Shown here piece after piece: positions 1-64,000 of a DNA stretch of 64,000 nucleotides. Under the pieces are notes generated by a model. It searched no databases. It was not told the DNA's origin and saw nothing but the letters and a program-made list of their open reading frames with translations. The DNA lies in the NCBI RefSeq assembly GCF_003940805.1, contig NZ_CP034328.1, positions 434,001 to 498,000 of the forward strand, written 5' to 3'. Both the position numbers and the translations under genes were made by a program. Each line of letters opens with the position of its first letter. Within the stretch, counting starts at the first letter, position 1. This DNA comes from Tabrizicola piscis. Its GTDB lineage: Bacteria; Pseudomonadota; Alphaproteobacteria; Rhodobacterales; Rhodobacteraceae.

Positions 1-1872
1 GGCAAGCCCGGTGATCTCGTCCTGCCCTCATCAGAAGAACCGGGGCTTTACTACATCCTGGACCGCAATCCCGTGGTCAGCGGAGAGAACCTTGTGGATG
101 CGCAGCCTGCATTCGATCAGAACAATCGCGCAGCGGTCAGCTTCCGTTTTGATCCGTCAGGCGCGCGGGCATTCGGCGACTATACGGCCGCCAACATCGG
201 TCGTCCCTTCGCCATTGTGCTGGATGACGAGGTGATCTCGGCACCCGTGATCCAAAGCCATATTCCGGGCGGGTCGGGGATCATTACTGGCCAATTTTCG
301 GTGGAGGAGTCGACCGAACTTGCCGTTCTTCTACGGGCGGGCGCTCTTCCAGCGGCAATGACCTTTCTGGAAGAGCGGACGATCGGGCCGGAACTTGGCG
401 CCGACAGCATCGAGGCCGGCAAACGCGCGGCCGTGATCGGGATGGCGGCTGTGCTGACCTTCATGATCGCCTGCTATGGCGGCTTTGGTCTGATGGCGAA
501 CCTCGCGCTGGCGCTGAACATGGGCCTTTTGCTGGCGGTTCTATCCGTGCTGGGCGCGACCCTGACGCTTCCAGGGATCGCGGGCATCGTCCTGACAATG
601 GGCATGGCGGTAGATGCCAACGTTCTTATCTTCGAGCGCATCCGCGAAGAACTGCGGGACGGCAGGACCGCGCGGCGTGCCATCGATCTGGGTTTCGACA
701 AGGCGTTTTCCGCGATCATGGATAGCAACGTGACGGGCCTTCTGACCGCACTGATCATGTTTGCCGTAGGCTCCGGCGCCGTGCGGGGCTTTGCCGTGAC
801 GCTTGGCCTCGGCATCCTGACGTCAATGTTCACCGCGGTCTATGTGACCCGTCTGATCATTGACACATGGATGCGTTGGAAGCGGCCAGACTCCATCAGC
901 TTGAAGGGCTTCATCAAGCTTGCACCCGACCACACGACGATCGACTTCTTTCGTGCCCAATGGCTTACCTTCGGGGCCTCTGCTGCTGCGGTTGTGGCGT
1001 CGCTTCTTCTGGTCGCGACGCTTGGTCTGAACTTCGGTATCGACTTCAAGGGCGGCACCACAATCCGTGCGGAATCGACAGAGACAGTTGATGTCGGTGT
1101 CTACCGGGACGCATTGTCAGGACTTTCGCTCGGCGATGTTTCGATCACCGAGGTTTTCGATCCAAGCTTCCAGCCCGATCAGCATGTGGTGTCCATCCGG
1201 ATCGAGGCCCAGGAGGGCGCCGAGGCGCTGGCTCCTGAAGCTATTTCCAGGGTTGAGGCCGCAATCCAGGCCGTAGACCCAGCCGCTGCCTTCACTGCCG
1301 TGGAGTCGGTAGGACCAAAGGTTTCGGAAGAGCTGATATGGCTGGCATTTGCGGCTGTCGGTGCGGGGGCGGCGGGCATTCTGGTCTATGTCTGGATGCG
1401 TTTCGAATGGCAGTTCGCCTTGGGAACGGTGGCCGCTCTTATACATGACGTGGTCGTTACCGTCGGCATCTTCGCACTTTTGGGTCTGAAGTTCGATCTG
1501 ACAATCGTGGCAGCGTTACTTACCATCCTTGGCTATTCGGTGAATGACACCGTGGTGATCTTCGACCGGCTGCGGGAGAACCTGGCCAAGTACAAAGCCA
1601 CTCCGCTCCGGGATCTGATGAACCTGTCTGCCAATGAGACGCTGAGCCGGACACTCATGACAGCCATGACAACGCTGCTGGCTCTTGTCGTTCTCCTGAT
1701 TTTTGGCGGTGATGTCATCCGGGGATTTGTCTTCGCAATGCTGCTGGGGGTCATCCTTGGAACGTGGTCCACGCTTTACGTTGCCAAGAACATCGTCCTG
1801 TTTCTTGGGATCGACAGGACCGAGAAAAGCAAACTCGATGCAGACCATGAGTTTGCGAATGTAGACGCCTAA
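1..1872 (+). CDS. secDF: Protein translocase SecDF fusion, 5'-truncated by the window edge
   Basis: The reading frame is open from base 1, so the true start lies upstream and at least 623 residues are present. SecD and SecF are joined in one chain. The SecD half shows its periplasmic domain end and the membrane signature GMAVDANVLIFERIREEL (about nt 601-655). The SecF half begins near nt 1021 with GLNFGIDFKGGT and carries the second signature GYSVNDTVVIFDRLREN (about nt 1531-1581). Each half has several hydrophobic segments. The family uses the proton-motive force to pull preproteins through SecYEG from the periplasmic side. Fused SecDF is common in Rhodobacterales. Two hairpins follow the stop codon. 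Identity is secure; only the N-terminus is missing. Confidence 0.96.
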   Translation, partial: GKPGDLVLPSSEEPGLYYILDRNPVVSGENLVDAQPAFDQNNRAAVSFRFDPSGARAFGDYTAANIGRPFAIVLDDEVISAPVIQSHIPGGSGIITGQFSVEESTELAVLLRAGALPAAMTFLEERTIGPELGADSIEAGKRAAVIGMAAVLTFMIACYGGFGLMANLALALNMGLLLAVLSVLGATLTLPGIAGIVLTMGMAVDANVLIFERIREELRDGRTARRAIDLGFDKAFSAIMDSNVTGLLTALIMFAVGSGAVRGFAVTLGLGILTSMFTAVYVTRLIIDTWMRWKRPDSISLKGFIKLAPDHTTIDFFRAQWLTFGASAAAVVASLLLVATLGLNFGIDFKGGTTIRAESTETVDVGVYRDALSGLSLGDVSITEVFDPSFQPDQHVVSIRIEAQEGAEALAPEAISRVEAAIQAVDPAAAFTAVESVGPKVSEELIWLAFAAVGAGAAGILVYVWMRFEWQFALGTVAALIHDVVVTVGIFALLGLKFDLTIVAALLTILGYSVNDTVVIFDRLRENLAKYKATPLRDLMNLSANETLSRTLMTAMTTLLALVVLLIFGGDVIRGFVFAMLLGVILGTWSTLYVAKNIVLFLGIDRTEKSKLDADHEFANVDA

Positions 1873-1878
1873 AAGCTT

Positions 1879-1927
1879 CGGCACCGATCGGATCTGGTCG
1901 GTGCCGACACCCCCTGCAAAGGGGTGT
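1879..1927 (+). terminator. Tandem hairpins after secDF
   Basis: Two adjacent inverted repeats lie just after the secDF stop. The first is CGGCACCGA (1879-1887) with TCGGTGCCG (1898-1906). The second is ACACCCC (1907-1913) with GGGGTGT (1921-1927). There is no strong T-run, so termination is inferred from stem strength and position. Confidence 0.55.
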
Positions 1928-2133
1928 CAGACGGATGCGAACCAGTCTGCGTGGCCCCTGCCCCCCTTACCGATTGGGCAGCGCAAGATCGGCGGTGGGG
2001 CGCTCACCATCGCGCTGTTTCTGGCGGTGCAGGACGGCATTGCGCCAGAAGGGTACGGCAGAGTACGAGATCCGCCGCTGGAACCGAAGCCGACGATCCG
2101 GTAGACTTTGCGGGAAACTGCAGAGGTCTCTTT

Positions 2134-2703
2134 GTGCCCGCACCATCATCCGACCCTGGCCGAACTTGGCGAAAACTGGCGCAGATGAACCGCCTTGCCA
2201 ATCATCGGCTGCACAGGGCCTGCGCCGCGCTGTCGCCGACCGACTATGCTGCTCCTCGCAGCGGGTTCTTCCCGTCGATCAGGGCGACCTTGAACCACAT
2301 CCTTCTGGTTGACCGGTTCTACATCAACGCAATGCAGGGTCACAGGCTTGATCGCCCCGCGCTGGACGAAGCGCGGGGACTGCTTGCGTTGGACGATCTG
2401 GTCCTTCGACAAGCCGACAGCGACGCGCAGTTGCTGGAGCTTGTTGCCGCGCTGACGCCAGATGATCTGTCGCGCATTGTGGTGGTGGATCGTGGTGACC
2501 GCGAGCAGCACGACCGGATGGATGATCTGCTGTCCCATCTGTTTCAGCACCAGACCCATCATCGCGGGCAGGTGCATGCCATGCTGTCCTCGACCACCGT
2601 TGCGCCGCCGCAACTGGACGAATTCATCGTCGGTGACGACGCGGCGGCACGGGCGGCGGATATGGCGGCACTGGGCTGGACCGAGGCCGACCTGATGCGC
2701 TGA
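2134..2703 (+). CDS. DinB family protein
   Basis: A 189-residue four-helix-bundle protein of the DinB/YfiT-like superfamily. The candidate metal ligands are a His in NHILLVDRF (near residue 55) and the His cluster HQTHHRGQ (about residue 140), the three-His arrangement of the family. DinB-fold proteins are metal-dependent and often thiol-linked or stress-associated; the substrate here is unknown. The frame is open further upstream, but that part has poor coding character. I chose GTG at 2134 because AGAGGT lies 5-10 nt before it and the domain begins directly afterwards (MNRLANHRL). It converges on the RpiR regulator gene. DNA-damage induction, as the name might suggest, is not shown by the sequence. 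Confidence 0.8.
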   Translation: MPAPSSDPGRTWRKLAQMNRLANHRLHRACAALSPTDYAAPRSGFFPSIRATLNHILLVDRFYINAMQGHRLDRPALDEARGLLALDDLVLRQADSDAQLLELVAALTPDDLSRIVVVDRGDREQHDRMDDLLSHLFQHQTHHRGQVHAMLSSTTVAPPQLDEFIVGDDAAARAADMAALGWTEADLMR

Positions 2704-2788
2704 TCCACCGGCGCAACGGTCATCGAGGGTCCAATGCGCCGGTTTCCCACCTCCGGGGCAGTCCGTGCCTGACAAGCGCGACCTGAAC

Positions 2789-3694
2789 TTACGGCTGCGA
2801 GGCGATATAGGCCGCAAGCGACGCAGCCAGTCGGCTGGCGCGCTCCACATGGGCCGGGTCGGACACCAGAAATTCGGATACCAACGCCTCGATCACTGCA
2901 AGCGCGGGCAGCGAGGAGGAGGAGAACAGCGGATGTGGTGCGGGGGTCAGGAGGAGGTCATCCGTGACCGCCGCAAGGGGAGACGCCATGGAGTCAGTGA
3001 TGGAGATGATCCGCGCGCCGGCCTTGCGTGCGATCCGGGCAAGCTCGGTCACGTCGGCCGAATAACGCGGGAAGGCCAGGGTCACTACGACGTCGCCTGC
3101 CCCCGCCCCCATCAGACGGCCGGCCGCATTCTCGGTGCCGCCAAACTGCACCACGTTCACGACCCCGTCACGGTAGGGCTGCAGGCCCAGTGACAGAATC
3201 GCCGCCAGATGGGCGGAGAGGCCGAACCCCATCACCCAGACATACCGTGCCTCTTTAAGGCGCAGCGCGGCGGCGCGGATCATGGTGGCGGTTGACGGAT
3301 CTGTGAGCCCTTCCAGACTGCGCAGTGCCGAGGCAAGGCTGGCCTCGGCCGCGCCCCGCTCGGGGTCGACCTCGGCCAGACGGGCGCCCAGCTTGGTCAC
3401 CGGGGCGATCAGCGCATGCACAGTTTCGCCTACTGCGGTGCGGAATTCGGCGTAGCCCGCCAACCCAAGGTCCCGCACGTAACGGCTTATCGTGCTTGGC
3501 GAAATCCCCGACTGGCGGGCAACCTCCTCGATCCCATGCGTTGCCATGAACACCGGATCGCGCAGCACGAATTCCGACAGGCTTTTCTGCGACGGCGAAC
3601 CCGATGACAGCAGCGCAAGAACCTGCTGACCAAGCGGGGACGAGATGAATCTGCGGTCGGCATCAGCAGACCAGGAATTCGGCGAGGGTGACAT
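2789..3694 (-). CDS. MurR/RpiR family transcriptional regulator
   Basis: About 301 residues, with an N-terminal RpiR helix-turn-helix (ARQSGISPSTISRYVRDLG, roughly residues 53-71) and a C-terminal SIS (sugar isomerase-like) ligand-binding domain from about residue 125. It diverges from an amino-acid-type ABC operon, so it is the obvious local regulator. RpiR proteins usually sense phosphosugars, but Rhodobacterales and Rhizobiales often pair them with polar amino-acid transporters. Start choice is between GTG 3706 and ATG 3694. I prefer ATG, which has AGGTG about 9 nt upstream, though that site is weak. The gene start abuts a TTTTCAC/GTGAAAA dyad that could be its own operator. Confidence 0.87.
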   Translation of the reverse strand: MSPSPNSWSADADRRFISSPLGQQVLALLSSGSPSQKSLSEFVLRDPVFMATHGIEEVARQSGISPSTISRYVRDLGLAGYAEFRTAVGETVHALIAPVTKLGARLAEVDPERGAAEASLASALRSLEGLTDPSTATMIRAAALRLKEARYVWVMGFGLSAHLAAILSLGLQPYRDGVVNVVQFGGTENAAGRLMGAGAGDVVVTLAFPRYSADVTELARIARKAGARIISITDSMASPLAAVTDDLLLTPAPHPLFSSSSLPALAVIEALVSEFLVSDPAHVERASRLAASLAAYIASQP

Positions 3695-3699
3695 TATTT

Positions 3700-3724
3700 T
3701 TTTCACCTATTGACTGTGTGAAAA
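3700..3724. promoter_or_regulatory. Candidate RpiR operator in the divergent intergenic region
   Basis: Perfect 7-bp inverted repeat TTTTCAC (3700-3706), 11-nt spacer, GTGAAAA (3718-3724). It lies between the RpiR gene and the ABC binding-protein gene. RpiR regulators typically bind TTTCA/TGAAA-type dyads, so autoregulation plus control of the transporter is a reasonable inference. Confidence 0.55.
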
Positions 3725-3774
3725 TGAATTGCCATCGTCAAGCCCAATGAAAACCCAACGGGAGAGTTCCATTC

Positions 3775-4551
3775 ATGCGCTTCAAGTTTGCGACCACAGT
3801 TGCCGCTCTGCTCCTCAGCACCATTGCCGCCCATGCCGATACCCTGCGGATCGGAGTCGAGGGCAACTATCCGCCCTTCAGCCTGGTCGCCGCCGATGGC
3901 ACGCTTTCGGGCTTTGACATCGATATCGCCAATGCCCTGTGCGAGCGGATGGACGTGACCTGCGAGATGGTCCAGCAGGAATGGGACGGCATGATCCCGG
4001 CGCTGAACGCGAAGAAGTTCGACATCATCGTCGCTTCGATGACCATCACCGAAAAGCGCAAGGAGGCCGTGGATTTTTCCGATCCCTACTATGATGTGCC
4101 CTCGCGTTTCATCGCCAAGGAAGGCGCCTTCTCTGGCTATACCCCGGAAGACTTGAACGGCAAGACCATCATCGTGCTGCGCAACAGCCCGCGCGCTGAT
4201 TACATTGCCGCAAACTACCCTGAAAGCGACACGCTGCTCGTCGACAAGGAAACCGCCGTCTATCTGGAGCTTGCCTCGGGACGCGGCGACATCGCCTTCG
4301 GCTCTTCGGTCGTGTCGGCGGAAAGCTTTCTGAAGACGCCCGAGGGCGAAGGTTTCGCCCAGGTGGGAGAGCCGATTTCCTTGACGCAAAGCACCGATGG
4401 CGGCGTCGGTATCGCGCTGCGCAAGGGTGAGGAAGAGCTGAAGGGCAAGATCAACGCGGCGCTGGCCGAGCTGATGGCGGATGGAACCTACGCCACCATC
4501 GCGGACCAGTACTTCGACTTCGATGTCCGCCCGCAGGCGGTCTCGCAGTAA
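3775..4551 (+). CDS. Amino-acid ABC transporter substrate-binding protein (HisJ/ArgT-like)
   Basis: A 258-residue periplasmic binding protein of family 3. A Sec signal peptide spans residues 1-21, ending AAHA before DTLRIG. The mature start LRIGVEGNYPPFS and the block GFDIDIANALCERM are typical of the lysine/arginine/ornithine/histidine group, and VASMTITEKRKEAVDFSDPYY is the family signature region. GGGAGAG precedes the ATG. It is the first gene of a transporter operon and is separated from the first permease by a very strong hairpin (4562-4596). That arrangement usually lets the binding protein be made in excess. The ligand cannot be read from sequence; a cationic or N-acylated amino acid is my inference. 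Confidence 0.92.
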   Translation: MRFKFATTVAALLLSTIAAHADTLRIGVEGNYPPFSLVAADGTLSGFDIDIANALCERMDVTCEMVQQEWDGMIPALNAKKFDIIVASMTITEKRKEAVDFSDPYYDVPSRFIAKEGAFSGYTPEDLNGKTIIVLRNSPRADYIAANYPESDTLLVDKETAVYLELASGRGDIAFGSSVVSAESFLKTPEGEGFAQVGEPISLTQSTDGGVGIALRKGEEELKGKINAALAELMADGTYATIADQYFDFDVRPQAVSQ

Positions 4552-4561
4552 GGCGATACTT

Positions 4562-4596
4562 GCCGGCCCGCAGCGCAAGGGCGCTTGCGGGCCGGC
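4562..4596 (+). terminator. Intra-operon hairpin between binding protein and permease
   Basis: Perfect 10-bp arms GCCGGCCCGC (4562-4571) and GCGGGCCGGC (4587-4596), extended inward by GCGC/GCGC (4573-4576, 4581-4584) around a small bulge. No U-tract follows. It probably attenuates read-through into the permease genes or stabilises the upstream mRNA. Confidence 0.7.
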
Positions 4597-4632
4597 GTCA
4601 TTTCTTGGGCCAGTCTTGTCTTGGAGGGCGGC

Positions 4633-5322
4633 ATGTTTCACGGATATCTGCCGATGATCCTTGACGGGCTGGGGGTGACCCTGTCTGTCGCCTCGGTGTC
4701 GCTGCTGGTGGCGTGCGTCTTTGGCATGGTAGGTGCGCTGGCCAAACTGTCCGCCTCGCCCGGGCTGCGCTGGGGGGCCACCACTTATACCACTGTCGTG
4801 CGGTCGCTGCCGGATATCCTGCTGATGCTTTGCGTCTTCTATGGCGGCCAGATCATGCTCAACCGGCTCGCCGATGCGCAGGGCTGGGGCTACATCGACA
4901 TCAACCCCTTCCTGGCCGGCACGCTGACCTTGGGCTTTGTCTTCGGGGCTTATCTGACCGAGACTTTCCGGGGCGCCATCATGGCGATCCCGCGCGGTCA
5001 GATCGAGGCGGGGCATGCTTGTGGCCTTAGCCGGATGCAGGTCGTGCGCTTCATCGTCCTGCCGCAGATGGTGCGCCATGCCATTCCGGGGTTCACCAAC
5101 AACTGGCTGGTGATGCTCAAGGCCACGGCACTGGTGTCGATCATCGGGCTGGACGACATGGTCCACCGTGCAGGCCTTGCCTCGGCCGCCACGCGCGAGC
5201 CGTTCACCTTCTACGCCTTGACCGGGGCGATCTATCTGGCCGTCACCACCGTCTCGATCCTCGCCCTGACCGCGCTGGAACGGCGCTTTTCCCGCGGTGT
5301 GCGGCGCGAGGTGGCGCGGTGA
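4633..5322 (+). CDS. Amino-acid ABC transporter permease (HisQ/HisM type)
   Basis: A 229-residue inner-membrane permease with about five hydrophobic segments. The cytoplasmic EAA loop IEAGHACGLSRMQVVRFIVLP (near nt 5002-5063) contacts the ATPase. The open frame continues upstream to a TTG inside the preceding hairpin, but ATG 4633 is preceded by TTGGAGGG at good spacing and fits the usual family length. Its TGA overlaps the GTG of the next permease by 4 nt, so the two are translationally coupled. It forms the membrane channel with the following permease, energised by the ATPase at 7175-7942. Confidence 0.92.
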   Translation: MFHGYLPMILDGLGVTLSVASVSLLVACVFGMVGALAKLSASPGLRWGATTYTTVVRSLPDILLMLCVFYGGQIMLNRLADAQGWGYIDINPFLAGTLTLGFVFGAYLTETFRGAIMAIPRGQIEAGHACGLSRMQVVRFIVLPQMVRHAIPGFTNNWLVMLKATALVSIIGLDDMVHRAGLASAATREPFTFYALTGAIYLAVTTVSILALTALERRFSRGVRREVAR

Positions 5323-6059
5323 TCAACTGGTCGATCATTGTCGAGACCTTTCCCGCCTTTCTTGAAGGCTTGCAGATCACCCTGATCCTTTTGGTGATTT
5401 CGGTCGCGGCAGGGTTGGTGCTGTCGATCCCGCTGTCTGTCGCCCGGGCATCGGACAACCTTTGGCTGCGCACGCCGGTCTGGCTGTTCACCTATGTCAT
5501 CCGGGGCACGCCGCTGCTGGTGCAACTGTTCATAATCTACTACGGCCTGCCGCAGTTCGAGCTAATCCGCGACAGCGCGCTATGGCCCTATCTGCGCAGC
5601 CCCTGGGTCTGTGCGTGGCTGGCCTTCACGCTCAACACCACCGCCTACACGACCGAGATGTTTGCAGGCGCGATCCGCGCCACCCCGATGGGCGAGATCG
5701 AGGCCGCGCGGGCGCTTGGCCTCAGCCGGTTCCAAGTGTTCCGCGATGTGTTCTGGCCCGGGGCCTGGCGCCGCGCCCTGCCGCAATACGGCAATGAGAT
5801 CGTGCAGATGATGCATGCAACCGCCTTGGCCAGCACCGTAACCATCGTGGAAATCCTGCGCGTGGCGCGGGACGTCTATACCAACTACCTTGTGGTGCCA
5901 GAAAGCTTCGGCATGGCGGCGGTGTTCTACCTTGTGCTGACCCTGATCCTGACGCGCGGGTTCAAGATGCTGGAAAAGCACTACCTGCGCCACCTTGATC
6001 CCGCAGCCAGCGCGGCCCCTGCAATTCCACGAACCGACAAAGCGCCTGCCAATGCCTGA
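5319..6059 (+). CDS. Amino-acid ABC transporter permease, second subunit
   Basis: A 246-residue permease starting at GTG 5319, which overlaps the previous stop (GTGA). It has several transmembrane segments and the EAA loop IEAARALGLSRFQVFRDVFWP (near nt 5698-5760). HisM/ArtM-type permeases pair with a HisQ-type partner, consistent with the adjacent gene. The C-terminal tail after the last helix is Ala/Pro-rich. Its TGA overlaps the ATG of the deacylase gene (6052), so the deacylase is translated as part of the transport operon. Confidence 0.91.
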   Translation: MINWSIIVETFPAFLEGLQITLILLVISVAAGLVLSIPLSVARASDNLWLRTPVWLFTYVIRGTPLLVQLFIIYYGLPQFELIRDSALWPYLRSPWVCAWLAFTLNTTAYTTEMFAGAIRATPMGEIEAARALGLSRFQVFRDVFWPGAWRRALPQYGNEIVQMMHATALASTVTIVEILRVARDVYTNYLVVPESFGMAAVFYLVLTLILTRGFKMLEKHYLRHLDPAASAAPAIPRTDKAPANA

Positions 6060-7164
6060 CAACACCCTGACATTCGCCGGTCGCGGCCCCGGCACGACCC
6101 ACAGCCTGACTTGGGCCTCCTTCGGTGACCGCAAGGCCCGGCCGCATGTGCATGTGCAAGGCGGTCTGCATGCCGACGAAGGGCCGGGCATGCTGACGGC
6201 CCGGATGCTCGCCGACCGTCTGGCCGAAGAAGAGGCGGCAGGGCGGCTTGTCGGCCACGTGACCGTACTCCCCGCGGCCAATCCCATGGGCCTTGGGCAA
6301 TTCATCCATGGCGACATCACCGGGCGCTTCGACCTCTATGACGGGCGCAACTTCAACCGGGCGTTCCCGGATCTGGCCGAGGCGGCGGCGGTGCATCTGA
6401 AGGGGCGGCTTGGCCCGGATGCAGCCCGCAACACGGCCTTGGTCCGTGACGCACTTCTGGCGGCCTTGGTGGACTCCCCCCCTGTCGATCCGGCCGATGC
6501 CCTGCGCCATGCCCTGCTGCGGCTGGCGATCCCGGCGGATGTGGTCCTGGACCTGCATTGCGACGGCGAGGCAGAGGTGCATCTTTACACCCAGCCTACC
6601 TCGCTTGACGCGATGCGCCCCTTGGCGGCGCTGACCGGTTGCCGCGCGCTTCTGGTGGCCGAGGTGTCGGGCGGCAATCCCTTTGACGAGGCGGTGGTCC
6701 GGCCTTGGCTTGACCTCGCCCAACGCTTTCCCGATCACCCCATCCCCCCGGCCTGCGCCAGTTGCACGCTGGAACTGCGCGGCCGCGCCGATGTCAGCCG
6801 CTCGCTTGCCGCGCATGATGCAGAGGCGATCCTCGACTACCTGCACCACCTTGGCGTGGTCGAAGGAGCGGTCAACCTTCCCGCGCCGGCCTGCGAACCG
6901 ACCCCCCTCGCCGGGTCCGAGGCGCTGATCGCCCCGGTAGCGGGTCTTTTGTCCTACTCCGTCAGTCTGGGCGATCAGGTCACCGCAGGCCAGACCGTCG
7001 CGGAAATCACCGATCCGCTGAGCGGCACAGTGCATCCCGTGTGCGCCGGGACGTCTGGCGTCTTCTTCGCCCGCCCCGCCACCCGCATCGCCGAGGTGGG
7101 CAAGCGGCTGGGCAAGATCGCCGGGGCCCATGCCTTCCGCCACGGCCCACTTCTCAGCCCCTGA
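6052..7164 (+). CDS. M14-type succinylglutamate desuccinylase/aspartoacylase family deacylase
   Basis: A 370-residue zinc carboxypeptidase-fold amidohydrolase. Zinc ligands are visible in GGLHADE (about residues 38-44) and LDLHCDGE (about residue 166); the catalytic Glu is in CTLELRG (about residue 240). The family removes acyl groups from N-acyl amino acids or related amides. A C-terminal beta-barrel-like region ([17 protein letters not shown]) is also typical. ATG 6052 overlaps the permease stop; an upstream TTG in frame lies inside that gene. Sitting between permease and ATPase genes, it probably deacylates the imported compound in the cytoplasm. No signal peptide is seen. The exact substrate is unknown. 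Confidence 0.87.
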
Positions 7165-7174
7165 GGGACCACAA

Positions 7175-7942
7175 ATGACTGCCATGCTGACCGCGACCCA
7201 TATCCGCAAGTCCTTCGGCGCCGTTGAGGTTCTGAAAGGCATCACCCTGACGGCCCACAAGGGCGACGTGATTTCGATGATAGGCTCCTCCGGGTCGGGG
7301 AAAAGCACTTTCCTGCGCTGCCTGAACTTTCTGGAACGCCCCACCTCCGGCACCATCGCGATGGAGGGCGTCCCGCTGGACTGCCGCAAGGACCGGGCCG
7401 GTGACCTGATCGTGGCGGACGAGGCAACCCTCCGCCACTACCGCGCCCGGGTGACGATGGTGTTCCAGCAGTTCAACCTCTGGTCCCACATGACCGCGCA
7501 GGAGAACGTGATGCTGGGGCCGATCCGGGTAAAAGGCCTTTCCCGCGCCGAAGCGGCTGAGCGCGCGCAGGCCTACCTTGCCCGCGTCGGCCTGTCGCAC
7601 CGCAAGGACGCCTATCCCGGTTTCCTTTCGGGCGGCGAGCAGCAGCGCGTCGCCATCGCCCGGGCGCTGGCCATGGAACCCGAGCTGATGCTGTTCGATG
7701 AACCGACCAGCGCGCTTGACCCCGAACTGGTGGGCGAAGTGCTGCGCGTCATGCGCAGTCTTGCGGAAGAGGGCCGTACGATGATCGTCGTGACGCATGA
7801 GATGAACTTCGCCCGCGACGTCGCCAACAAGGTGGTGTTCCTGAACGAAGGCGTCATCGGCGAAGAGGGCAGCCCGCGCGATGTGTTGCAGAACCCGCAA
7901 ACTGACCGGCTGCGGGCCTTCCTTGCAGCGCAGGCTGCATGA
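7175..7942 (+). CDS. Amino-acid ABC transporter ATP-binding protein (HisP/GlnQ-like)
   Basis: A 255-residue ATPase. It has Walker [11 protein letters not shown]-loop VFQQFNLW, signature LSGGEQQR, Walker [13 protein letters not shown], and the switch His in VVTHEMNFA. The open frame reaches upstream into the deacylase gene, but ATG 7175 has GAGGGA at good distance and the conserved start [11 protein letters not shown] follows. This is the last gene of the five-gene operon and energises both permeases. A strong hairpin shared with the convergent gene follows about 54 nt downstream. Confidence 0.95.
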
Positions 7943-7995
7943 GAGCTCTGGCACTCTGAACATCGCTCGCTGTCGCCCTGTGACGCTTCTGCTGA

Positions 7996-8024
7996 GGGGT
8001 AATACCCTCGTAGGGTATCACCCC
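7996..8024. terminator. Bidirectional terminator hairpin
   Basis: GGGGT-A-ATACCCT (7996-8008) pairs with AGGGTAT-C-ACCCC (8012-8024): 12 bp with one mismatch and a 3-nt loop. It lies between convergent genes and overlaps the stop codon of the minus-strand gene. Confidence 0.7.
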
Positions 8025-9034
8025 CCCGTCTCGGTCCGGATCAGGCGCACCTGATCCGCCGACAGATAACCGGTGATCGTCGCCCCCTCATCCGCCTGCC
8101 AAGCGGCAATGGCCCGGCGGGTGTTGCCGCCGAAGGTGCCGTCTGACCCGTAGGTGTTGTAGCCAAGCCGGGTCAGGCGGCGCTGGATGTCGGTTCTTTC
8201 GGCCAAGGTCAGGCCCAGAAGGCGCTCTTCCATCACCGCCGTCGGGCTCGTGTCGGGTGTGGGCGTTGGTGTTACCGTGCTTCCCGCCTGATCGGCGATC
8301 AGCCGAACCTGCGCCGCCGTCATGTAGCCGCTTTGCGTCTTCTTGTTTGCCTTCTGCCAGGCCCGGATTGCCGTCCGCGTGTTGCTGCCCCAAAGACCAT
8401 CCGCCACTCCGGCGTCATAGCCAAGGGCGGTCAGCTGCCGCTGGATCGTGATCCGTTGGGTACGAGTCAGGCCCAGTGCGGCCTCGACCTCCGCCCCACC
8501 AAGCGTTCCCGTGGGAGGCGTGTCGTCCGGCGGGTCGAGAACCGTGCCGGTCCTCAGGAGCACCCGCAATTGCGCCTCGGTCACATATCCGGTCGCCGTT
8601 TCCCCGCCGTTGGATTGCCAGGTCGCAATCGCGTTCCGGGTGTTCTTGCCCCAGACGCCGTCGGCGCCGTAGGTCTGGAAGCCAAGCCGCGTCAGTTCCC
8701 GTTGCACGGACACCCTTTGGCCGTAGGTGATGCCAAGCCGCGCTTCTGCTTGTGCGGCCGCCGCAGTCGAACCGGCGACGGGAGCGCCCAGCCGGGCCAG
8801 CGCCTTTTCGGCATTGGTGCGGTAGGCGCCCTTGGGGTACCGTGACAGATAATTGCGATAGCCAGTGACCGTGTTGGCACTTTGGGCGGCGATATACGCA
8901 GCGCGGTCCTGCTCCTGCTGAACCAGTCCCTGCGCCAGACCACCGAGAATCTCTTCGAGATTGGACTGAGCGGCAGCTGGCACCGACACGCCAACGCAGG
9001 CCGCAAGCACCAGTGGCAAAGTGAAATTGCGCAT
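8018..9034 (-). CDS. Secreted protein with three peptidoglycan-binding repeats
   Basis: A 338-residue exported protein. The signal peptide MRNFTLPLVLAACVGVSVPAAAQ ends at residue 23. Residues about 30-100 hold a helical segment. Three PG_binding_1-like repeats follow, each with the pattern ‘LG(L/I)T..QR...Q..LT.LG(Y/F)...G.DG.(W/F)G.NTR.AI..WQ..........GY(V/M/L)’. These repeats bind cell-wall peptidoglycan. No catalytic domain is visible, so it is more likely a wall-binding or structural periplasmic protein than a hydrolase. ATG 9034 is preceded by AAAGGA; an upstream in-frame start would spoil the signal peptide. The repeats differ enough to be old duplications. Confidence 0.82.
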   Translation of the reverse strand: MRNFTLPLVLAACVGVSVPAAAQSNLEEILGGLAQGLVQQEQDRAAYIAAQSANTVTGYRNYLSRYPKGAYRTNAEKALARLGAPVAGSTAAAAQAEARLGITYGQRVSVQRELTRLGFQTYGADGVWGKNTRNAIATWQSNGGETATGYVTEAQLRVLLRTGTVLDPPDDTPPTGTLGGAEVEAALGLTRTQRITIQRQLTALGYDAGVADGLWGSNTRTAIRAWQKANKKTQSGYMTAAQVRLIADQAGSTVTPTPTPDTSPTAVMEERLLGLTLAERTDIQRRLTRLGYNTYGSDGTFGGNTRRAIAAWQADEGATITGYLSADQVRLIRTETGG

Positions 9035-9470
9035 GGAAAGTCCTTTCAAAGGGTAGCCTCGATGGGCAGCCACTTTGATCAACGCACGAACCTATAGTTT
9101 GGTTGCACCACGTCCCTGCGGGATGGCGGCTTTCGTCAGGCTGCTCTTGTGATGCCCACAACCGCTATCATCTTCCGGAACGGTGATGGGATCATGCTGA
9201 CTCTTGTGATAAGGCCTTGCACCTGCCTGCAACTCCAGCGCCGGTCCTGACAGAGGACTGCAAACCAGTCTCCGTTCCTGCAGCCCTACCGAATGATAAG
9301 GCTGAGAGAAGGCCGCGCCAGTCTGCGCGCGGCGGCGTGAGTGTGCTTGTCGGTGTTGCGATGCCGGAGGTGGCGCTCCGACGCGGTAATGGGGAAAGCG
9401 TATGGACGACGCTCAGCCCCGGCAAACCGATTTCCAGTGCCAACACCGTCAGAAGGGGTCCGACCGGTCG
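9035..9470. other. Intergenic stretch without a supported gene
   Basis: Two minus-strand genes flank this stretch of about 436 bp. Several frames are open on both strands, but all have Arg/Ser/Pro-rich, low-complexity translations and no good ribosome site. The right-hand part near 9035-9120 should contain the promoter of the peptidoglycan-binding protein; I could not define it. Confidence 0.4.
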
Positions 9471-9698
9471 TTAAACCCTGCACTCAGCGGCGTCAGCTTT
9501 GCCGTCAGCGTAGCCACTGAGATAAGCCGGATGGTCGAAGCTTGTCTGGATCAGCGCTGCGGGGGCCTGTGCGTCAGAGATAAGGCCACTAGCGAATCCT
9601 TCGCTGTAGCCGGTCGCGTAAGCGGTTCTCTCATCAGTTGCGTGCTGCGCCGCTGGGCTGAACGCGTTCTCGTGGGCTGTAAGGTCGGTCACAGGCAT
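9471..9698 (-). CDS. Small hypothetical protein
   Basis: A 75-residue protein from ATG 9698, with AGAGGAG immediately upstream at unusually short spacing. Composition is ordinary for a soluble protein and contains two similar ‘Y..GY(S/A)(E/D)G’ segments (YATGYSEGFASG and YLSGYADGKADA), which hint at a short internal repeat. No signal peptide or known domain is seen. It is isolated from its neighbours. I favour a real gene because the frame is free of the Arg/Pro bias of the shadow frames, but the evidence is modest. Confidence 0.45.
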   Translation of the reverse strand: MPVTDLTAHENAFSPAAQHATDERTAYATGYSEGFASGLISDAQAPAALIQTSFDHPAYLSGYADGKADAAECRV

Positions 9699-9902
9699 TC
9701 TCCTCTGCAATCAATCCAAGCGTGCGGTCGGCGGACCACCTGCCCCAATGGTTGTAAAGCCTGATCAGAAAATCTGTTCGCAATGTGGACGGGTGAAGGC
9801 TTGTTTCCGGCGCGACGCGGGTCAATCTGAGGCAGGCGAACGCTAGGCTGCCCTACCTGTCGATTGCAGCAGTTCGGTTGCTGTCCCCAAACCAAAGGGC
9901 TT

Positions 9903-9928
9903 GGAACCTTTGACGCCGCGTGAGCGTT
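9903..9928 (+). promoter_or_regulatory. EcfG-type general stress promoter upstream of the DUF1428-DUF2200 pair
   Basis: GGAAC (9903-9907), 17-nt spacer, CGTT (9925-9928), matching the alphaproteobacterial EcfG consensus. The expected transcription start, about nt 9935, gives a short leader before the ATG at 9962. Confidence 0.7.
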
Positions 9929-9961
9929 GGCCGACACTGGCCTGAAGAGGAGGAGCACACC

Positions 9962-10309
9962 ATGAATTACATCGATGGATTTCTCATCCCTGTACGCACC
10001 ACCGATCGCGAGACTTACCGCGACCACGAGGCCCACTGGTGGCCATCGTTCCAAAAGCACGGCGCGTTGTCGATTGTCGTCGGATGGGGCGACGATGTGC
10101 CGGCCGGAAAGCAGACCGATTTTCGGCGGGCGGTTGACCTACTGGACGATGAGACAGTTGTTTTCTGCTGGATGACTTGGCCCGACAAGGAGACGCGAAA
10201 CAAGGCTTATGCTGCGCTCGAATCCGAGATGACCGAAGGCGTTGAGATGCCATTCGACGGCAAGAGAATGGTCTATGGCGGCTTCGTGCCAATCCTGCAG
10301 GAAGGCTGA
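9962..10309 (+). CDS. DUF1428 family protein
   Basis: A 115-residue protein that matches DUF1428 along its full length: N-terminal YIDGFLIPV, central [24 protein letters not shown], and the C-terminal [13 protein letters not shown] that typifies the family. The fold is a dimeric alpha/beta barrel; the biochemical role is not known. ATG 9962 follows GAGGAGGAG. A consensus EcfG promoter lies 34 nt upstream, so expression under general stress is likely. It is followed after 38 nt by a DUF2200 gene and is probably co-transcribed with it. Confidence 0.88.
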
Positions 10310-10347
10310 AGCCGTCTGCAGGAATACAGCACAAGGCACGCGATATC

Positions 10348-10698
10348 ATGGCGCACAGGATCGTCACGACCAGCTTTGCAAGTGTCTACCCGCACTATGT
10401 GGCCAAGGCGGAACGCAAGGGCCGAAGCAGGGCTGAGGTGGATGAAGTCATCTGCTGGCTGACCGGCCACTCGCAACGCACCCTTGATGCGGTGCTCGCC
10501 ACCGACACGGACTTTCAAACATTCTTCGCCGAGGCGCCGCGCATGAACCCGGCCAGAAGCTTGATCACCGGTGTGGTCTGTGGAGTCCGCGTGGAGACGG
10601 TTGCGGACCCTACCATGCGCGAAATCAGGTATCTCGACAAACTGATTGACGAGTTGGCAAAGGGGAAAGCGATGGAGAGGATTCTGCGGTCTGCATGA
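10348..10698 (+). CDS. DUF2200 family protein
   Basis: A 116-residue protein with the complete DUF2200 pattern: [18 protein letters not shown] at the N-terminus, [10 protein letters not shown], the DFQTFF.EAP motif, [13 protein letters not shown], and the C-terminal [18 protein letters not shown]. The function of this family is unknown. It is small and cytosolic, with no signal or membrane segment. It sits 38 nt after the DUF1428 gene and is likely expressed from the same EcfG promoter. It converges on hmuV. Confidence 0.9.
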
Positions 10699-10740
10699 TG
10701 TTCGGAATGGTGCTGTCAGAGCTACGGTGCGGGTCTGAAT

Positions 10741-11598
10741 TCAGGTGGGAAACCGGCTGTCTGTTCTTGAGTCTGCGGAAAGCGGATAGATGGAAAGCAC
10801 ATTGTGACCGCCATCGCCAGCCGAGGCTTCGCAGGTCTGCGGAAGGATCCATGGTTCCTTCGTCGGAATGCCGTTCAAGGCGATCCGGCACCCGTAGGCG
10901 CGCTCAAGAAGGTGAGGCGTCAGGACAATCGATGGCGGACCGATAGCCGAAAGTCGGCCATCGATCAAAAATGCGATGCGGTCGGCGAACATCGCTGAAA
11001 GGTTCAGGTCGTGCATCACCGCAACCACGCCGCCCCCTGCATCCGCGAACCCGCGCGCGAGACGCATCACCTGAAGCTGGTGGCCCAGGTCGAGGCTCGC
11101 GACCGGCTCGTCGAGGAGAAGCCAGCGCGGACCCTGCGGTCCAACCGGGCCCCAAACCTGTGCCAGAGCGCGGGCCAGTTGGCCGCGCTGGCGTTCTCCG
11201 CCCGACAAGGTGTGGAATGTATGATCCGTGTGCCCGGCCAGACCCACAGCGTGCAGCGCTTCGGTCAGGACTTCCGGGCGGTCGAAGAAGTCCCCGGCTT
11301 CCAACCCCATTGCCACGATCTCACCCAAGGTGAAGGTGAAGGCGACCTCGGTGTCTTGCGGCAAGACCGCGCGGATCCGGGCAAGATCGGACAGGCGGGT
11401 TTGGGCCACGTTGTATCCGTTCAGCCGCACCCGGCCTGTCGCCGGAACCTCGCCCAGCACCGCCTTCAGCAATGTGCTTTTCCCCGCACCGTTCGCGCCG
11501 CAGATCGCCAGCACCTCGCCCGCCCGCGCCTGAAGGCTGATGCCGTCCAGGACCGTACGGCGGCCGAGCCGAACGTGCAGATCTTCAATCTCCAGCAT
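10741..11598 (-). CDS. hmuV: Heme ABC transporter ATP-binding protein HmuV
   Basis: A 285-residue ABC ATPase of the FecCD/BtuD class, last gene of hmuSTUV. It shows Walker A GANGAGKST, signature LSGGERQRGQLARAL, Walker B WLLLDEPVASLD and the switch motif VVAVMHDLNLSAMFADR. It powers heme import with HmuU and HmuT. ATG 11598 (MLEIEDLHV) lies 2 nt from the hmuU stop; an upstream in-frame start would run into hmuU. The C-terminus after LNGIPT carries about 40 extra residues compared with typical HmuV (about 260 aa), with no recognisable motif. That tail may be a shifted stop. Confidence 0.93.
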   Translation of the reverse strand: MLEIEDLHVRLGRRTVLDGISLQARAGEVLAICGANGAGKSTLLKAVLGEVPATGRVRLNGYNVAQTRLSDLARIRAVLPQDTEVAFTFTLGEIVAMGLEAGDFFDRPEVLTEALHAVGLAGHTDHTFHTLSGGERQRGQLARALAQVWGPVGPQGPRWLLLDEPVASLDLGHQLQVMRLARGFADAGGGVVAVMHDLNLSAMFADRIAFLIDGRLSAIGPPSIVLTPHLLERAYGCRIALNGIPTKEPWILPQTCEASAGDGGHNVLSIYPLSADSRTDSRFPT

Positions 11599-11600
11599 CC

Positions 11601-12656
11601 CTAGCGCCCTTTCAGTTGGGTATTGTGCAACAGCATCCACAGAAACACGGGCGCGCCGATCAAGGCTGTGATGATCCCGAGCGGCAGTTCTGCCGGGGCG
11701 ACGATGCTGCGAGAGACGAGGTCGGCCAGCACAAGCAGCGCTGCGCCCAGAAGGGCTGCGTTTGGCAGAAGGTGGCGGTGGTCAGGGCCCTGCGCCTGAC
11801 GAAGCAGATGCGGGACGACAAGGCCGATGAACCCGATACCGCCAGACACCGCTACGGACGCCCCGGCAGCGGCGGCGGTGGCAAAGATCGCCCACCCCTT
11901 CAGCCGCTGCACATCCGTTCCCATATGCGCCGCCTGCGCCTCGCCCAGCGCCAAAGCATTCAGCCCACGCGCCAGCCGCATAGAGAGCATAAGTGCTGCG
12001 CCGATCAGCGGGGCAGCCGCGGCAAGCTTGGCCCAGGTCGCCCCGGCGAGGGAGCCCATGCCCCAGAACGTCAAGTCACGCAACTGACGGTCATCGGCGA
12101 TATAGGTCAGCACTCCGGTCGCCGCGCCGGCCAGGGCCGACAGCGCGATGCCGGCCAGCAACATCGTGGCCACTTCCGTCCGCTTGCCGGTGGTGGCCAC
12201 GCGGTAAAGCAGCAGCGTCGTTGCCCAGCCGCCAAGCCCGGCAGCGGCGGGAACGAGCCACGAGCCGAACAGCCCCGCAAGCCCAGCGGGCATAAGGCCG
12301 CCAAGGACGATTGCCAGCACCGCACCAAGCCCCGCGCCGGCGCTGACGCCAACGATACCGGGGTCAGCCAAGGGGTTGTGGAACAGGCCCTGCAACAGGA
12401 CACCTGACACGGCAAGCGCTGCGCCAACCGCCAACCCCATCGCCAAGCGCGGAAGGCGGATGTCGTAGAGGACCACGCGATCACGGGTCGACAGGCCGTC
12501 GCCAAATAGGCCAGCCGCAAGGTCGCCAAGGCCAAGGCCCGCCGCACCAGTGGTCAGCGACAGGATCGCTGCGGCGGCGACCAGCCCGGCAAGGGCAAGC
12601 GTCAGGCTTGCAGGATGTCGGCGCGATATGGACCGGTCCGATGTAAGGGACAACAT
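11601..12656 (-). CDS. hmuU: Heme ABC transporter permease HmuU (FecCD family)
   Basis: A 351-residue polytopic permease with roughly ten hydrophobic segments. FecCD hallmarks include RLPRLAMGLAVGAALAVSGV, the LQGLFHNPLADPGIVGVSAGAGLGA block, and GGIGFIGLVVPHLLR followed by the C-terminal ELPLGIITALIGAPVFLWML. It forms the inner-membrane channel for heme with HmuV. It lies 4 nt after hmuT and 2 nt before hmuV, so the four genes form a tight operon. ATG 12656 is the natural start just downstream of hmuT. Confidence 0.94.
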   Translation of the reverse strand: MLSLTSDRSISRRHPASLTLALAGLVAAAAILSLTTGAAGLGLGDLAAGLFGDGLSTRDRVVLYDIRLPRLAMGLAVGAALAVSGVLLQGLFHNPLADPGIVGVSAGAGLGAVLAIVLGGLMPAGLAGLFGSWLVPAAAGLGGWATTLLLYRVATTGKRTEVATMLLAGIALSALAGAATGVLTYIADDRQLRDLTFWGMGSLAGATWAKLAAAAPLIGAALMLSMRLARGLNALALGEAQAAHMGTDVQRLKGWAIFATAAAAGASVAVSGGIGFIGLVVPHLLRQAQGPDHRHLLPNAALLGAALLVLADLVSRSIVAPAELPLGIITALIGAPVFLWMLLHNTQLKGR

Positions 12657-12660
12657 CCTG

Positions 12661-13494
12661 CTAGCCGTTTCCGTAAAGTGCGGCGTGCAGCGCCTGCGCT
12701 GCTTCGGGCGTGCGCGGGCCGAAGCCTAGCAGCAGCATCCCGTCCATTCGTATCACGCTGCCGGACTTGGCGGCCGGCGTCTCGGCCAGCGCGGGTTGGG
12801 CCATGATATCGCTGTCGCCGATTGCAAGGTCACCCTCGCGGTCCATCATCAGGATGGCATCCGGCCGGGCCGCCAGAACCGCCTCGTCCGTCATGGGCTT
12901 GTACCCCTGAAAGCCGGCTGCGGCGTTTATTGCACCTGCAAGACGGATGATCCCTTCAGCCTCGGTCCCCGCGCCTGCGGCCATGACGCGGCCGCCTTGC
13001 AGCGACAGGATGAACAGCACCCGCTTTGGCTGGGCCACGCTTGCGGCGCGGGCTTCGGCGGCCTTGAGCCCCGCGCTGGTCTTTTCAGCCAGGGCCTTGC
13101 CTTCCCTTGGCAGACCAAGCGCCCCGGCAACCGCTTCGATCTTGGCGATGACGCCCTGCGGATCGGTCGCCTCGGGTACAAGGACAAAGGGAATGCCAGC
13201 GGCCTTCAGCACATCCACCGTCTCGGGCGGGCCGGCATCGCCTTCGGCCACGATCAGGCCGGGGTCAAGCGCCAGCACATTCTCGGGCGAAAGCGCGCGG
13301 ATATAGCCTACGTCCGGCAAGTCCAGCACGCTTTCCGGCCAGTTCGAGGTGCTGTCGCGGGCGATGAGGCTGTCGCCTGCCCCGAGGGCCACGGCAATTT
13401 CGGTAACGGAGCCACCAAGAGTGACAAGCCGCATCGCATCTTCGGCGCAGGCCGGATGGGCGAGGGCAAGAGAAAGACAGAAGGCGCGGATCAT
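12661..13494 (-). CDS. hmuT: Periplasmic heme-binding protein HmuT
   Basis: A 277-residue class III periplasmic binding protein. The signal peptide MIRAFCLSLALAHPACA is short. The mature protein has the TroA-like pattern RLVTLGGSVTEIAVALGAGDSLIARDST, then LPDVGYIRALSPENVLALDPGLIVAEG, typical of heme and siderophore binding proteins. ATG 13494 overlaps the hmuS stop as ATGA, giving translational coupling. It receives heme from the outer-membrane receptor and delivers it to HmuUV. Confidence 0.92.
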   Translation of the reverse strand: MIRAFCLSLALAHPACAEDAMRLVTLGGSVTEIAVALGAGDSLIARDSTSNWPESVLDLPDVGYIRALSPENVLALDPGLIVAEGDAGPPETVDVLKAAGIPFVLVPEATDPQGVIAKIEAVAGALGLPREGKALAEKTSAGLKAAEARAASVAQPKRVLFILSLQGGRVMAAGAGTEAEGIIRLAGAINAAAGFQGYKPMTDEAVLAARPDAILMMDREGDLAIGDSDIMAQPALAETPAAKSGSVIRMDGMLLLGFGPRTPEAAQALHAALYGNG

Positions 13495-14534
13495 GCCGGC
13501 ACCCTTTCGAGCAGCGGGAGGGCCCGGGTCAGGTCGATCCATGGCTGGGCCAGAGTGTTCTTGCGGTAGCCGAAGATTTGCAGGATCAACTCGCCATCAG
13601 CCGCGAAAGCCTCGACGCTGAACACATCGCCGGTGCGGGTCGGTTTCCAGACGCGGTAGACTTCAGCGATCCGGTCGGCGCGGAGATGGAGGTTGAAGCG
13701 CGGGTCCATCACGTTGATCCAGGGGCCCATGGGGGTGATCCGCTCGATTGGCCCGCCGTGGATCTGGATGCACCCAGCGTTGCCGACGAAGATCATCACC
13801 GGAACCCGGCCTTCGGCGGCACGGGTCAGCGTCTGGGTGACGGCCTCCGGCTCCAGCCGGTCGACATAAGGCGCGCCCGCAATGCGGTAGGCCCCTAGCC
13901 GGTTCATGCCGTGGTCCTTCACCATCCCAAAAAACTGGTGCGTGTCGGTCATTCTGTCCCACGCGCTGCGCAAGGCAGGCGCACCAAGACTGTCGGCGCG
14001 GGCGGCCTCGGCCGGGCGGCGGAGGCTGAGGGTCAAGGTCCGCGCCTGATCGGCCAGCCGCATGTTGCCGATCAGATCGCCCCACAGCGCATGGTTAGAT
14101 TGCGGTTTAAGGTGGACCTTGTGAACCGCGTCGCCCGCCGCATCGAAGACTTGCAGGCTGCGTTTCGGGCCATCCTCGCCCAACTCCTCCACCGCGAAGG
14201 CGTGGACCCAGTGCTTGCCAAAGACCCGCAGGTCGATCTCTGGCCCCAGCACCATCGCCGCAAAGGCACCCGTGCGGTAGTCAAGGTAGCTGCCGATCCG
14301 CTCATGCACGCAATGGTCGTTCCGGGTCAACGCCATGACCTCGCCCAGCCGTCCGACCCAAGGCAACAGACGGTCCGGGTCAGCCACAATCGCCGTGGCC
14401 CCGTGGCCGACATGGGCGGCGACCAGATCGGCCTCGGTGATGGCGTGCTGCGCGGCGAAATCACGGGCGCGGAGTTTGGGGTTTTCGGCGCGAAGGGCGC
14501 GGATCTGGTCGGGGCCGGGCTTGGCCATGGGCAT
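13491..14534 (-). CDS. hmuS: Hemin-degrading factor HmuS/HemS family
   Basis: A 347-residue cytoplasmic heme-handling protein, the usual length for HemS/ChuS/HmuS, made of two tandem repeats (RVFGKHWVHAFAVEE in the first, IQIHGGPIERI and MDPRFNLHLR in the second). The block RNDHCVHERIGSY is characteristic. The family binds imported heme and in several members degrades it or passes it to heme oxygenase. Three in-frame or near starts cluster; I chose ATG 14534, preceded by AAGG. It is the first gene of the minus-strand hmu operon and diverges from hmuR across a shared control region. Confidence 0.92.
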   Translation of the reverse strand: MPMAKPGPDQIRALRAENPKLRARDFAAQHAITEADLVAAHVGHGATAIVADPDRLLPWVGRLGEVMALTRNDHCVHERIGSYLDYRTGAFAAMVLGPEIDLRVFGKHWVHAFAVEELGEDGPKRSLQVFDAAGDAVHKVHLKPQSNHALWGDLIGNMRLADQARTLTLSLRRPAEAARADSLGAPALRSAWDRMTDTHQFFGMVKDHGMNRLGAYRIAGAPYVDRLEPEAVTQTLTRAAEGRVPVMIFVGNAGCIQIHGGPIERITPMGPWINVMDPRFNLHLRADRIAEVYRVWKPTRTGDVFSVEAFAADGELILQIFGYRKNTLAQPWIDLTRALPLLERVPA

Positions 14535-14624
14535 CCATCCTTGTGGTTCAAAAGGGGACGCGCATCTCTGGCGGGAAGCTGGGGCGCTATGATCTTCCGT
14601 CACAAAACAGCAGCGACGGATACT

Positions 14625-14639
14625 TGACAGTTCTACTCA
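14625..14639. promoter_or_regulatory. Candidate iron-Rhodo box in the hmuS-hmuR divergent region
   Basis: TGA (14625-14627), nine bases, TCA (14637-14639): the TGA-N9-TCA palindrome proposed for the RirA-type iron regulator in Rhodobacterales. It lies between the divergent heme operons, where it could control both under iron limitation. Confidence 0.65.
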
Positions 14640-14751
14640 GGATTCTCTAGAAGGCAAATCCAGACAGCGCAAGTCAGAATCTTCTGCCGCCAGCTTAGCC
14701 GATCCGGCAATGGCCAGCCCTTCCGCAGACCCAAGCCTTGAAGGGGCCACC

Positions 14752-16848
14752 ATGTCGATCCGCCTGCCAGCACCACGCGCGTGCCTTCTTTCCACCGTGA
14801 CAATCCTTGCGCTGGGCGCATCCCCAGCCGCCGCGCAGGATCAGGCCGAGGGCGTGTTCCAGATGCTGGGCCGGATCATCTTCGGTACCGGCACCGCAAG
14901 GGTGGCGATCGATACCCCGCAGGCGGTCACCGCGCTGGAGCAGGAAGACCTTGACCGCAAGCAGGCCGGCAGCATTGGCGACATCCTGAAAGGCGTGCCG
15001 GGGGCGCAGGCGGCGGGGGCCACCTCGCGCCCGATGGGTCAGGCGTTCAACATCCGGGGGATCGGCAACACGGAACAGACCGCCTCGGAGGAGCGTATCA
15101 AGGTGGTCGTCGACGGTGCGCCAAAGTTCTTCGAGGCTTATCGGCTGGGCAGCTTCTTCGCCGACCCTGAGCTTTTCAAGCGGGTGGAAATCCTGCGCGG
15201 CCCGGCCTCCAGCACGCTTTACGGATCGGGTACCATCGGCGGGGTCGTCGCCTTCACCACCAAGGACGCAAGCGACTTTCTGGCCGAGGGCGAAACAACG
15301 GCGCTGCGTTTCAAAGGCTCCTACGCGACAAACGGCGAAGGCACCGGCATTGGCGTGATTTCCGCCCACCGCGCGGGCAATGCCGAGTTTCTTGCAGCGC
15401 TCAACGCATCCACCGACAACGCGATGGAGGATGGCAGTGGCACCCGGCTGGAGGCGGGGGATGTCGAGACCACCTCGGCGCTGTTGAAGGGCAAGTGGAC
15501 ATTGGGCGACGATGGGGATCAGGACCTGACCCTGTCCTTCGCCCGCACCGATGGCTTCCTGAACGATGGTCCGGTCGACCAGACCACCGGTACGGCGGGC
15601 TTCGGCACGCATGATCTTTCGGTCCTTGATGACACGCTGACCGCCACCTGGCACCACGGTGTGGCCGCGAACGACCTTATCGACCTGACGGTGCAGCTTT
15701 CCTACGGCAAGACCGATACCTCCAAGCGCGACTTCTCGCTTGCCTTTGCCTGCGCGCCCGGTCGCAGCGCGGTGCTGTGCGACAGCGATTACGGCTATGA
15801 GACGACAAGCCTGAAGATCGAAAACCTGGCCGACCTCTCGACCGGCGCCTGGGAGAATTACCTGACCACCGGCCTGCAGCTTTCGCGGCAGGAACGGACT
15901 GCGACGTCAATCGTCGGCCCGCTGGGGTTCCACCCGGAAGGCAGGGACGAAAGGCTTGGGCTTTACGCGCAGGGCGAATTCGTCTGGAACGACCGGTTGA
16001 CCTTGATCCCGGGCCTGCGCGTGGATTTCGGTGACCGGACACCTTCCGCCGCCACGATTGCCGCCGGCGGCACTTCGGTCGAGGACAGCGCCCTGTCGGC
16101 CAAGTTGTCCATGATGTACAAGCTTTCGGATGCCGTCTCGGTCTTCGGCACGCTGGCCAGCACCGAACGGATGCCAACGCTGGACGAGCTTTACTCGGCC
16201 GAGAACGGCCAGACCCCCAGCCTCAACCTTGAAAAGGAAGAGGCCCGGACGGTCGAACTGGGGGCCACCTTCCAGCGCGAGGGGCTTTTGGCCGACGGGG
16301 ACAGTCTGCTTCTCAAGACCACCTTCTTCCACAATGACCTGACCAACCTCATCATCTCCAACACCGACGCCGGTGCAGGCGCCCCCCGCTTCGCCAACGT
16401 CCGCAGCGCCAAGATCTGGGGTGGCGAACTTGAAGCCTCCTACGACGCGGATTGGTGGTTCGCCAGCATGGCCTACAGCAATGTCAAATCGCGAGACGGC
16501 GGAACCGGGCGTCAGCTGCAGGACACACCGGCTGCGAACGTGGCGCTGACCTTGGGGGCAAAGCTGCCGGACCGTGGCCTGACGCTGGGCTGGAAGGCCT
16601 ATTACTACGACGGCATCACCAACTACACGACCGGCACCGACACCGTGAATGCGATCGGCTCGTCAGACAGCTTCGACACGCATGACCTTTTCGTCACCTG
16701 GGGGCCATCCACCGGCGTACTGGAGGGGTTCGCCGTCAACCTCACCGTCGAGAACGTGTTTGACGCGACCTACAAACCCAGCCTGATGCGGGAAAATGCG
16801 CCCGGTCTGAATGCGAAGCTTTCGGTCAGCAAGAGCGTCACATGGTAA
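14752..16848 (+). CDS. hmuR: TonB-dependent heme/hemoglobin receptor HmuR
   Basis: A 698-residue outer-membrane receptor. The signal peptide ends AAAQ near residue 29. The plug domain has the region TPQAVTALEQEDLDRK, FNIRGIGNTEQ and VEILRGPASSTLYGSGTIGGVVAF. The barrel ends in a C-terminal aromatic, SVTW. Heme receptors carry FRAP and NPNL boxes with a His between them; here the region reads STERMPTLDELY and TPSLNLEKEE, a divergent version. ATG 14752 follows AAGGGG; the open frame upstream lacks a signal-peptide start. The exbB start codon overlaps the hmuR stop, so receptor and energising complex are made together. Confidence 0.93.
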   Translation: MSIRLPAPRACLLSTVTILALGASPAAAQDQAEGVFQMLGRIIFGTGTARVAIDTPQAVTALEQEDLDRKQAGSIGDILKGVPGAQAAGATSRPMGQAFNIRGIGNTEQTASEERIKVVVDGAPKFFEAYRLGSFFADPELFKRVEILRGPASSTLYGSGTIGGVVAFTTKDASDFLAEGETTALRFKGSYATNGEGTGIGVISAHRAGNAEFLAALNASTDNAMEDGSGTRLEAGDVETTSALLKGKWTLGDDGDQDLTLSFARTDGFLNDGPVDQTTGTAGFGTHDLSVLDDTLTATWHHGVAANDLIDLTVQLSYGKTDTSKRDFSLAFACAPGRSAVLCDSDYGYETTSLKIENLADLSTGAWENYLTTGLQLSRQERTATSIVGPLGFHPEGRDERLGLYAQGEFVWNDRLTLIPGLRVDFGDRTPSAATIAAGGTSVEDSALSAKLSMMYKLSDAVSVFGTLASTERMPTLDELYSAENGQTPSLNLEKEEARTVELGATFQREGLLADGDSLLLKTTFFHNDLTNLIISNTDAGAGAPRFANVRSAKIWGGELEASYDADWWFASMAYSNVKSRDGGTGRQLQDTPAANVALTLGAKLPDRGLTLGWKAYYYDGITNYTTGTDTVNAIGSSDSFDTHDLFVTWGPSTGVLEGFAVNLTVENVFDATYKPSLMRENAPGLNAKLSVSKSVTW

Positions 16849-17744
16849 AGCTGGCCGTCATTGCCGTCTGGCTTTGCCTAGCCGGAGCGGCCCTTGCGCA
16901 GGCGGTAGACAACCCGCCCGCCGTCCACAGCGAAGCGCCGGATCTGGGCACTCTGGCGGCCGAGACCGACGCAGTACCGCAGCTTCCGGGCCTTTGGGCC
17001 ACGCCTCCCGCCGAGCCTTTGCCGGCGGCGACGGCCGACCCCCTACCAGAGGCGACAGCCAATGAGCCGGTCGACACCGACCTTCTTGGCCTTGTCCTGA
17101 AAGCGCACTGGGTCGTGCAGGCGGTGATGGGGCTTCTGGCGCTGGCGGTGGTCGCGGTGCTGACGGTCTTCCTCTTCAAGGCGGTCGAGTTCTCGCTGGC
17201 CTTCTCGCGGCTGCGGCGGGCAGGTGCCGGGCTTACGGCGGGCAGCGGGCTTCTTGCCCTGCCGAACAATTGCCCGCTTGCCGAAGCGGCGCGCGCCGTG
17301 CAGGGCGAGATGGCCGCCCTGCCCCGGGTTCTGACCACTGACCTCCGCGCCTCGGCGCGCGAACGGCTGGATCTTGCGCTTGACCGGATCGAGGCGCGCG
17401 CCGTCCAGCGCCTGCGCTCGGGCACGGGGCTGCTTGCCTCAATCGGGGCGGTCGCGCCCTTTGTGGGGCTGTTCGGCACGGTATTCGGGATCATGAACAG
17501 CTTTCTTGCCATCGCCGCTGCGAAGACCACCAGTCTCGTCGTCGTGGCCCCAGGCATTGCCGAGGCTCTGCTTGCCACCGGCATAGGCCTTGCGGCGGCG
17601 ATCCCGGCAGTGCTGCTTTACAACCGCATCATGCGCCGCATCGCCACGTTCCGGCACCGCCTTGCCGATGGTACCGCGGAACTTCTCCGCCGGTTCAGCC
17701 ATGAGCTGGACGCGCGCATGACGCCTGCCCGGACGGGGGTGTGA
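16842..17744 (+). CDS. exbB: ExbB-type proton channel subunit
   Basis: A 300-residue MotA/TolQ/ExbB protein. It has an N-terminal signal-like segment (MVKLAVIAVWLCLAGAALAQ), then about 75 Pro/Ala-rich periplasmic residues, then three membrane helices. The proton-channel domain is recognised by LLASIGAVAPFVGLFGTVFGIMN and PGIAEALLATGIGLAAAIPAVL. With ExbD it converts proton flow into work for TonB. Its ATG overlaps hmuR by 7 nt and it precedes exbD by 3 nt. The long N-terminal extension is seen in heme-linked ExbB proteins of alphaproteobacteria. Confidence 0.92.
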   Translation: MVKLAVIAVWLCLAGAALAQAVDNPPAVHSEAPDLGTLAAETDAVPQLPGLWATPPAEPLPAATADPLPEATANEPVDTDLLGLVLKAHWVVQAVMGLLALAVVAVLTVFLFKAVEFSLAFSRLRRAGAGLTAGSGLLALPNNCPLAEAARAVQGEMAALPRVLTTDLRASARERLDLALDRIEARAVQRLRSGTGLLASIGAVAPFVGLFGTVFGIMNSFLAIAAAKTTSLVVVAPGIAEALLATGIGLAAAIPAVLLYNRIMRRIATFRHRLADGTAELLRRFSHELDARMTPARTGV

Positions 17745-17747
17745 CCT

Positions 17748-18155
17748 ATGGCGCTACGGCTGGGCGATGACGACGAGTTGAGCGAGATCAACGTCACACC
17801 GTTCATCGACGTGATCCTTGTCCTTCTGATCGTGTTCATGGTGGCGGCCCCTTTGTCCACTGTCGATGTCCCTGTGAACCTGCCCGGGTCCGCCGCCACC
17901 GCGACCGACCGGCCGGAAAATCCGGTGTGGCTGACGCTGACGGCCGAGCGCAGCCTTCTGCTGGACCAAAAGCCAGTCGCTGCCGGGGCGCTTGGCCCGA
18001 TGCTGGACGCCCGCACAGCTGGGGACCGCGAAACGCCGATCTTCCTGCGGGCCGACCGCACAATCGACTATGGGGCGCTGATGGCCTTGCTAGATGCGCT
18101 GCGGGGGGCCGGTTACCTGAAGGTTGCGCTGGTCGGATTGGACGGCGCGCCGTGA
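17748..18155 (+). CDS. exbD: ExbD/TolR family protein
   Basis: A 135-residue single-pass inner-membrane protein. Residues about 10-40 read EINVTPFIDVILVLLIVFMV, the ExbD hallmark with the conserved proton-binding Asp in the helix. The rest is a small periplasmic domain ending ALLDALRGAGYLKVALVGLD. It partners ExbB in a stator around TonB. Start 3 nt after exbB; its TGA overlaps the GTG of tonB (GTGA). Confidence 0.94.
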   Translation: MALRLGDDDELSEINVTPFIDVILVLLIVFMVAAPLSTVDVPVNLPGSAATATDRPENPVWLTLTAERSLLLDQKPVAAGALGPMLDARTAGDRETPIFLRADRTIDYGALMALLDALRGAGYLKVALVGLDGAP

Positions 18156-18955
18156 TTGCGCCGCGCGGTCGTCGGCTGGCAGGCTGGGCGCTGGCGGGTG
18201 CCGGGGCGGTTGCGCTTCTGGCCGGGGCGGCGGCGCTTGCCCTTGCGGCGGATCGACCGCCACCCGTGCTGATCCTTGATCTCGGCCAGCTTCCCCCCAC
18301 GGCCCCCAGCATCGCCGCGGTTGCCGAGGCGGCCCCGACTGTGGTCAACGCACCGCCGCTGCCAGAGACCCCGGAAGACGTGATCGAGAAGACCGCTCTG
18401 CCCGCACCGATTGTGCCACCCGAAACGGCTGCGGCAGCTGCCGTTTCCCTTCCTGCGCCTGATGTCGCGGTCTCGACCGACATCGCTCTGCCGCCGCCCC
18501 CCGACGCGCCCGAGCCTGCGTCAACAAGACCCCGCCCGCGGCCTGAACGTCTGGCAGACGGGGCTGCGGAAGAAGCGGAACCGTTCGAGAAGCAACCCGT
18601 CCGAGAGAAGACAGCGACGACTGTCAAGGCAAACGCTGGCACTGCCGGAGCCAACGCCACAAGCCCTGCGACGAAGGCCAAGACGGGGGGAACGATGTCC
18701 CCTGCCGCGTATGCTAAAGCGGTCCTGAAGAAAGTTCACGCCACGCGGAAGAAGCCCGGCGCGGGGCGCGGCACGGTCGTTATCGGCTTTACGCTTGCAC
18801 CGGACGGCGCCCTCGTCTCAGCGAAGGTGCTGCAAGGCTCGGGCAGCGAAAGTCTCGACCAGACTGCCCTCGACCACATCCGCCGCTCTGCACCGTTTCC
18901 TGCAGCACCTGAAGGAGCTGGTCGCAGCTTCTCGTTCGAGTTTGTTGGGCGGTAG
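18152..18955 (+). CDS. tonB: TonB energy-transducing protein
   Basis: A 267-residue TonB. Start is GTG 18152, coupled to the exbD stop; longer frames upstream lie inside exbD. Residues about 8-32 form the membrane anchor (LAGWALAGAGAVALLAGAAAL). A long Pro/Glu/Lys-rich spacer follows (roughly residues 35-185). The C-terminal TonB domain starts at SPAAYAKAVLKKVHATRKKP and contains TVVIGFTLAPDGALVSAKVLQ and LDQTALDHIRRSAPFPAAP. The position suggests a TonB dedicated to heme uptake. Confidence 0.92.
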   Translation: MIAPRGRRLAGWALAGAGAVALLAGAAALALAADRPPPVLILDLGQLPPTAPSIAAVAEAAPTVVNAPPLPETPEDVIEKTALPAPIVPPETAAAAAVSLPAPDVAVSTDIALPPPPDAPEPASTRPRPRPERLADGAAEEAEPFEKQPVREKTATTVKANAGTAGANATSPATKAKTGGTMSPAAYAKAVLKKVHATRKKPGAGRGTVVIGFTLAPDGALVSAKVLQGSGSESLDQTALDHIRRSAPFPAAPEGAGRSFSFEFVGR

Positions 18956-19063
18956 CCCACACCACTGTCGGCCACCCGCGTCGTCGAAAGGCCCTCCGAC
19001 ACCGCGGATCGGTGCCAGTTCGTCAGTGACAAGAACCAGCAGCCTTCACAGCGGTCAACGGTC

Positions 19064-19816
19064 TTAAGGCCCGCTGACGCCTGTTGGCGGCCGTTTCAGT
19101 TCCACATCCCCTGCGGCGTCGCTCTCGCGAGATGCGTTCGGTGCCGGTGCGGGGTCTGAGGGTCCTCTTGAAAACGGATCTGCCGCAGGGTTTGGCCGCG
19201 GAACGCCGTCTGCATCAGCTGACCGCTTTTCTGCAGCCATTTCCTCTCGCTTCCGGGCCCTTTCCTGCTCTGCAAGTTCGGCCGCAAGAACCTTTGCGGC
19301 CTCCAGTTCAATATACCGCCGGGTAAGCTGCTCAAGGTTTTGGCTGAACCACTCGGCCATCGCCTCCTCTTCCTGCAGCGATGCCTCCAGCGCAGGGCAA
19401 ATCTCTGATTTCCCTGCCATCTCTGCCAGGACGATCAACGTGCGATAGGTCGCAATTTCCAGATGTTCGGTCATCATGTCGGCCACGATAGCCTTGAGCA
19501 CCGCGTCGGAACTGAAGCCTTGCACCGAGGATTGTCCAAGCCCCATCACACTGAGCAACGCATCCTTCACCATGGATGTCGAGCTGCCACAGGCTTCCAG
19601 AGCCGTCTGAAGGCGATTGGCTTGCTGGCGGCTTTCCGCAATATGCTGGGTGATCTTCGCCTGCAGGTCGGGATAGTCGACCAGCAAGCCCAATTGTGGT
19701 TTCAGGACCGCGATGACCTGCTTTTCCAACGCATGCGCATTGCGCAGGTTGGCGATAAGCGTTTCTTCCGCGACACTGCGGACGGGCGGCTCTTGGGGGA
19801 TATTTTCCATAGGCAT
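19064..19816 (-). CDS. DUF892 (YciF-like) ferritin-like protein
   Basis: A 250-residue protein. Residues about 10-165 form a four-helix DUF892/ferritin-like domain: TLIANLRNAHALEKQVIAVL, HIAESRQQANRLQTALEACG, and ADMMTEHLEIATYRTLIVLAE with candidate metal-binding Glu/His residues. The remaining 80 residues are Ala/Glu/Pro-rich and probably disordered. YciF-type proteins accompany stress responses; enzymatic activity is not established. ATG 19816 has CAGGAG 8 nt upstream. A consensus EcfG promoter lies 29 nt before the start, in line with a general stress role. Confidence 0.88.
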   Translation of the reverse strand: MPMENIPQEPPVRSVAEETLIANLRNAHALEKQVIAVLKPQLGLLVDYPDLQAKITQHIAESRQQANRLQTALEACGSSTSMVKDALLSVMGLGQSSVQGFSSDAVLKAIVADMMTEHLEIATYRTLIVLAEMAGKSEICPALEASLQEEEAMAEWFSQNLEQLTRRYIELEAAKVLAAELAEQERARKREEMAAEKRSADADGVPRPNPAADPFSRGPSDPAPAPNASRESDAAGDVELKRPPTGVSGP

Positions 19817-19844
19817 CAGACACACTCCTGTCTATTCGTACCCC

Positions 19845-19869
19845 AACGCTTAAATCGGGCGAAAGTTCC
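19845..19869 (-). promoter_or_regulatory. EcfG-type promoter of the DUF892 gene
   Basis: On the minus strand GGAAC (19869-19865), 16-nt spacer, CGTT (19848-19845). A leader of about 20 nt to ATG 19816 is expected. This exact consensus is the general stress promoter of alphaproteobacteria. Confidence 0.75.
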
Positions 19870-20301
19870 ACTTTGATTGCCCACCAGGTGTTCAAAGTCT
19901 TGGGTGGATGCAGATGGTGGACGGAAAGGATAGAGGTTTGGCTGCCACTGGGTTGGCGAGGTAGGGACGGGCTTTTGCCCCCGGCGATACGTCTTTCGTT
20001 CGCTGCAAGATGGAGTCGCGCCCGGCCTTGGCCGCCAGCGCCATGAACCCGACAGTCAAGCGCTGATCTGCGATGGACAGCACCGTGCGTCGAGATCGAC
20101 GATGCGTTGACCCTTTCGGAAGGGGATCAACCTGTCACGGCCCGGCCGCCCGGCACGGCAGATGCTGGTCGGCAAAAGGCGGACAGCGAGCGGTCGTCTC
20201 GTCCGACTGCACCACTTTCAATGGCGAGGCTGTCCGGTCTCTAGACATTGCGTTGGGCATGTCCGTGGCTAAGATCGTCTGGGGTGGATGAAAGGCGGCA
20301 A
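19870..20301. other. Intergenic stretch without a supported gene
   Basis: About 430 bp between divergent genes. Short frames exist on both strands (for example 19892-20083 minus) but lack ribosome sites and recognisable content. No palindrome or repeat stood out. Confidence 0.4.
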
Positions 20302-20982
20302 ATGGATTTCATGAACCTTCTCCGCTCGGCGGAACAGCTGCTTTACGAGGTCGTGTCCTGGCTCGTTTTCTACCCCCTGACCTTCTGGCGCTGCATCATG
20401 CGCCCGCTTGCCATGATCGCCTACGCCGAGAAGGAGCTGACCCGCCCGCCTGAAGATCAATTCGCCAACAACCTTAGCCCGCCGATTTTTCTATTCCTGA
20501 CACTGATGCTTGCGCATACGGTCCAGACCAGCGTGTTCCACAATGCCGCGGTCTTCGAAGGTGTGCTGGCGGATCAGCGCAATCTACTGATCCTGCGCGC
20601 TGTCGCCTTCAGCCTCTTCCCGCTTTTTCTGGGGTTGCAGCACGTTCGGCTGTCCGAACAAACCCTAAGCCGCAAGACTTTACGACCGATGTTCTATGCC
20701 CAATGCTATGTCACTGTGCCGTTCGTGCTTGCGGCGGACGTCGCAATCATGTTGGGAAATGCCAAGTTTTCGTGGGCAGAACCTGTAGCGGCAGCCGTGT
20801 TTCTGGTCGGGCTGATCTGGTACGCCACTGCACTTACACGCGGCTTCAAGGTTCATCGCAATACGACGACGGTAAAGGCGATCGGTCAGACGATCCTGGC
20901 CATCCTCGTCGGCGCGGTATGCTTCATCGGAACTTTCCTGTTGTCCCTGCTCAGCGGGTCGGTGACAACAGTAGCCAGTTGA
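20302..20982 (+). CDS. Polytopic membrane protein of unknown function
   Basis: A 226-residue protein with about five hydrophobic helices: VVSWLVFYPLTFWRCIM, IFLFLTLMLAHTVQTSVF, LRAVAFSLFPLFLGL, VAAAVFLVGLIWYATAL, and a C-terminal ILAILVGAVCFIGTFLLSL. ATG 20302 follows AAAGGCGG; the frame extends upstream without good content. The layout recalls Yip1/DUF1282-like small integral membrane proteins, but I cannot assign it. It stands alone, convergent with the CPBP protein gene. Confidence 0.75.
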   Translation: MDFMNLLRSAEQLLYEVVSWLVFYPLTFWRCIMRPLAMIAYAEKELTRPPEDQFANNLSPPIFLFLTLMLAHTVQTSVFHNAAVFEGVLADQRNLLILRAVAFSLFPLFLGLQHVRLSEQTLSRKTLRPMFYAQCYVTVPFVLAADVAIMLGNAKFSWAEPVAAAVFLVGLIWYATALTRGFKVHRNTTTVKAIGQTILAILVGAVCFIGTFLLSLLSGSVTTVAS

Positions 20983-21192
20983 AGTTGGCTCAGGGCGGAT
21001 CCATCGCAAGCATCCCGGTCGCATCATCGGGGGCACTATAGCCGTTGTCCGGTACGTGCCGACTAAGGCGTCAGTAGATGCAATGACCACTCAGGCCGAT
21101 CACCGCACCAAGGAGGACCACCCCGCCAAGAAGTCGGGGCGATGCCGCCCAAGGTCCGAGGCGGAGTCAGGCGAACGGGCCGTGACTGATCC

Positions 21193-21996
21193 TCAGCTCT
21201 CCGTGTCGATCGGGGCATGGCCGAGAGCGAAGGCAAACAGGAACCCGGTCCAGTCGTTCAGGATATGCGCGCCGGACGAAACCCAGAGATTTCGCGTAGC
21301 AATGAAGGCAAGGGTCAGGAAAATCCTGGCTGATCCAATCCCGATCAGTGCCTGGCCAAAGTTCCAGTCATAGGTCGGCAAATGCGCCGCACCGAAGATC
21401 AGTGCCGAAATCACCAAAGCAATCGCGATCCCGGTGCGGCGCGACAGACCGAGACGCGTGATGCACAGCCACAGGACCGCAAGGAACGGCAGTATGCCGA
21501 ACAATTCTTCTCCGATCAGTTGCGGAATGGTCGGGATCAGGCGCCCGGCAAGCTCCAGGGCCGTCATCTCGCCGACCTGCAATGACACCGGATTGTCGCT
21601 GAAACTGACGAATTGCTTGAGGATAAGCGCCACCGCCATGGAGCCCGCAAGCGTCAGCACAGCGAAAAGCACCATCTGCCCGACCTGACGAAACCCCACC
21701 GGACGGAAAAGGGCGGCCCAGTGCGGGCCCGCCACCCACCGCAGTGCCAAAAGGGGTATGCCCAGGAACAAAAGCGCCGGGACAAGATCAAGTGGGAAGG
21801 TTCCCAAAGGGATCAGGACCAAGCCAGCAAATCCCAGCGCCAAAGCGGCCATCAGGATCAGCCATTGCCTTGCGCCCAGTAAAGTGGGCTCACCAGCATA
21901 GTATGGATAATCGGGGGTCTCGGTCACGATAGGCCAGCCTTTCGGGAAGGACGCAAGGGCGGCCGCGCCCCTGCGAAGACGATCAATGATAAGCAT
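21193..21996 (-). CDS. CPBP-family intramembrane metalloprotease
   Basis: Up to 267 residues with six or more hydrophobic segments. The CPBP (CAAX protease/Abi) motifs are present: Glu pair in LIGEELFGILPFLAV, FGAAHLPTYDW, and SGAHILNDWTG, giving the Glu-Glu, His and His/Asn active-site set within the membrane. The family includes prenyl-protein endopeptidases and bacteriocin-immunity or regulatory proteases; the substrate is unknown. ATG 21996 overlaps the end of a small upstream frame. A GTG at 21927, giving VTETPDYPYYAGEP, is an attractive alternative start because it removes a basic non-conserved leader. Confidence 0.82.
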   Translation of the reverse strand: MLIIDRLRRGAAALASFPKGWPIVTETPDYPYYAGEPTLLGARQWLILMAALALGFAGLVLIPLGTFPLDLVPALLFLGIPLLALRWVAGPHWAALFRPVGFRQVGQMVLFAVLTLAGSMAVALILKQFVSFSDNPVSLQVGEMTALELAGRLIPTIPQLIGEELFGILPFLAVLWLCITRLGLSRRTGIAIALVISALIFGAAHLPTYDWNFGQALIGIGSARIFLTLAFIATRNLWVSSGAHILNDWTGFLFAFALGHAPIDTES

Positions 21997-22234
21997 AGAG
22001 CGCTTTCACTGTGCCGCTGTTGTCCGTCTGGCAGATGGTCATGTTTTGCCCGTTGTGCGTCAAGAACATCTGGACACCCAACCCGTCGCGCAGGAGCGCT
22101 GCGCTGACCACTTCGATGAAGGTCGGAGCCGTCGCCTCACGGAAGGCAATCGCCGTTCTCACGTCTTCCGGAAATCGGATCGGGTTGACACTTTCACCAG
22201 GGGAACTGGCGGAGAAAACGCCATTGGAATCCAA
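21983..22234 (-). pseudogene. Small frame, probably a gene remnant cut by a dispersed repeat
   Basis: An 83-codon frame that opens only at a TTG inside dispersed repeat copy A. Its later part (from about residue 24, VRTAIAFREATAPTFIEV, to the end) has normal coding composition and overlaps the CPBP start by 14 nt. No good ribosome site is seen. It looks like the 3' end of a gene whose front was replaced by the repeat; a genuine short gene cannot be excluded. Confidence 0.35.
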
Positions 22235-22249
22235 CCTTTTTCCGCCACC
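22176..22249 (+). repeat. Dispersed repeat copy A
   Basis: A degenerate element of about 70 bp. It shares CGGATCGG, then TTCnCCAGGG, nACTGGCGGAG, AACGCCAnTGGA and TCCAACCTT with the copies at 29502-29571 and 38544-38613. All three copies read in the same direction. Confidence 0.7.
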
Positions 22250-22439
22250 TTGGCCGATCTACAGTGAGTGCGCGAATGGATTGAGCCTCACCCCAAGGCG
22301 GCTGATTGCCGGGCCGGTCCGGACGTGGTCGATGGGGAAGCCTTTGGGCAAACTGAGGCGGTTTACCTTCAAGCCGAAATCCACTTGCTGCGCCCTTGCG
22401 CGCGTTTGGATTTCTGAAGGTCAATCAATCGATTTTCTG

Positions 22440-22676
22440 CTAAGTGCGCCGCACCGAGTTACCGCCAGCGATGATCTTGTTGATCAAAGCAGCCACCTCG
22501 GCATGGGGATGGGATGCGTCTGACGCTTCCGGCGCATTCGCGTGGGAATCGGCAGCATCGCGAAGAAGTCCCATGATCTCACCCTCGGGCAGGATATCGT
22601 GGTCATTCAGGGCCAGCAGCAAAGCCTCACAGATCGTGAGGGCGGCCAGTCCGGCAACATTTGCAGAGGGGTTCAT
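22440..22676 (-). CDS. Small conserved hypothetical protein
   Basis: A 78-residue protein from ATG 22676, preceded by GAAGGA. The N-terminal half is a hydrophobic-acidic helix pair (AGLAALTICEALLLALNDHDILPEGEI); the remainder contains HPHAEVAALINKII. The composition and the MNPSANVAGLAAL start resemble a small protein family I have seen in Rhodobacterales genomes, without known function. No signal peptide or metal motif is visible. It diverges from the Crp/Fnr regulator gene. Confidence 0.6.
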   Translation of the reverse strand: MNPSANVAGLAALTICEALLLALNDHDILPEGEIMGLLRDAADSHANAPEASDASHPHAEVAALINKIIAGGNSVRRT

Positions 22677-22864
22677 ACGCGTTCCTTCTTGAGGCTATGC
22701 ACGCGAGAAATTCCCGCAAAGCTGCTACGCCGCCTCGCATGAAGAATATCAGAAAATTTCACGTCGTTCCTGATATGGGTCAGCATGGTTGAGCGTATTC
22801 ACGATAGGCTTTGTTTTTCCAACCGTAGATTCGGCCGGCTGAGTAAGCCCTATGAAAGGCGCTC

Positions 22865-23596
22865 ATGAAAACACACGACAGCCCTCTGGCCCGCAAGCTG
22901 GGTGCGTTTGTGGCGTTATCCAACAGTGATCTTGGCGTTCTGTCCGACCTCTTCCGCAGACGTCGCCGGTTTGTCCCGCGGAAGGACATGATCTTCGAAG
23001 GGCAAACGAACCAATCTGCTTATGTGATGGCCACGGGCTGGGCCTGTTCCTATAAGTTGCTGAAGACGGGCGAGCGTCAGATCGTTGATTTTCAGATACC
23101 TGGCGACTTTCTTGGATTGCGGTCAGTGCTGTTCCGGACATCCGATCACAACATACAGCCCATAACCCGGGTGGATGCTTCCGAATTGACGGCGAGCGAT
23201 TTGCTAAGTGCTTTCCAGCGCACCCCGAGGCTGGCCACAGCTGTATTGTGGGCCGCATCGCGCGACGAGGCGATGGTCGTTGAGCACCTGGTCGGCCTGG
23301 GGCGTCGTGACGCGATCGAGCGGATGGCCCATTTCCTGCTCGAACTCTACGCACGCCTGCGCCTTGTGGGACTAGCGGACCGTTTGGACTATGACTGCCC
23401 GCTTTCGCAGTACATGCTGGCCGACGCCCTGGGGCTAAGTGCGGTCCACGTCAACCGGGTTCTGCGGCAACTGCGCGACGAGGGGCTTTGCACCTTCAAG
23501 AATGGCCGCGTGGTGTTTGACAACTACGATGGGCTGGTCGATCTGGCGGGTTTCGACCGCGCCTATCTCGACCATGAAGGCCCCCTGCTGGCATAG
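22865..23596 (+). CDS. Crp/Fnr family transcriptional regulator
   Basis: A 243-residue regulator. The N-terminal cyclic-nucleotide-type barrel (about residues 15-125) includes FVPRKDMIFEGQTNQSAYVM and RQIVDFQIPGDFLGLRSVLF. The C-terminal winged helix has the recognition segment LADALGLSAVHVNRVLRQL followed by the wing. The Cys cluster of FNR oxygen sensors is absent, so it is not an Fe-S FNR. Many Rhodobacterales carry such orphan regulators linked to stress or light responses. ATG 22865 has AAAGG upstream. Targets and ligand are unknown. Confidence 0.9.
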   Translation: MKTHDSPLARKLGAFVALSNSDLGVLSDLFRRRRRFVPRKDMIFEGQTNQSAYVMATGWACSYKLLKTGERQIVDFQIPGDFLGLRSVLFRTSDHNIQPITRVDASELTASDLLSAFQRTPRLATAVLWAASRDEAMVVEHLVGLGRRDAIERMAHFLLELYARLRLVGLADRLDYDCPLSQYMLADALGLSAVHVNRVLRQLRDEGLCTFKNGRVVFDNYDGLVDLAGFDRAYLDHEGPLLA

Positions 23597-23872
23597 CGCC
23601 TCTCGATACTGCCCCAAACGCGAAAATGGTGAGGGCCGGAGGGTCCACCAAAAGGATGGCCGGTGACAGCCAGGACTCGTCCAGCCCTCACAGAACTCAC
23701 TACTTCAATCGCGCATACTGATTGCACGCGATGCGAGTGTCTTGCACGGGCACAACTTCGCATCACTGATCTATGTTAGGGTCACTGCTTGTTTGCGAAA
23801 GACATCTGATCGAATGGGAGGAAGCCAATTGGATGAAGGCTGCGCCTAAAGCTTGGACAAGGTGTTGGACTG

Positions 23873-23898
23873 GGAACCGCGCCGTTGCCTTCGGAGTT
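23873..23898 (+). promoter_or_regulatory. Variant EcfG-type promoter
   Basis: GGAAC (23873-23877), 17-nt spacer, AGTT (23895-23898). The first base of the -10 element deviates from CGTT. The distance to ATG 23926 (about 28 nt) equals that seen for the clear EcfG promoters in this window. Confidence 0.45.
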
Positions 23899-23925
23899 TG
23901 CGTCCTGAACAGATGCGAGGACCAA

Positions 23926-24270
23926 ATGCGTTTCCTGATCGCTCCACTTCTGGCAACAGCATTCGTGCTTCCTGTTTCGGCCCAAGAATGCGGGTCCATC
24001 GTCAAGTCAGTGTGCATCGCCTCCGCCACTGAAGGACCACAGGTGCGCAAGGTCTTGACGCCGGAGCCAAGTGTCCAAGCATATGCCATTGGTGACCGCT
24101 TCCCGATAGAAAGCCGCTCATTGTTGATGGACCCGATGCGGTACAACCTGAAGCCCATCGATGGAAACTGGTTATACTATGCGATGAACGGCGTGGTTTA
24201 CCGCGTTGAGACACCGACGGGCGAGGTTCTGGAGGTAATCCGTACACGCCGGGTTTCCCATCTGAGGTAA
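23926..24270 (+). CDS. Small exported protein, RcnB-like
   Basis: A 114-residue protein with a signal peptide (MRFLIAPLLATAFVLPVSAQ). The mature part has GDRFPIESRSLLMDPMRYNL and GNWLYYAMNGVVYRVETPTGEV, which resembles the RcnB-type periplasmic domain (GD-P... G-WY.. G.VYRVD....V). RcnB acts with nickel/cobalt efflux in enterobacteria, but in alphaproteobacteria such proteins are mostly uncharacterised. ATG 23926 has GAGGA upstream; an earlier in-frame ATG at 23773 lacks a signal peptide directly behind it. A near-consensus stress promoter precedes it. Confidence 0.65.
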   Translation: MRFLIAPLLATAFVLPVSAQECGSIVKSVCIASATEGPQVRKVLTPEPSVQAYAIGDRFPIESRSLLMDPMRYNLKPIDGNWLYYAMNGVVYRVETPTGEVLEVIRTRRVSHLR

Positions 24271-24396
24271 GCCGGGGCAAACCATTTGGTCGTGGCGCAA
24301 TAGCTGCAAAATCCGCCTGTGCCACTGATTTCAAATTCGCGCTTGCGTGACGTCGAGGTAGCTGCACCGCGCATTGCTACATCGACGAGACGACTG

Positions 24397-24421
24397 GGAA
24401 CTGCTAGCCGCTTGTAGCGTT
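24397..24421 (+). promoter_or_regulatory. EcfG-type promoter of the FAD/NAD(P)-binding protein gene
   Basis: GGAAC (24397-24401), 16-nt spacer, CGTT (24418-24421), 30 nt before GTG 24451. It is a full consensus match. Confidence 0.75.
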
Positions 24422-24450
24422 CTATCTTCGACATACATGGAGGGTACCGC

Positions 24451-26025
24451 GTGGGCCGTATAGCGATTGTCGGTACTGGTCCAACAGGCATTTATGCTTT
24501 CCAAAGGCTACTGGAGGCGGCGCCCGAAGGAGAGATAACCCTGTTCGAAAAGGGCGAGAAGATCGGCCTCGGCATGCCCTATTCGCCGGAAGTCTCAAGC
24601 AAATCGATGCTGGCAAACATAGCCAGTATCGAGATCCCACCCATCACCACCACCTACCTTGACTGGCTTGAGGATCAGCCGGAATCCCTTTTGCGATCAT
24701 ACGGCGTTGATCCGGACGTCCTTGACGAACGGCACTTCACCCCGCGGCTTCTGTTGGGAGAGTACTTTCAGGACCAGCTTTTGGTGCTGGTTGATCAGGC
24801 TCTGGCCAGTGGAATGCAGGTGGAGATTCATGAGCAAACCGAGGTGGTTGATGTCACCGCCGAAGATGGCGCCCTGTTTGTGACCACCGCAGACGGATCA
24901 GTGGAAGGGCCCTTCGAACGGGTGATACTGGCAACTGGCCATGACTTCCCAGACGCGGACGAAGCGACCCGCAGCTATTTCCCAAGCCCTTGGTCTGGGC
25001 TGATTGACGCCGAGGTGCCTGCGGTTCGAGTGGGGGTTATGGGCACGTCGCTGAGTTCCATTGACGCGGCCATGGCCGTGGCCAATCAACATGGCCGGTT
25101 TCGGCGCAAGGGCGGTGCCCTGTCCTTTGAAACCGAGGCAAAGGGCCTGCATATCACGCTGATGTCATGGACGGGCGTGCTGCCCGAAGCTGACTTCTAT
25201 TGTCCACTTCCCTACGAACCCCTTCAAATCATGACCGAAGCTGCGGTGGCGGACTGCGCCGCGCAAGCCCGCCCGCTGGATGCGTTGTTCGAGTTGATGC
25301 GGGCCGAGATAACTCTTTCCGACCCGGGTTATGCCGAACGGATTGGCCTTGCAGGCCTGACGGCCGACACTTTCGCCGCCGCCTACTTTGCCGCGCGCGA
25401 GGTGCAGGACCCGTTCCGCTGGGCGCGGAAGAACCTGGAAGAGGTCGAACACAACAAGGCACACCGCATCACGGTGCCATGGCGCTATGCGCTCTTACGA
25501 ATGCACGAGACGGTTGAGGCGATTGTGCCCGATCTCAGCACCAGCGAGCGGCAACGGTTCGATGACGGGTTGAAAACCGTTTTCGTCGACAACTACGCCG
25601 CCGTCCCGTCCGAATCCATTCGCCGCCTCCTCGCCCTGCACGATGCCGGCGTCTTGTCGATCCTTGCTTTGGGAAAGGATTACGATCTGGACAGGCAGAC
25701 TGACCGGACGGTGATCCGAACTCAGTCCGAGACCCATGTTTTCGATGTGTTCATTGACGCGCGTGGCCAGAAGGCACTGACCAGCGCCGACCTGCCCTTC
25801 CCGTCCCTGCGCGATGCCTTGGCCAAAGCGGGGCAGGACATCCCTGAACGCGCGCAGGACTACAGTCTGACAGGAGTTCCCGGCTACGAAGGGCGTCTGG
25901 TGCTGGCCGCTATCCCATACCTGATGCACGACCGCCCGTTCGTCCAGGGCATCACCGTCAGCGCCGAAATCGGTGCTGAAATCGCCAAGGGCATGACCGC
26001 TGGCCGGGTGAGACGTCAGGCATAG
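24451..26025 (+). CDS. FAD/NAD(P)-binding protein (NAD_binding_9 type)
   Basis: A 524-residue flavoprotein-like enzyme. The N-terminal dinucleotide fold is IAIVGTGPTGIYAFQRLLE (GxGxxG at residues about 8-13), followed by ITLFEKGEKIGLGMPYSP, as in the NAD_binding_9/HpnW-like group. A second nucleotide motif VRVGVMGTSLSSIDAAMAVA starts near residue 191. FERVILATGH is the classical ATG motif of FAD/NAD(P) proteins. The substrate is unknown. GTG 24451 follows GGAGGG at 6 nt. The consensus EcfG promoter just upstream indicates stress-induced expression. It does not form an operon with its flanks; IS debris starts after its stop. Confidence 0.85.
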   Translation: MGRIAIVGTGPTGIYAFQRLLEAAPEGEITLFEKGEKIGLGMPYSPEVSSKSMLANIASIEIPPITTTYLDWLEDQPESLLRSYGVDPDVLDERHFTPRLLLGEYFQDQLLVLVDQALASGMQVEIHEQTEVVDVTAEDGALFVTTADGSVEGPFERVILATGHDFPDADEATRSYFPSPWSGLIDAEVPAVRVGVMGTSLSSIDAAMAVANQHGRFRRKGGALSFETEAKGLHITLMSWTGVLPEADFYCPLPYEPLQIMTEAAVADCAAQARPLDALFELMRAEITLSDPGYAERIGLAGLTADTFAAAYFAAREVQDPFRWARKNLEEVEHNKAHRITVPWRYALLRMHETVEAIVPDLSTSERQRFDDGLKTVFVDNYAAVPSESIRRLLALHDAGVLSILALGKDYDLDRQTDRTVIRTQSETHVFDVFIDARGQKALTSADLPFPSLRDALAKAGQDIPERAQDYSLTGVPGYEGRLVLAAIPYLMHDRPFVQGITVSAEIGAEIAKGMTAGRVRRQA

Positions 26026-26280
26026 GCCGGTTGAAGAGGACAGAAACCATTGTAGCAGGAACCGGATCATGGGGACCAAGCAAGCCACGGCCAGAAGCAT
26101 CCCACGCGGATCCGGCCGCGAAAGACAGCAACGCGGCTGAGAGAATTTGTCCAGCAATCATGGGGTTCCCGTGAAGAGGTTGCGGTTCATGAGTTAGCGC
26201 TCGATCACAAACCATCCTTGGCTCATGATCTGGTGGCCAATGTCGAGCCCCTCGCCCATTCTAGGCTTCGCGGCTTCTCC

Positions 26281-26366
26281 GCAGGCTGAGCGGGCACCGG
26301 AGTAGGGCATCACCGCGAAGTGGATGATCTCCGGGCTGGTCTTGAAGTTCTGGAAAGGGGAGCGTT
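26281..26366 (-). mobile_element. IS6-family transposase N-terminal remnant
   Basis: Minus-strand translation gives RSPFQNFKTSPEIIHFAVM followed by unrelated sequence. This matches the first helix block of IS6-family transposases (FRHFKTSPEIIRLAVMLYIRF) and is also found at 29401, 38824 and 48337. It is decayed and has no intact frame. The flanking 26026-26280 and 26367-26458 hold nothing else I can name. Confidence 0.6.
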
Positions 26367-26458
26367 AGCTTATTCCAGCAGGGTAGTGGACCGCCCTGCC
26401 GAGCAGTAACGCAAACACCGTTCACTTATATTGGGGCAGACTGGACACTCAAGTCCGA

Positions 26459-29227
26459 TCAAGTCGCGTTTCTTTTGCCATAGAGTTTCCTCAGCTTCTC
26501 CCGAACCACAGAAACGCCGATACCCATCCGCCTTCCTCCGCGTATCTGAGAGGCACGCATAGCGGCCAGCAGTTCAACGTCATTGAGCCCATCAACCGCA
26601 TCATAGGCTGGCGAACCGGCATGTGATACTGCCTCAGCCATTTCGTTCAAAAGGGTCGCAACGGCAATTTGTTCGTCAGTCAAACCGTAAGAAACAAATG
26701 GGTTCCTCCATCGGACCTTACCTACGGGAGTTTCCACGGACAGTTCAATCAGATCACCGCTTGCATCCTCAATACGCTGTGGTCGAAAGATTGACGCTTG
26801 GCCGCTCGTTACACCGGAGGCATCAGTCAATTGCCCTTCATCACCATCGACAATGAAGCTTGCAGGCTCAAGTACATTGCCCGCGTTGTCATCAGTCGTG
26901 AAGCGATGGACAAGTCCTGCACCACTTCTGTAGTGAAATAATGCTTCGTCGATGGGTGCCTGTACGCCTGTAACGTGATATCGCCGAGCCGACACCGAAA
27001 CTATCTCGTCCCAAATGTCGAGCGCACGACGAAGACGCGCGACCCCGTGATAGTCGTAGTTGGCCAGATTGTTCGTGGCGGACTTTACAATGCCAATACC
27101 ACCAAGCTCGACGACCTTGCGCTGTAGTCGAGCTTGCGGAAGGAAAGGAAACTGTTCGGCAAGGCCAACGGTCAACTGTGCCTTCTTCATCTGTTTAACA
27201 AGCTTGCGTCCCTTGAACAAACTCCAACAGATCGGTGTTTCCAAAAACAGTGGACAACCAAGATGGGCGAGTCGCGCGTAAGTCGCATCGTTGTCGGAAA
27301 CGGATACGACCAAAAAGTCGATCCTGCCTTCTTTCACAAGTGTTTCAGCATCCGGAAACACTGCACAACCCATCTTCGACGCAACCTGCTCGGCGGACAA
27401 CTGTCGGCGGGCCGCAACACCAACGACTTCGATGCGATCAGACACCGCCGCCAAAGCTGGTGCGTATACGCGCTGGATTCTATCCCCGGCACCCACCAGT
27501 CCGATGCGAATTTTGGGGCGTAGTGGTACCGATTCCGTTCGTCTGGCTGACATAGACGTGTTGAGATGTTCTGCCAGACGCAAGGCGAGGGCCACGATCA
27601 TCTGCGTTGGGTTCATGTGTCCCGGCGTAGAGAAGACCGAACCGCCGGCGACAAACAACCCCTCGACACCATGCACCTGACAGTTGGCGTCCACGACGCC
27701 GGTTGCAGGATCGTCGGACATCCGTGTCGTACACATTGGGTGCGCAAGATCGATCAGGTCTTCGCGCCAACTTTCGAAATCGTTCCATGAAGCGCCGTTG
27801 CCCGCTTCCATGCCTAAACGGGAAATCTCATTCGCAAGGATTTCACGGAACCGAGCAGCGGTACGATACTCAAGCTCGCTCAAACGCCAGTCAATCTCAG
27901 GAAGCGGCATACCGAAACGGTCTGTGCGATCGGACAACCGGATACGACTGTCGGGGTTGAGCAATTGTTCGACGCTACCCCCCATCACCGTCCTGTCCGG
28001 ATGGTTCAGTGCAGTACGTCCGAGCACAAAGCGATCAGCGACATTCTCACACAGTGCGACAGGATGCGCCAAACCTTGCACGATGCTGTTCGCTGCTTCC
28101 ACAAGGTTGCGATCGCCACGCAAGGATCGAACACCGGAGGCTATAGAAGCAAGCGGGTTGGTGCGCGACCCGAACTCGACAAGGTGCACTGAAGCGTTCA
28201 GCAAACCTTCCCGCCTTTGCAGCGCAGGAGAAAGGCGTAGGCCAAAGCTGTAGGACTGGACCGCCCCTGACTGTCTGTACAATCTTGTTGCAAACCGTCG
28301 CCTGAGAAGCCTTGCAGCCCCAGGCCCGAAAGAGCGGAACTCGGTAAATGTGTGGTCTGTGAGGTAGCGACCTACCTGGTCGTGGTCATTTCCGAGCCCA
28401 GCGGGCTTACTACTGCGCGAGGCAAGCAATAGCCGGGTATTGTCAATTCCACCGCAGGCAAGAACGACCCGGGATGCAGTCAATTTACGGATACGCCCAT
28501 CCGGACCTCGAACGAGCAGTCCGGAAACCATTTTACCCGTGTCTTCGGCAAGGACTTCGTGGACAGTTGCATGGGTGAATAGGAACACCGTTTCACTTTG
28601 ACGAATCCAACCAACATGCGCACGGCCGAAATCGACTGGGGTCTTTCGCCCTGAATGACGCAGGATTGCCAATTCATCTGCCGGAGAGTCCATGCTATTG
28701 GCAAAGTGCTCAGTTGAAGCCTGGCCATCCCGGACACTGAACTGCCAGACGACAGGGGACAGAAGGTCTGCATTCCAGGCCCGGCTATCAACGGGTTGAC
28801 GCAAATCCCGCAGTGCGTGAGTCACACTGAGATTTGGGGTGAGGCCAAGAAGATCGCCCGCACGGCGCACCTGACCTGCCATATCATCAATGTCAATTGG
28901 CCAACCCGATGTCGTAAGCCAGTCACGCCTTACGTAGTCGATAGCGTCAAACATCCCACAGCGGCCGGTCCAAATGGTGCTGGTTCCACCAACACATCGC
29001 CGCCGAACCGATTCTGGATTTGCCCGACGGTGGCCGACACTTACAATTTCATTTAATGCCTCAATATCCTTAGTTGGCTCAATCCCACCACTTTCCAGAA
29101 TGGCAATACGAAAGGGCGAAGCCCGAAGAGAGTGCGCTATTGTCAAACCTGCCGGACCCGAACCGACAATAATCAGATCGAAGTCTTGGAAAGACGTCTG
29201 ATAATCGGAAAACGATAGTACCGGCAT
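26459..29227 (-). CDS. GMC-type oxidoreductase fused to a Gfo/Idh/MocA-type dehydrogenase domain
   Basis: A 922-residue two-domain protein. Residues 1 to about 565 are a GMC-like flavoprotein: FAD motif DLIIVGSGPAGLTIAHSLR (about residues 17-35), VGGTSTIWTGRC, and the C-terminal HPMCTTRM (about 496) and GHMNPTQMIVALALRLAEHL (about 536) with the His/Asn active pair. Residues from about 572 form a Gfo/Idh/MocA fold, starting KIRIGLVGAGDRIQRVYAPAL, with LFLETPICWS in place of the usual EKP. Both halves are redox enzymes on sugars, polyols or alcohols. The frame extends 55 codons upstream into IS debris; ATG 29227 is directly before the domain. Codon use looks less GC-biased than in its neighbours, and IS6 remnants flank it on both sides, suggesting transfer. 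The substrate is unknown. Confidence 0.83.
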   Translation of the reverse strand: MPVLSFSDYQTSFQDFDLIIVGSGPAGLTIAHSLRASPFRIAILESGGIEPTKDIEALNEIVSVGHRRANPESVRRRCVGGTSTIWTGRCGMFDAIDYVRRDWLTTSGWPIDIDDMAGQVRRAGDLLGLTPNLSVTHALRDLRQPVDSRAWNADLLSPVVWQFSVRDGQASTEHFANSMDSPADELAILRHSGRKTPVDFGRAHVGWIRQSETVFLFTHATVHEVLAEDTGKMVSGLLVRGPDGRIRKLTASRVVLACGGIDNTRLLLASRSSKPAGLGNDHDQVGRYLTDHTFTEFRSFGPGAARLLRRRFATRLYRQSGAVQSYSFGLRLSPALQRREGLLNASVHLVEFGSRTNPLASIASGVRSLRGDRNLVEAANSIVQGLAHPVALCENVADRFVLGRTALNHPDRTVMGGSVEQLLNPDSRIRLSDRTDRFGMPLPEIDWRLSELEYRTAARFREILANEISRLGMEAGNGASWNDFESWREDLIDLAHPMCTTRMSDDPATGVVDANCQVHGVEGLFVAGGSVFSTPGHMNPTQMIVALALRLAEHLNTSMSARRTESVPLRPKIRIGLVGAGDRIQRVYAPALAAVSDRIEVVGVAARRQLSAEQVASKMGCAVFPDAETLVKEGRIDFLVVSVSDNDATYARLAHLGCPLFLETPICWSLFKGRKLVKQMKKAQLTVGLAEQFPFLPQARLQRKVVELGGIGIVKSATNNLANYDYHGVARLRRALDIWDEIVSVSARRYHVTGVQAPIDEALFHYRSGAGLVHRFTTDDNAGNVLEPASFIVDGDEGQLTDASGVTSGQASIFRPQRIEDASGDLIELSVETPVGKVRWRNPFVSYGLTDEQIAVATLLNEMAEAVSHAGSPAYDAVDGLNDVELLAAMRASQIRGGRRMGIGVSVVREKLRKLYGKRNAT

Positions 29228-29400
29228 GATCCCTATCGCAGCAAAGCGGTCAGATGACCCTAGTCCACCCGTTGGTACCTGTCCATGGTGTAGGGGTGAC
29301 GCTGATGGATGCTGTCGGACGAATGCGAACCCGTCTCCGCTACCGCTGCCCACCTGCAGATCAGGCAGCGAGAACGCCGCGTCACTCGGCAAAAGCGACG

Positions 29401-29480
29401 GCGCGGGTCTGCAGGTAGGTGGGCAACTGGACGTAGAGCATCACAGCCGGGCGGATGATCTTTGGGCTTGTCTTCAGGAG
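29401..29480 (-). mobile_element. IS6-family transposase N-terminal remnant
   Basis: Minus-strand translation contains KTSPKIIRPAVMLYVQLP, a mutated version of the IS6 N-terminal block. It is in the same orientation as the remnant at 26281-26366, with the GMC fusion gene between them. The rest of 29228-29642 consists of this fragment, repeat copy B and undefined sequence. Confidence 0.6.
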
Positions 29481-29501
29481 AGGAAGAGCTCCCGGGCGCA
29501 T

Positions 29502-29571
29502 CCGGATCGGGAGGTCACGTTCGCTAGGGAAATTGGCGGAGGAAACGCCACTGGAGTCCAACCTTCTCCAT
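29502..29571 (+). repeat. Dispersed repeat copy B
   Basis: The same element of about 70 bp as at 22176 and 38544, with the shared blocks CGGATCGG, GTTCGCTAGGG, TTGGCGGAGGAAACGCCACT and TCCAACCTTCTCCA. It directly adjoins the IS6 remnant. Confidence 0.72.
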
Positions 29572-29642
29572 CTGGGTCATTGCTTCCTCAATCCCAAGAG
29601 GCTGCTGCGCGCTGTGACCGTGCGTACGTTGCCCACGGCACG

Positions 29643-30938
29643 TCAGAACACAAAGAAATCCGCGTTTGTCAGTGCCAGACCGGTATCAAGAGTTGCGAAG
29701 TGCACTTTTGCAGCCGCACCAGTTCCATCGCGATCAAAGTACAACCGCCCGGTATCGCTCTCGTAGATGATCCGATCGCTGGTATCGGCAGCATTGCCTG
29801 AAGTGTTTCGCACGAAGGCCGATGCGGCGAGGGTCCCGGCTGAAAGGCCGCTGAAGATCGCGTCCTCTAGTTGGATCGTGTCGGCCACAACGTTGAAATC
29901 TGTGATCCTGTCAACATTGCTGGACCCAAGCGTCGTATTGAAGATGAAACTGTCAGCGCCGCCGCCACCAATCAGCGTATCGCTGCCGGTGCCCCCGTTC
30001 AGACTGTCGTTCCCAGCCGCACCGCTCAATGTGTCGTTGCCTGCGCCCGAGTTCATGCTGTTGCCGAGGGAGTTCCCCGTCAGGCGGTCATTGCCGCTCC
30101 CCGAAGAGATGTGCTCGACGTTCAGGATCGTGTCGGTACCGTGTCCGGTGCTCTGGGCAGTTGTGAGGCCAAGATTGACATTCGCAGCCACGGTACCGGT
30201 GAAGTAGGCACGGTCAGAGCCGTCACCACCGTCGATGTAATCGTTGCCTGTGCCGCCGGTCAGTTGGTCGTCGCCAAGGCCACCGATAAGTTGGTCGTTG
30301 TCTGCACCGCCGTTCAGGGTGTCGTTGCCAGAACCGCCGCGCAAGCTGTCGTTGCCGCCAAGGCCGTTGACACTGTCGTGGCCACCGAGGGCATCAATCA
30401 CATCAGCCCTTGCGGTCCCAGTCACCACGTCAGAAGCTTCGGTGACGGGAACGTCTGGCACGATGGTGCCGGGCCCGCCATTGTCGGCGCTCGACCGGGC
30501 GAAGTTCTGCGTCACCATCACCGCAGGCCAGTTTGAGCCGTTGGTGGCGAATTGGCCAACCTCGATACCGATGCCAATCTCGACAAAGTTCGGATTCAGG
30601 ATGTTTGCCCGATGGCCGGGGCTGTTCATTAGGCTGTTGTGCAGATTTATGACGTCATCCGAAATCCCCGCAGCCCCGCGTTGACTTTGCCAAGAGATGT
30701 TTTCGCCCAAGGTCCAATTGCCTGAAAAAACATAGCCTGCATCACCCATCCGTTCGCCGGCCGAGGAGCCGCCCGACCCGGTATGCGAAAAGACATCCGC
30801 CTGCAGCATCCAGCGGCTATGGGTCTCCGCCGAGGTGTTCAGCTTTGCGTTCAGCTTGAGCGCGGCGAGACCGTACGCGGCCCGCTCAGCATTGATGAGG
30901 GCCAGCATCTGAACTTCGTATTCATTGGCGACCGACAT
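29643..30938 (-). CDS. CAP-domain exoprotein with RTX repeats
   Basis: A 431-residue protein without an N-terminal signal. Residues about 5-150 are a CAP/SCP domain: MLALINAERAAYGLAAL, a conserved His in AETHSRWM, GENISWQ, and the CRISP-like SPGHRANILNPNFVEIGIGI. Glycine/Asp-rich nonapeptide repeats follow (about residues 180-330, GGSGNDTLNGG, GGTGNDYIDGGDGSD), which bind calcium. The end resembles the M10/serralysin C-terminal domain (ITDFNVVADTIQLED). That architecture implies type I secretion with calcium-driven folding outside the cell. CAP domains are associated with extracellular binding or proteolysis; the role here is unknown. ATG 30938 has AAAGGG upstream. No secretion genes are adjacent. 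Confidence 0.88.
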   Translation of the reverse strand: MSVANEYEVQMLALINAERAAYGLAALKLNAKLNTSAETHSRWMLQADVFSHTGSGGSSAGERMGDAGYVFSGNWTLGENISWQSQRGAAGISDDVINLHNSLMNSPGHRANILNPNFVEIGIGIEVGQFATNGSNWPAVMVTQNFARSSADNGGPGTIVPDVPVTEASDVVTGTARADVIDALGGHDSVNGLGGNDSLRGGSGNDTLNGGADNDQLIGGLGDDQLTGGTGNDYIDGGDGSDRAYFTGTVAANVNLGLTTAQSTGHGTDTILNVEHISSGSGNDRLTGNSLGNSMNSGAGNDTLSGAAGNDSLNGGTGSDTLIGGGGADSFIFNTTLGSSNVDRITDFNVVADTIQLEDAIFSGLSAGTLAASAFVRNTSGNAADTSDRIIYESDTGRLYFDRDGTGAAAKVHFATLDTGLALTNADFFVF

Positions 30939-31146
30939 TTTCTGACCCTTTCCGCACACATCGAACCTTGCCGCCCCACACCTTGCCAGCGCGGCTGCGA
31001 CGCCAAGACCCGTTTGAACGCAGGATTTGGGCCAATTGAAGGCTAGACACGGACCTACGGCCCGGCAACCTTAAATTGTGAGGCCTTCCCAACCGACACG
31101 CCCCAAGTGGCCCGAGGCACGCCGATCCCCGAGACGGTGACGCTGA

Positions 31147-31593
31147 ATGTTCCATTCCGCCTGGCCAGATGAGGTTCGGCCTCCCACATCGGAAGGGCCG
31201 CTCATGCGTTATCTCCTGACGGAGTATCTGCCGTTCGATATCGTGGCAGATCGCTCCGCTCGCCTCGAATTTGGACAAAGCTTGATCGGAGAAGTTGAAC
31301 GGTCGCGCGTGCCTGGACCGTTTGGCCTTTCCGTTCTTAGCGCCCTCCCCCGATTGAGGTGCCTCCCGCACTGATGGGGGAGAGATGTATACATCGCAGT
31401 AGACGAACAGGGGACGATTACCGATGTCATCGGGCGTCAACGCCCGGGGCATACTTCGTTCCAGAGCTGCGATCACCTGATCGAAACAGGCGAGATCGAT
31501 ATCAAACTCAACTATGCACCAGAATTTTTGGCGGGTTGGGCTAGGCTCTCATCCGGTGCCGTCCGGTTCCTTGATTGCATGAAAGCCGAGTGA
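31147..31593 (+). pseudogene. Interrupted reading frame with internal TGA
   Basis: One frame runs from 31147 to a TGA at 31591-31593 but is split by an in-frame TGA at 31372-31374. The second half lacks a start codon but reads like coding sequence (VYIAVDEQGTITDVIGRQR ... EIDIKLNYAPEFLAGWARL). The first half includes MRYLLTEYLPFDIVADRSAR. It is probably a gene disabled by a nonsense mutation. I do not recognise the family. Confidence 0.35.
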
Positions 31594-31688
31594 CCCGCGA
31601 TGGCATTGGCTCAAGAAGACGCGTCCCGTCTGTGTGGTTGATCAAAGCTAATGGCTTGTAGGGTGCATGCCCTGATTTCACCGCAGCA

Positions 31689-32654
31689 CTATAGTCTCAG
31701 CTCGGATTTCGACATAACCACGCAGAGAAGGTCGACCAACCAGGCCACCCCCGCATCCTGTAGCGCAGCCCTGGTCGTCACGATGACTACGTTGCTCGTA
31801 GAGACCTCGAACGGCAGCGGGGTTCCTACGAGTCCGAACCGTGCACCGTGGGTATCGACGAGGCTTTGTGGCAGCGAAACCACAAGGTCACTTTCCGCCG
31901 CAAGGAAGAGGGCGGACGAAAAGTTCGGCGCCGTCATCGCCACCCTACGCTCACGGCCAAGCTTTGCCAGCACACTGTCGGTCGCTGCCACGGGGTCGCC
32001 CCTGATCGAAACAACGAGGTGGCGCGCGAGGCAATAGGTATCGAGAGTCGGGTCCAAAGCATATGGATGGTCGGCGCGTGTAACGGCGACCAGCCGGTCC
32101 TCGGTCTCGGGGACTGGACGCAAGGCGAAGCGAGCGGGGCTGGTCACCCACGGCAGTATTGCCATGTCCAACTCACGCGTCTCCAACATTTCGAGCACGT
32201 GGTCCCAAGCGCCCTGCTCGGGCGAAGTGCGAAAGGACGGCACGATATGCAGCACGGACGTAGCGACGGTTGGCGCTTGTTCCGAAAGCGCTGCGGCAAA
32301 CGAGGGTCCGTGGACGCAGAGGAACGCATCGCCCGCCCCCACTCGAAACCGGCGCGTGGAGATGCTGGGGTCGAACGGCTCGGCTCCAGCCAGAACCTCG
32401 CGCACTCCAAGCAGGATTTCGGCAATTCTGGGCGCAAGATCCAGCGCGCGCTCGGTTGGTATGACGCCCCGCGTCGTGCGAAGAAACAAGGGGTCGTTCA
32501 TCAAGCGCCGCAAGCGGCCAAGGCCATGACTGACCGCCGACGGCGACAGGTTCAGCGCCGAAGCAGCGCGCCCGACATTGCCCTCGCGCAGGACGGTTTC
32601 GAAGAGCACGAGGAGGTTCAGGTCAGTACGAGAGAGATCAATCTGATTCAGCAT
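31689..32654 (-). CDS. LysR family transcriptional regulator
   Basis: A 321-residue LysR protein. The N-terminal winged HTH is clear: DLNLLVLFETVLREGNVGRAASALNLSPSAVSHGLGRLRRLMNDPLF. The effector-binding domain from about residue 90 has the two-lobe pattern with PSFRTSPEQ and DRLVAVTRADHPYAL. ATG 32654 is followed by the usual short leader before the HTH. It diverges from a small monooxygenase-like gene across about 108 bp, so it may control that gene and the DUF924 gene behind it. The NodD/LinR-like form of the HTH suggests an aromatic or other small ligand, which is only an inference. Confidence 0.92.
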   Translation of the reverse strand: MLNQIDLSRTDLNLLVLFETVLREGNVGRAASALNLSPSAVSHGLGRLRRLMNDPLFLRTTRGVIPTERALDLAPRIAEILLGVREVLAGAEPFDPSISTRRFRVGAGDAFLCVHGPSFAAALSEQAPTVATSVLHIVPSFRTSPEQGAWDHVLEMLETRELDMAILPWVTSPARFALRPVPETEDRLVAVTRADHPYALDPTLDTYCLARHLVVSIRGDPVAATDSVLAKLGRERRVAMTAPNFSSALFLAAESDLVVSLPQSLVDTHGARFGLVGTPLPFEVSTSNVVIVTTRAALQDAGVAWLVDLLCVVMSKSELRL

Positions 32655-32762
32655 ATTGCTGAAATCATACCACTGGCTTCATCAGCGTTAAGCGACAATA
32701 GGTCTGCCCGCACATCGCCTGAGCGGCTTCCTGCTTAGGCTAACTGGAAAGGAGAAGACAAC

Positions 32763-33032
32763 ATGGCGGTTCTGATGACGGCGGAAGGCTCAGGACAGAT
32801 ACTGGCAGGCTATAGCGATCTGTTCGATGTCGTATCGTCCGAATTACGAAGCGCGCAGGGCTTTCTGATGCACGCCTCGCACCCGGTCGACGGGGGTTGG
32901 CGGGTGCTAGAAATCTGGGACTCACGTCAAGATGCAGCTGCGGTCTTTGCCACAACAATTGCGCCCCATTTGCCCGAACGAGTCCGCCCAAAGCTGAACT
33001 TTACGCGCCTGCACGACGTCGTGCAGCCCTGA
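32763..33032 (+). CDS. Small antibiotic-biosynthesis-monooxygenase-like protein
   Basis: An 89-residue protein with the dimeric alpha/beta-barrel pattern: an N-terminal strand (MAVLMTAEG), a helix (YSDLFDVVSSELRSA), strands GFLMHASHPVDGGWRVLEIWDS, then the second helix and LNFTRLHDV. Such small ferredoxin-like proteins include ABM-type monooxygenases and many uncharacterised members. ATG 32763 follows AAAGGAG. It is the first gene downstream of the divergent LysR regulator. Catalytic function cannot be confirmed. Confidence 0.7.
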   Translation: MAVLMTAEGSGQILAGYSDLFDVVSSELRSAQGFLMHASHPVDGGWRVLEIWDSRQDAAAVFATTIAPHLPERVRPKLNFTRLHDVVQP

Positions 33033-33079
33033 CCACCACCGACGACTGCGGTCGCCCACTTTATCGACGAGGTTTGAAA

Positions 33080-33658
33080 TTGTTCTTCGACACCACTTTG
33101 ACGACGCGCCTTAAGGCGCACCTGTCTAATCCAAACGCGGTTGCCCAATTCTGGAAGCCGCTTGGTCACGCAGTCTGGTTCGGCAAGGATCCGGATTTCG
33201 ATCAGAAGTTTCGCGAGGCCTTTGTGGCCGAACATGCCGCCGCTGCACAGGGCGAACTGATGCCGTGGCTTGCCACCGCCGAAGGCGCACTGTCTCTGGT
33301 CATCCTACTCGATCAGTATCCGCGCAATGCGTTTCGGGGTACCGCACGCATGTACAAGACAGATGCACTTGCGCGGCTCGTTGCGGATACGGCGCTGAAC
33401 CTGGGCCATGACGGTAAAGTGCATGTTTCATTGCGCGGCTTCTTTTACCTTCCCTTCAGTCATTCTGAGCACATGGCGGATCAAGAACGGGCAGTCCATC
33501 TCTTCGCCGACCTTCCTGAACCGGCGCCGATGCATTCCCGCAGTCACCGCGAGATCGTTGCGCGTTTCGGCCGGTTCCCGCATCGGAACTCCTTACTTGA
33601 CCGCAAGACAACCCCGGAAGAAGAGGCCTGGCTTGCTGCTGGCGGCTTTGCGGGCTGA
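33080..33658 (+). CDS. DUF924 family protein
   Basis: About 192 residues matching DUF924 throughout: VAQFWKPLGHAVWFGKDPDFD, AEGALSLVILLDQYPRNAFRG, YLPFSHSEHMADQERAVHLF, and ARFGRFPHRNSLLDRKTTPEE. The family is an all-helical TPR-like fold of unknown function. The frame is open further upstream, overlapping the previous gene, without domain content. TTG 33080, with GACGAGG 7-8 nt before it, is my best start; TTG 33074 is an alternative. It is probably co-transcribed with the monooxygenase-like gene. Confidence 0.82.
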   Translation: MFFDTTLTTRLKAHLSNPNAVAQFWKPLGHAVWFGKDPDFDQKFREAFVAEHAAAAQGELMPWLATAEGALSLVILLDQYPRNAFRGTARMYKTDALARLVADTALNLGHDGKVHVSLRGFFYLPFSHSEHMADQERAVHLFADLPEPAPMHSRSHREIVARFGRFPHRNSLLDRKTTPEEEAWLAAGGFAG

Positions 33659-33782
33659 CGACAACAGGACCGAGATGCTTTTGGATCCGACGTCGGCAGG
33701 TCTCCTGCGCTTCGACAGCGATGAACAATTGAAATTGATGGCGGTGTTTCGGAAAGGCCGGCCAGACTTGAAAGGAAAGATT

Positions 33783-34193
33783 ATGCGTATCAGCGACTTC
33801 TGCTTCATCACGGCCGCCGCGGCGGCCCTGGTGGGCATGACCATGGGCATTGTGATGGGGATCAGCCAAGATTTCACCTTGGCACCCTCACACGCCCACC
33901 TCAATCTGTTGGGCTGGGTATCGATGGCAATCTACGGCCTGTACCATAGAGGCGTTGGTCGAACCTCTGGCTTTGGGGGTTGGATTCAGGCTGGCAGCGG
34001 CGCGCTTGGTGCAGCCTTCATGGCCGGCGGGCTGGGATTGTACCTCGGAAGCCATGATGAACGATTCGTACCCCTCGTGATTACTGGATCACTTCTTGCG
34101 GCTCTGTCGATGTTGTTGTTCCTTGCGCTCGTCCTTTTCGACATGCGCGACCGCCGTACATCCGCGTTCGGGATGGCCGCGCACTCAGGCTGA
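33783..34193 (+). CDS. Small membrane protein related to the heme-copper oxidase subunit I fold
   Basis: A 136-residue protein with four hydrophobic segments: FCFITAAAAALVGMTMGIVM, LNLLGWVSMAIYGLYHRGVG, GALGAAFMAGGLGLYLG and ITGSLLAALSMLLFLALVLF. The motif SHAHLNLLGWVSM resembles the His-bearing helix of cbb3-type oxidase subunit I, a known feature of a group of short uncharacterised membrane proteins. With so few helices it cannot be an oxidase. ATG 33783 follows AAGGAAAG. It is 124 nt behind the DUF924 gene and could belong to the same transcript. Confidence 0.72.
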   Translation: MRISDFCFITAAAAALVGMTMGIVMGISQDFTLAPSHAHLNLLGWVSMAIYGLYHRGVGRTSGFGGWIQAGSGALGAAFMAGGLGLYLGSHDERFVPLVITGSLLAALSMLLFLALVLFDMRDRRTSAFGMAAHSG

Positions 34194-34548
34194 TCCAACT
34201 TGCAGAACGACGCTGGTGCAAGATGCCTCTAGTCCCAGCGTCGGCCTTACATTGGCTGCCTCTCAGGATGGTCTGCTGACGCCCAAATCTATCGATTGCA
34301 TAGAGCGATCCTCAGGACCTCGGGGCTATGGGCGCGAAAGCCAAAGCGGCTGCCACCAAAACTGAAAGCATGATGGAAATCCCTGTGTTTCTCGCAACCC
34401 CAACATTCCGAGCAGTATACTGAATCGGAAATAGAATGATTCACCACATTTCGCTTCCCCTGCCCGATCCACAATCGGCAGCCCACAAACTTGCTTAGTT
34501 GACCGGCGGCATGGCTCTGCGTGCACCGTCACCGCCTTTCCCACGTAA
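34194..34548. other. Intergenic stretch without a supported gene
   Basis: About 355 bp after the small membrane protein. No frame on either strand has convincing content. The right end (34511-34548) may be the decayed front of the SRAP gene, since ATGGCTCTG...CCGTCACCGCC could correspond to the family's MRWG.PSPP block, but this is tentative. Confidence 0.35.
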
Positions 34549-34857
34549 CGCATTGAGCCAAACCCCGCTGGCGGCAACGCGTGGTTCGACCTGCCAGACG
34601 ACGTTCCGGCAGTCTTCGCTGGCATCCACGTGCCAGGTTGGACCTCGACACGAAAGTTGAAGGACGGCCCGACCACGGACGATCTGTTCGCTTTTCTGAC
34701 GACTGAACCAAACGCTGAAGCTGGTGCGGTTCATCCCAAGGCGATGCCGGTTATTCTCGTCGCCCCCGCAGACTGGAAAGTCTGGCTGATCGCGCCGTGG
34801 CCCGAAGCAGCATCGATGCAACAGCCGTTAGGCGACGGCGTTTTGAAAAAACGGTAG
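34549..34857 (+). pseudogene. SOS response-associated peptidase (SRAP/YedK-like) C-terminal remnant
   Basis: About 102 codons, opening right after a TAA and closing at 34857. The translation has EPNPAGGNAWFDL, VFAGIHVPGWTSTRKLKDG, then DDLFAFLTTEPNAEAGAVHP and KAMPVILVAPADW, the C-terminal half of the SRAP family that crosslinks to abasic sites in ssDNA. The N-terminal Cys2 catalytic region (MCGR/MCN..) is missing, so the protein cannot work. No start codon or ribosome site is evident. It is clear gene debris, next to a broken recombinase. Confidence 0.72.
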
Positions 34858-35196
34858 GATCGGCTGGAACCACACTGGGTCGCTGGTGTTTGGCTATACC
34901 TCAGGCGGTCGGCATGCCCTCTGCTGGCTGGCGCGGGCTGTTGCTACTCCAATGCCTGCGCGGGAAGGCGATGGCGCTCGCCTTCCCCCTTTGGTGACCC
35001 TGCAGAACTGAAGTCCGGATAACTTCAGCAGGCTGGTGTCGAAATCGCTAAACTCGTCATGGCAACCTGTGACTGGATCCCGCGTGCGAGCGAGGTGGCT
35101 GGAGGACTCGGTAACTTCTCCGAAGGTCGGGACTGGCGGTTAGCCGTTGGCGATTTCTTTCGATTCTTTCAAATTGGCTGTGCACATTGCCAAAGC
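34858..35196. other. Gap between two pseudogenes
   Basis: About 340 bp with only short frames. One of them (35059-35259 plus) overlaps the recombinase remnant in antisense and has no ribosome site. I see nothing that can be named. Confidence 0.35.
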
Positions 35197-35443
35197 TCAA
35201 GCCAAGCCTCGGCGGGTTCTTGTCCCTCGGTCAGTCAGTTCCGCCACCATGGCGCGTAGCGACTTGTGTCCGGCGGCTCTTGAATGAGGGGAGCAAGGTC
35301 CCCCCGAATTCCGCGGCATTCGCCGACACCGTCGCACGCAACAGTACACCGCCCTTCCCTGCCCGCTTAAGGACGGGTGCTTCATTTGGGTTCCCCAGCT
35401 TCAGTCCACGCGCCATGACCACTGCAAGGGCCTCTTTCGTGAT
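35197..35443 (-). pseudogene. Serine recombinase (resolvase) C-terminal remnant
   Basis: Minus-strand translation begins ITKEALAVVMARGLKLGNPNE, continues GGVLLRATVSANAAEF, then shifts frame to AAGHKSLRAMVAELTDRG. The same order is intact in the recombinase at 53470-54150 (KEALAVAKARGVKLGNPNG, ATVTANAAAF, AAGHTSLRAIAAELTSRG). The N-terminal catalytic domain is absent and at least one frameshift is present. Confidence 0.78.
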
Positions 35444-35584
35444 CCCAAGGCTGAAATATGACGTACGCCTTCCACCACCGCGCTTCGATTCTCACCTTAG
35501 TTCAGAGAACTGCGACTACAGGAAAAAAGTAGAGCGGCGCGCGAAACCAATGAAACACTTGTGCACCCGCTGATGTTTGACGGG

Positions 35585-35609
35585 GGAACCTCGGCCCATT
35601 GAACGCGTT
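35585..35609 (+). promoter_or_regulatory. EcfG-type promoter of the SLC13 permease gene
   Basis: GGAAC (35585-35589), 16-nt spacer, CGTT (35606-35609), 43 nt before ATG 35652. It is a full match to the general stress consensus. Confidence 0.7.
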
Positions 35610-35651
35610 GATTTGGCGGACTGTTTGCATCGTAAGCCCCGCGGAGGCCGC

Positions 35652-37430
35652 ATGACCCTGCTTCAGTCGTATTCCTTCGCGATCATAGTCGGAATGATGG
35701 TTCTCTTCATATGGGGCAGGCTTCGTTACGATGTGGTTGCGATGCTTGCACTCGCTGCTTCATTAGCTGCAGGGACGGTCGCACCAGAGGAGGCTTTCTC
35801 CGGCTTCAGTGACGATATCGTCATCATCGTCGCATCCGCACTTGTGGTCAGCGCCGCAGTCGCGCGATCCCACCTGATTGAAGTCATTCTGCGGTGGTTG
35901 TCGCAACGGCTGAGCGGATTTCGGATGCAGCTTCTGGTGTTGGTGGGGGCGGTCACCCTGCTTTCGGCTCTGATCAAAAACATCGGGGCCTTGGCGATGA
36001 TGATGCCTGCCGCGCTGAAGATCGCCAAGAAGTCCGGGACGTCTCCTGCGCTCTACCTGATGCCGATGTCCTTCGGCTCGCTTTTGGGCGGGTTGATCAC
36101 ATTGGTCGGCACTTCGCCCAACATCATCGTGTCCCGTGTGCGCGAGGAGATTGTGGGAGAGCCGTTCGGCATGTTTGACTACGCCCCCGTAGGCTTGGGC
36201 CTTTCTGCGGTCGGTTTGGTCTTTCTGCTCTTCACATCGAAGCTCCTGCTGCCGCACGACAGGCGCGCCACTGCATCGCTTGGCGAGGCGGTCAACATTT
36301 CAGACTACAACTCCGAAGCAGTTGTCGCTCCGAAGTCGACAGTCATCGGCAAGACGATCGGTGAGTTCCTGGGTCTTGCCGATGGCGAAGTCACAGTAAC
36401 CGGTGTCATCCGGGACGGTATGCGTCGTCCGATAACTTTGCCCGATCATCTCATTCGCGAGGGTGATATTCTGCAGCTTCGGGGACAGCCGGATGGTCTT
36501 GAACTCTCGGTCAAAAAGGCCGGGCTGATCCTGGCCCGGCAGGACAATCCAAAGCCGAAGGACAGCGTTGCAGAACGGATCGGAATGATCGAGGCGGTCG
36601 TCAGGGCAGCATCGCCCATCATCGGTCAAAGTGCACGGCGATTGCACCTGTTCGACGATCAGGGGGTCAACCTCGTTGCCCTGTCACGGTCTGGAAAGAG
36701 GATGACCGAAAGGATCGGCGACACCTCACTGGAGCCCGGGGATGTCTTGTTGTTGCAGGGCTCGCTCGACATTCTGCCCGACCGGATCATGTCACTTGGA
36801 CTTCTGCCCTTGGCAGAACGAGAATTGCGGCTGGGGTCCGTTCGGCGGGATGTCCTTCCAGTGGTAATTCTTGCCGCAGCCATGAGCTTGACAGCGTTCG
36901 GACTCGTCCCTGTGGCGATCGCTTTTTTTGGGGCGGCGCTTGCGATGATCCTTACCGGAGCGATCAGCGCTGAGGGAGCCTACGAGGCGATTGAATGGTC
37001 AATTCTTGTGATGCTGGGGGCGCTCATCCCAGTCAGTGAGGCGCTACAGACGACCGGCGCGGCCCAATTGGTAGGTGACCTGCTCTCGGCCCTCGCGACC
37101 GGCCTGCCCGCATGGGGAGCTTTGGCACTGATCATGGTGGTGGCGATGGCGGTCACACCATTTCTCAACAATGCGGCCACCGTCCTCGTCATGGCCCCGA
37201 TTGCTGCGATCTTCGCCAATCGGCTTGGGCTTGCCCCCGATGCCTTCCTGATGGCAGTCGCCGTTGGAGCCGGTTGTGATTTCCTCACTCCCATCGGTCA
37301 CCAGTGCAACACACTTGTCATGGGACCAGGGGGCTACCGGTTTGGTGACTATGCACGTCTGGGCGCACCGCTGTCGGTTCTGGTCGTCATCGTCGGCGTA
37401 CCACTGATCCTCTCGGTCTGGCCAGTTTGA
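35652..37430 (+). CDS. SLC13-family anion permease with two TrkA-C (RCK_C) domains
   Basis: A 592-residue inner-membrane transporter. Two hydrophobic halves (residues about 5-205 and 400-590) flank a soluble middle with two RCK_C modules (about 218-285 and 315-375, ending DILQLRGQPDGL and DVLLLQGSLDIL). Family motifs include LIKNIGALAMMMPAALKIAKK, LITLVGTSPNIIVS in the first half and FLNNAATVLVMAPIAAI with FLTPIGHQCNTLVMGPGGY in the second. SLC13/DASS-type proteins with RCK_C domains move sulfate, dicarboxylates or other anions; the substrate is undetermined. ATG 35652 follows GGAGG. A consensus EcfG promoter upstream suggests stress induction. Confidence 0.9.
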   Translation: MTLLQSYSFAIIVGMMVLFIWGRLRYDVVAMLALAASLAAGTVAPEEAFSGFSDDIVIIVASALVVSAAVARSHLIEVILRWLSQRLSGFRMQLLVLVGAVTLLSALIKNIGALAMMMPAALKIAKKSGTSPALYLMPMSFGSLLGGLITLVGTSPNIIVSRVREEIVGEPFGMFDYAPVGLGLSAVGLVFLLFTSKLLLPHDRRATASLGEAVNISDYNSEAVVAPKSTVIGKTIGEFLGLADGEVTVTGVIRDGMRRPITLPDHLIREGDILQLRGQPDGLELSVKKAGLILARQDNPKPKDSVAERIGMIEAVVRAASPIIGQSARRLHLFDDQGVNLVALSRSGKRMTERIGDTSLEPGDVLLLQGSLDILPDRIMSLGLLPLAERELRLGSVRRDVLPVVILAAAMSLTAFGLVPVAIAFFGAALAMILTGAISAEGAYEAIEWSILVMLGALIPVSEALQTTGAAQLVGDLLSALATGLPAWGALALIMVVAMAVTPFLNNAATVLVMAPIAAIFANRLGLAPDAFLMAVAVGAGCDFLTPIGHQCNTLVMGPGGYRFGDYARLGAPLSVLVVIVGVPLILSVWPV

Positions 37431-37577
37431 CCTTTTGAATTCAGCAAACGCTGCTCCAGTGAGCAGCAAGGCAGATTGGCGAACCTTCCGTCTCCAAAGC
37501 TGCGAGCCGCTTGACGGCTCCGTGATTTGTCATTGTGGGATCGCTCACGTTCTACTTTGCGGGAAGATGGGGGAACC

Positions 37578-38255
37578 ATGCGAAAACTACACCTGACGTT
37601 GACCCTCGTGATTTTCGCTGCATGTGGACCCACGTCTCGGCAGCAAGACGGCGACATTCTGGTGATCGGCGACTCGGTTCTGGCATGGAACCGGTCCTCG
37701 GGTGGGGATGTCGGCAGTGTGATCGAGGCCGAACTTGGTCGAGACGTCGTCAGCCGCGCAACTTTTGGGGCACGTATCAGCGGTGGAGGTTCAGGTTTTC
37801 TTGGCAGCTTGAGCATTCCGGACCAACTGGTTGCTGGCAAGTGGAACTGGGTTGTTATGAACGGCGGTGCCAATGATCTTGGATCTTCGTGTGGATGCAC
37901 CGGTTGCGAGGCGGAACTCGACACCCTCATTTCCCAAGATGCAACAACAGGCGCCATCCCGGACCTGATCGCCAAAGCGCAGCGGTCCGGCGCGAACGTC
38001 CTTTGGGTTGGATACTATCAAGCACCAGAGTCACGCTCGTTCCGCGGGTGTCGTCCCTTCCTTGTCGATATGGAACAGCGGATTGCTGAATTTGCGCGCT
38101 CCCGCCAAGGCGTGTCTTTCATCGATGCTGAAGATGCATTCGATCCAAAGGCACGCGCCTTGTTCGCGGCCGACAGAACTCATCCGTCTGTCGCAGGGTC
38201 CGCGGTCATTGGCCGTTTCGTCGCAAGAGAAATAGCCAGGCTTTCGGCACAGTAG
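37578..38255 (+). CDS. SGNH/GDSL hydrolase-family lipoprotein
   Basis: A 225-residue exported protein. The lipobox IFAAC puts the acylated Cys at residue 15. SGNH blocks are present: block I ILVIGDSVLAW (Ser nucleophile), a Gly in RISGGGSG, block III VVMNGGANDL (Asn), and block V ADRTHPSVAG (Asp, His). The family comprises esterases, acyltransferases and lipases acting on small or cell-envelope esters. A CGCTGCEAE loop may form a disulfide. ATG 37578 lies behind GGGGGAA. It is a single gene after the SLC13 permease. The substrate is unknown. Confidence 0.87.
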   Translation: MRKLHLTLTLVIFAACGPTSRQQDGDILVIGDSVLAWNRSSGGDVGSVIEAELGRDVVSRATFGARISGGGSGFLGSLSIPDQLVAGKWNWVVMNGGANDLGSSCGCTGCEAELDTLISQDATTGAIPDLIAKAQRSGANVLWVGYYQAPESRSFRGCRPFLVDMEQRIAEFARSRQGVSFIDAEDAFDPKARALFAADRTHPSVAGSAVIGRFVAREIARLSAQ

Positions 38256-38543
38256 ACGTTACAGAGTTGTCAGTCGAAAGCGTCCAGTCGCGGATGCGTG
38301 ACCGGGTGCGTCCGTCCCCCGGTAAGTCGGCGATTCCGCCATCCCTCGTGGGATAAATTCCGCCACCGTCGCGTGGAATATGGCCGGTCGCTTACGGAAG
38401 ACAGAATGCGTGCCATGGGGCAGTCAACAGGTCCTGAAAATATCAGCCCCCAGTGTCCGCTTCCTGGCCTCTTGGCGCTCGGGCCGGTGCTCAGCCTCAC
38501 CTGCTGCACAACCCTCAAAAACAACCAAGAAATCCGGCCGCAG
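38256..38543. other. Start of the IS debris zone
   Basis: About 290 bp with overlapping short frames on both strands and no ribosome site. The zone 38256-39319 (just over 1 kb) is otherwise occupied by repeat copy C, a tRNA-like 3' end and an IS6 remnant. Confidence 0.35.
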
Positions 38544-38613
38544 CCGGATCGGTTGAACACGTTCGCCAGGGCAAGTGGCGGAGGAAAAGCCACTGGAATC
38601 CAACCTTCTCCAC
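38544..38613 (+). repeat. Dispersed repeat copy C
   Basis: The third copy, with CGGATCGG, ACGTTCGCCAGGG, AGTGGCGGAGGAAAAGCCACT and GGAATCCAACCTTCTCCAC. It is closest in sequence to copy B. Confidence 0.72.
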
Positions 38614-38643
38614 TTACTAACCTATTGATTTTATTTGGCATAA

Positions 38644-38671
38644 CTTCCGGTTCGAATCCCGGATGATGGAA
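38644..38671 (+). other. tRNA-like 3' end (T-arm and acceptor remnant)
   Basis: TTCCGGTTCGAATCCCGG is a T-loop-like element (GGTTCGAATCC) followed by ATGATGGAACC. No matching 5' acceptor, D-arm or anticodon arm is present upstream. Such tRNA 3' ends are typical leftovers of integrase attachment sites; here that is only a suggestion. Confidence 0.35.
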
Positions 38672-38823
38672 CCGCGACTGAAATCCAACTTGCCAAGAAG
38701 CAGTGTTTCTCGCCGCCGAATCTCACGACGATCCCGTCAAGTTGCCATTTCAAGGGGCCCGAGGGCATCGCCGAGTCACGGCGGACTAGAATTCTTGCCG
38801 CATCCGTCGGCCCAAACCGGTGC

Positions 38824-39018
38824 TCAGGCTTGCACGGTCTCGAGGCTAGTCTCGATGCCCCGCTCGTGCAGCAGGTTCTCGACGTTCCGCAGCGACAGCG
38901 GGAAGCGGATATAGAGCATCACCGCGAGGCGGATGATCTCGGGGCTCGGCTTGAAGTGGCGGAAAGTGGTGTGTTTGGTTATGTGGCGAAGGGACACTGG
39001 GCAACTAAGTGGTATCAA
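38824..39018 (-). mobile_element. IS6-family transposase N-terminal remnant (best preserved copy)
   Basis: A 64-codon frame whose residues about 18-60 read TTFRHFKPSPEIIRLAVML, YIRFPLSLRNVENLLHERGI and ETSLETVQ, the N-terminal zinc-finger/HTH part of IS6-family transposases. The frame ends before the DDE catalytic domain. No downstream DDE core or terminal repeats are visible, so it cannot be active. The upstream portion (to 39018) and 39019-39319 contain no other gene. Confidence 0.8.
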
Positions 39019-39319
39019 GCCAAGTTCTTCTTACGCCACCCATCTTCGATCTTTTACGGGGATTTATCCGGCTCGCACGCAATTAAGCCCAGCAGCTTGT
39101 CCTCTTCCAATTGGAAGGTTGCACCAAAATAACTTTTCGAGCGTGTCCGCTGACAGTTTATAGTTTTGGTCGCCTCCTCGGCGCCCCTCGATGCGAGACA
39201 AACTACAACAGCCAAGGGTGGTTGCTCAAACGTAAGACCGGGCCAAATGGCCCGGAACTACGCCGGCGATTGTGACATCGTACACTTTGGTTTCGCTGCG
39301 ACGGGGCGTCTGTAGCCCG

Positions 39320-40156
39320 TTACTTAGTCAATCTCCAAGCCCCATTTGCCACTGCCTGCGTGGTGAAAGTGGCGAAGTCGCGAGGTGATCGACCGATCGC
39401 CCGCTGGACGCCGTCACTCACATAGGAGTTTCGTCCGTCCAAGACCTCTGAGACCAATAGGTCAAGCAGAGTTGCGATCTCATCTGGCACGTTGGCCCGA
39501 CGCAAAGCTGAAATATATGCCTGCGGTTCCATGTCCACATATCGAACGCTGTTGCCCAGAGACGTTTCGATTTCTAGGACGGCTTGACGGAAAGTGATCA
39601 ATCTTGGCCCCGTCACCTCATATAGTTCTCCCACATGGCGATCATTGAGCATGCAGGCAGCCACAACGTCAGCGACGTCGTCAACGTCGATGAAAGGCTC
39701 TGGGACATCGCCCCTAGCGAATACTACTTCACCTGCAGACACAGCCTCGCTGAAGATGCTTTCTGAAAAATTCTGCATGAACCAGCTTGCCCGGACAATT
39801 GTCCACGCAGCACCCGAATGCATCAGTACGCTCTCAGCTCTTGCTGCCTCTTGCTCTCCGCGACCGGAAAGCATGACGAGTCGCTCCACGCCCATTGACC
39901 GCGCAGTTTCAATGAAACGCGTTATCGTTTCTACCGCTCCGGGAAGGGCGATGTCAGGCGCGTAGCATATGTAAGCTGCATCCGCGCCTTTGAGGCATGG
40001 GGCCCAGGTCGCTTCTTTCTGCCAATCAAATTGGTGAGCGCCGACGCGCGAGGCGGCGCGAACTATAGCGCCTGCCGCCGTCAAGCGTGCGGTAACGCGG
40101 CGACCCGACTTTCCCGTGGCACCCGTGACAAGGACAGTCTTTGGCTTCTCAAGCAT
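39320..40156 (-). CDS. NmrA-like/NAD(P)H-binding short-chain reductase-type protein
   Basis: A 278-residue atypical SDR. The nucleotide motif VLVTGATGKSGRRVTARL (GATGxxG) is at the N-terminus. VERLVMLSGRGEQE and the ARASWFMQNFSE block follow the NmrA/azoreductase-like pattern, and PFIDVDDVADVVAACM is the conserved later motif. Such proteins are NAD(P)H-dependent quinone or azo reductases or redox sensors. ATG 40156 follows GGAG at 6 nt; an upstream in-frame ATG (40168) has a worse site. It diverges from a TetR gene, with a palindromic operator between them, so TetR probably represses it. Confidence 0.88.
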   Translation of the reverse strand: MLEKPKTVLVTGATGKSGRRVTARLTAAGAIVRAASRVGAHQFDWQKEATWAPCLKGADAAYICYAPDIALPGAVETITRFIETARSMGVERLVMLSGRGEQEAARAESVLMHSGAAWTIVRASWFMQNFSESIFSEAVSAGEVVFARGDVPEPFIDVDDVADVVAACMLNDRHVGELYEVTGPRLITFRQAVLEIETSLGNSVRYVDMEPQAYISALRRANVPDEIATLLDLLVSEVLDGRNSYVSDGVQRAIGRSPRDFATFTTQAVANGAWRLTK

Positions 40157-40181
40157 ATCACACTCCATAAGTGAGGGTATC

Positions 40182-40199
40182 TCACATTGACAAATGTGA
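40182..40199. promoter_or_regulatory. TetR operator candidate between NmrA-like and TetR genes
   Basis: Perfect inverted repeat TCACATT (40182-40188), 4-nt spacer, AATGTGA (40193-40199). An overlapping GTGAG/CTCAC dyad spans 40171-40185. It is placed to control both divergent genes. Confidence 0.65.
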
Positions 40200-40250
40200 T
40201 ATCTGCTCATATTCTAACGTCAAGGGCAAAAATGAGGAAGGCTCACAAAT

Positions 40251-40910
40251 TTGACGTTTCGCGGAAAAGTCAGCTTCTCTGGGCGTACCAAGGCAGTTCT
40301 CCCCTTGGTCCAGCAGCGAAGTCGCGAACGACAGGATCGGATCGTGGCTGAAGCGATCCAGCTCATCTCGGAAGGCGGCAGCGATTCCTTTAAGATGAGC
40401 GCGCTCGCCGAACGGAGCGGCGTTTCGATCGGATCGCTCTATCAGCACTTCCCAGACAAGAGCGCCATCCTAGCAGCGATCGCGCTCCGCTACCACGCAA
40501 CGACACGCGAATGCATAGAAAAAGCGCTTGAATCAGCCCTGACCTGGAATGATTTTGTGAAGGGGTTTACCAAGCTGGTGACCGATTATTACAGCATTTT
40601 TCTGTCCGAACCGGTCATTCGAGACGTCTGGTCGGGTGTCGCAGCTGACAAGGCCCTACAGTCTCTCGAAGTGGAGAGCGCTCGCGATAGCGGGACTTTG
40701 TTGGCAAAGCACTTAGTTCGGGTACTTCCGGATGCGCACATGGAGCGCGTGAATGATGCAGCCTTCTTCGTGATGGCTCTTGGTGAATCTGCAATGAGGC
40801 TCGCCATGCTATGCGCACCTCAGGAGGGGGTCCGGCATATTGAGAGTTTCACAAGACTAGCGCTCTTCGAGTTGTCCTTTGCAGGAGGGGTGTCCGCCGG
40901 CCAGGCATGA
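40251..40910 (+). CDS. TetR/AcrR family transcriptional regulator
   Basis: About 219 residues. The HTH is SFKMSALAERSGVSIGSLYQHFPDKSAIL (about residues 45-74), followed by a C-terminal ligand domain of the TetR_C-type (DYYSIFLSEPVIRDVWSGV). The only in-frame start near the beginning is TTG 40251; the ATG at 40232 is in another frame. That leaves some doubt about the first residues. It diverges from the NmrA-like gene with a clear palindrome between them and likely represses it and itself. Confidence 0.87.
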   Translation: MTFRGKVSFSGRTKAVLPLVQQRSRERQDRIVAEAIQLISEGGSDSFKMSALAERSGVSIGSLYQHFPDKSAILAAIALRYHATTRECIEKALESALTWNDFVKGFTKLVTDYYSIFLSEPVIRDVWSGVAADKALQSLEVESARDSGTLLAKHLVRVLPDAHMERVNDAAFFVMALGESAMRLAMLCAPQEGVRHIESFTRLALFELSFAGGVSAGQA

Positions 40911-41260
40911 GAAGACGGTTGACCCGAAGGGCCTGACCGCTTGGGTCATCCCGGCAGTTCCGCCGCCCTCGTCGAGTATCGAAGTCAAAAAAGCCCTCAG
41001 CAGAGTATCGGTGCCCTGTTGTCCAACCAGAACCCTGGGCCAGATCGTACGAACGACGGAAGACATACTGAGCGCATCCTCAATCATCTGCGGAAGGCCG
41101 ATAAGCTGTACCGCACTGTGCCAGATGTGACGCGATAGCACGATGGACGAACGCGCGCGATCTAAGTAGCAAAAGCTACCCTCCAGTTACTATTTAACCC
41201 CCCGATCCAAAGCGTGTTCGACATCACTTATTCCGTGCTCGTGTGTTCAACGCTGGCGCT
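40911..41260. other. Intergenic stretch without a supported gene
   Basis: About 350 bp. An open minus-strand frame (40857-41141) overlaps the TetR gene end and has no ribosome site or known domain. A small hairpin GTAGC-AAAA-GCTAC (41166-41179) might act in termination. Confidence 0.35.
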
Positions 41261-42988
41261 CTAGCTGGGATGAGACTTCTCCAATGGACAATGTGCGCTT
41301 CTCAATTCTCGCCTTAGGATCTTTCCAATAGGCGATTTTGGCAAGCTCTCGACCACGATGATCTCCTTCGGACGTTTGTAGGCTGTCAGGTGCTTCGCGC
41401 AATGAGCACTAAGGTCTTTCATTGATAGACCACTTTCGCGCAAAACGACGAAGAGTTTGACAGATTCTCCCGATTTCTCGTCAGGTACTCCAATTGCGGC
41501 AGCCTCAAAAACGCCGTGATGGGAAACGGCAACTTCCTCAATCTCATTGGGATACACGTTAAAGCCTGAAACCAGGATTAGATCCTTCTTTCGGTCAACG
41601 AGATATAGATGGCCATCTTTGTCCATCTTCCCAATGTCACCGCTTCGGAAGTAGCCGTCATGCGAAAACGCCTGTGCTGTCTCTTCGGGATTTCTCCAGT
41701 ACCCCTGCATGACCTGTGGTCCTCGGATGTATATTTCGCCCGGCTCGCCCCGCTCGACGTCGGCCCCGAACTCATTGCGTATCGCTATCTGTGTTGAGGG
41801 CAATGGGAGGCCAACAGAACTAGAGAATCTTGGCGCATTGAACGGATTTGCAGTGACAACCGGCGAAGTTTCCGACAAACCGTAGCCTTGGTAGATAATT
41901 GTACCAGTTACTGCCTGCCACCGCTCTGCCACTGCACCTTGTACCGCCGTACCACCACCCATCACCAGCTTGACCTTTGAGAAATCAAGTTTGTGGAATT
42001 CATCATTCTGCAAGAGAGCGTTGAACAGTGTGTTGAGACCAGCAAGGAAATGCCATGGTCTTCGCTTCAGAATTTTTACCAATGCAGGAATATCGCGAGG
42101 ATTTGGCACAAGTACGCTGTGCCCTCCCTGCTTCCAAGAAGTGAAGAGGTTCACAGTCAGGGAGAATATGTGGTAGAGAGGCAATGCGCAGATGTATGTC
42201 ACCTGCAGCGGTCGACCTCTCGCTGAATAGGCTAGTTCGGCCCACTGGCCGGTCTGAACGATGTTTGAAAGTAGGTTGCCGTGAGTTAGTATCGCGCCCT
42301 TCGATCTACCAGTGGTGCCACCTGTGTACTGAAGCAGTGCGATATCATCAGTGCTGACGTCTACCGGCAAGAAAGGCAGTGTTCTTGCGATTGCCCTCCG
42401 GAATGTATAGTGCCCTGGCAGCGAAAACTTTGGGACGGCCCTCCGGACATGTCTGATGAAGGATCGGAGCAGCGCTCCCTTCACTCCCATCATGTCACCA
42501 ATCGTAGTGACTACAACGTGCTTTACGGCGGTTCGGCCAATGACCTGCTGCAAGACATGAGCAAAGTTCTCAAGGATCAGGACCGCCGTCGCGGCCGCAT
42601 CTCTGAGCTGATGCTCCATCTCTCTCGCAGTGTATAGCGGGTTGACGCAGACGATGATCAATCCGGCCCTCATCGCACCCGCAAAGGCCACGGGAAAGGT
42701 AAGGGTGTTTGGCAACACCAAAGCAAGCCGATCACCCTTGCGAAGCCCAAGAGATTGGAGAAAGCCTGCGAATGCGGCGGAAGATGCCACGAGGTCACCA
42801 TATGTCATGGATCTTCCCATGCAAGTTATCGCCGTTCGCCCTGGAAATTTCTCTGCCGTCTCGTCGAGCAGATGCACTAGAGAACTATGATCAATAGGTC
42901 CCATGGCTCGCGCTACGCCGTTTGGGTACTCTCCTGCCTGCGCTCCACGCGCTCTCAAATCGAACGCATCCGCCGTGTTCCTATCCAT
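41261..42988 (-). CDS. Long-chain-fatty-acid-CoA ligase (FadD-like)
   Basis: A 575-residue AMP-forming acyl-CoA synthetase. Motif I is LLQYTGGTTGRSKGAILTH (about residue 205), then YQGYGLSETSPV, the ATP-binding FRSGDIGKMDKDGHLYLVDR, the hinge DRKKDLILVSGFNVYPNEIEE, and the C-terminal Lys motif LPKSPIGKILRREL. It activates fatty acids or related carboxylates to CoA thioesters. ATG 42988 has GGGAGG 7 nt upstream; ATG 43006 lies before that site. A TetR gene diverges from it across a palindromic operator, which suggests acyl-responsive control. The acyl-chain preference is not visible. Confidence 0.92.
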   Translation of the reverse strand: MDRNTADAFDLRARGAQAGEYPNGVARAMGPIDHSSLVHLLDETAEKFPGRTAITCMGRSMTYGDLVASSAAFAGFLQSLGLRKGDRLALVLPNTLTFPVAFAGAMRAGLIIVCVNPLYTAREMEHQLRDAAATAVLILENFAHVLQQVIGRTAVKHVVVTTIGDMMGVKGALLRSFIRHVRRAVPKFSLPGHYTFRRAIARTLPFLPVDVSTDDIALLQYTGGTTGRSKGAILTHGNLLSNIVQTGQWAELAYSARGRPLQVTYICALPLYHIFSLTVNLFTSWKQGGHSVLVPNPRDIPALVKILKRRPWHFLAGLNTLFNALLQNDEFHKLDFSKVKLVMGGGTAVQGAVAERWQAVTGTIIYQGYGLSETSPVVTANPFNAPRFSSSVGLPLPSTQIAIRNEFGADVERGEPGEIYIRGPQVMQGYWRNPEETAQAFSHDGYFRSGDIGKMDKDGHLYLVDRKKDLILVSGFNVYPNEIEEVAVSHHGVFEAAAIGVPDEKSGESVKLFVVLRESGLSMKDLSAHCAKHLTAYKRPKEIIVVESLPKSPIGKILRRELRSAHCPLEKSHPS

Positions 42989-43017
42989 CCGGTTCCTCCC
43001 GATCATCGATCGCCAAG

Positions 43018-43038
43018 AAACCGACTGCCGGTCGGTTT
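43018..43038. promoter_or_regulatory. TetR operator candidate between the acyl-CoA ligase and TetR genes
   Basis: Perfect inverted repeat AAACCGAC (43018-43025), 5-nt spacer, GTCGGTTT (43031-43038). The ACCGAC/GTCGGT core is typical of TetR regulators linked to fatty-acid metabolism. Confidence 0.72.
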
Positions 43039-43181
43039 GTCAATCGTCTAAGCATGCCGCCCGTCTGCGACGTTCAAACGGTTGTGTGAACTCGAGCCGA
43101 GGCCCGACGACCTTGACGGCTGGGTGGCGAAGGACGATGCAGGTACCTCCATGCAACTACAGCGATCCGCAGGGGTTAAAC

Positions 43182-43805
43182 ATGAGTCGTCAGGCCGAAC
43201 GATCTGTAGCCACGATTGGCTCGATTATCTCAGCTGCACGCAGTCTCTTCGAGCGCCAAGGCTTCGATGCTGTCAGCATTGATGATATCGCCGTAGAAGC
43301 CGGAGTGGCAAAGGGAGGAATCTATCATCATTTCAAATCGAAACAGGATATTTTTGAATCAGTTTTAAATGATGTCCAGAGTAAGCTTGCGGATATGATC
43401 ATGAAGAAGATAGCAAACAACACCGGAAAACGAACGCCAATTACAATTTCACAGAACATACTGGCCTATCTCGAGATGACCACGCAAAGTTCATTGCGCA
43501 ATCTTGTTCTGGTGGATGGCCCTACCGTCCTCGGCTGGCAACGTTGGCGAGAAATAGATGATCGGCATTTCATGGCATTCATTCAAAGTGGGATATTGGC
43601 AATTGTTCCGGAGGAAATGCCGCAAGATTATGTGAATTCTGCCACGCAACTCATTGCAGGTGCCGTGATGGAAGCAGCATTGAGCTGCGGTGTCTCTAAT
43701 GATCCGATTGCGACTGCGCGCATGCATTCTAAAGTCATTGAACAAATGCTGATAGGTATTTCCATAAGGCCGCCAATTGAGGATGCGCGGGAATCTGCAC
43801 ACTAG
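43182..43805 (+). CDS. TetR/AcrR family transcriptional regulator
   Basis: A 207-residue TetR protein. HTH: AARSLFERQGFDAVSIDDI followed by AVEAGVAKGGIYHHFKSKQDIF (about residues 17-57). The C-terminal half includes VLVDGPTVLGWQRWREIDDRH, a block common to a TetR subgroup (TetR_C_13-like); a closely similar block occurs in the third TetR gene here (47639-48274). ATG 43182 follows AGGGG; the longer open frame upstream is non-coding in character. It probably represses the divergent acyl-CoA ligase through the AAACCGAC/GTCGGTTT site. Confidence 0.9.
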   Translation: MSRQAERSVATIGSIISAARSLFERQGFDAVSIDDIAVEAGVAKGGIYHHFKSKQDIFESVLNDVQSKLADMIMKKIANNTGKRTPITISQNILAYLEMTTQSSLRNLVLVDGPTVLGWQRWREIDDRHFMAFIQSGILAIVPEEMPQDYVNSATQLIAGAVMEAALSCGVSNDPIATARMHSKVIEQMLIGISIRPPIEDARESAH

Positions 43806-43866
43806 GAAGACGTCAATAGCTTGGCTGAACTTGGTTCTGTCCTTGCTGTTGCCGACTATGCCGGCT

Positions 43867-45099
43867 TTATCTGTATAGTTGGTTTGAGCGCTGGTCATAG
43901 GCCCTGCGTTCTGCCGGATGGGATGCGAGGGCCGAGGCTTGCGCATAAGCTTTTTGGGCTTCGGCTTGGTGCCCAAGTTTACTGAGAAAGGTCGCGCGTG
44001 CCGCGTGCGCCGGAGCATAAGTAGCGAGACCCATCGCTGCAAGGACAGCGTCTACGCGCTCCAGACCTGTACCAGGGCCGTCGCGCATTCCGACGGCAAT
44101 AGCGCGGTTTAGATCCACAACGGGTGACGGATCCGCTTCGACGAGAGCGTCGTACAGAGCGACGATCCGTGGCCAGTCAGTTTCGTCAAAGGTTGGCGCA
44201 TTGGCATGGACCGCAGCAATGGCAGCCTGCAAAGTGTAGGAACCGACACTCCGTCGCCGGAACGCCTCTTCTATCAGCGACTGCGCTACTGTGATCCCGG
44301 CACGATCCCAACGCGACCGATCTTGATCCTCCAGCAACACGATGTCGCCGTTCTCATCGACTCGCGTGGCCCGGCGCGCCTCATGCAGCAACATCAGCGC
44401 CAAAAGACCCGAAACCTCAGGGTCTTCGACCAGTTCCTTCAGGAGTCGCGTCAAACGGATTGCCTCCAGACACAGATCAGAGCGGGTCAGGGATCGTCCG
44501 GATGTCGCCGTGTACCCTTCATTGAAGATCAGGTAGACAACACGAAGCACCGTCTCCAGTCGCGCGGGATACTCGCTTTGTTCGGGTACGCAATAAGGGA
44601 TCTGTTCGTCACGGATGCGGGCCTTGGCGCGCACAATCCTCTGCGCCATCGTCGACGCGCTCGTTAGGAAGGCGCGCGCGACTTCTTCCGTGGTCAGGCC
44701 TCCCACTTCCCGGAGCGTCAATGCAATCTGCGCGTCGGGCGGCAGCGTCGGGTGGCAGCAGGTGAAGAACAGGCGCAATTCGTCGTCGCGGATCGTTGCG
44801 GTTTCCGGTGTGTAGACCGCGGTTTCCATCAGTCGGGCCATGTCGGGCAGAGCCGCCGCAAGGCGGGCTCGCCGCCGCCACGTGTCGATCATCCGGAACC
44901 GGCCGGTTGACACGAGCCAAGAGTAAGGATTTGCAGGGACGCCTGTCTGCGGCCATGTTCTTGCGGCAACAACGAAAGCCTCCTGGCATGCGTCCTCAGC
45001 GGCATCAAAACTGCCCAGAACGCGTATGAGCGTCGCCAGCACGCGGCGGCGCTCCTTTCGCCAGATCGCCTCCACAGGCGTGCTGGCCGCTGCCGTCAT
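43867..45099 (-). CDS. ECF42-group RNA polymerase sigma factor
   Basis: A 410-residue sigma-70 family protein, far longer than a standard ECF factor. Sigma2 is near residues 10-80 (VLATLIRVLGSFDAAEDACQ with FVVAARTWP), sigma4 near 110-165 (LTLREVGGLTTEEVARAFL, TMAQRIVRAKARIR). The long C-terminal extension (about 170-405, DUF6596) contains VVYLIFNEGY and ALMLLHEARRATRVD and a TPR-like region, diagnostic for ECF42. No anti-sigma factor is used in this group; the extension is needed for activity. ATG 45099 overlaps the stop of the YciI/DGPF gene. The natural targets are DGPF genes, as found here. Confidence 0.93.
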   Translation of the reverse strand: MTAAASTPVEAIWRKERRRVLATLIRVLGSFDAAEDACQEAFVVAARTWPQTGVPANPYSWLVSTGRFRMIDTWRRRARLAAALPDMARLMETAVYTPETATIRDDELRLFFTCCHPTLPPDAQIALTLREVGGLTTEEVARAFLTSASTMAQRIVRAKARIRDEQIPYCVPEQSEYPARLETVLRVVYLIFNEGYTATSGRSLTRSDLCLEAIRLTRLLKELVEDPEVSGLLALMLLHEARRATRVDENGDIVLLEDQDRSRWDRAGITVAQSLIEEAFRRRSVGSYTLQAAIAAVHANAPTFDETDWPRIVALYDALVEADPSPVVDLNRAIAVGMRDGPGTGLERVDAVLAAMGLATYAPAHAARATFLSKLGHQAEAQKAYAQASALASHPAERRAYDQRSNQLYR

Positions 45100-45461
45100 A
45101 GAGCCGGCCTGGCTTCGGTGAAATCGACCACGGGGCGAACTTCAATGGCCCCGATCCGGGCGAGCGGGTTGCTGCTTGCGATGCGTACCGCATCGTTCAG
45201 GTCTTTCGCCTCGATCACCACGATCCCGCCGAGCATGTCCTTGGTTTCCATGAAGGGACCGTCGGTCGCCGACATCTTGCCCGACCTTACCCGTATGGTG
45301 ATGCCGTTCTCCGGCATCTCGAGTGCCTCGGAAAAAACGAAGCTGCCGCTCGCCTTCAAGGTGTCGTCATGTCCCTCGCATCTTTCAAGAGCGGCATTCG
45401 CCTCAGGGCTGCCGCCGAACAGCTCTTTGGGATCGTAATAGATCAGACAGGCATAGCGCAT
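45096..45461 (-). CDS. YciI/DGPF-family protein, partner of the ECF42 sigma factor
   Basis: A 121-residue YciI-like protein with the signature ATDGPFMETKDMLGGIVVIE (DGPF near residue 60) and the N-terminal MRYACLIYYDP. The fold is a dimeric ferredoxin-like barrel; the role is unknown, but DGPF proteins are the constant companions of ECF42. ATG 45461 is the internal start after a non-coding 15-codon lead. It is upstream of the sigma gene and overlaps it by ATGA. A candidate ECF42 promoter precedes it. Confidence 0.9.
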   Translation of the reverse strand: MRYACLIYYDPKELFGGSPEANAALERCEGHDDTLKASGSFVFSEALEMPENGITIRVRSGKMSATDGPFMETKDMLGGIVVIEAKDLNDAVRIASSNPLARIGAIEVRPVVDFTEARPAL

Positions 45462-45494
45462 CGCGAAGCTCCCATGTTTTGCGTGACGATCATA

Positions 45495-45521
45495 GTCGAT
45501 GGCCAAGTCTCGAAATCGACA
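45495..45521 (-). promoter_or_regulatory. Candidate ECF42 promoter for the YciI-sigma operon
   Basis: On the minus strand TGTCGA (45521-45516), 17-nt spacer, CGAC (45498-45495). The reported ECF42 consensus is TGTCGA in the -35 and CGA/TC in the -10. It lies 34 nt before ATG 45461, fitting autoregulation. Confidence 0.65.
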
Positions 45522-45544
45522 GTTGAAAAGAAAATTCTCAGCGC

Positions 45545-45571
45545 TGTCGAACTGTCGAGGTCATTCGCGAC
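45545..45571 (+). promoter_or_regulatory. Candidate ECF42 promoter for the alpha/beta hydrolase gene
   Basis: TGTCGA (45545-45550), 17-nt spacer, CGAC (45568-45571). It is identical in both elements and in spacer length to the divergent promoter at 45495-45521. Confidence 0.62.
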
Positions 45572-45637
45572 TATGTCCGACACTCCGGCGGCAAACCGGC
45601 CTGTCCGCAATTCTGCCCCCAACCAGAGGATCAGTCC

Positions 45638-46570
45638 ATGCCTAGGCTTCTGTCCATCCTGATGCTGTCAACACTCGTTTCGGGACTGTCGACCCACACC
45701 CCCATGGCCGAGACCACCACACAAGAAGGAATGAGCAACATGACTGAAGCACTCATCACCCGAAGCGTCACCGTTCCAGGTGCGTCGATATACGTCGAGA
45801 AGCGTGGCTCTGGCCCAAACCTCCTGCTCTTGCCCGGCGGCGCGCAGGATGCGGGTGTGTTCACTGGACTTGCCACCGCACTGTCAGACCATTTCACCGT
45901 CATTTCTCTCGATCCGCGCTGCAATTCCCGTAGCCCGTGCGAGGATACGACAAGCGATCTGAACGTGGATCAGCACGCCGATGATGCGGCGGCCGTAATC
46001 GCGACATTCGGTGGCGGACCAATCTTCGTATTCGGGACCAGCGGCGGAGCGCAGGTCGGCCTGAACCTCGCCGCACGACACCCCGATCTCGTCCGCGCCC
46101 TAGTAGCGCATGAGCCACCCTCCATGATGCTGATGGCGGATCCGTCAGTGCCTCTGGCCGCAGACCAAGCCCTCTATGACACCTATGTGGCAGACGGGGT
46201 TGAGGCCGCCATCGCTCAGTTCATGGCGGAGAACGGGCTTGATGAGGGCGAGGTTCAGCCTCCCGAAATGTCGCCCGAAGATAGAGAAACCTTTGACCGA
46301 ATGAGCGGCAACTTTGAGTACTGGCTAGCACACGGCATGCTGCCGCTTTCGCGGTACCGCGCCGATGTCGAGGCGTTGAAAGCGGGTGCGCTGAAGATCA
46401 TTGTCGGCTTAGGCGAAGCTTCCGTCGGTCAGCCTATCCACGAGATGGGCACGGCGCTGTCAGTCGCCTTGGGTGTTGAGCCCGTGACGTTTCCCGGCGA
46501 TCACATGGGGTTCGGGATGGATCCGGCGAGGTTTGCTGAAACTCTTCGTAGTGTGCTAACCGCGGATTGA
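45638..46570 (+). CDS. Exported alpha/beta hydrolase
   Basis: A 310-residue alpha/beta hydrolase with an N-terminal signal-like segment (MPRLLSILMLSTLVSGLSTH). The fold is supported by LLLLPGGAQDAGVFTGLA (oxyanion region), the nucleophile elbow GTSGGAQVG (Ser near residue 134), and the C-terminal His in FPGDHMGFG. The acid residue is not certain. An internal Met at residue 32 or 35 (MSNMTEALITRS) would give a cytosolic form and cannot be excluded. It diverges from the YciI-ECF42 operon, and the matching promoter pair makes it a likely ECF42 target. The substrate is unknown. Confidence 0.85.
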   Translation: MPRLLSILMLSTLVSGLSTHTPMAETTTQEGMSNMTEALITRSVTVPGASIYVEKRGSGPNLLLLPGGAQDAGVFTGLATALSDHFTVISLDPRCNSRSPCEDTTSDLNVDQHADDAAAVIATFGGGPIFVFGTSGGAQVGLNLAARHPDLVRALVAHEPPSMMLMADPSVPLAADQALYDTYVADGVEAAIAQFMAENGLDEGEVQPPEMSPEDRETFDRMSGNFEYWLAHGMLPLSRYRADVEALKAGALKIIVGLGEASVGQPIHEMGTALSVALGVEPVTFPGDHMGFGMDPARFAETLRSVLTAD

Positions 46571-47143
46571 TTGCTGGCGGGTACGGCACAGACCGTATTG
46601 AAAGTCGAGTTGTGGAGATCTGCCACAGCCGCAGTTGAAACTGGATCCAGCTTCGCAACGAGGCTCGCCAGTTCCCACACTGACATAACGTGGTTGCCGG
46701 CAACGCTCTTCGGGCAGACCGGTGACCGCTAAGTGCCAGTGTGGGTATGCAAGTTCTTGATGCATGAATGCAGTAGTCGAACTGACCAGTGCGCTGTTTC
46801 ATCGGCACAACCTTCCAGATCGCACTTTACCCTTGCGTCACAAGGTTGCGTGAGTCCCTGGCTGGCAGACCGAAGGTCCGCCAGCTTTCTCTGCGGTGAA
46901 CTGCTGAACTGCACCACAGGTTGATCACTCAGGTAAGTACCCAGTTGATCAATGCGGCCGACCTGCTCCTCAGGTTGCGCAATCTCAGGATGCTTCAATC
47001 AAGCAGCACGTTGACACGGCAAGAATGCCTCATCTCTCTGACCACAGACCTATGGGCTGAAGGTTGTGAACTTCTCCAGACCACATGAGTCATTCCTCGT
47101 CGGCAGCAGGTGGAGCGTAGAACGGATCAGCAAGACACCGGTA
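46571..47143. other. Intergenic stretch without a supported gene
   Basis: About 570 bp between the hydrolase and the VOC gene. Two minus-strand frames (46501-46686, 46729-46998) are open, but they overlap or join poorly and contain no domain or ribosome site I trust. It may be decayed coding DNA. Confidence 0.35.
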
Positions 47144-47569
47144 CTAAACTGGACGCGCGTCCTCCCGATACTGATCTGCAAACTCGGGACTTGGTGGAAT
47201 TGGCTTGATAACGTCGATCAGCACTCCGTTCGGGTCGCGAGTGATAAAGTGACGTTGCCCGAATGCCTCGTCTCGTAGCGACAGTAGTATAGGTAAACCT
47301 GCAGCAGTGATGCCCGAGTGGACGGCATCCACATCTTCGACCTCGAAGTTCAGCAGCATGCCCGACGCCCTACCCCTCCCCGCCGTCGGAATGGTATCGT
47401 GATCACCTTGTAGAATGGCAAGGTTCACGCTCGCGTCAGTGGTCGATACCAGGTGCACGTACCACTCCGAAGAAAAGGCCGCTTCGAAACCAAAATGGAG
47501 AACGTAGAACTCGGCCGATGTCGCAACGTCATCCACCATGAGAACGGGGTAGAAGCTCGTGATCTTCAT
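47144..47569 (-). CDS. VOC/glyoxalase-family protein
   Basis: A 141-residue vicinal-oxygen-chelate protein. It begins [30 protein letters not shown], the typical first beta-alpha-beta-beta-beta unit, and ends [21 protein letters not shown], where an acidic metal ligand is often found but here is Asp in LIDVI. Functions in the family range from glyoxalase to dioxygenase and drug resistance. ATG 47569 follows GGAATGA; an upstream frame extension overlaps the divergent TetR gene. The TetR operator lies between them. Confidence 0.87.
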
Positions 47570-47592
47570 GCTTTCATTCCTTTGGCAAAAAA

Positions 47593-47641
47593 CATACATT
47601 TTGTATGCAAGCGCATAGGTAACAAACAGGCAGTTTGTATG
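47593..47641. promoter_or_regulatory. TetR operator candidate between VOC and TetR genes
   Basis: A perfect palindrome CATACA-TTT-TGTATG (47593-47607) and a second half-site TGTATG (47636-47641) that includes the TetR start codon; both half-sites are followed by CAAG. This suggests repression of both divergent genes. Confidence 0.62.
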
Positions 47642-48274
47642 CAAGATGATTCACCTCACCGCAGCAATGAGGATCGCACCGCCGAAATGCGCGTACGCCT
47701 TATGAACGCAGCTCGCGAACTGTTTGTGGCCAAAGGATATGTGGCAACCACTACACCCGAGATCGTGAGTTCGGCGCGCGTGACTCGGGGCGCGCTCTAT
47801 CACCATTTCGAGGACAAAGCCTCGATCCTTCGCGCCGTTCTTGAGCGAGAGGCGGCCGAGGTGTCTGCCGCCATCAATGCGACCGATGTCTTGGAAGGGG
47901 ATGAACTCGATGCGCTTTTGACGGGTGCTTCTGCCTATCTTGTCGCCATGATGTTACCGGGCCGCACCCGCCTACTGCTTCTGGATGGTCCGGCCGTCCT
48001 TGGCCGCTCTAAGATGCGCGAGATTGAATCCCGACATGGCGACGATGCCTTGAGAACCGGGTTGGACGCTGCGATGTCCGCAGGTCTTCTTCCGCGTCTA
48101 CCGATTGGCGCGATCTCTGCCCTGCTCTCAGCCATGTTCGAACGCGCTGCCTTGGACATCTCTGATGGTCAGGACGCAGCAGACTATTTGACAGCGGTCA
48201 GGGCTTTTGTCTCCGGTCTTGCGCAGCTCGCGCCAGAACGGGCGGCGGTGCCCGGCGAGTGTGACTTGAGTTAG
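47639..48274 (+). CDS. TetR/AcrR family transcriptional regulator
   Basis: A 211-residue Tet[24 protein letters not shown] followed by [22 protein letters not shown] (about residues 23-65). The C-terminal domain has [23 protein letters not shown], similar to the block in the TetR at 43182-43805, so the two belong to one subfamily. ATG 47639 sits within a TGTATG half-operator, implying tight autoregulation; the longer open frame upstream crosses the VOC gene. It probably represses the divergent VOC gene. Confidence 0.89.
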
Positions 48275-48336
48275 CTAGACACGCAACGCCGGGAGGCGGT
48301 GCGTTAATACACCGGATCGATTGCTGCGGGCGAACC

Positions 48337-48411
48337 GGTGTAGAGCATCACCGCCAGGCGGATGATCTCCGGGCTCGTCTTGAAATAGCGGAAAGGTGAG
48401 CGTTTTGTCAT
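48337..48411 (-). mobile_element. IS6-family transposase N-terminal remnant
   Basis: From an ATG at 48411 the minus strand reads MTKRSPFRYFKTSPEIIRL then AVMLY, exactly the IS6 N-terminal start, then diverges after about 24 codons. No DDE domain follows. Confidence 0.75.
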
Positions 48412-48542
48412 TCGGGAACGCTAGCCCGGCGCTCCGCTCGTCTCAAGCAGAGTTCCTCTGACGACACCCAAAGAGCTGAATTCCAGACTAGTCTAATACT
48501 GCTCGATCAATACAGAGACAGCCTGCTTACCCGGGACCTACG

Positions 48543-50000
48543 ATGACCAGATCTAGATTGCTTCTCAGCTTCGCGGCAGCCCTCGGGCTTGGCGTCCTCA
48601 CCTTGGTCTGGCTGCAGCCCCGTACTGCCAGAGACTGCGCACCCTCTGATACCGACTGCCTCCGCGACGTGGCCGAGCATCTTCTGTCGGAAAGCCTGGA
48701 GTCTGGGCCGGACGTGCGCTCCATCTCCGACGAGATTGATGTCGCCGGACGCCTTCTTGCAACTGAAGGGGCCATCGATCTCGCCGCACAGCGCGACCGG
48801 CTGTCCGAGATTGGCTTTGAGTCCCACAACATTGACGCCGTTTACGAAAGCTACTTCGACGCGCTCTTCGATCCCTCTTATCCTTTCGACATCCCCGCAG
48901 CCCTCGCAGCTGGAACGGGCCCGGAGGACACCGATCTTGAAAACTACCTGACGGCCGCCTTTCGCCTTGCTCTCCGCGAACCCGCCCGTCGGGCTGAGAC
49001 GCTGGCCCTCTGGGAGGAAAACTTCGACCGGATGGCCGATAGCCACACCCCCTCCGGCTCCACCAGCTTCTTCATCCTGGAATGGCTGGCCCGCAATGAT
49101 CCCGCATTGGCAGCCCTCTATTTTCAACGTGCCGCTGAAGTGCAGGCCTATGTCTCCGGTCCAGGTGGCTGGATGAAGTTCTTCCGCATGGCGGCTTTCC
49201 ATTGCCGCGACGGTCGCCCTGACGAGGGTCGCCGCCTGCTTGTAGGTTTGCAGTCGTACCTGCCGTTACAGTCGATGCCTCACCTGTATGTGCCCGCGCT
49301 GCTGGACTGCGAAGGAGAAGAAGCCACCTTCGCAGCCATCGAGGCCGTTCTTGCCAAACGTGCCATCTGGGCGGACTTGATCCTGCGGGACAATCCAGAA
49401 GTGCGCGGCTACATCGTGACCACGCTGGAGGAATTGTCCCGCGACCTGCGCCGCGGTTTCGCCAACTGGCTTTATCATCAAAACCGCGGGGCCGAGGTTG
49501 CGGCCATCTGGACGCGTTATGGCGCAGCCGAGATTGCCAAACGTCATCTTGCCAATCTAGACTGGCTTCCCGCTCGGCTAGAGAAAAACCAGTCCGCGCC
49601 TGTGCAGAGCGGCCAGCAGCTTGATGCCGAAACGGAGGCGGCCGAAGCGCGGCTTAACATGATGGCTACCGTACGTGGGCGCGACCTCACTCTTGAGTAT
49701 GATGGCGATTCGACTGAACGGCTCATTGAGTTGGAATGGCCGTCGCCCGGTTCCATTGCAGCCGTAAGGAAGCTTCTCCAGAGTTCCAATGGAACGCCAC
49801 TGGAAACAGCTTTCGTGGTCGGCCTTGAACGTAAGCTTGGTTGCGCCACGTCCGACATCACGATGTTTGCGCTCTTGGACGATATCTCTGCGCTCGAGAA
49901 CCGGCTCGACCAAGCTCGTGCCATTATCGAGCTTCTACGCTTTGCCCACGCGCCTTTGGCTGAAACGGCGCCAACGGATTACGACTGCCTTGTGAAATAG
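48543..50000 (+). CDS. Membrane-anchored protein of unknown function
   Basis: A 485-residue protein with an N-terminal anchor or signal (residues about 5-24, LLLSFAAALGLGVLTLVWLQ) and a long, mostly helical domain rich in Ala/Glu/Leu with TPR-like helix pairs (for example LTAAFRLALREPARRAETLALWEENFDRM and later LLDDISALENRLDQARAIIELL). Two Cys in DCAPSDTDC follow the anchor and Cys recur at intervals; they may form disulfides in the periplasm. No catalytic motif is found. ATG 48543 has only a weak ribosome site. It converges with the EF-hand operon. Confidence 0.7.
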   Translation: MTRSRLLLSFAAALGLGVLTLVWLQPRTARDCAPSDTDCLRDVAEHLLSESLESGPDVRSISDEIDVAGRLLATEGAIDLAAQRDRLSEIGFESHNIDAVYESYFDALFDPSYPFDIPAALAAGTGPEDTDLENYLTAAFRLALREPARRAETLALWEENFDRMADSHTPSGSTSFFILEWLARNDPALAALYFQRAAEVQAYVSGPGGWMKFFRMAAFHCRDGRPDEGRRLLVGLQSYLPLQSMPHLYVPALLDCEGEEATFAAIEAVLAKRAIWADLILRDNPEVRGYIVTTLEELSRDLRRGFANWLYHQNRGAEVAAIWTRYGAAEIAKRHLANLDWLPARLEKNQSAPVQSGQQLDAETEAAEARLNMMATVRGRDLTLEYDGDSTERLIELEWPSPGSIAAVRKLLQSSNGTPLETAFVVGLERKLGCATSDITMFALLDDISALENRLDQARAIIELLRFAHAPLAETAPTDYDCLVK

Positions 50001-50175
50001 GGCCGCTTGCCTCGACACGGTTAGCGGCCATTCCAACTGATACTGCGTGCCGTCAGCTACGCCGCGAGATCGTCTCGCCAGCGGCCCAGGCCACAATCCG
50101 TTCCGCGCCCAAGGACAGTTTCAGACAGCGCGCCGTGGTCAAATGCCAACCTTGGTTCAAGTAGTCTTCGCTTCA

Positions 50176-51636
50176 TTACGGAGCCACTACGCCATCTGCA
50201 AAATTCAAGAGCGCCTTCGTTCCTTGGAACAGGCTGGGCGGATAGCTGTCGATTGGAGCAATGGCGAGATACCTTAACTGCCCCACGACTTCGATTTTCC
50301 CATCAGCCAGTAATTGGAGCAGGCCCGCAGGTACGGGTAGTATGTCGTACGCCACCACCGGCTCGGGTGAAACCAGCAGTGCCGGATCGAACATTGCTAC
50401 TCCAGCAGGGAACTCGCGGACCATTTCCTGTATTCCCCATGGATCCATCGGGACCGGCGTTAAAGGCTTTCCACTCTCGTCCAGCGCCACCATTCCCTCG
50501 GCAGAAATACTGTACTTCTTGCCCCCGACGGTTAGCACTTCAGGCTTTGCGTAGCGCGCGCGCAACCGTGCGTCCAACCCCTTTCGTTCAACTGTGCTAC
50601 CGGACGGAAGCTTCATTTCGGTCAGGTAATAGTCAGCTACGATGTTCGAGACCCGCGTGCCGAGTGCTCTTGCCAACCTCTGGCCTGCGTCGTTCAGGTC
50701 GCGCCCCGTTCGGTGCACGGCTGCGGGCAAGCAGCTCGACGCGGGTACAAAATGAACCCTTGCTGCGTCAATCCCAGCCACAGCGGCTCCTGGTCCCGAT
50801 TTGACCCGTTTGGGGGGCTGTACGACCAAGGTCTGAATGCGCTCGGTTGCCCCGGTGAACGACCAGATGATCTCTTCGAAGGACACGGCGAAGACATACA
50901 GCGGTTTTTCACCAGGCTCGACCTCTATGCTGGCAGCAAAAGTCGTATTGTTCTTCCCGCTAACCGCTACGTTGGACAAAGCGTAACTAGAATAGCCAGT
51001 CAAAAGCACAACATCAGCGCCTTCGGGAACAGGTGGCGCGTCGCACGCCGCTGCGGGAGCAGGTGGTTCCGGCGCTTCCGGCAGGACAGCATTCGCGACG
51101 CCAGAAATCTCCAGCAGGTCAACCCGACCATCGTCATTGACGTCGAAAAGCAGCAACTGCGACGCAAACTCGTCAGTCCGCTGATCCCTCGGCTCGAATG
51201 ATGAGGTAATCTCCTCCGATGTCAGCACGCCGTCCTGATCCAAGTCTCCATTGATGAACAGCAACGACAGGGCCGCCTTGCTGCCTTTTTCCAGTACCGA
51301 CTTCAGTGCCTCAAATTCGTCTTGGGATACCTCCATATTCCCGTTGAGATCATATCTCAGAACGCTTTGCAGATGCTGGGCCCGCTGCTCGGCCAGCTGA
51401 AGACGCCCAAAAATTTCGATTGCCTCGATCGTCAACACTCCGTCCGGGGAATAGGTAAAAAGCGTCTGCGAGGCCCTTTGCAAGAAGCGCGCGGTCCCGT
51501 CTGCTCGTATGGTCTGTTGGATCTCCGCCGGAAGCCCTGACGCCAAGCGTTCCAGTGCCAACGCGTCCTGCGCGCTGACGGGACCGGCTAACGGAAGCAG
51601 CAACGGCAGTGCTCGCCAAAGACGCAAAAGCATCAT
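50176..51636 (-). CDS. Exported EF-hand calcium-binding protein
   Basis: A 486-residue secreted protein: signal peptide to about residue 22 (LLLPLAGPVSAQ), then three EF-hand loops: DLNGNMEVSQDEF (about 95-107), DLDQDGVLTSEEI (about 131-143) and DVNDDGRVDLLEI (about 165-177), with Asp/Glu at the calcium positions. The C-terminal 280 residues are a different domain with VVLLTGYSSYALSNVAVSG and IQTLVVQPPKRVKS, of unknown fold. No enzyme motif is seen. Its ATG overlaps the stop of the 536-residue gene upstream by 4 nt, so the two are one operon and may act as a pair in the periplasm or at the surface. Confidence 0.82.
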   Translation of the reverse strand: MMLLRLWRALPLLLPLAGPVSAQDALALERLASGLPAEIQQTIRADGTARFLQRASQTLFTYSPDGVLTIEAIEIFGRLQLAEQRAQHLQSVLRYDLNGNMEVSQDEFEALKSVLEKGSKAALSLLFINGDLDQDGVLTSEEITSSFEPRDQRTDEFASQLLLFDVNDDGRVDLLEISGVANAVLPEAPEPPAPAAACDAPPVPEGADVVLLTGYSSYALSNVAVSGKNNTTFAASIEVEPGEKPLYVFAVSFEEIIWSFTGATERIQTLVVQPPKRVKSGPGAAVAGIDAARVHFVPASSCLPAAVHRTGRDLNDAGQRLARALGTRVSNIVADYYLTEMKLPSGSTVERKGLDARLRARYAKPEVLTVGGKKYSISAEGMVALDESGKPLTPVPMDPWGIQEMVREFPAGVAMFDPALLVSPEPVVAYDILPVPAGLLQLLADGKIEVVGQLRYLAIAPIDSYPPSLFQGTKALLNFADGVVAP

Positions 51637-53243
51637 GGGTTCACCTCTTCACCATGTACAACCCGCAAGCCTCGCACGACGACCGTACGTGGCCCATCGG
51701 CAAACGGGAGGATCCAACTGATTTCACCGGGCGTCTTAACCTCGGGAGCCGGTAGACCGACCGCCAACACCATGTCTGCATCACTGTCACCAGAAATCTC
51801 GACACGCTGCGCGGCAAGCGAAAAATCTCCGGGACGGATGCGCAGAATGTTGGGCGACCCATTGCGCAGACTGAAGGTACTCTTGTTCGCTATTTGAATT
51901 TGCGACAGGTCGACATAGCCGCCGCGCGTGACGAACAGTGTTGACGCCTCGGTCACCCTATCCCGGGAACCTGGGTAAAACAACGAATCCAAGAGCGCTG
52001 GTTCAGCCAGATACGGTGGAAAGGGAAGCTTCCGGACTTTCAAGTCCGGTCCGAACTGCAAGGTGATGTAAGAGTTTTCGGTACCGACTGGATTGCTGGC
52101 AGTCACCCCCATCGGGGTGTATTTGATGGACCATCCCGCCGATCCGTCCAGCCAAATTTCGTCGCCCTGATCGCCGACGATCAACCTGAAGCCCTCACGT
52201 ATCCGTCTGTCGTTCCGCAGTATCAACCTGTCAGTCCCGCCGTTCCGCAAATCTATCGCGTCCACAGCGGTGGCCATGTCAGAGGACAGGTTCCAAACCC
52301 CGGGCTCTCGAGCAAAGCCCACCGCAAGTGCGCCATTTGAGCCGAGGCGAAGGAACTCTGCGGACATTTCGACCAGTGCAGACCCAGCATCGGCTTCGCT
52401 CGACAGACGCACAACATCAGGATCCCCGACGTCCTGCCTTGTCCAGTTCTCGGGATCCAGAAGTACGAACTGATCGAAGGGGTCCGCCAGAAGTCGGATG
52501 AGGCGCCCCGAAGGATCAATCACATTTGCAAGACAGAGCTCGATGACATTGATCCGTCCGTTAGCGAAATCTAGATCGACTTCGCTCACATTAAGGCCGG
52601 TTTCGGCCACCGTCGGGCGTATGGTTCCTCCGCTATCCCAGCCAAAGGTTGCTTGGCCGTCGGCGTCAATGACATCCTGCGGCGTCTCCGACGAAGGCGG
52701 AACCGGGAAAGCATACTCCCCTTCGACCCCAGCAACGGTCGTGACGTCCTGCGACATTTGCCCAGACAGAACAAAGGTTCCTGGTGCCACCAACACGGAC
52801 AGGCTCTTGTCATCGATGGTCGCCGAGTACGTGTCGAAGGCCAAAGAGGGATCAGGTAGCAAAGTCCAGCTTAGGCGAGGATCAAGTACTACGGTATCGA
52901 ACTCGTCGGCGCGAATGTCCACCTCGGCGCTGGAGGTTGCCTGGACGACTTCGCCAAGGATTGTGATGGTGTCGAATTGTCCGTTTCGGATATCAATCCG
53001 TTCCATCGAGCCAATCTTGCCACGTCCGACAACGACGTGCGATGGGCCCCTGTAGATCAAGACATCCCGCCCTTCTCCACCGTCGACGATGTCGCGCTCA
53101 AGACCCAGCGGCACGCTCTTGATCGCTGCCGGTGATGTTTGAAGTGTTTCGGTACAATCGCCCAGAAAGCCCGCATCCTGTGCATTGGCTAAGGCTGGAA
53201 CCGCGGCGAAAAGAAGGTGCGCAAGCTGCAGTTTGAAATTCAT
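51633..53243 (-). CDS. Large secreted protein with adhesin-like internal repeats
   Basis: A 536-residue exported protein (signal MNFKLQLAHLLFAAVPALANAQ). An RTX-like opening (GGEGRDVLIYRG) is followed by at least three similar units: ‘IDIRNGQFDTITIL...DEFDTVVLDPRLSWT’ near residues 75-120, ‘FANGRINVIEL...DPFDQFVLLDPENW’ near 235-285 and ‘AIDLRNGGTDRLIL...GDEIWLDGSAGW’ near 340-385. This ‘DL.NG..D.L.L … D.V.LD...W’ pattern is common in calcium-stabilised surface adhesins of Rhodobacterales. ATG 53243 follows GGGAAG. It is the first gene of the two-gene operon with the EF-hand protein. Function unknown. Confidence 0.72.
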   Translation of the reverse strand: MNFKLQLAHLLFAAVPALANAQDAGFLGDCTETLQTSPAAIKSVPLGLERDIVDGGEGRDVLIYRGPSHVVVGRGKIGSMERIDIRNGQFDTITILGEVVQATSSAEVDIRADEFDTVVLDPRLSWTLLPDPSLAFDTYSATIDDKSLSVLVAPGTFVLSGQMSQDVTTVAGVEGEYAFPVPPSSETPQDVIDADGQATFGWDSGGTIRPTVAETGLNVSEVDLDFANGRINVIELCLANVIDPSGRLIRLLADPFDQFVLLDPENWTRQDVGDPDVVRLSSEADAGSALVEMSAEFLRLGSNGALAVGFAREPGVWNLSSDMATAVDAIDLRNGGTDRLILRNDRRIREGFRLIVGDQGDEIWLDGSAGWSIKYTPMGVTASNPVGTENSYITLQFGPDLKVRKLPFPPYLAEPALLDSLFYPGSRDRVTEASTLFVTRGGYVDLSQIQIANKSTFSLRNGSPNILRIRPGDFSLAAQRVEISGDSDADMVLAVGLPAPEVKTPGEISWILPFADGPRTVVVRGLRVVHGEEVNP

Positions 53244-53469
53244 ACTTCCCGCTCCAATGCCGCCTATTGTCCAAATGCTGGAAGCGGCCAAGTTGAAACT
53301 CCGCGATTCCAGTATCTCTTGGCTTTGAAGCTAACCGCCCGGAGTGGTTCTAACCACAAGTTTCGGCGTGGCTTGCACCACAAACTTCCCACAAGTCAGC
53401 GAGCTGGAATGCCGCAGAATTCTTGGCGATTGCATGCAGTATTCTGCGGCAAACCAGCTTTCAAAGACG

Positions 53470-54150
53470 CTAGACCTTCGTCAGCAACCCCCGCACATTG
53501 CCGACACCCCATGCCCCTCGCCGTCGCGATTGGATGCCCCGTGACGTCAGTTCCGCCGCGATCGCCCGCAGCGATGTGTGCCCCGCAGCCCGGATATCCG
53601 CCAGCACCGGAGCCAAGTCCGCCGCGAAGGCCGCAGCATTCGCTGTCACCGTCGCCCGGAGCGCTGCCCCGCCCTTTTTCGCCCGCCTGAGGCTCTCGGC
53701 TCCGTTCGGGTTCCCCAGCTTCACCCCGCGCGCCTTTGCGACCGCCAGCGCCTCCTTGGTCCTCCGCGAGATCGCCTCGCGCTCGGCCTGTGCGACAAGC
53801 GCCATGATCCCCACGGTCAGGTCATTGGCCTCGGGCATGTCGACGGCCACGAACCGCACCCCGCTATCGCGCAAGGCCAATAGGAACGCCGCATTCCGCG
53901 AGAGCCGGTCAAGCTTCGCAATCACCAGCGTCGCACCGGTTACCTTCGCCAGGTGGAGGGCTTTCAGGAGCTCCGGCCGGTCTGCCTTCCGCCCACTCTC
54001 GACTTCGGTGAACCGCGCCAGGACCTCGGCGCCGCGCGAGACGGCGAAGTCCTCGATCACCTTGCGCTGCGCTTCCAGCCCAAGCCCGCTGGCCCCTTGC
54101 CGCGCCGTCGAGACCCGCTCGTAGGCCACCAACCGCTGTCCTGCCGCCAT
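53470..54150 (-). CDS. Serine recombinase (resolvase/invertase family)
   Basis: A 226-residue recombinase. The catalytic N-terminal domain has VAYERVSTARQGASGLGLEAQ (active Ser near residue 14), LVIAKLDRLSRNAAFLLAL, and GIMALVAQAEREAISRRTKEAL. The C-terminal part ends in an HTH (SLRAIAAELTSRGIQSRRRG). The size fits small resolvases or invertases rather than large phage integrases. ATG 54150 follows GGGGACGG. It sits at the left edge of the phage-like block, where a large terminase would be expected instead. A damaged homologue lies at 35197-35443. Confidence 0.92.
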   Translation of the reverse strand: MAAGQRLVAYERVSTARQGASGLGLEAQRKVIEDFAVSRGAEVLARFTEVESGRKADRPELLKALHLAKVTGATLVIAKLDRLSRNAAFLLALRDSGVRFVAVDMPEANDLTVGIMALVAQAEREAISRRTKEALAVAKARGVKLGNPNGAESLRRAKKGGAALRATVTANAAAFAADLAPVLADIRAAGHTSLRAIAAELTSRGIQSRRRGAWGVGNVRGLLTKV

Positions 54151-54234
54151 CTCCGTCCCCTGTACACAACTGCCTAACGTTCGTTGCGCAGGTGTGTACA
54201 GCCCCATGGAGCAAGGAGTAGTCAACCGGTTCGT

Positions 54235-54786
54235 TCAGAGATTTGCGTCTGTTCCGCTGATGACGAGGGTGCCGTCAGATTGTAGCTGTGGCGTGTCGCT
54301 TGAGGTGTCAGGCCGATCTACTCCGGTCAGAATGATGCGCGTGATCGTCAGCGGTTGGTCCGCAGGCGTCACGTCGAGGGTGGTGATCCGAGACCGCGCC
54401 GCTGGCGTCAGACCAAGCTCCGCCATGTAGCGTCCCATCAGCTCCAGTTGCTTGTTGGCGATCGACAGCCAGGGCGATTGCTGGACGTAGCCGGAGGCGG
54501 TCTTCAGCAGCATCGGTGTGGTCTGCATCTTCTGTTCTGCCTCGACCCAGCGGCCGTAGCATTGGCAGTAGGCCGCGAGCACTGCACGATCCACGACCGT
54601 CACGACGCCCATACTCACCAGAGTATCCACCAGGCGGTGCCACTCGGCCCTTGCCTCCTCATTGAGATGCTCTGGACAGTCTGGAGTCCCCTCGGGCGGC
54701 AACGGTTCCGCATGGTTCCACGCTCGCTTGCCGCGGTTGCCTTCCATCCGGCGCCACGCCGTGGGCTTCGGAGACGGGCCTCTCAC
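54235..54786 (-). CDS. Phage terminase small subunit, P27 family
   Basis: A 183-residue protein from GTG 54786 (GGAG upstream). The P27 small-terminase features are the N-terminal RGPSPKPTAWRRMEGNRGKRAWN, PDCPEHLNEEARAEWHRLVDTL, the AYCQCYGRWVEAEQKM segment, and SPWLSIANKQLELMGRYMAELGL. Small terminases recognise phage DNA for packaging and normally precede the large subunit. Here the next gene downstream is the serine recombinase, so the packaging module is cut. Confidence 0.9.
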   Translation of the reverse strand: MRGPSPKPTAWRRMEGNRGKRAWNHAEPLPPEGTPDCPEHLNEEARAEWHRLVDTLVSMGVVTVVDRAVLAAYCQCYGRWVEAEQKMQTTPMLLKTASGYVQQSPWLSIANKQLELMGRYMAELGLTPAARSRITTLDVTPADQPLTITRIILTGVDRPDTSSDTPQLQSDGTLVISGTDANL

Positions 54787-54840
54787 GTCGCCACTCCGAT
54801 GATCAAGCCAGCGCTGCCCGCGGCTGCATCTGATGGGCCA

Positions 54841-55287
54841 CTACGGTACCGACCAATGGCCATCCGGTTTCTCCTTGCGCGCATCAATGATTGCCTGCTT
54901 GGCCTCCGACAGAGACCTTGCGTGCGCAAGCAACCCGTCCAGTTCCTCGTCCGTCAGATCAGACAGATCAATCTCGTCTTGGGGCTCCTGCTTGACGGCA
55001 AGGTCCAAGCCCTCTCGCCAGCCAGCTTGTGTCTTCAGAAAGAAGATCATCGCCGTGACATTGCCCGCTCGTGCCTTGGTCACCAGGCTTTGCGCCACCG
55101 CGCCGATGGCCCGGGCCTTACCCCTTTTATAGCGTTCAGCCAAATCCTCATCCCGGTTCAAAAGCGCGAAGAAGGTCGTGCGCCCGACGCAGAGGAAGTC
55201 GGCGATCTGCTCGGCGTTGAGGACCGCGGCCAGGGTCTCGACCTCGGCCCTTTGCGCATCGGTCAGGGTGATGTGCGGGCGGCTCAC
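54841..55287 (-). CDS. Phage-type HTH DNA-binding protein, terminase-small-like
   Basis: A 148-residue protein starting at GTG 55287, which overlaps the methyltransferase stop as GTGA. An N-terminal HTH (TLAAVLNAEQIADFLCVGRTTFFALLNRDEDLAERY) is followed by KARAGNVTAMIFFLKTQAGWRE, a pattern also present in phage small terminases and related packaging proteins. The acidic C-terminus (DLSDLTDEELDGLLAHA) is typical too. The role may be DNA recognition in packaging or regulation. It sits between the methyltransferase and the P27 terminase. Confidence 0.72.
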   Translation of the reverse strand: MSRPHITLTDAQRAEVETLAAVLNAEQIADFLCVGRTTFFALLNRDEDLAERYKRGKARAIGAVAQSLVTKARAGNVTAMIFFLKTQAGWREGLDLAVKQEPQDEIDLSDLTDEELDGLLAHARSLSEAKQAIIDARKEKPDGHWSVP

Positions 55288-56537
55288 GCGTCCACCTCGG
55301 ACTGCTGTCGCTCCGCCTGCACGGAAGCAAAGGTCTCGCAGGTCCCTTCCAGCACTGCCTCCTTGCCAGTGAACGACTGCCATCGCTGTACGGCCACGTC
55401 GACGTAGGCCGGGTCCAGTTCCACCGCGAGGCAGTGCCGGCCGCAGGTCTCGGCGGCGATGATCGAGGTCCCGGATCCGGAGAAGGGCTCATAGACCGCC
55501 TGCCCCGGGCTGGAGTTGTTCAACATGGGACGGCGCATGCATTCCACGGGTTTCTGCGTGCCATGCACGGTGGCAGCATCCTGGTCGCGGCTCGGGATGC
55601 TCCAGAGCGTGGTCTGCTTGCGATCCCCCGACCAATGCCCAGTCGCTTTCTCCCGGACGGCGTACCAGGCGGGCTCGTGCTGCCAGTGGTAATCTCCGCG
55701 TGAGAGAACGAGGCGTTCCTTGGCCCAGATGATCTGGCTGCGAATGGCAAAGCCGCAGGCCATGAGGCTCTCGGCCACTGTGGTGGCATGGAGTGCCCCG
55801 TGCCAGACATACGCCACGTCGCCGGGAAACAGCGCCCAAGCCTCGCGCCAGTCCGCCCGGTGGTCGTTCAGGACCTTGCCCACGCGTTTGGTCTTTGCGG
55901 CACCGACACCGTTGCGCCAGGCGGGATCGTAGTTCACCCCGAACGGTGGATCGGTCGCCATGAGATGCGGCGTCACTCCGTTCAGCACGCGCGCCACTGT
56001 CGCCGCATCCGTGGCATCGCCGCAGATCAGGCGGTGGTTGCCCAGCACCCAAAGATCGCCAAGGCGCGAGACGGGAACGGCTGGAGCGGTAGGGACGTCG
56101 TCCTCGCGCTCGTCCGCTTCCCCTGCATTCAGCAAGGCATCCAGTTCACCCGCATCAAAGCCGAGGCTGGTCAGGTCCACTTCCATGTCGCGCAGATCGC
56201 AAAGCTCCAGCGCCAGCAACTCGCGGTCCCAGCCGGCCTGCTCTGCCAGCTTGTTGTCAGCGAGGATGTAGGCTCGCCGCTGTGCCTCACTCAGATGGGC
56301 CAGTTCGATGACTGGGACCTTGGCGAATCCCAGCTTGCGCGCGGCCATCACTCTGCCGTGGCCGGCGATGATGCCGTTCGCGCCATCCACCAGCACCGGG
56401 TTGGTGAAGCCATATTCCCGGATCGAGCCGGCGATCAGCGCGACCTGGGCTTCGCTGTGCGTGCGGGCGTTGCGAGAATACGGGATCAGGTCCGCGATGG
56501 GGCGGTAGCTGATGCTGAGGTCTGTACTGCGGTCCAT
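55284..56537 (-). CDS. ParB-like nuclease domain fused to DNA methyltransferase
   Basis: A 417-residue phage protein. Residues about 10-115 form a ParB/sulfiredoxin-like domain (IPYSRNARTHSEAQVALIAGS, NGIIAGHGRVMAARKLG). The methyltransferase part has motif IV DPPF (about residue 195), then AKERLVLSRGD and the motif I EPFSGSGTSIIAAE (about 350), so its order is IV-I as in beta-class N4-cytosine/N6-adenine enzymes. ParB-MTase fusions are standard in tailed phages of alphaproteobacteria, where they modify phage DNA or protect it from host restriction. ATG 56537 follows a G-rich site. No cognate restriction enzyme is adjacent. Confidence 0.9.
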   Translation of the reverse strand: MDRSTDLSISYRPIADLIPYSRNARTHSEAQVALIAGSIREYGFTNPVLVDGANGIIAGHGRVMAARKLGFAKVPVIELAHLSEAQRRAYILADNKLAEQAGWDRELLALELCDLRDMEVDLTSLGFDAGELDALLNAGEADEREDDVPTAPAVPVSRLGDLWVLGNHRLICGDATDAATVARVLNGVTPHLMATDPPFGVNYDPAWRNGVGAAKTKRVGKVLNDHRADWREAWALFPGDVAYVWHGALHATTVAESLMACGFAIRSQIIWAKERLVLSRGDYHWQHEPAWYAVREKATGHWSGDRKQTTLWSIPSRDQDAATVHGTQKPVECMRRPMLNNSSPGQAVYEPFSGSGTSIIAAETCGRHCLAVELDPAYVDVAVQRWQSFTGKEAVLEGTCETFASVQAERQQSEVDA

Positions 56538-56777
56538 GCCACCCCCCGATGCGAATTCTGCGGCTCAGGGGGAAGGATATCACAGGCTTAAGCCATTGTA
56601 TTCATGTAATTATATGACATTTTACGACACGGGCCGACATGGTTCAGCGAAGATGCCCCGATATCATAAACCGCAGACGACTGCTTTGCGGACAAGGCAG
56701 CCAGTCGAGGACGAGATCTTTCAATTCTCGACAATAGTTCTTTTCGGCCATCTGGGCACCATGGTGTCCATCTTTCG

Positions 56778-57581
56778 CTATATCCATCGCGCGATGGTTG
56801 CGATCACATGCGCAGAGGGCCACACCAAGAACTGAGCGGCAAGGGTGCCCAAGAACCGGGACAAGATCATCCAGATGATTACCTTTCGGAAAAAATCCTC
56901 GCGAACTCGACCCTTTGCCGCGTCATCAGTCAAACCAGCCAAGTATGGATCAATCAGCATGAACATCATTATGGTGGCAACGCCATTGATCGTGGCAGAC
57001 AGAGAGCTTGCTGTCACACGATAGTCAGGTTCAAGAAGACCAGCATAGATCGAGGCTATTACACCCACTGACCACAACGCACTGACAGCGAAGTTCATCA
57101 CTATCACCTTGATCGGGACATTCGTGGGCAGCTTGAGGGCTTCAAGATTCTGGAAAGCAGGTATCGCAGCTGACTGCGTAAGCACAGATAGGCCACGCGG
57201 GGTCAGGGATCGAAACAAGAGTCGCGGCATCGAGCGGCTCCGATGGAAGCTGTCCACCGCTATTGTGGTGAGCCGTTGAAATGTAGGGATCAGTAGCCCT
57301 CCCACCAGCGTTGCAACTGATGCCGCACTGATGATGAGAACATAATCAAACGTGGGATCGAACTGCGATGGGTCCTGTATGCCGATTTCGATACGCTTCG
57401 CAAGAAGCGGGCCCTGAAAGGAGTTTGATGTCCGCGACAGCAGAACTAGGATATTGAACAGCGAGAACGCTATGGCGATATGGCCGGTCCGAACTCCTGC
57501 AATTCTAAACGCGTATGCTAGCGTCCCGATTAGGTGAATCACAAAAGTCAGAAGGACGATCACGGCTAGCTGTACGTCCAT
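56778..57581 (-). CDS. Amj-family (DUF2837) lipid II flippase
   Basis: A 267-residue polytopic membrane protein with about six helices. It matches the Amj/DUF2837 pattern along its length: VFVIHLIGTLAYAFRIAGVR-like start (TFVIHLIGTLAYAFRIAGVR), LFNILVLLSRTSNSFQGPLLAK, GGLLIPTFQRL, ALKLPTNVPIKVIVMNF, WSVGVIASIYAGLLEPDYRVTAS and NGVATIMMFMLIDPYLAGLTDD. Amj is the alternate lipid II flippase that can replace MurJ in Bacillus subtilis. Its location between phage replication and methyltransferase genes, its lower-GC codon use and isolation by about 240-260 bp on both sides suggest an accessory (moron-like) gene. ATG 57581 has GGGGG upstream. Confidence 0.82.
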   Translation of the reverse strand: MDVQLAVIVLLTFVIHLIGTLAYAFRIAGVRTGHIAIAFSLFNILVLLSRTSNSFQGPLLAKRIEIGIQDPSQFDPTFDYVLIISAASVATLVGGLLIPTFQRLTTIAVDSFHRSRSMPRLLFRSLTPRGLSVLTQSAAIPAFQNLEALKLPTNVPIKVIVMNFAVSALWSVGVIASIYAGLLEPDYRVTASSLSATINGVATIMMFMLIDPYLAGLTDDAAKGRVREDFFRKVIIWMILSRFLGTLAAQFLVWPSAHVIATIARWI

Positions 57582-57744
57582 TTAACCCCCCTGCTCGCAT
57601 ACGCCAGCTTTCATGTCCCACGGGGAACGGCCGCCCGCAATGGGCTCGAAGCGGACTTGCGCTCCTGACCTCCATCGCGAAGGCATCCCACCTCGCTTCC
57701 CCATCGCCTTCATCCGACCGCCTCACCCCCAGCACCTGCTGCGG

Positions 57745-57849
57745 CATGACACTTATGACACTTCTCTCCATATAGGACGTATGGCGCGCACGGACGCGTA
57801 TGCGCGCGCGCTAACGGTAGATATGGGAAGAAGTGTCATAAGTGTCATG
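57745..57849. repeat. Large imperfect inverted repeat (29-bp arms)
   Basis: Arms 57745-57773 and 57821-57849 match at 27 of 29 positions and are separated by 47 nt. Each arm contains a tandem TGACACTTAT/TGACACTTCT unit, so both a dyad and direct repeats are present. The right arm covers the primase stop codon. Possible roles are terminator, replication-control site (iterons) or operator. Confidence 0.8.
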
Positions 57850-60217
57850 ACCGAGCCAATCGCAGATCGAAGAACCCGCGTCCTGCGCTGCGGCGGCTGT
57901 CCTGGAAGCCTCGGGATTTCATCTCCTTGGTGAGAGTATGGCTGGTCCAGGACCCGAGCCCTTGAAGCTCGGCCCATTGCCGGAACCGCTGGTGAAGGTC
58001 TGTCGTATAGAGAAACTCGCCCGGGGCGCGCACCGTTTCATCGGCGAGGAATTGTCCGAGCAAGTCTTCCCCGTCCAGATATTCGGTGGAGGCGGCCGCA
58101 ACACGCGCCGGCACTGCAAGCCCGCGCCGCTGCCATTCGAGAGCGCCTTCAATGGCCCAACGCAAGATGGCCGGACCCTCAGCACGCAGCTTCTCAGCCA
58201 GTTTCGGGTCTCGCTTTTCGGCCGGGATGGTCACCGTGAAGGGCACCAGCACCATGCGGGCGCGGAGAGCCTCGTCCACGCCACGAAGGCTTGGCATGTT
58301 ATTGCCGGCAATCATCAGGGTCATCTGCGGCACGAAGTCGAAGAAATCGCCCCGCATGAACCTGGCCGTCATCTTGTCGCCGCCTGTCAGGTCCTTCAGC
58401 ACTGCCTCATCCCAGCATTTGCCCTTAGGCAGCTCCGATCCAACGACCAGCCGTGCGCCAGCAAGACCAGCGACGTCAGTGGGGTGCCGTTCACCTACCG
58501 AAGACAGGAATGTCGTCGCCGCCGAGCGTCTCGCATAATCGCCCCACAACCACTGCAGCGCCTCCAGAAACGTGGACTTCCCGTTGCGACCGGTCCCGTA
58601 CAGGAACAGGAGCTTGTGCTCGGTCGTCAGCCCGGTAAGGGCGTAGCCTGCCGCCCGTTGCAGGAACTCGATGGTCTCGATGTCGCCGTCCAGAACCTCA
58701 TCAAGGAACTGCAGCCAGGTCGGTGCGCGCGTGCCGACAGGTGCAGGGGTGACTGCAGTCAGCTTGGAGATCATGTCTTCACGGCGTGCTGGCCGCAGCA
58801 TACCGGTCTTCAGGTCCACAGTGCCCCCTGGTGTGCCGAGTAGAAACAAGTCTGCATCAAAGGCATCGGCCAAGGTGACACTAGCTGGGTTCGATCGCGC
58901 AAGCGTGCTAACGGCGGCAACCGTGTTAGCGCTGCGGAGACTGCGGCCCTCCCTCGTGGCCCAGGCAGTGATCTTCTCACTTTCCGCCTCTGACAGTCCT
59001 TCTGCCTTCGCGTCCGCCCAAGCGCGGAGTTCGCAAGCCCGTTGTTGAAGGAAGCCCCTCACCAGTGTCATGTGCCGCAGGCAGTCATCGACAGCCCAGC
59101 GACGGCCGTCCCATAGGTACCAGCGACCCTGAACGGCGACAAATTTCGCGTCCCTGTTCCAGCCGCGCTGGCCCAGGTCCCGAGCGAGAGCATCATGGGA
59201 AAGGTCGATCTCGCCATTCGTGCCATCGTTCGGGGGTGCGGACTCTGAACCCGTTTCCGATTGTCCGCCAGGACCTCCACCCGCCGCACCGCTGCTCCGG
59301 TGCTTTCGCGCTATTGCGGAGAGGTCCGCGCCGTTCTGCCGCGCCATTGCCGCAACTGTGGAGAGGGTCTTCTTGCCGTTGGCGTCAAAGCCGGCCCACT
59401 TCTCTGCTACCTCGCCGGGCTTGTATTTCGCGCCCTGCCGACTCCAGTCGTCCGCAAGGCCCAGCCCTTCGCCGGAGCCGCGGAAATGGTGGTGCAGGCC
59501 CATCAACACATCGAGCCAGGCGTAATAGCCACCCGCATCAGGATCGATCCAGGACAGCAAATCCTCCACTTCCGCCGTTCCAGTGGTGGAGTAGGATGTT
59601 CCGGTATCGAAGTGGAACCCGGTCTCATCCGCAACTTTCTCTTTCTTCTTTGTGCAGAGCTGAAGGAGCCAGTCCGGGCAATCGGCCAATTCGAACAGTC
59701 CCGGTGGGTTCTTCCAGCGGTAGGGTTCAGCCTTGCCCGGCTTGACCGAGGGAACCCCGATCACCATTCCGCCCTCACCGCGAACATCCACACCGGGGGC
59801 AATCAGGGAGGCGGAATTGCCGATCTCCAAAGACGCCGGATACTTGAAGTAGAGGTGCCAGCTGCCGGAGGGCGAGAGCGCCTCGATCGTATCGGGGAGC
59901 GGGCCATGGGCAGCAATCAGCTTCTGCATACTGGCGATGCCATCAACGGCATGGCCCTCAGGCGTGTCGCACTCGATCACCAGGAGGCCCGAGGCGGGTC
60001 CGCAGGCAATGCCAACATTCGCACTTGGCCATTGCCGCCAGTAATTCCGGATCAGGGTCGGGTCCGTCGTTCCGCCCCAGCGTTCGCCATTTCCAAACTG
60101 CGCTGATGTGTGGGATTTCTTTTCCCCGGCTGGTGCCGGAAACACATGCCAACCTCTGCGAGCGTACTCCAGGGCTGAAGCGAGGCAAGGGGCATCGAAG
60201 TGGTGCGGGCCGTTCAT
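57845..60217 (-). CDS. Phage primase-polymerase fused to D5-type helicase
   Basis: A 790-residue replication protein. The N-terminal prim-pol domain (about residues 10-190) shows ALEYARRGWHVFPAPAGEKK, ANVGIACGPASGLLVIECDT and GVDVRGEGGMVIGVPS. The C-terminal half is a D5/P4-type SF3 helicase: Walker A YGTGRNGKSTFLEAL (about residue 539), VGSELPKGKCWDEAVLKDLTGG, MRGDFFDFVPQMTLMIAGN and a C-terminal winged end. It primes and unwinds phage or plasmid-like DNA. ATG 60217 follows GGGAGG and overlaps the stop of the small HTH gene as ATGA; the upstream in-frame extension is non-coding. Confidence 0.93.
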   Translation of the reverse strand: MNGPHHFDAPCLASALEYARRGWHVFPAPAGEKKSHTSAQFGNGERWGGTTDPTLIRNYWRQWPSANVGIACGPASGLLVIECDTPEGHAVDGIASMQKLIAAHGPLPDTIEALSPSGSWHLYFKYPASLEIGNSASLIAPGVDVRGEGGMVIGVPSVKPGKAEPYRWKNPPGLFELADCPDWLLQLCTKKKEKVADETGFHFDTGTSYSTTGTAEVEDLLSWIDPDAGGYYAWLDVLMGLHHHFRGSGEGLGLADDWSRQGAKYKPGEVAEKWAGFDANGKKTLSTVAAMARQNGADLSAIARKHRSSGAAGGGPGGQSETGSESAPPNDGTNGEIDLSHDALARDLGQRGWNRDAKFVAVQGRWYLWDGRRWAVDDCLRHMTLVRGFLQQRACELRAWADAKAEGLSEAESEKITAWATREGRSLRSANTVAAVSTLARSNPASVTLADAFDADLFLLGTPGGTVDLKTGMLRPARREDMISKLTAVTPAPVGTRAPTWLQFLDEVLDGDIETIEFLQRAAGYALTGLTTEHKLLFLYGTGRNGKSTFLEALQWLWGDYARRSAATTFLSSVGERHPTDVAGLAGARLVVGSELPKGKCWDEAVLKDLTGGDKMTARFMRGDFFDFVPQMTLMIAGNNMPSLRGVDEALRARMVLVPFTVTIPAEKRDPKLAEKLRAEGPAILRWAIEGALEWQRRGLAVPARVAAASTEYLDGEDLLGQFLADETVRAPGEFLYTTDLHQRFRQWAELQGLGSWTSHTLTKEMKSRGFQDSRRSAGRGFFDLRLARS

Positions 60218-60411
60218 GCACGCCTCCCGCAGCTGGAAAGGATCTCGAACGCTTCGACATCGGCCAGGGAGTACCGGATGGATCCACCCATCTGGTGCCA
60301 TTCCGGCCCGTATTGTGCCGCACGCCACCGCTCAAGCGTTCTGGTTGTCAGGCGCAAGCGGTCTGCCAGTTCGCCCGTGGTGAGCCAGATGATTGCGGGA
60401 GGTGACTGCAT
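60214..60411 (-). CDS. Small HTH protein (AlpA/excisionase-like)
   Basis: A 65-residue MerR/HTH_17-type protein: WLTTGELADRLRLTTRTLERWRAAQYGP, then IRYSLADVEAFEI. These small proteins act as excisionases or activators in phages and integrative elements. ATG 60411 is internal to a longer frame; the lead has no coding character. Its stop overlaps the primase start (ATGA), so the two are translationally coupled. Confidence 0.85.
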   Translation of the reverse strand: MQSPPAIIWLTTGELADRLRLTTRTLERWRAAQYGPEWHQMGGSIRYSLADVEAFEILSSCGRRA

Positions 60412-60412
60412 C

Positions 60413-60583
60413 TCAGCACACCCCCGGAGCAACGGCGACAAAAACAGCAAAGAGTGCACCGCCATCCGCCAGAATGCCGACGTCCTCAATCCGGTAGCGC
60501 CGGCCGGCCATGATCACCTGGGCCAGATCCCAGGCGCGGAAGTAGCCGGGCAGTTTTTCGTAGTCGTCCTGACCGCCGTCCAT
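60413..60583 (-). CDS. Tiny phage protein (56 residues)
   Basis: ATG 60583 with a perfect AGGAGG 7 nt upstream. The translation begins MDGGQDDYEKLPGYFRAWDL and contains MAGRRYRIEDVGILADGGALF. It ends in GVC with TGA just before the HTH gene start. Spacing to both neighbours is operon-like. No family is recognised; the strong ribosome site is the main support. Confidence 0.7.
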   Translation of the reverse strand: MDGGQDDYEKLPGYFRAWDLAQVIMAGRRYRIEDVGILADGGALFAVFVAVAPGVC

Positions 60584-60613
60584 TTGATGCCTCCTGTCAG
60601 CGCCATCTGACGG

Positions 60614-61375
60614 TCAAAGGCCAACCGGCGGACCCAAATGGGACAGGGCGGGAGGTTTCTTTTGGCGTGATCGCAGTTTCTGAACGGCACGCTGGACGCG
60701 CTTGCGGGACGCGGAAGAGCCGAGGCCGAGCGCACGCCCCGCCTCTTCATGGGTTTCGCCAAGGAGGAACACTCGCGTCAGGAGGAGTGCGTCCTTCCGA
60801 CTGATGCCGACAAGGTGGTCCGCCAGATCAGGAGCGTCGCCCGCTTTATCTGCTATCGCTTCAGCGACGGCCGATGCGATCGCGGGCTCATCGATCGGCC
60901 GGCTGGCTTCGGCGTGCACTCGGTCCTCGATCAAGGCGCGGCGAATGTCGCGCTCCAAATTGCGAAGGAGTGTGCCTGCGACGGCGGTGACTTTTTCGAG
61001 ATTGACGGTCAGGATAGCTTCGCCCAACCGGCCAATCATTTCCGCCGCAAGGTCGTGGTGCGCTGACGGAAACCCCCGGGCGAGCCGCCAGAACACCGCA
61101 TCAAGGCCCGGCCAGAGTGCGACGATGACCATCACCTGCGCGGTCGACCGGTGACTCTGATCTGACTGTGCCGCGGCAACCAGCGCGCGGATCACACCGA
61201 ACCGAGATGTCGGATCAGCTGTCGATTCGCGCTGATGTTCCATGAGGGAGGCAATTGTTGGAAACGCGGCAAGCTCGGAATGAGCGAGACCCATCACCTT
61301 GTACTCGGTTTCGGATGAGGTGCGATTCAGCACGCGGGTGAAGGAAGCGTGAAGTGCGGACCAGGAGGCGCGCAT
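60614..61375 (-). CDS. Sigma-70 region 4-like phage protein
   Basis: A 253-residue protein. The C-terminal 70 residues read LVGISRKDALLLTRVFLLGE, THEEAGRALGLGSSASRKRV, QRAVQKLRSRQKK, an HTH of the sigma region 4 type (ALLLTRVFLLGETHEEAGRALG) with a basic tail. The N-terminal 150 residues are helical without a clear sigma2 domain. It may be a phage regulator or partial sigma-like factor for late genes. ATG 61375 with AAAGG about 10 nt upstream. It lies between the Com-like gene and the tiny gene in the early region. Confidence 0.68.
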   Translation of the reverse strand: MRASWSALHASFTRVLNRTSSETEYKVMGLAHSELAAFPTIASLMEHQRESTADPTSRFGVIRALVAAAQSDQSHRSTAQVMVIVALWPGLDAVFWRLARGFPSAHHDLAAEMIGRLGEAILTVNLEKVTAVAGTLLRNLERDIRRALIEDRVHAEASRPIDEPAIASAVAEAIADKAGDAPDLADHLVGISRKDALLLTRVFLLGETHEEAGRALGLGSSASRKRVQRAVQKLRSRQKKPPALSHLGPPVGL

Positions 61376-61478
61376 GACGTCCAGCCTTTCGGCCGGGCGT
61401 CTGGCGCCTCACGGGGGCTCGCAGAGGGTTGCGAAGTTGGAAAAGCGAAACGGGCGCCCAGGGGCACCCGCTGCGATG

Positions 61479-61691
61479 TCAGGTCCGGTTGGGGGTACCG
61501 CAGCCGTGGCAGGTCGCGTCGACCGGCAGGCTCACCAGGTAGTTGTGACGCTGAAGCCGGATGTGCAGGCGCGCGCCGTGGCGGACGCCGAGCAGCTTGC
61601 CGCACTCAACGCAGCGCCACTCCGCTGCTTGGATGGCAGACGGAGGACGGGCGGCACTTGTGGGTGGACGGTGGTCGAACGGATAGGCCAT
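61479..61691 (-). CDS. Small zinc-ribbon protein (Com-like)
   Basis: A 70-residue protein with two CxxC pairs, CVEC (about residues 28-31) and CHGC (about 62-65), forming a probable zinc ribbon like phage Mu Com and related proteins. The intervening part is basic (RHGARLHIRLQRHNY). Com proteins bind RNA and activate translation of a phage methylase; a similar task is possible, since a methyltransferase gene is in the same block. ATG 61691 follows AGGAG. It stands about 100 nt upstream of the sigma-like gene. Confidence 0.75.
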   Translation of the reverse strand: MAYPFDHRPPTSAARPPSAIQAAEWRCVECGKLLGVRHGARLHIRLQRHNYLVSLPVDATCHGCGTPNRT

Positions 61692-61784
61692 GGGAGGCTC
61701 CTGTGCATAAGCTACAGGGCGTCGATGCCTGCCCGAATCGGAGTTAGTCAGACCCTCCGATCGGAGTTGGAACGGAGTTGGAGA

Positions 61785-63968
61785 TCACGAAGCGATCTGC
61801 CATTGCCCCCTCTTGGGTGAATGCAGAAACCCGGATTTCAGCTTGTTCCAGAGATCCGCGCCGAAGATGTTGGAGAGAGACTGGCCTTCGATCCCAGCGA
61901 GCATGTTTTCGGTCTTCATTGAGCCCCCCGCCTTCTTAAAGGCTCCGACAAGTCGTCCCAGGACCAGGAGCCGATTTTCTCCCTCAATGCTGATAGTCCC
62001 TCTCCCGGGGACCTGGAGGATAGCGGTACTCCCGCCGGTCATTACCAGTTCAACCGTTTCGCCGCCTTGGGCCAAGTTTCGGTGCCGCAGGAATGCAGCA
62101 CGCAAGTTTTCGGTGTCGAATACCAAGGCCTCAACTTCATCGACCGGGGTCTCAACCAAGTTATCTACGACAGACACCAGCACATTGGCCGCAAGCGTGA
62201 ACCCAGCGCGGCGTCCGGCGTTCAGAACTAGTCCAATCCCTAGATTGGATCTCGAACGCAGCGCAGTGTCGACCTCGGCATAGCACTTCTCATCCATGAG
62301 ACGACGGGCAAGGTAGACGGGAATCTGCGCGCCATCGACTTCGAGCGATCCAAGAGCCAGCATATTTGGGTTAATGACTTCAACTTTTTTCGACCGAAAC
62401 TGCTTGCAGGCATTCTGCTTCAGGTACTGTTCAACCCAGTCCGGCCTGACCCTATAGAGGCGATAGCGGCTTGCTTGGACGACCGGTGCCATCTGTCCCG
62501 GAGCAGCGCCGAGCTCGACCATATTGCTTCCCGCATCGACCACCGCAGCCTGGACGCCCATTCCATTCTCGTCTTCGATTAAATCTACGTCGTCCCAGCC
62601 GTAAGGGGCAAGAAACCCGAGATCCTGCAGCTTGTCGGCGTCAATGTTTCTTTCTATTAGCCATGCCCCGGTCACCTTTTCTGCTCCGGTATCCCAAAGC
62701 GTAAATGCTGCGGGCAGCACGGTGCGGAGGTCCGCATCGGTTGGAGCTCGTCCAACCGCCAGAATTCCCCACGCTCTAAGAAGCCGGTGACCTAGAGCCT
62801 GTTCAAAGGTGTCGGCCACGCTCATCAAGCTGCAGGTATTGCCATCGGAAATGGTAAAGGTGAGCGTTTGGTCCTCGCGATGTCCGGAACGCCGATACCG
62901 CACTGCAATTTCGACAAAACGTACAGCAACGGCGTTTGTGAAGACCTTTTCCAGCCCGGGCTGACTGTCGATTAGATTACGGACGTTCTGTCCGATGGTT
63001 GTTGAAAGGGCAATCCTGTTGCCAAGTGTCCTGATGCTTGCGTCGACCCGTATTAGCCAGACCTCCTTGATAAGAGCCTCCCCGTCCTCCGGGGTGCAAA
63101 GGTCCAGATCAGTCAGAAAGCGCGAAATATCGTAGGCCCGGAAGTCGACGGGCTGGTGAGACAAATCCTGCACCAGCACCTTTGTCACGAACGACTTCCA
63201 GACCAGATGACGGATGGCCCTCGTGTCTGCGCGGACGTGCAGAAGTCCCGTAGAGGGAACGAACACCACCATAGCTTCACCCGGCGGTCGGAAATAGAAT
63301 TTCGACACGGTTCCGTCGTCGTCGATCTCGCGCGCGGCCGTTGGCAGGTTCGGATGACGGATGATGTACATCTCTGCCTGGGGTTCTCCATCTTCAGCAG
63401 GAATATCGTATCTCTCTGTCCTGCACCCCGAACCCCGCTTAAGGCCCTGTTCCAAGTCTTGAAGAAACTCCTCCAGCGACTTGCCGCCAACGTGCCGTTC
63501 ATCGTCGCTGACCGGCGCCGCTTGAAATGTCTGATAATGCTTCTCATAACGACGATAGAGCCGCAGATGGAGAACATTCTCGGCCGCTTCGAACAACGGG
63601 GTTGCGTCCAGCCAAGCCCAGAGACTTCGAGCGAGCTCGTCATGGTGCGTTAGGAAGGCTGCAGTGTGCACCCCATCATCCTGGTCATGCAGCAAGCCTT
63701 CGAGAGCAAACTGCCCTCGTGGTCCGGCAATGTTTGCAATTCGTGTGGCTTCCGTTTCGAGCGGAAGCAGCGTCGACTTGAGCTCGTGGTCCAGCATCCT
63801 CAATGCGCGGTCGCGCCCGTCAGGGTGATCCGTCGCAAATCTGTAGTTGGCGAGCCAATCAGATCTTTGAAACGGCTTTCCCTCCATGAACCGCGCTAGC
63901 AGGTCTAAAGGAGCTTCGACCAGAACCCGGTGCAGGTTGGGGCAGGTCTTCGTCGGAGCACGGACCAT
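61785..63968 (-). CDS. Large protein of unknown function (727 residues)
   Basis: Start ATG 63968 with GCGGAGG 5 nt upstream; the frame is open beyond it to the window edge, without a site. The N-terminal third is helical (LLARFMEGKPFQRSDW, LWAWLDATPLFEAAENVLHL), with a charged segment around residues 150-200. The middle is mixed alpha/beta (VVFVPSTGLLHVRADTRAIR, YDISRFLTDLDL). The C-terminal 90 residues (GGSTAILQVPGRGTISIEG, KAGGSMKTENMLAGIEGQSL, DLWNKLKSGFLHSPKRGQWQ) look like a winged-helix domain. No nuclease, helicase or ATPase motif is evident. It does not resemble a structural phage protein. It is the first gene of the leftward phage block; an accessory or defence role is only a guess. 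Confidence 0.75.
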   Translation of the reverse strand: MVRAPTKTCPNLHRVLVEAPLDLLARFMEGKPFQRSDWLANYRFATDHPDGRDRALRMLDHELKSTLLPLETEATRIANIAGPRGQFALEGLLHDQDDGVHTAAFLTHHDELARSLWAWLDATPLFEAAENVLHLRLYRRYEKHYQTFQAAPVSDDERHVGGKSLEEFLQDLEQGLKRGSGCRTERYDIPAEDGEPQAEMYIIRHPNLPTAAREIDDDGTVSKFYFRPPGEAMVVFVPSTGLLHVRADTRAIRHLVWKSFVTKVLVQDLSHQPVDFRAYDISRFLTDLDLCTPEDGEALIKEVWLIRVDASIRTLGNRIALSTTIGQNVRNLIDSQPGLEKVFTNAVAVRFVEIAVRYRRSGHREDQTLTFTISDGNTCSLMSVADTFEQALGHRLLRAWGILAVGRAPTDADLRTVLPAAFTLWDTGAEKVTGAWLIERNIDADKLQDLGFLAPYGWDDVDLIEDENGMGVQAAVVDAGSNMVELGAAPGQMAPVVQASRYRLYRVRPDWVEQYLKQNACKQFRSKKVEVINPNMLALGSLEVDGAQIPVYLARRLMDEKCYAEVDTALRSRSNLGIGLVLNAGRRAGFTLAANVLVSVVDNLVETPVDEVEALVFDTENLRAAFLRHRNLAQGGETVELVMTGGSTAILQVPGRGTISIEGENRLLVLGRLVGAFKKAGGSMKTENMLAGIEGQSLSNIFGADLWNKLKSGFLHSPKRGQWQIAS

Positions 63969-64000
63969 GAATGCCTCCGCAAAAATTCGACTTCGCAAAA

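Follow-up and report, generated by a model that had tools for sequence, protein, structure and literature searches.

In Tabrizicola piscis, a GMC-type flavoprotein and a Gfo/Idh/MocA-type domain are encoded by one open reading frame flanked by remnants of IS6-family transposase genes, and this locus raises the question of whether the joined frame is genuine and what chemistry its two halves would carry out on a single chain. All positions are those of the window, the 64,000-nt stretch of contig NZ_CP034328.1 that was analysed. The 922-residue protein contains the motifs GSGPAG, HPMCTTRM, GHMNPTQ and GLVGAGDR, and its domains score above the Pfam cut-offs: GMC_oxred_C at residues 425-548 (82.3 bits, cut-off 24.6), GMC_oxred_N (24.1 bits, cut-off 23) and GFO_IDH_MocA (PF01408) at residues 573-688 (46.9 bits, cut-off 24). 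The junction between the halves contains no stop codon and no frameshift. The preliminary description had proposed a single GMC-Gfo/Idh/MocA frame of non-standard architecture, and both statements are upheld.

Table 1. Features of the fused gene and its flanks, with window positions
Feature	Position	Strand	Remarks
IS6 transposase N-terminal remnant, 3' side of gene	~26278..26373	-	96 bp by DNA
Fused gene, 922 aa	26459..29227 incl. stop	-	One frame from ATG; fused orthologues elsewhere
Gfo/Idh/MocA-type half, residues 571-922	26462..27517	-	Pfam PF01408 and alignments
Y724-D725-Y726-H727, conserved Y-x-Y-H	27047..27058	-	His retained; no Asp at -4
E663-T664-P665	27233..27241	-	Canonical EKP with Lys replaced by Thr
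GMC flavoprotein half, residues 1-560	27548..29227	-	Pfam GMC_oxred_C/N; PDB glucose/fructose dehydrogenases
Asn539 of GHMNPT	27611..27613	-	8/8 fusions
His496	27740..27742	-	Aligns with His of glucose dehydrogenase NNH-ITG motif; 8/8 fusions
IS6 transposase N-terminal remnant, 5' side of gene	~29409..29498	-	41 bp by DNA

Fused orthologues were found in at least five other genomes (Paracoccus sp. DMF-8, G913, G1082, G1050 and G149), so that a family of single-frame fusions, as earlier suggested, does exist. The Paracoccus sp. DMF-8 protein is 69% identical to the window protein over residues 1-914, and the frame is intact in all other fusions except that of G149, which runs off the end of its contig. 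It should be noted that parts of the fusion census scored no more than the two top candidates of each genome, and those censuses can therefore miss fusions. Because fused frames recur in other genomes, an assembly error or frameshift at the junction is rejected, and the joined frame is genuine. A candidate in Skermanella was not counted as a fusion, because its tblastn match past the GMC stop enters an unrelated ParB gene. The phage records searched for relatives gave no match, and none of the 25 stretches of viral contigs that fitted a pattern encoded a relative.

The gene is carried by one of the 32 genomes of the genus, and was probably acquired horizontally. Same-orientation N-terminal fragments of IS6 transposase genes do lie on both sides of it, as first described, and are real but short; the right-hand remnant matches a Ruegeria conchae sequence that carries the annotation IS6 transposase. 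An IS26-like pseudo-compound transposon layout around the gene is compatible with these flanks; however, they are N-terminal remnants only, four such remnants lie in the window, all on the same strand (six in the 4.39-Mb genome), and no IS6-type transposase domain in the genome exceeded the Pfam cut-off. The remnants on either side, and the presence of the gene in a single genome of the genus, would fit a non-functional insertion undergoing decay between IS6 copies, but this is very improbable given an intact frame, a dN/dS of about 0.1 and fused orthologues in other genera.

The GMC half displays the features of its superfamily, namely the FAD-binding GxGxxG (GSGPAG), the catalytic H496 and the second residue N539, and its relatives in the PDB include dehydrogenases of glucose and fructose as well as an aminoglycoside oxidase and pyranose oxidases. 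Compared with FAD-glucose dehydrogenase 6a2u, fructose dehydrogenase 7w2j, aminoglycoside oxidase 7dve and pyranose oxidase 9fl2, the fusion shares the FAD-binding motif, the GMC_oxred_C domain and the catalytic His/Asn region; it differs in about 360 extra C-terminal residues, and its catalytic His is preceded by Ala, that of glucose dehydrogenase by Asn.

The textbook active site of Gfo/Idh/MocA proteins comprises the lysine of an EKP motif and a second motif, DxxxH (or Y). ETP stands at the EKP position in 8/8 fusions compared, whereas each of the 15 further Gfo proteins encoded in the T. piscis genome has lysine there (12 EKP, 2 DKP and 1 QKP). His727 is present in 8/8 fusions, with N, H, I, V, A, V, G and G at position -4 and Asp at -2 in 5/8, as placed by sequence alignment only. 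YxYH is invariant in 8/8 fusions, and AEQF in all six Paracoccaceae-type fusions. The initial expectation that both active sites would be conserved was therefore borne out for His496 and Asn539 of the GMC half, but not for the lysine position of the Gfo half. Alongside the sugar oxidoreductases 1zh8 and 3q2k and inositol dehydrogenase 4hkt, the fusion shares the PF01408 Rossmann domain, the glycine loop, the ExP position and the second-motif His, and differs in having ETP for EKP and no Asp at the DxxxH position; no Pfam model of the C-terminal substrate domain of the Gfo family matched. In a scyllo-inositol dehydrogenase, replacing K, D or H by alanine led to loss of activity, which the authors give as data not shown (PMC5969746). 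A structure prediction from a two-row alignment had a mean pLDDT of 31.6 and was set aside.

The combination of ETP, EQ and YHG was also found in two standalone proteins, one from Deinococcus gobiensis and one from Ca. Megaera polyxenophila; the gene for the second adjoins three Gfo-like genes of ordinary appearance and one annotated as xylose isomerase. Because of this recurrence, the ETP-type Gfo domain looks, on its residues, like a subfamily rather than a product of decay. The fusions retain the nucleotide-binding glycine loop, which suggests that a dinucleotide is still used; the end of Rossmann-fold strand beta-2 varies among them, so NADP(H) use by the Gfo half is a guess. With two members of the redox triad, Lys and Asp, absent, and ETP, YxYH and AEQF nevertheless invariant in their respective sets of fusions and the shared set present in the standalone proteins, the Gfo half could be an altered enzyme that performs non-redox chemistry (e.g., elimination, isomerisation or cleavage) on a keto-sugar made by the GMC half. 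This is doubtful, however, because the retained glycine loop points to dinucleotide use, and we know of no chemistry for the ETP-type subfamily.

Between the window gene and that of Paracoccus sp. DMF-8, dN/dS was 0.097 for the GMC half and 0.123 for the Gfo half, with synonymous sites near saturation; in this pair, purifying selection acts on both halves. The corresponding values for G913 and G149 were 0.151 and 0.297. A pseudogene reading is disfavoured by dN/dS. The Gfo half had the higher dN/dS in each computable pair, all values being well under 1, and in five pairs its identity to the window protein was 34-62%, compared with 45-74% for the GMC half. This faster divergence and higher dN/dS, together with the absent catalytic lysine, are what would be expected of a pseudoenzyme serving as a binding, oligomerisation or regulatory module on an active GMC oxidase. 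Such a role is unlikely, since the dN/dS of the Gfo half is only 0.12-0.30 and ETP and YxYH are kept in 8/8 fusions at the expected substrate pocket.

In a GMC tree of 67 rows, the four Gfo fusions then known formed one clade (SH-aLRT 100) nested within a 20-row clade (support 99). One clade of the latter has an SDR partner in 5/5 rows, all in polysaccharide clusters; the partner is fused to the GMC protein in Paracoccus liaowanqingii and encoded by an adjacent gene in the other four. In two further clades, together 11 rows, a DegT-family gene adjoins the GMC gene in 8/11 and polysaccharide genes occur in 8/11. At 15 loci outside the 20-row clade, there was no DegT match (0/15), and a glycosyltransferase or Wz-type match, in some cases weak, was present at six. 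Among the fusion loci, BLAST against 23 reference proteins revealed no polysaccharide cluster at the window gene, DMF-8 or G913; G1050 was the only one with a clear cluster, 10-20 kb away, and G1082 carries one GT61 gene.

A further fusion, of S. fredii type, has DegT, cytidylyltransferase and Polysacc_synt_2 genes upstream of it. Its C-terminal half gave no Pfam Gfo match at E 0.1, and resembles the ETP-type Gfo domain in a profile comparison (probability 95%, E 2e-8, 172 columns). In the GMC tree it falls outside both the Paracoccaceae fusion clade and the 20-row clade, and two independent Gfo fusions were considered; however, constraining all six fusion rows together was not rejected (p-AU 0.34), so a single origin of the Gfo fusions is possible.

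The function first proposed for this gene was to oxidise a single sugar or polyol twice in succession while retaining the intermediate, a scheme that accords with the membership of both halves in sugar-acting dehydrogenase superfamilies. Oxidation followed by ketone processing is favoured instead, since most of the nearest GMC relatives have an SDR or an aminotransferase as their partner, either of which could consume a ketone. The missing Gfo lysine also argues against a second oxidation, no second oxidase was noticed beside the sister GMC genes, and the two-oxidation scheme is improbable. A BLAST search with few Gfo references, which could therefore miss distant genes, found no separate Gfo gene beside the GMC genes among the loci examined, and the role of the Gfo half thus rests on analogy.

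The reading preferred here, with somewhat less than even confidence, is that the protein is a single-chain sugar enzyme in which oxidation by the GMC half is followed by ketone processing by the Gfo half, most likely epimerisation. With FAD, the GMC half would convert a single hydroxyl to a ketone on a sugar that may be free, nucleotide-linked or part of a glycan. The ketone would pass to the C-terminal Gfo-type half and there most likely be reduced by NAD(P)H with inversion of configuration. The net reaction would be an epimerisation by the logic of DprE1/DprE2 in other folds; the second step would proceed without the usual lysine, with the conserved Tyr/His of YxYH perhaps acting as the acid. 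The intact frame, selection on both halves, the GMC catalytic pair in 8/8 fusions and the partners of the sister GMC proteins support an epimerase, while the replaced Gfo Lys and Asp, the window, DMF-8 and G913 loci without a polysaccharide cluster, and the fact that sister-clade partners are SDR or DegT proteins, with Gfo placed among them by analogy, speak against it.

DprE1 and DprE2 use FAD and NADH, and their folds differ from those of GMC and Gfo proteins. They are two proteins acting on lipid-linked ribose, and Pfam assigns the halves of the fusion to GMC and Gfo rather than to a DprE-family FAD enzyme and an SDR, so the likeness is a functional analogy only. For this decaprenylphosphoryl-ribose 2'-epimerase, oxidation to a keto-sugar followed by reduction to the epimer has been proposed (PMC4366402). 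Gentamicin biosynthesis offers a precedent, in which the flavin dehydrogenase GenQ works with the aminotransferase GenB1 (PMC4039129); GenQ resembles the proposed GMC role as a flavin-linked sugar dehydrogenase that supplies a partner enzyme with a carbonyl, but GenB1 is an unfused PLP aminotransferase, in contrast to the fused Gfo half. The GMC-SDR fusion of P. liaowanqingii (890 aa), inside a polysaccharide cluster, likewise joins a related GMC half to an NAD(P)-type second domain on one chain, although that domain is an NAD-dependent epimerase/dehydratase (PF01370) rather than Gfo.

More tentatively, the Paracoccaceae may hold single-chain flavin/nicotinamide sugar epimerases that combine a GMC oxidase with a Gfo subfamily able to dispense with the canonical lysine, as part of a modular polysaccharide tailoring in which one GMC lineage is paired with an SDR, a DegT aminotransferase or an ETP-type Gfo protein, and is fused to two of these. 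If the Gfo half reduces the ketone, the fusions would be single-polypeptide epimerases that hold a reactive keto-sugar within one protein. They would also show how polysaccharide clusters switch the fate of an oxidised sugar, to an epimer or an amine, by exchanging the partner of the GMC oxidase. The ETP-type subfamily opens the testable question of what role Gfo/Idh/MocA proteins play after loss of the catalytic lysine.

The single-frame fusion of a GMC flavoprotein to a Gfo/Idh/MocA-type domain, suggested in the preliminary description, is real, and fused frames are also present in Paracoccus sp. DMF-8 and in the genomes G149 (cut by a contig end), G913, G1082, and G1050. The T. piscis gene lies within the 4.19-Mb contig of a 4.39-Mb genome in five contigs. 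The DMF-8 frame (932 aa from GTG) shares 69% identity with the window protein over residues 1-914; the frames of G913, G1082, and G1050 comprise 944, 947, and 973 codons, and that of G149 is truncated after 876 codons at the end of its 4.4-kb contig. G1061 gave an identical match and was taken as the same strain as DMF-8. By title and abstract start, no paper on the GMC-Gfo fusion or its setting was found in the open-access literature.

Features of the fused gene, its surroundings, and the Sinorhizobium fusions (window coordinates unless a locus is named)
Feature	Position	Strand	Remarks
FAD-NAD(P)-binding protein gene	24451-26025		PF13454; neighbour of fused gene
IS6 N-terminal remnant	26212-26358	minus	E 0.002 (protein), 1e-6 (DNA)
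Fused gene	26459-29227	minus	single open frame, 922 codons from ATG
GMC flavoprotein half	residues 1-560	minus	PF05199 82.3 bits, PF00732 24.1, both above Pfam cut-off
Gfo/Idh/MocA-type half	residues 571-922	minus	PF01408 46.9 bits, above Pfam cut-off
IS6 N-terminal remnant	29409-29498	minus	E 0.002 (protein), 3e-8 (DNA)
CAP-domain/RTX-repeat protein gene	29643-30959	minus	CAP domain, then RTX calcium-binding repeats; neighbour on the other side
IS6 N-terminal remnant	38703-38982	minus	Ruegeria conchae IS6 comparison
IS6 N-terminal remnant	48319-48411	minus	Ruegeria conchae IS6 comparison
GMC plus shortened Gfo-like domain, one frame	L037 7911-10445; also L106, L107		Sinorhizobium megaplasmids

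The fusion was found in 1 of 32 genomes of its own genus (search at E 1e-20) and in 4 of 125 of the genus of G913, where one more genome (G1016) holds an 892-codon frame that matches in the GMC half only and looks like the GMC-SDR fusion of Paracoccus liaowanqingii. With the best two candidates per genome scored, the match extended into the Gfo half in 2 of 394 genomes of the family (any match at E 1e-25 in 22), and the class search recovered only the T. piscis fusion among 385 genomes (match at E 1e-30 in 30). A Gfo profile at E 1e-15 detected it in 2 of 292 genomes of the order, and the phylum search at E 1e-18 in T. piscis alone of 349. The fused gene is therefore rare and scattered, a pattern that fits horizontal gain. 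Relatives of the neighbouring PF13454 protein, with 51-54% identity, occur in 5 of the 31 other genomes of the genus.

IS6 remnants were located by comparison with the Ruegeria conchae IS6 transposase. A 161-bp IS6 probe gave six matches genome-wide, of which four fall in this window and span 22 kb; no IS6-type transposase domain scored above the Pfam cut-off in the genome. One remnant lies roughly 200 bp or less from each end of the fused gene, which makes it plausible that IS6 once took part in bringing the gene there. The bracketing by same-orientation remnants noted earlier stands, and the composite-transposon layout read into it is a possible arrangement; a scan of 20000-36000 for repeats of at least 25 bases revealed none pairing both flanks of the gene.

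Active-site residues were compared in eight fusions, six of Paracoccaceae type and two of Sinorhizobium type. The GMC half retains GxGxxG, His496, and Asn539 in all eight, and His496 aligns with the histidine of glucose dehydrogenase 6a2u. One source gives the Gfo catalytic triad as the lysine of EKP, an aspartate, and a histidine, and adds that tyrosine may stand for the histidine and that one active enzyme has histidine in the aspartate place (PMC7535918); a second states as data not shown that alanine mutants of the three triad residues of a scyllo-inositol dehydrogenase are inactive (PMC5969746). The fused Gfo half keeps its glycine-rich loop and Y724-x-Y726-H727 (8/8); the EKP lysine is replaced by Thr664 in every fusion, and none has an aspartate at -4 from His727, five having one at -2. 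Both ETP and YxYH recur in two further Sinorhizobium rows. Conservation of key residues, the loss of which the preliminary description named as a refuting condition, thus holds for the GMC half and fails in the strict sense for the Gfo half, where by alignment the EKP lysine and the -4 aspartate are absent from all eight. Because the lysine is missing, it is possible that the Gfo half performs non-redox chemistry or is a pseudoenzyme.

The same substitution pattern, read from alignments, suggests that the lysine-less Gfo proteins form a subfamily and are not products of decay. All 15 other Gfo proteins of T. piscis have lysine at the EKP position (12 EKP, 2 DKP, 1 QKP); a duplicated pair with DKP (C1:936728-937108 and C1:3520641-3521021) has identical translations over the 260 residues compared. 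Standalone proteins of the Deinococcus gobiensis plasmid P1 (L099 7989-9140) and the Ca. Megaera polyxenophila plasmid pPCS148 (L126 8995-10029), with 26% and 20% identity to the window Gfo half, share the ETP, EQ, and YHG residues with the fusions. In one alignment (A5) all eight rows agree at G, R, Y, P, LETP, EQ, P, G, G, YHG, R, plus three other positions. The Deinococcus gene lies beside LacI regulator, sugar-transport, and GH125/GH38 genes; the Megaera gene is near a gene annotated as xylose isomerase and is preceded by three Gfo-like genes with EKP, EKP, and QKP, as judged by eye from translations. Nei-Gojobori dN/dS between the window and DMF-8 was 0.097 (GMC) and 0.123 (Gfo), where synonymous change approaches saturation (dS 1.8 and 2.5); comparisons of the window with G913 and G149 were saturated and gave no value. 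For G913 versus G149 the ratios were 0.151 and 0.297, and in the Sinorhizobium group 0.16-0.17 and 0.23 (dS 0.04-0.58). Selection preserves both halves, with a slightly looser constraint on Gfo.

A Gfo-like domain related to the ETP type (profile comparison: probability 95%, E 2e-8) was present in six Sinorhizobium plasmid records, from S. fredii (including NGR234) and S. americanum; in the four examined, it shares one frame of about 830-890 codons with a GMC domain. The L037 fusion lies downstream of DegT aminotransferase, cytidylyltransferase, and Polysacc_synt_2 genes, with one gene lacking a Pfam match between. In a tree of 67 GMC domains, built by a quick method with SH-aLRT support only, these fusions fell outside the Paracoccaceae fusion clade, and a common clade was not rejected (p-AU 0.34). 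Duplicates, pieces with fewer than 350 matched residues (e.g. L072), and repeat loci (L001, L010, L100, L101, L104, L105) were omitted, and G1082 and G1050, found later, are absent.

The four Gfo fusions in the tree form one clade (SH-aLRT 100) nested in a 20-row clade (99). In five of the 16 other rows the partner is an NAD-epimerase family SDR. It is fused to GMC in P. liaowanqingii (L035 10001-12673, 890 aa; NAD-dependent epimerase/dehydratase), and in Rhizobium binae, R. etli, R. tumorigenes, and Neorhizobium galegae its gene adjoins or overlaps that of GMC; each of the five loci lies in a polysaccharide cluster. A DegT-family gene adjoins GMC in 8 of the remaining 11 (L040, L073, L074, L091, L093, L095, L098, L118), and polysaccharide genes occur within the fetched stretch in 8 (L040, L073, L074, L076, L091, L095, L098, L118); L093 is beside NRPS/PKS genes, L038 has galE-like genes only, and L092 has none of these genes. 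It should be noted that loci were selected by score, not at random, and that a subset of the 56 plasmid records was examined. Outside the clade, the S. fredii loci carry a DegT gene, and the 15 fetched genome loci gave no DegT match, a glycosyltransferase or Wz-type match in six (some weak), and a weak SDR in three. Near the G1050 fusion, glycosyltransferase, nucleotidyltransferase, and galE-like genes lie 10-20 kb away, with a GT61 on the opposite side, and G1082 has one GT61 nearby; the stretches fetched and compared for the window, DMF-8, and G913 contained no polysaccharide genes. A BLAST comparison of the window's frames with a reference set of 23 proteins, taken from annotated polysaccharide clusters and similar ones, yielded a single weak SDR match (39320-40213). 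Two other GMC proteins (L087 8882-11488 and L088 1012-4092) are extended at the N-terminus by about 335 and 490 residues, which gave no Pfam match at E 0.1 and possibly represent another fusion type. In DMF-8, ORFs at L009 21168-22023, some 9 kb away from the fusion, resemble by eye the opposite strand of the GMC C-terminal motif and may be a second GMC fragment.

Judged from sequence and gene arrangement, the GMC half would most likely produce a keto-sugar, and its pairing with SDR or Gfo is most simply read as reduction to an epimer. The proposed ketone reduction to an epimer resembles the DprE1/DprE2 system (PMC4366402), and GenQ with GenB1 in gentamicin synthesis is a precedent for amination after oxidation (PMC4039129). 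The partner would set the fate of the keto-sugar: DegT may aminate it, the SDR may reduce it, and the ETP-type Gfo half may process it in some way.
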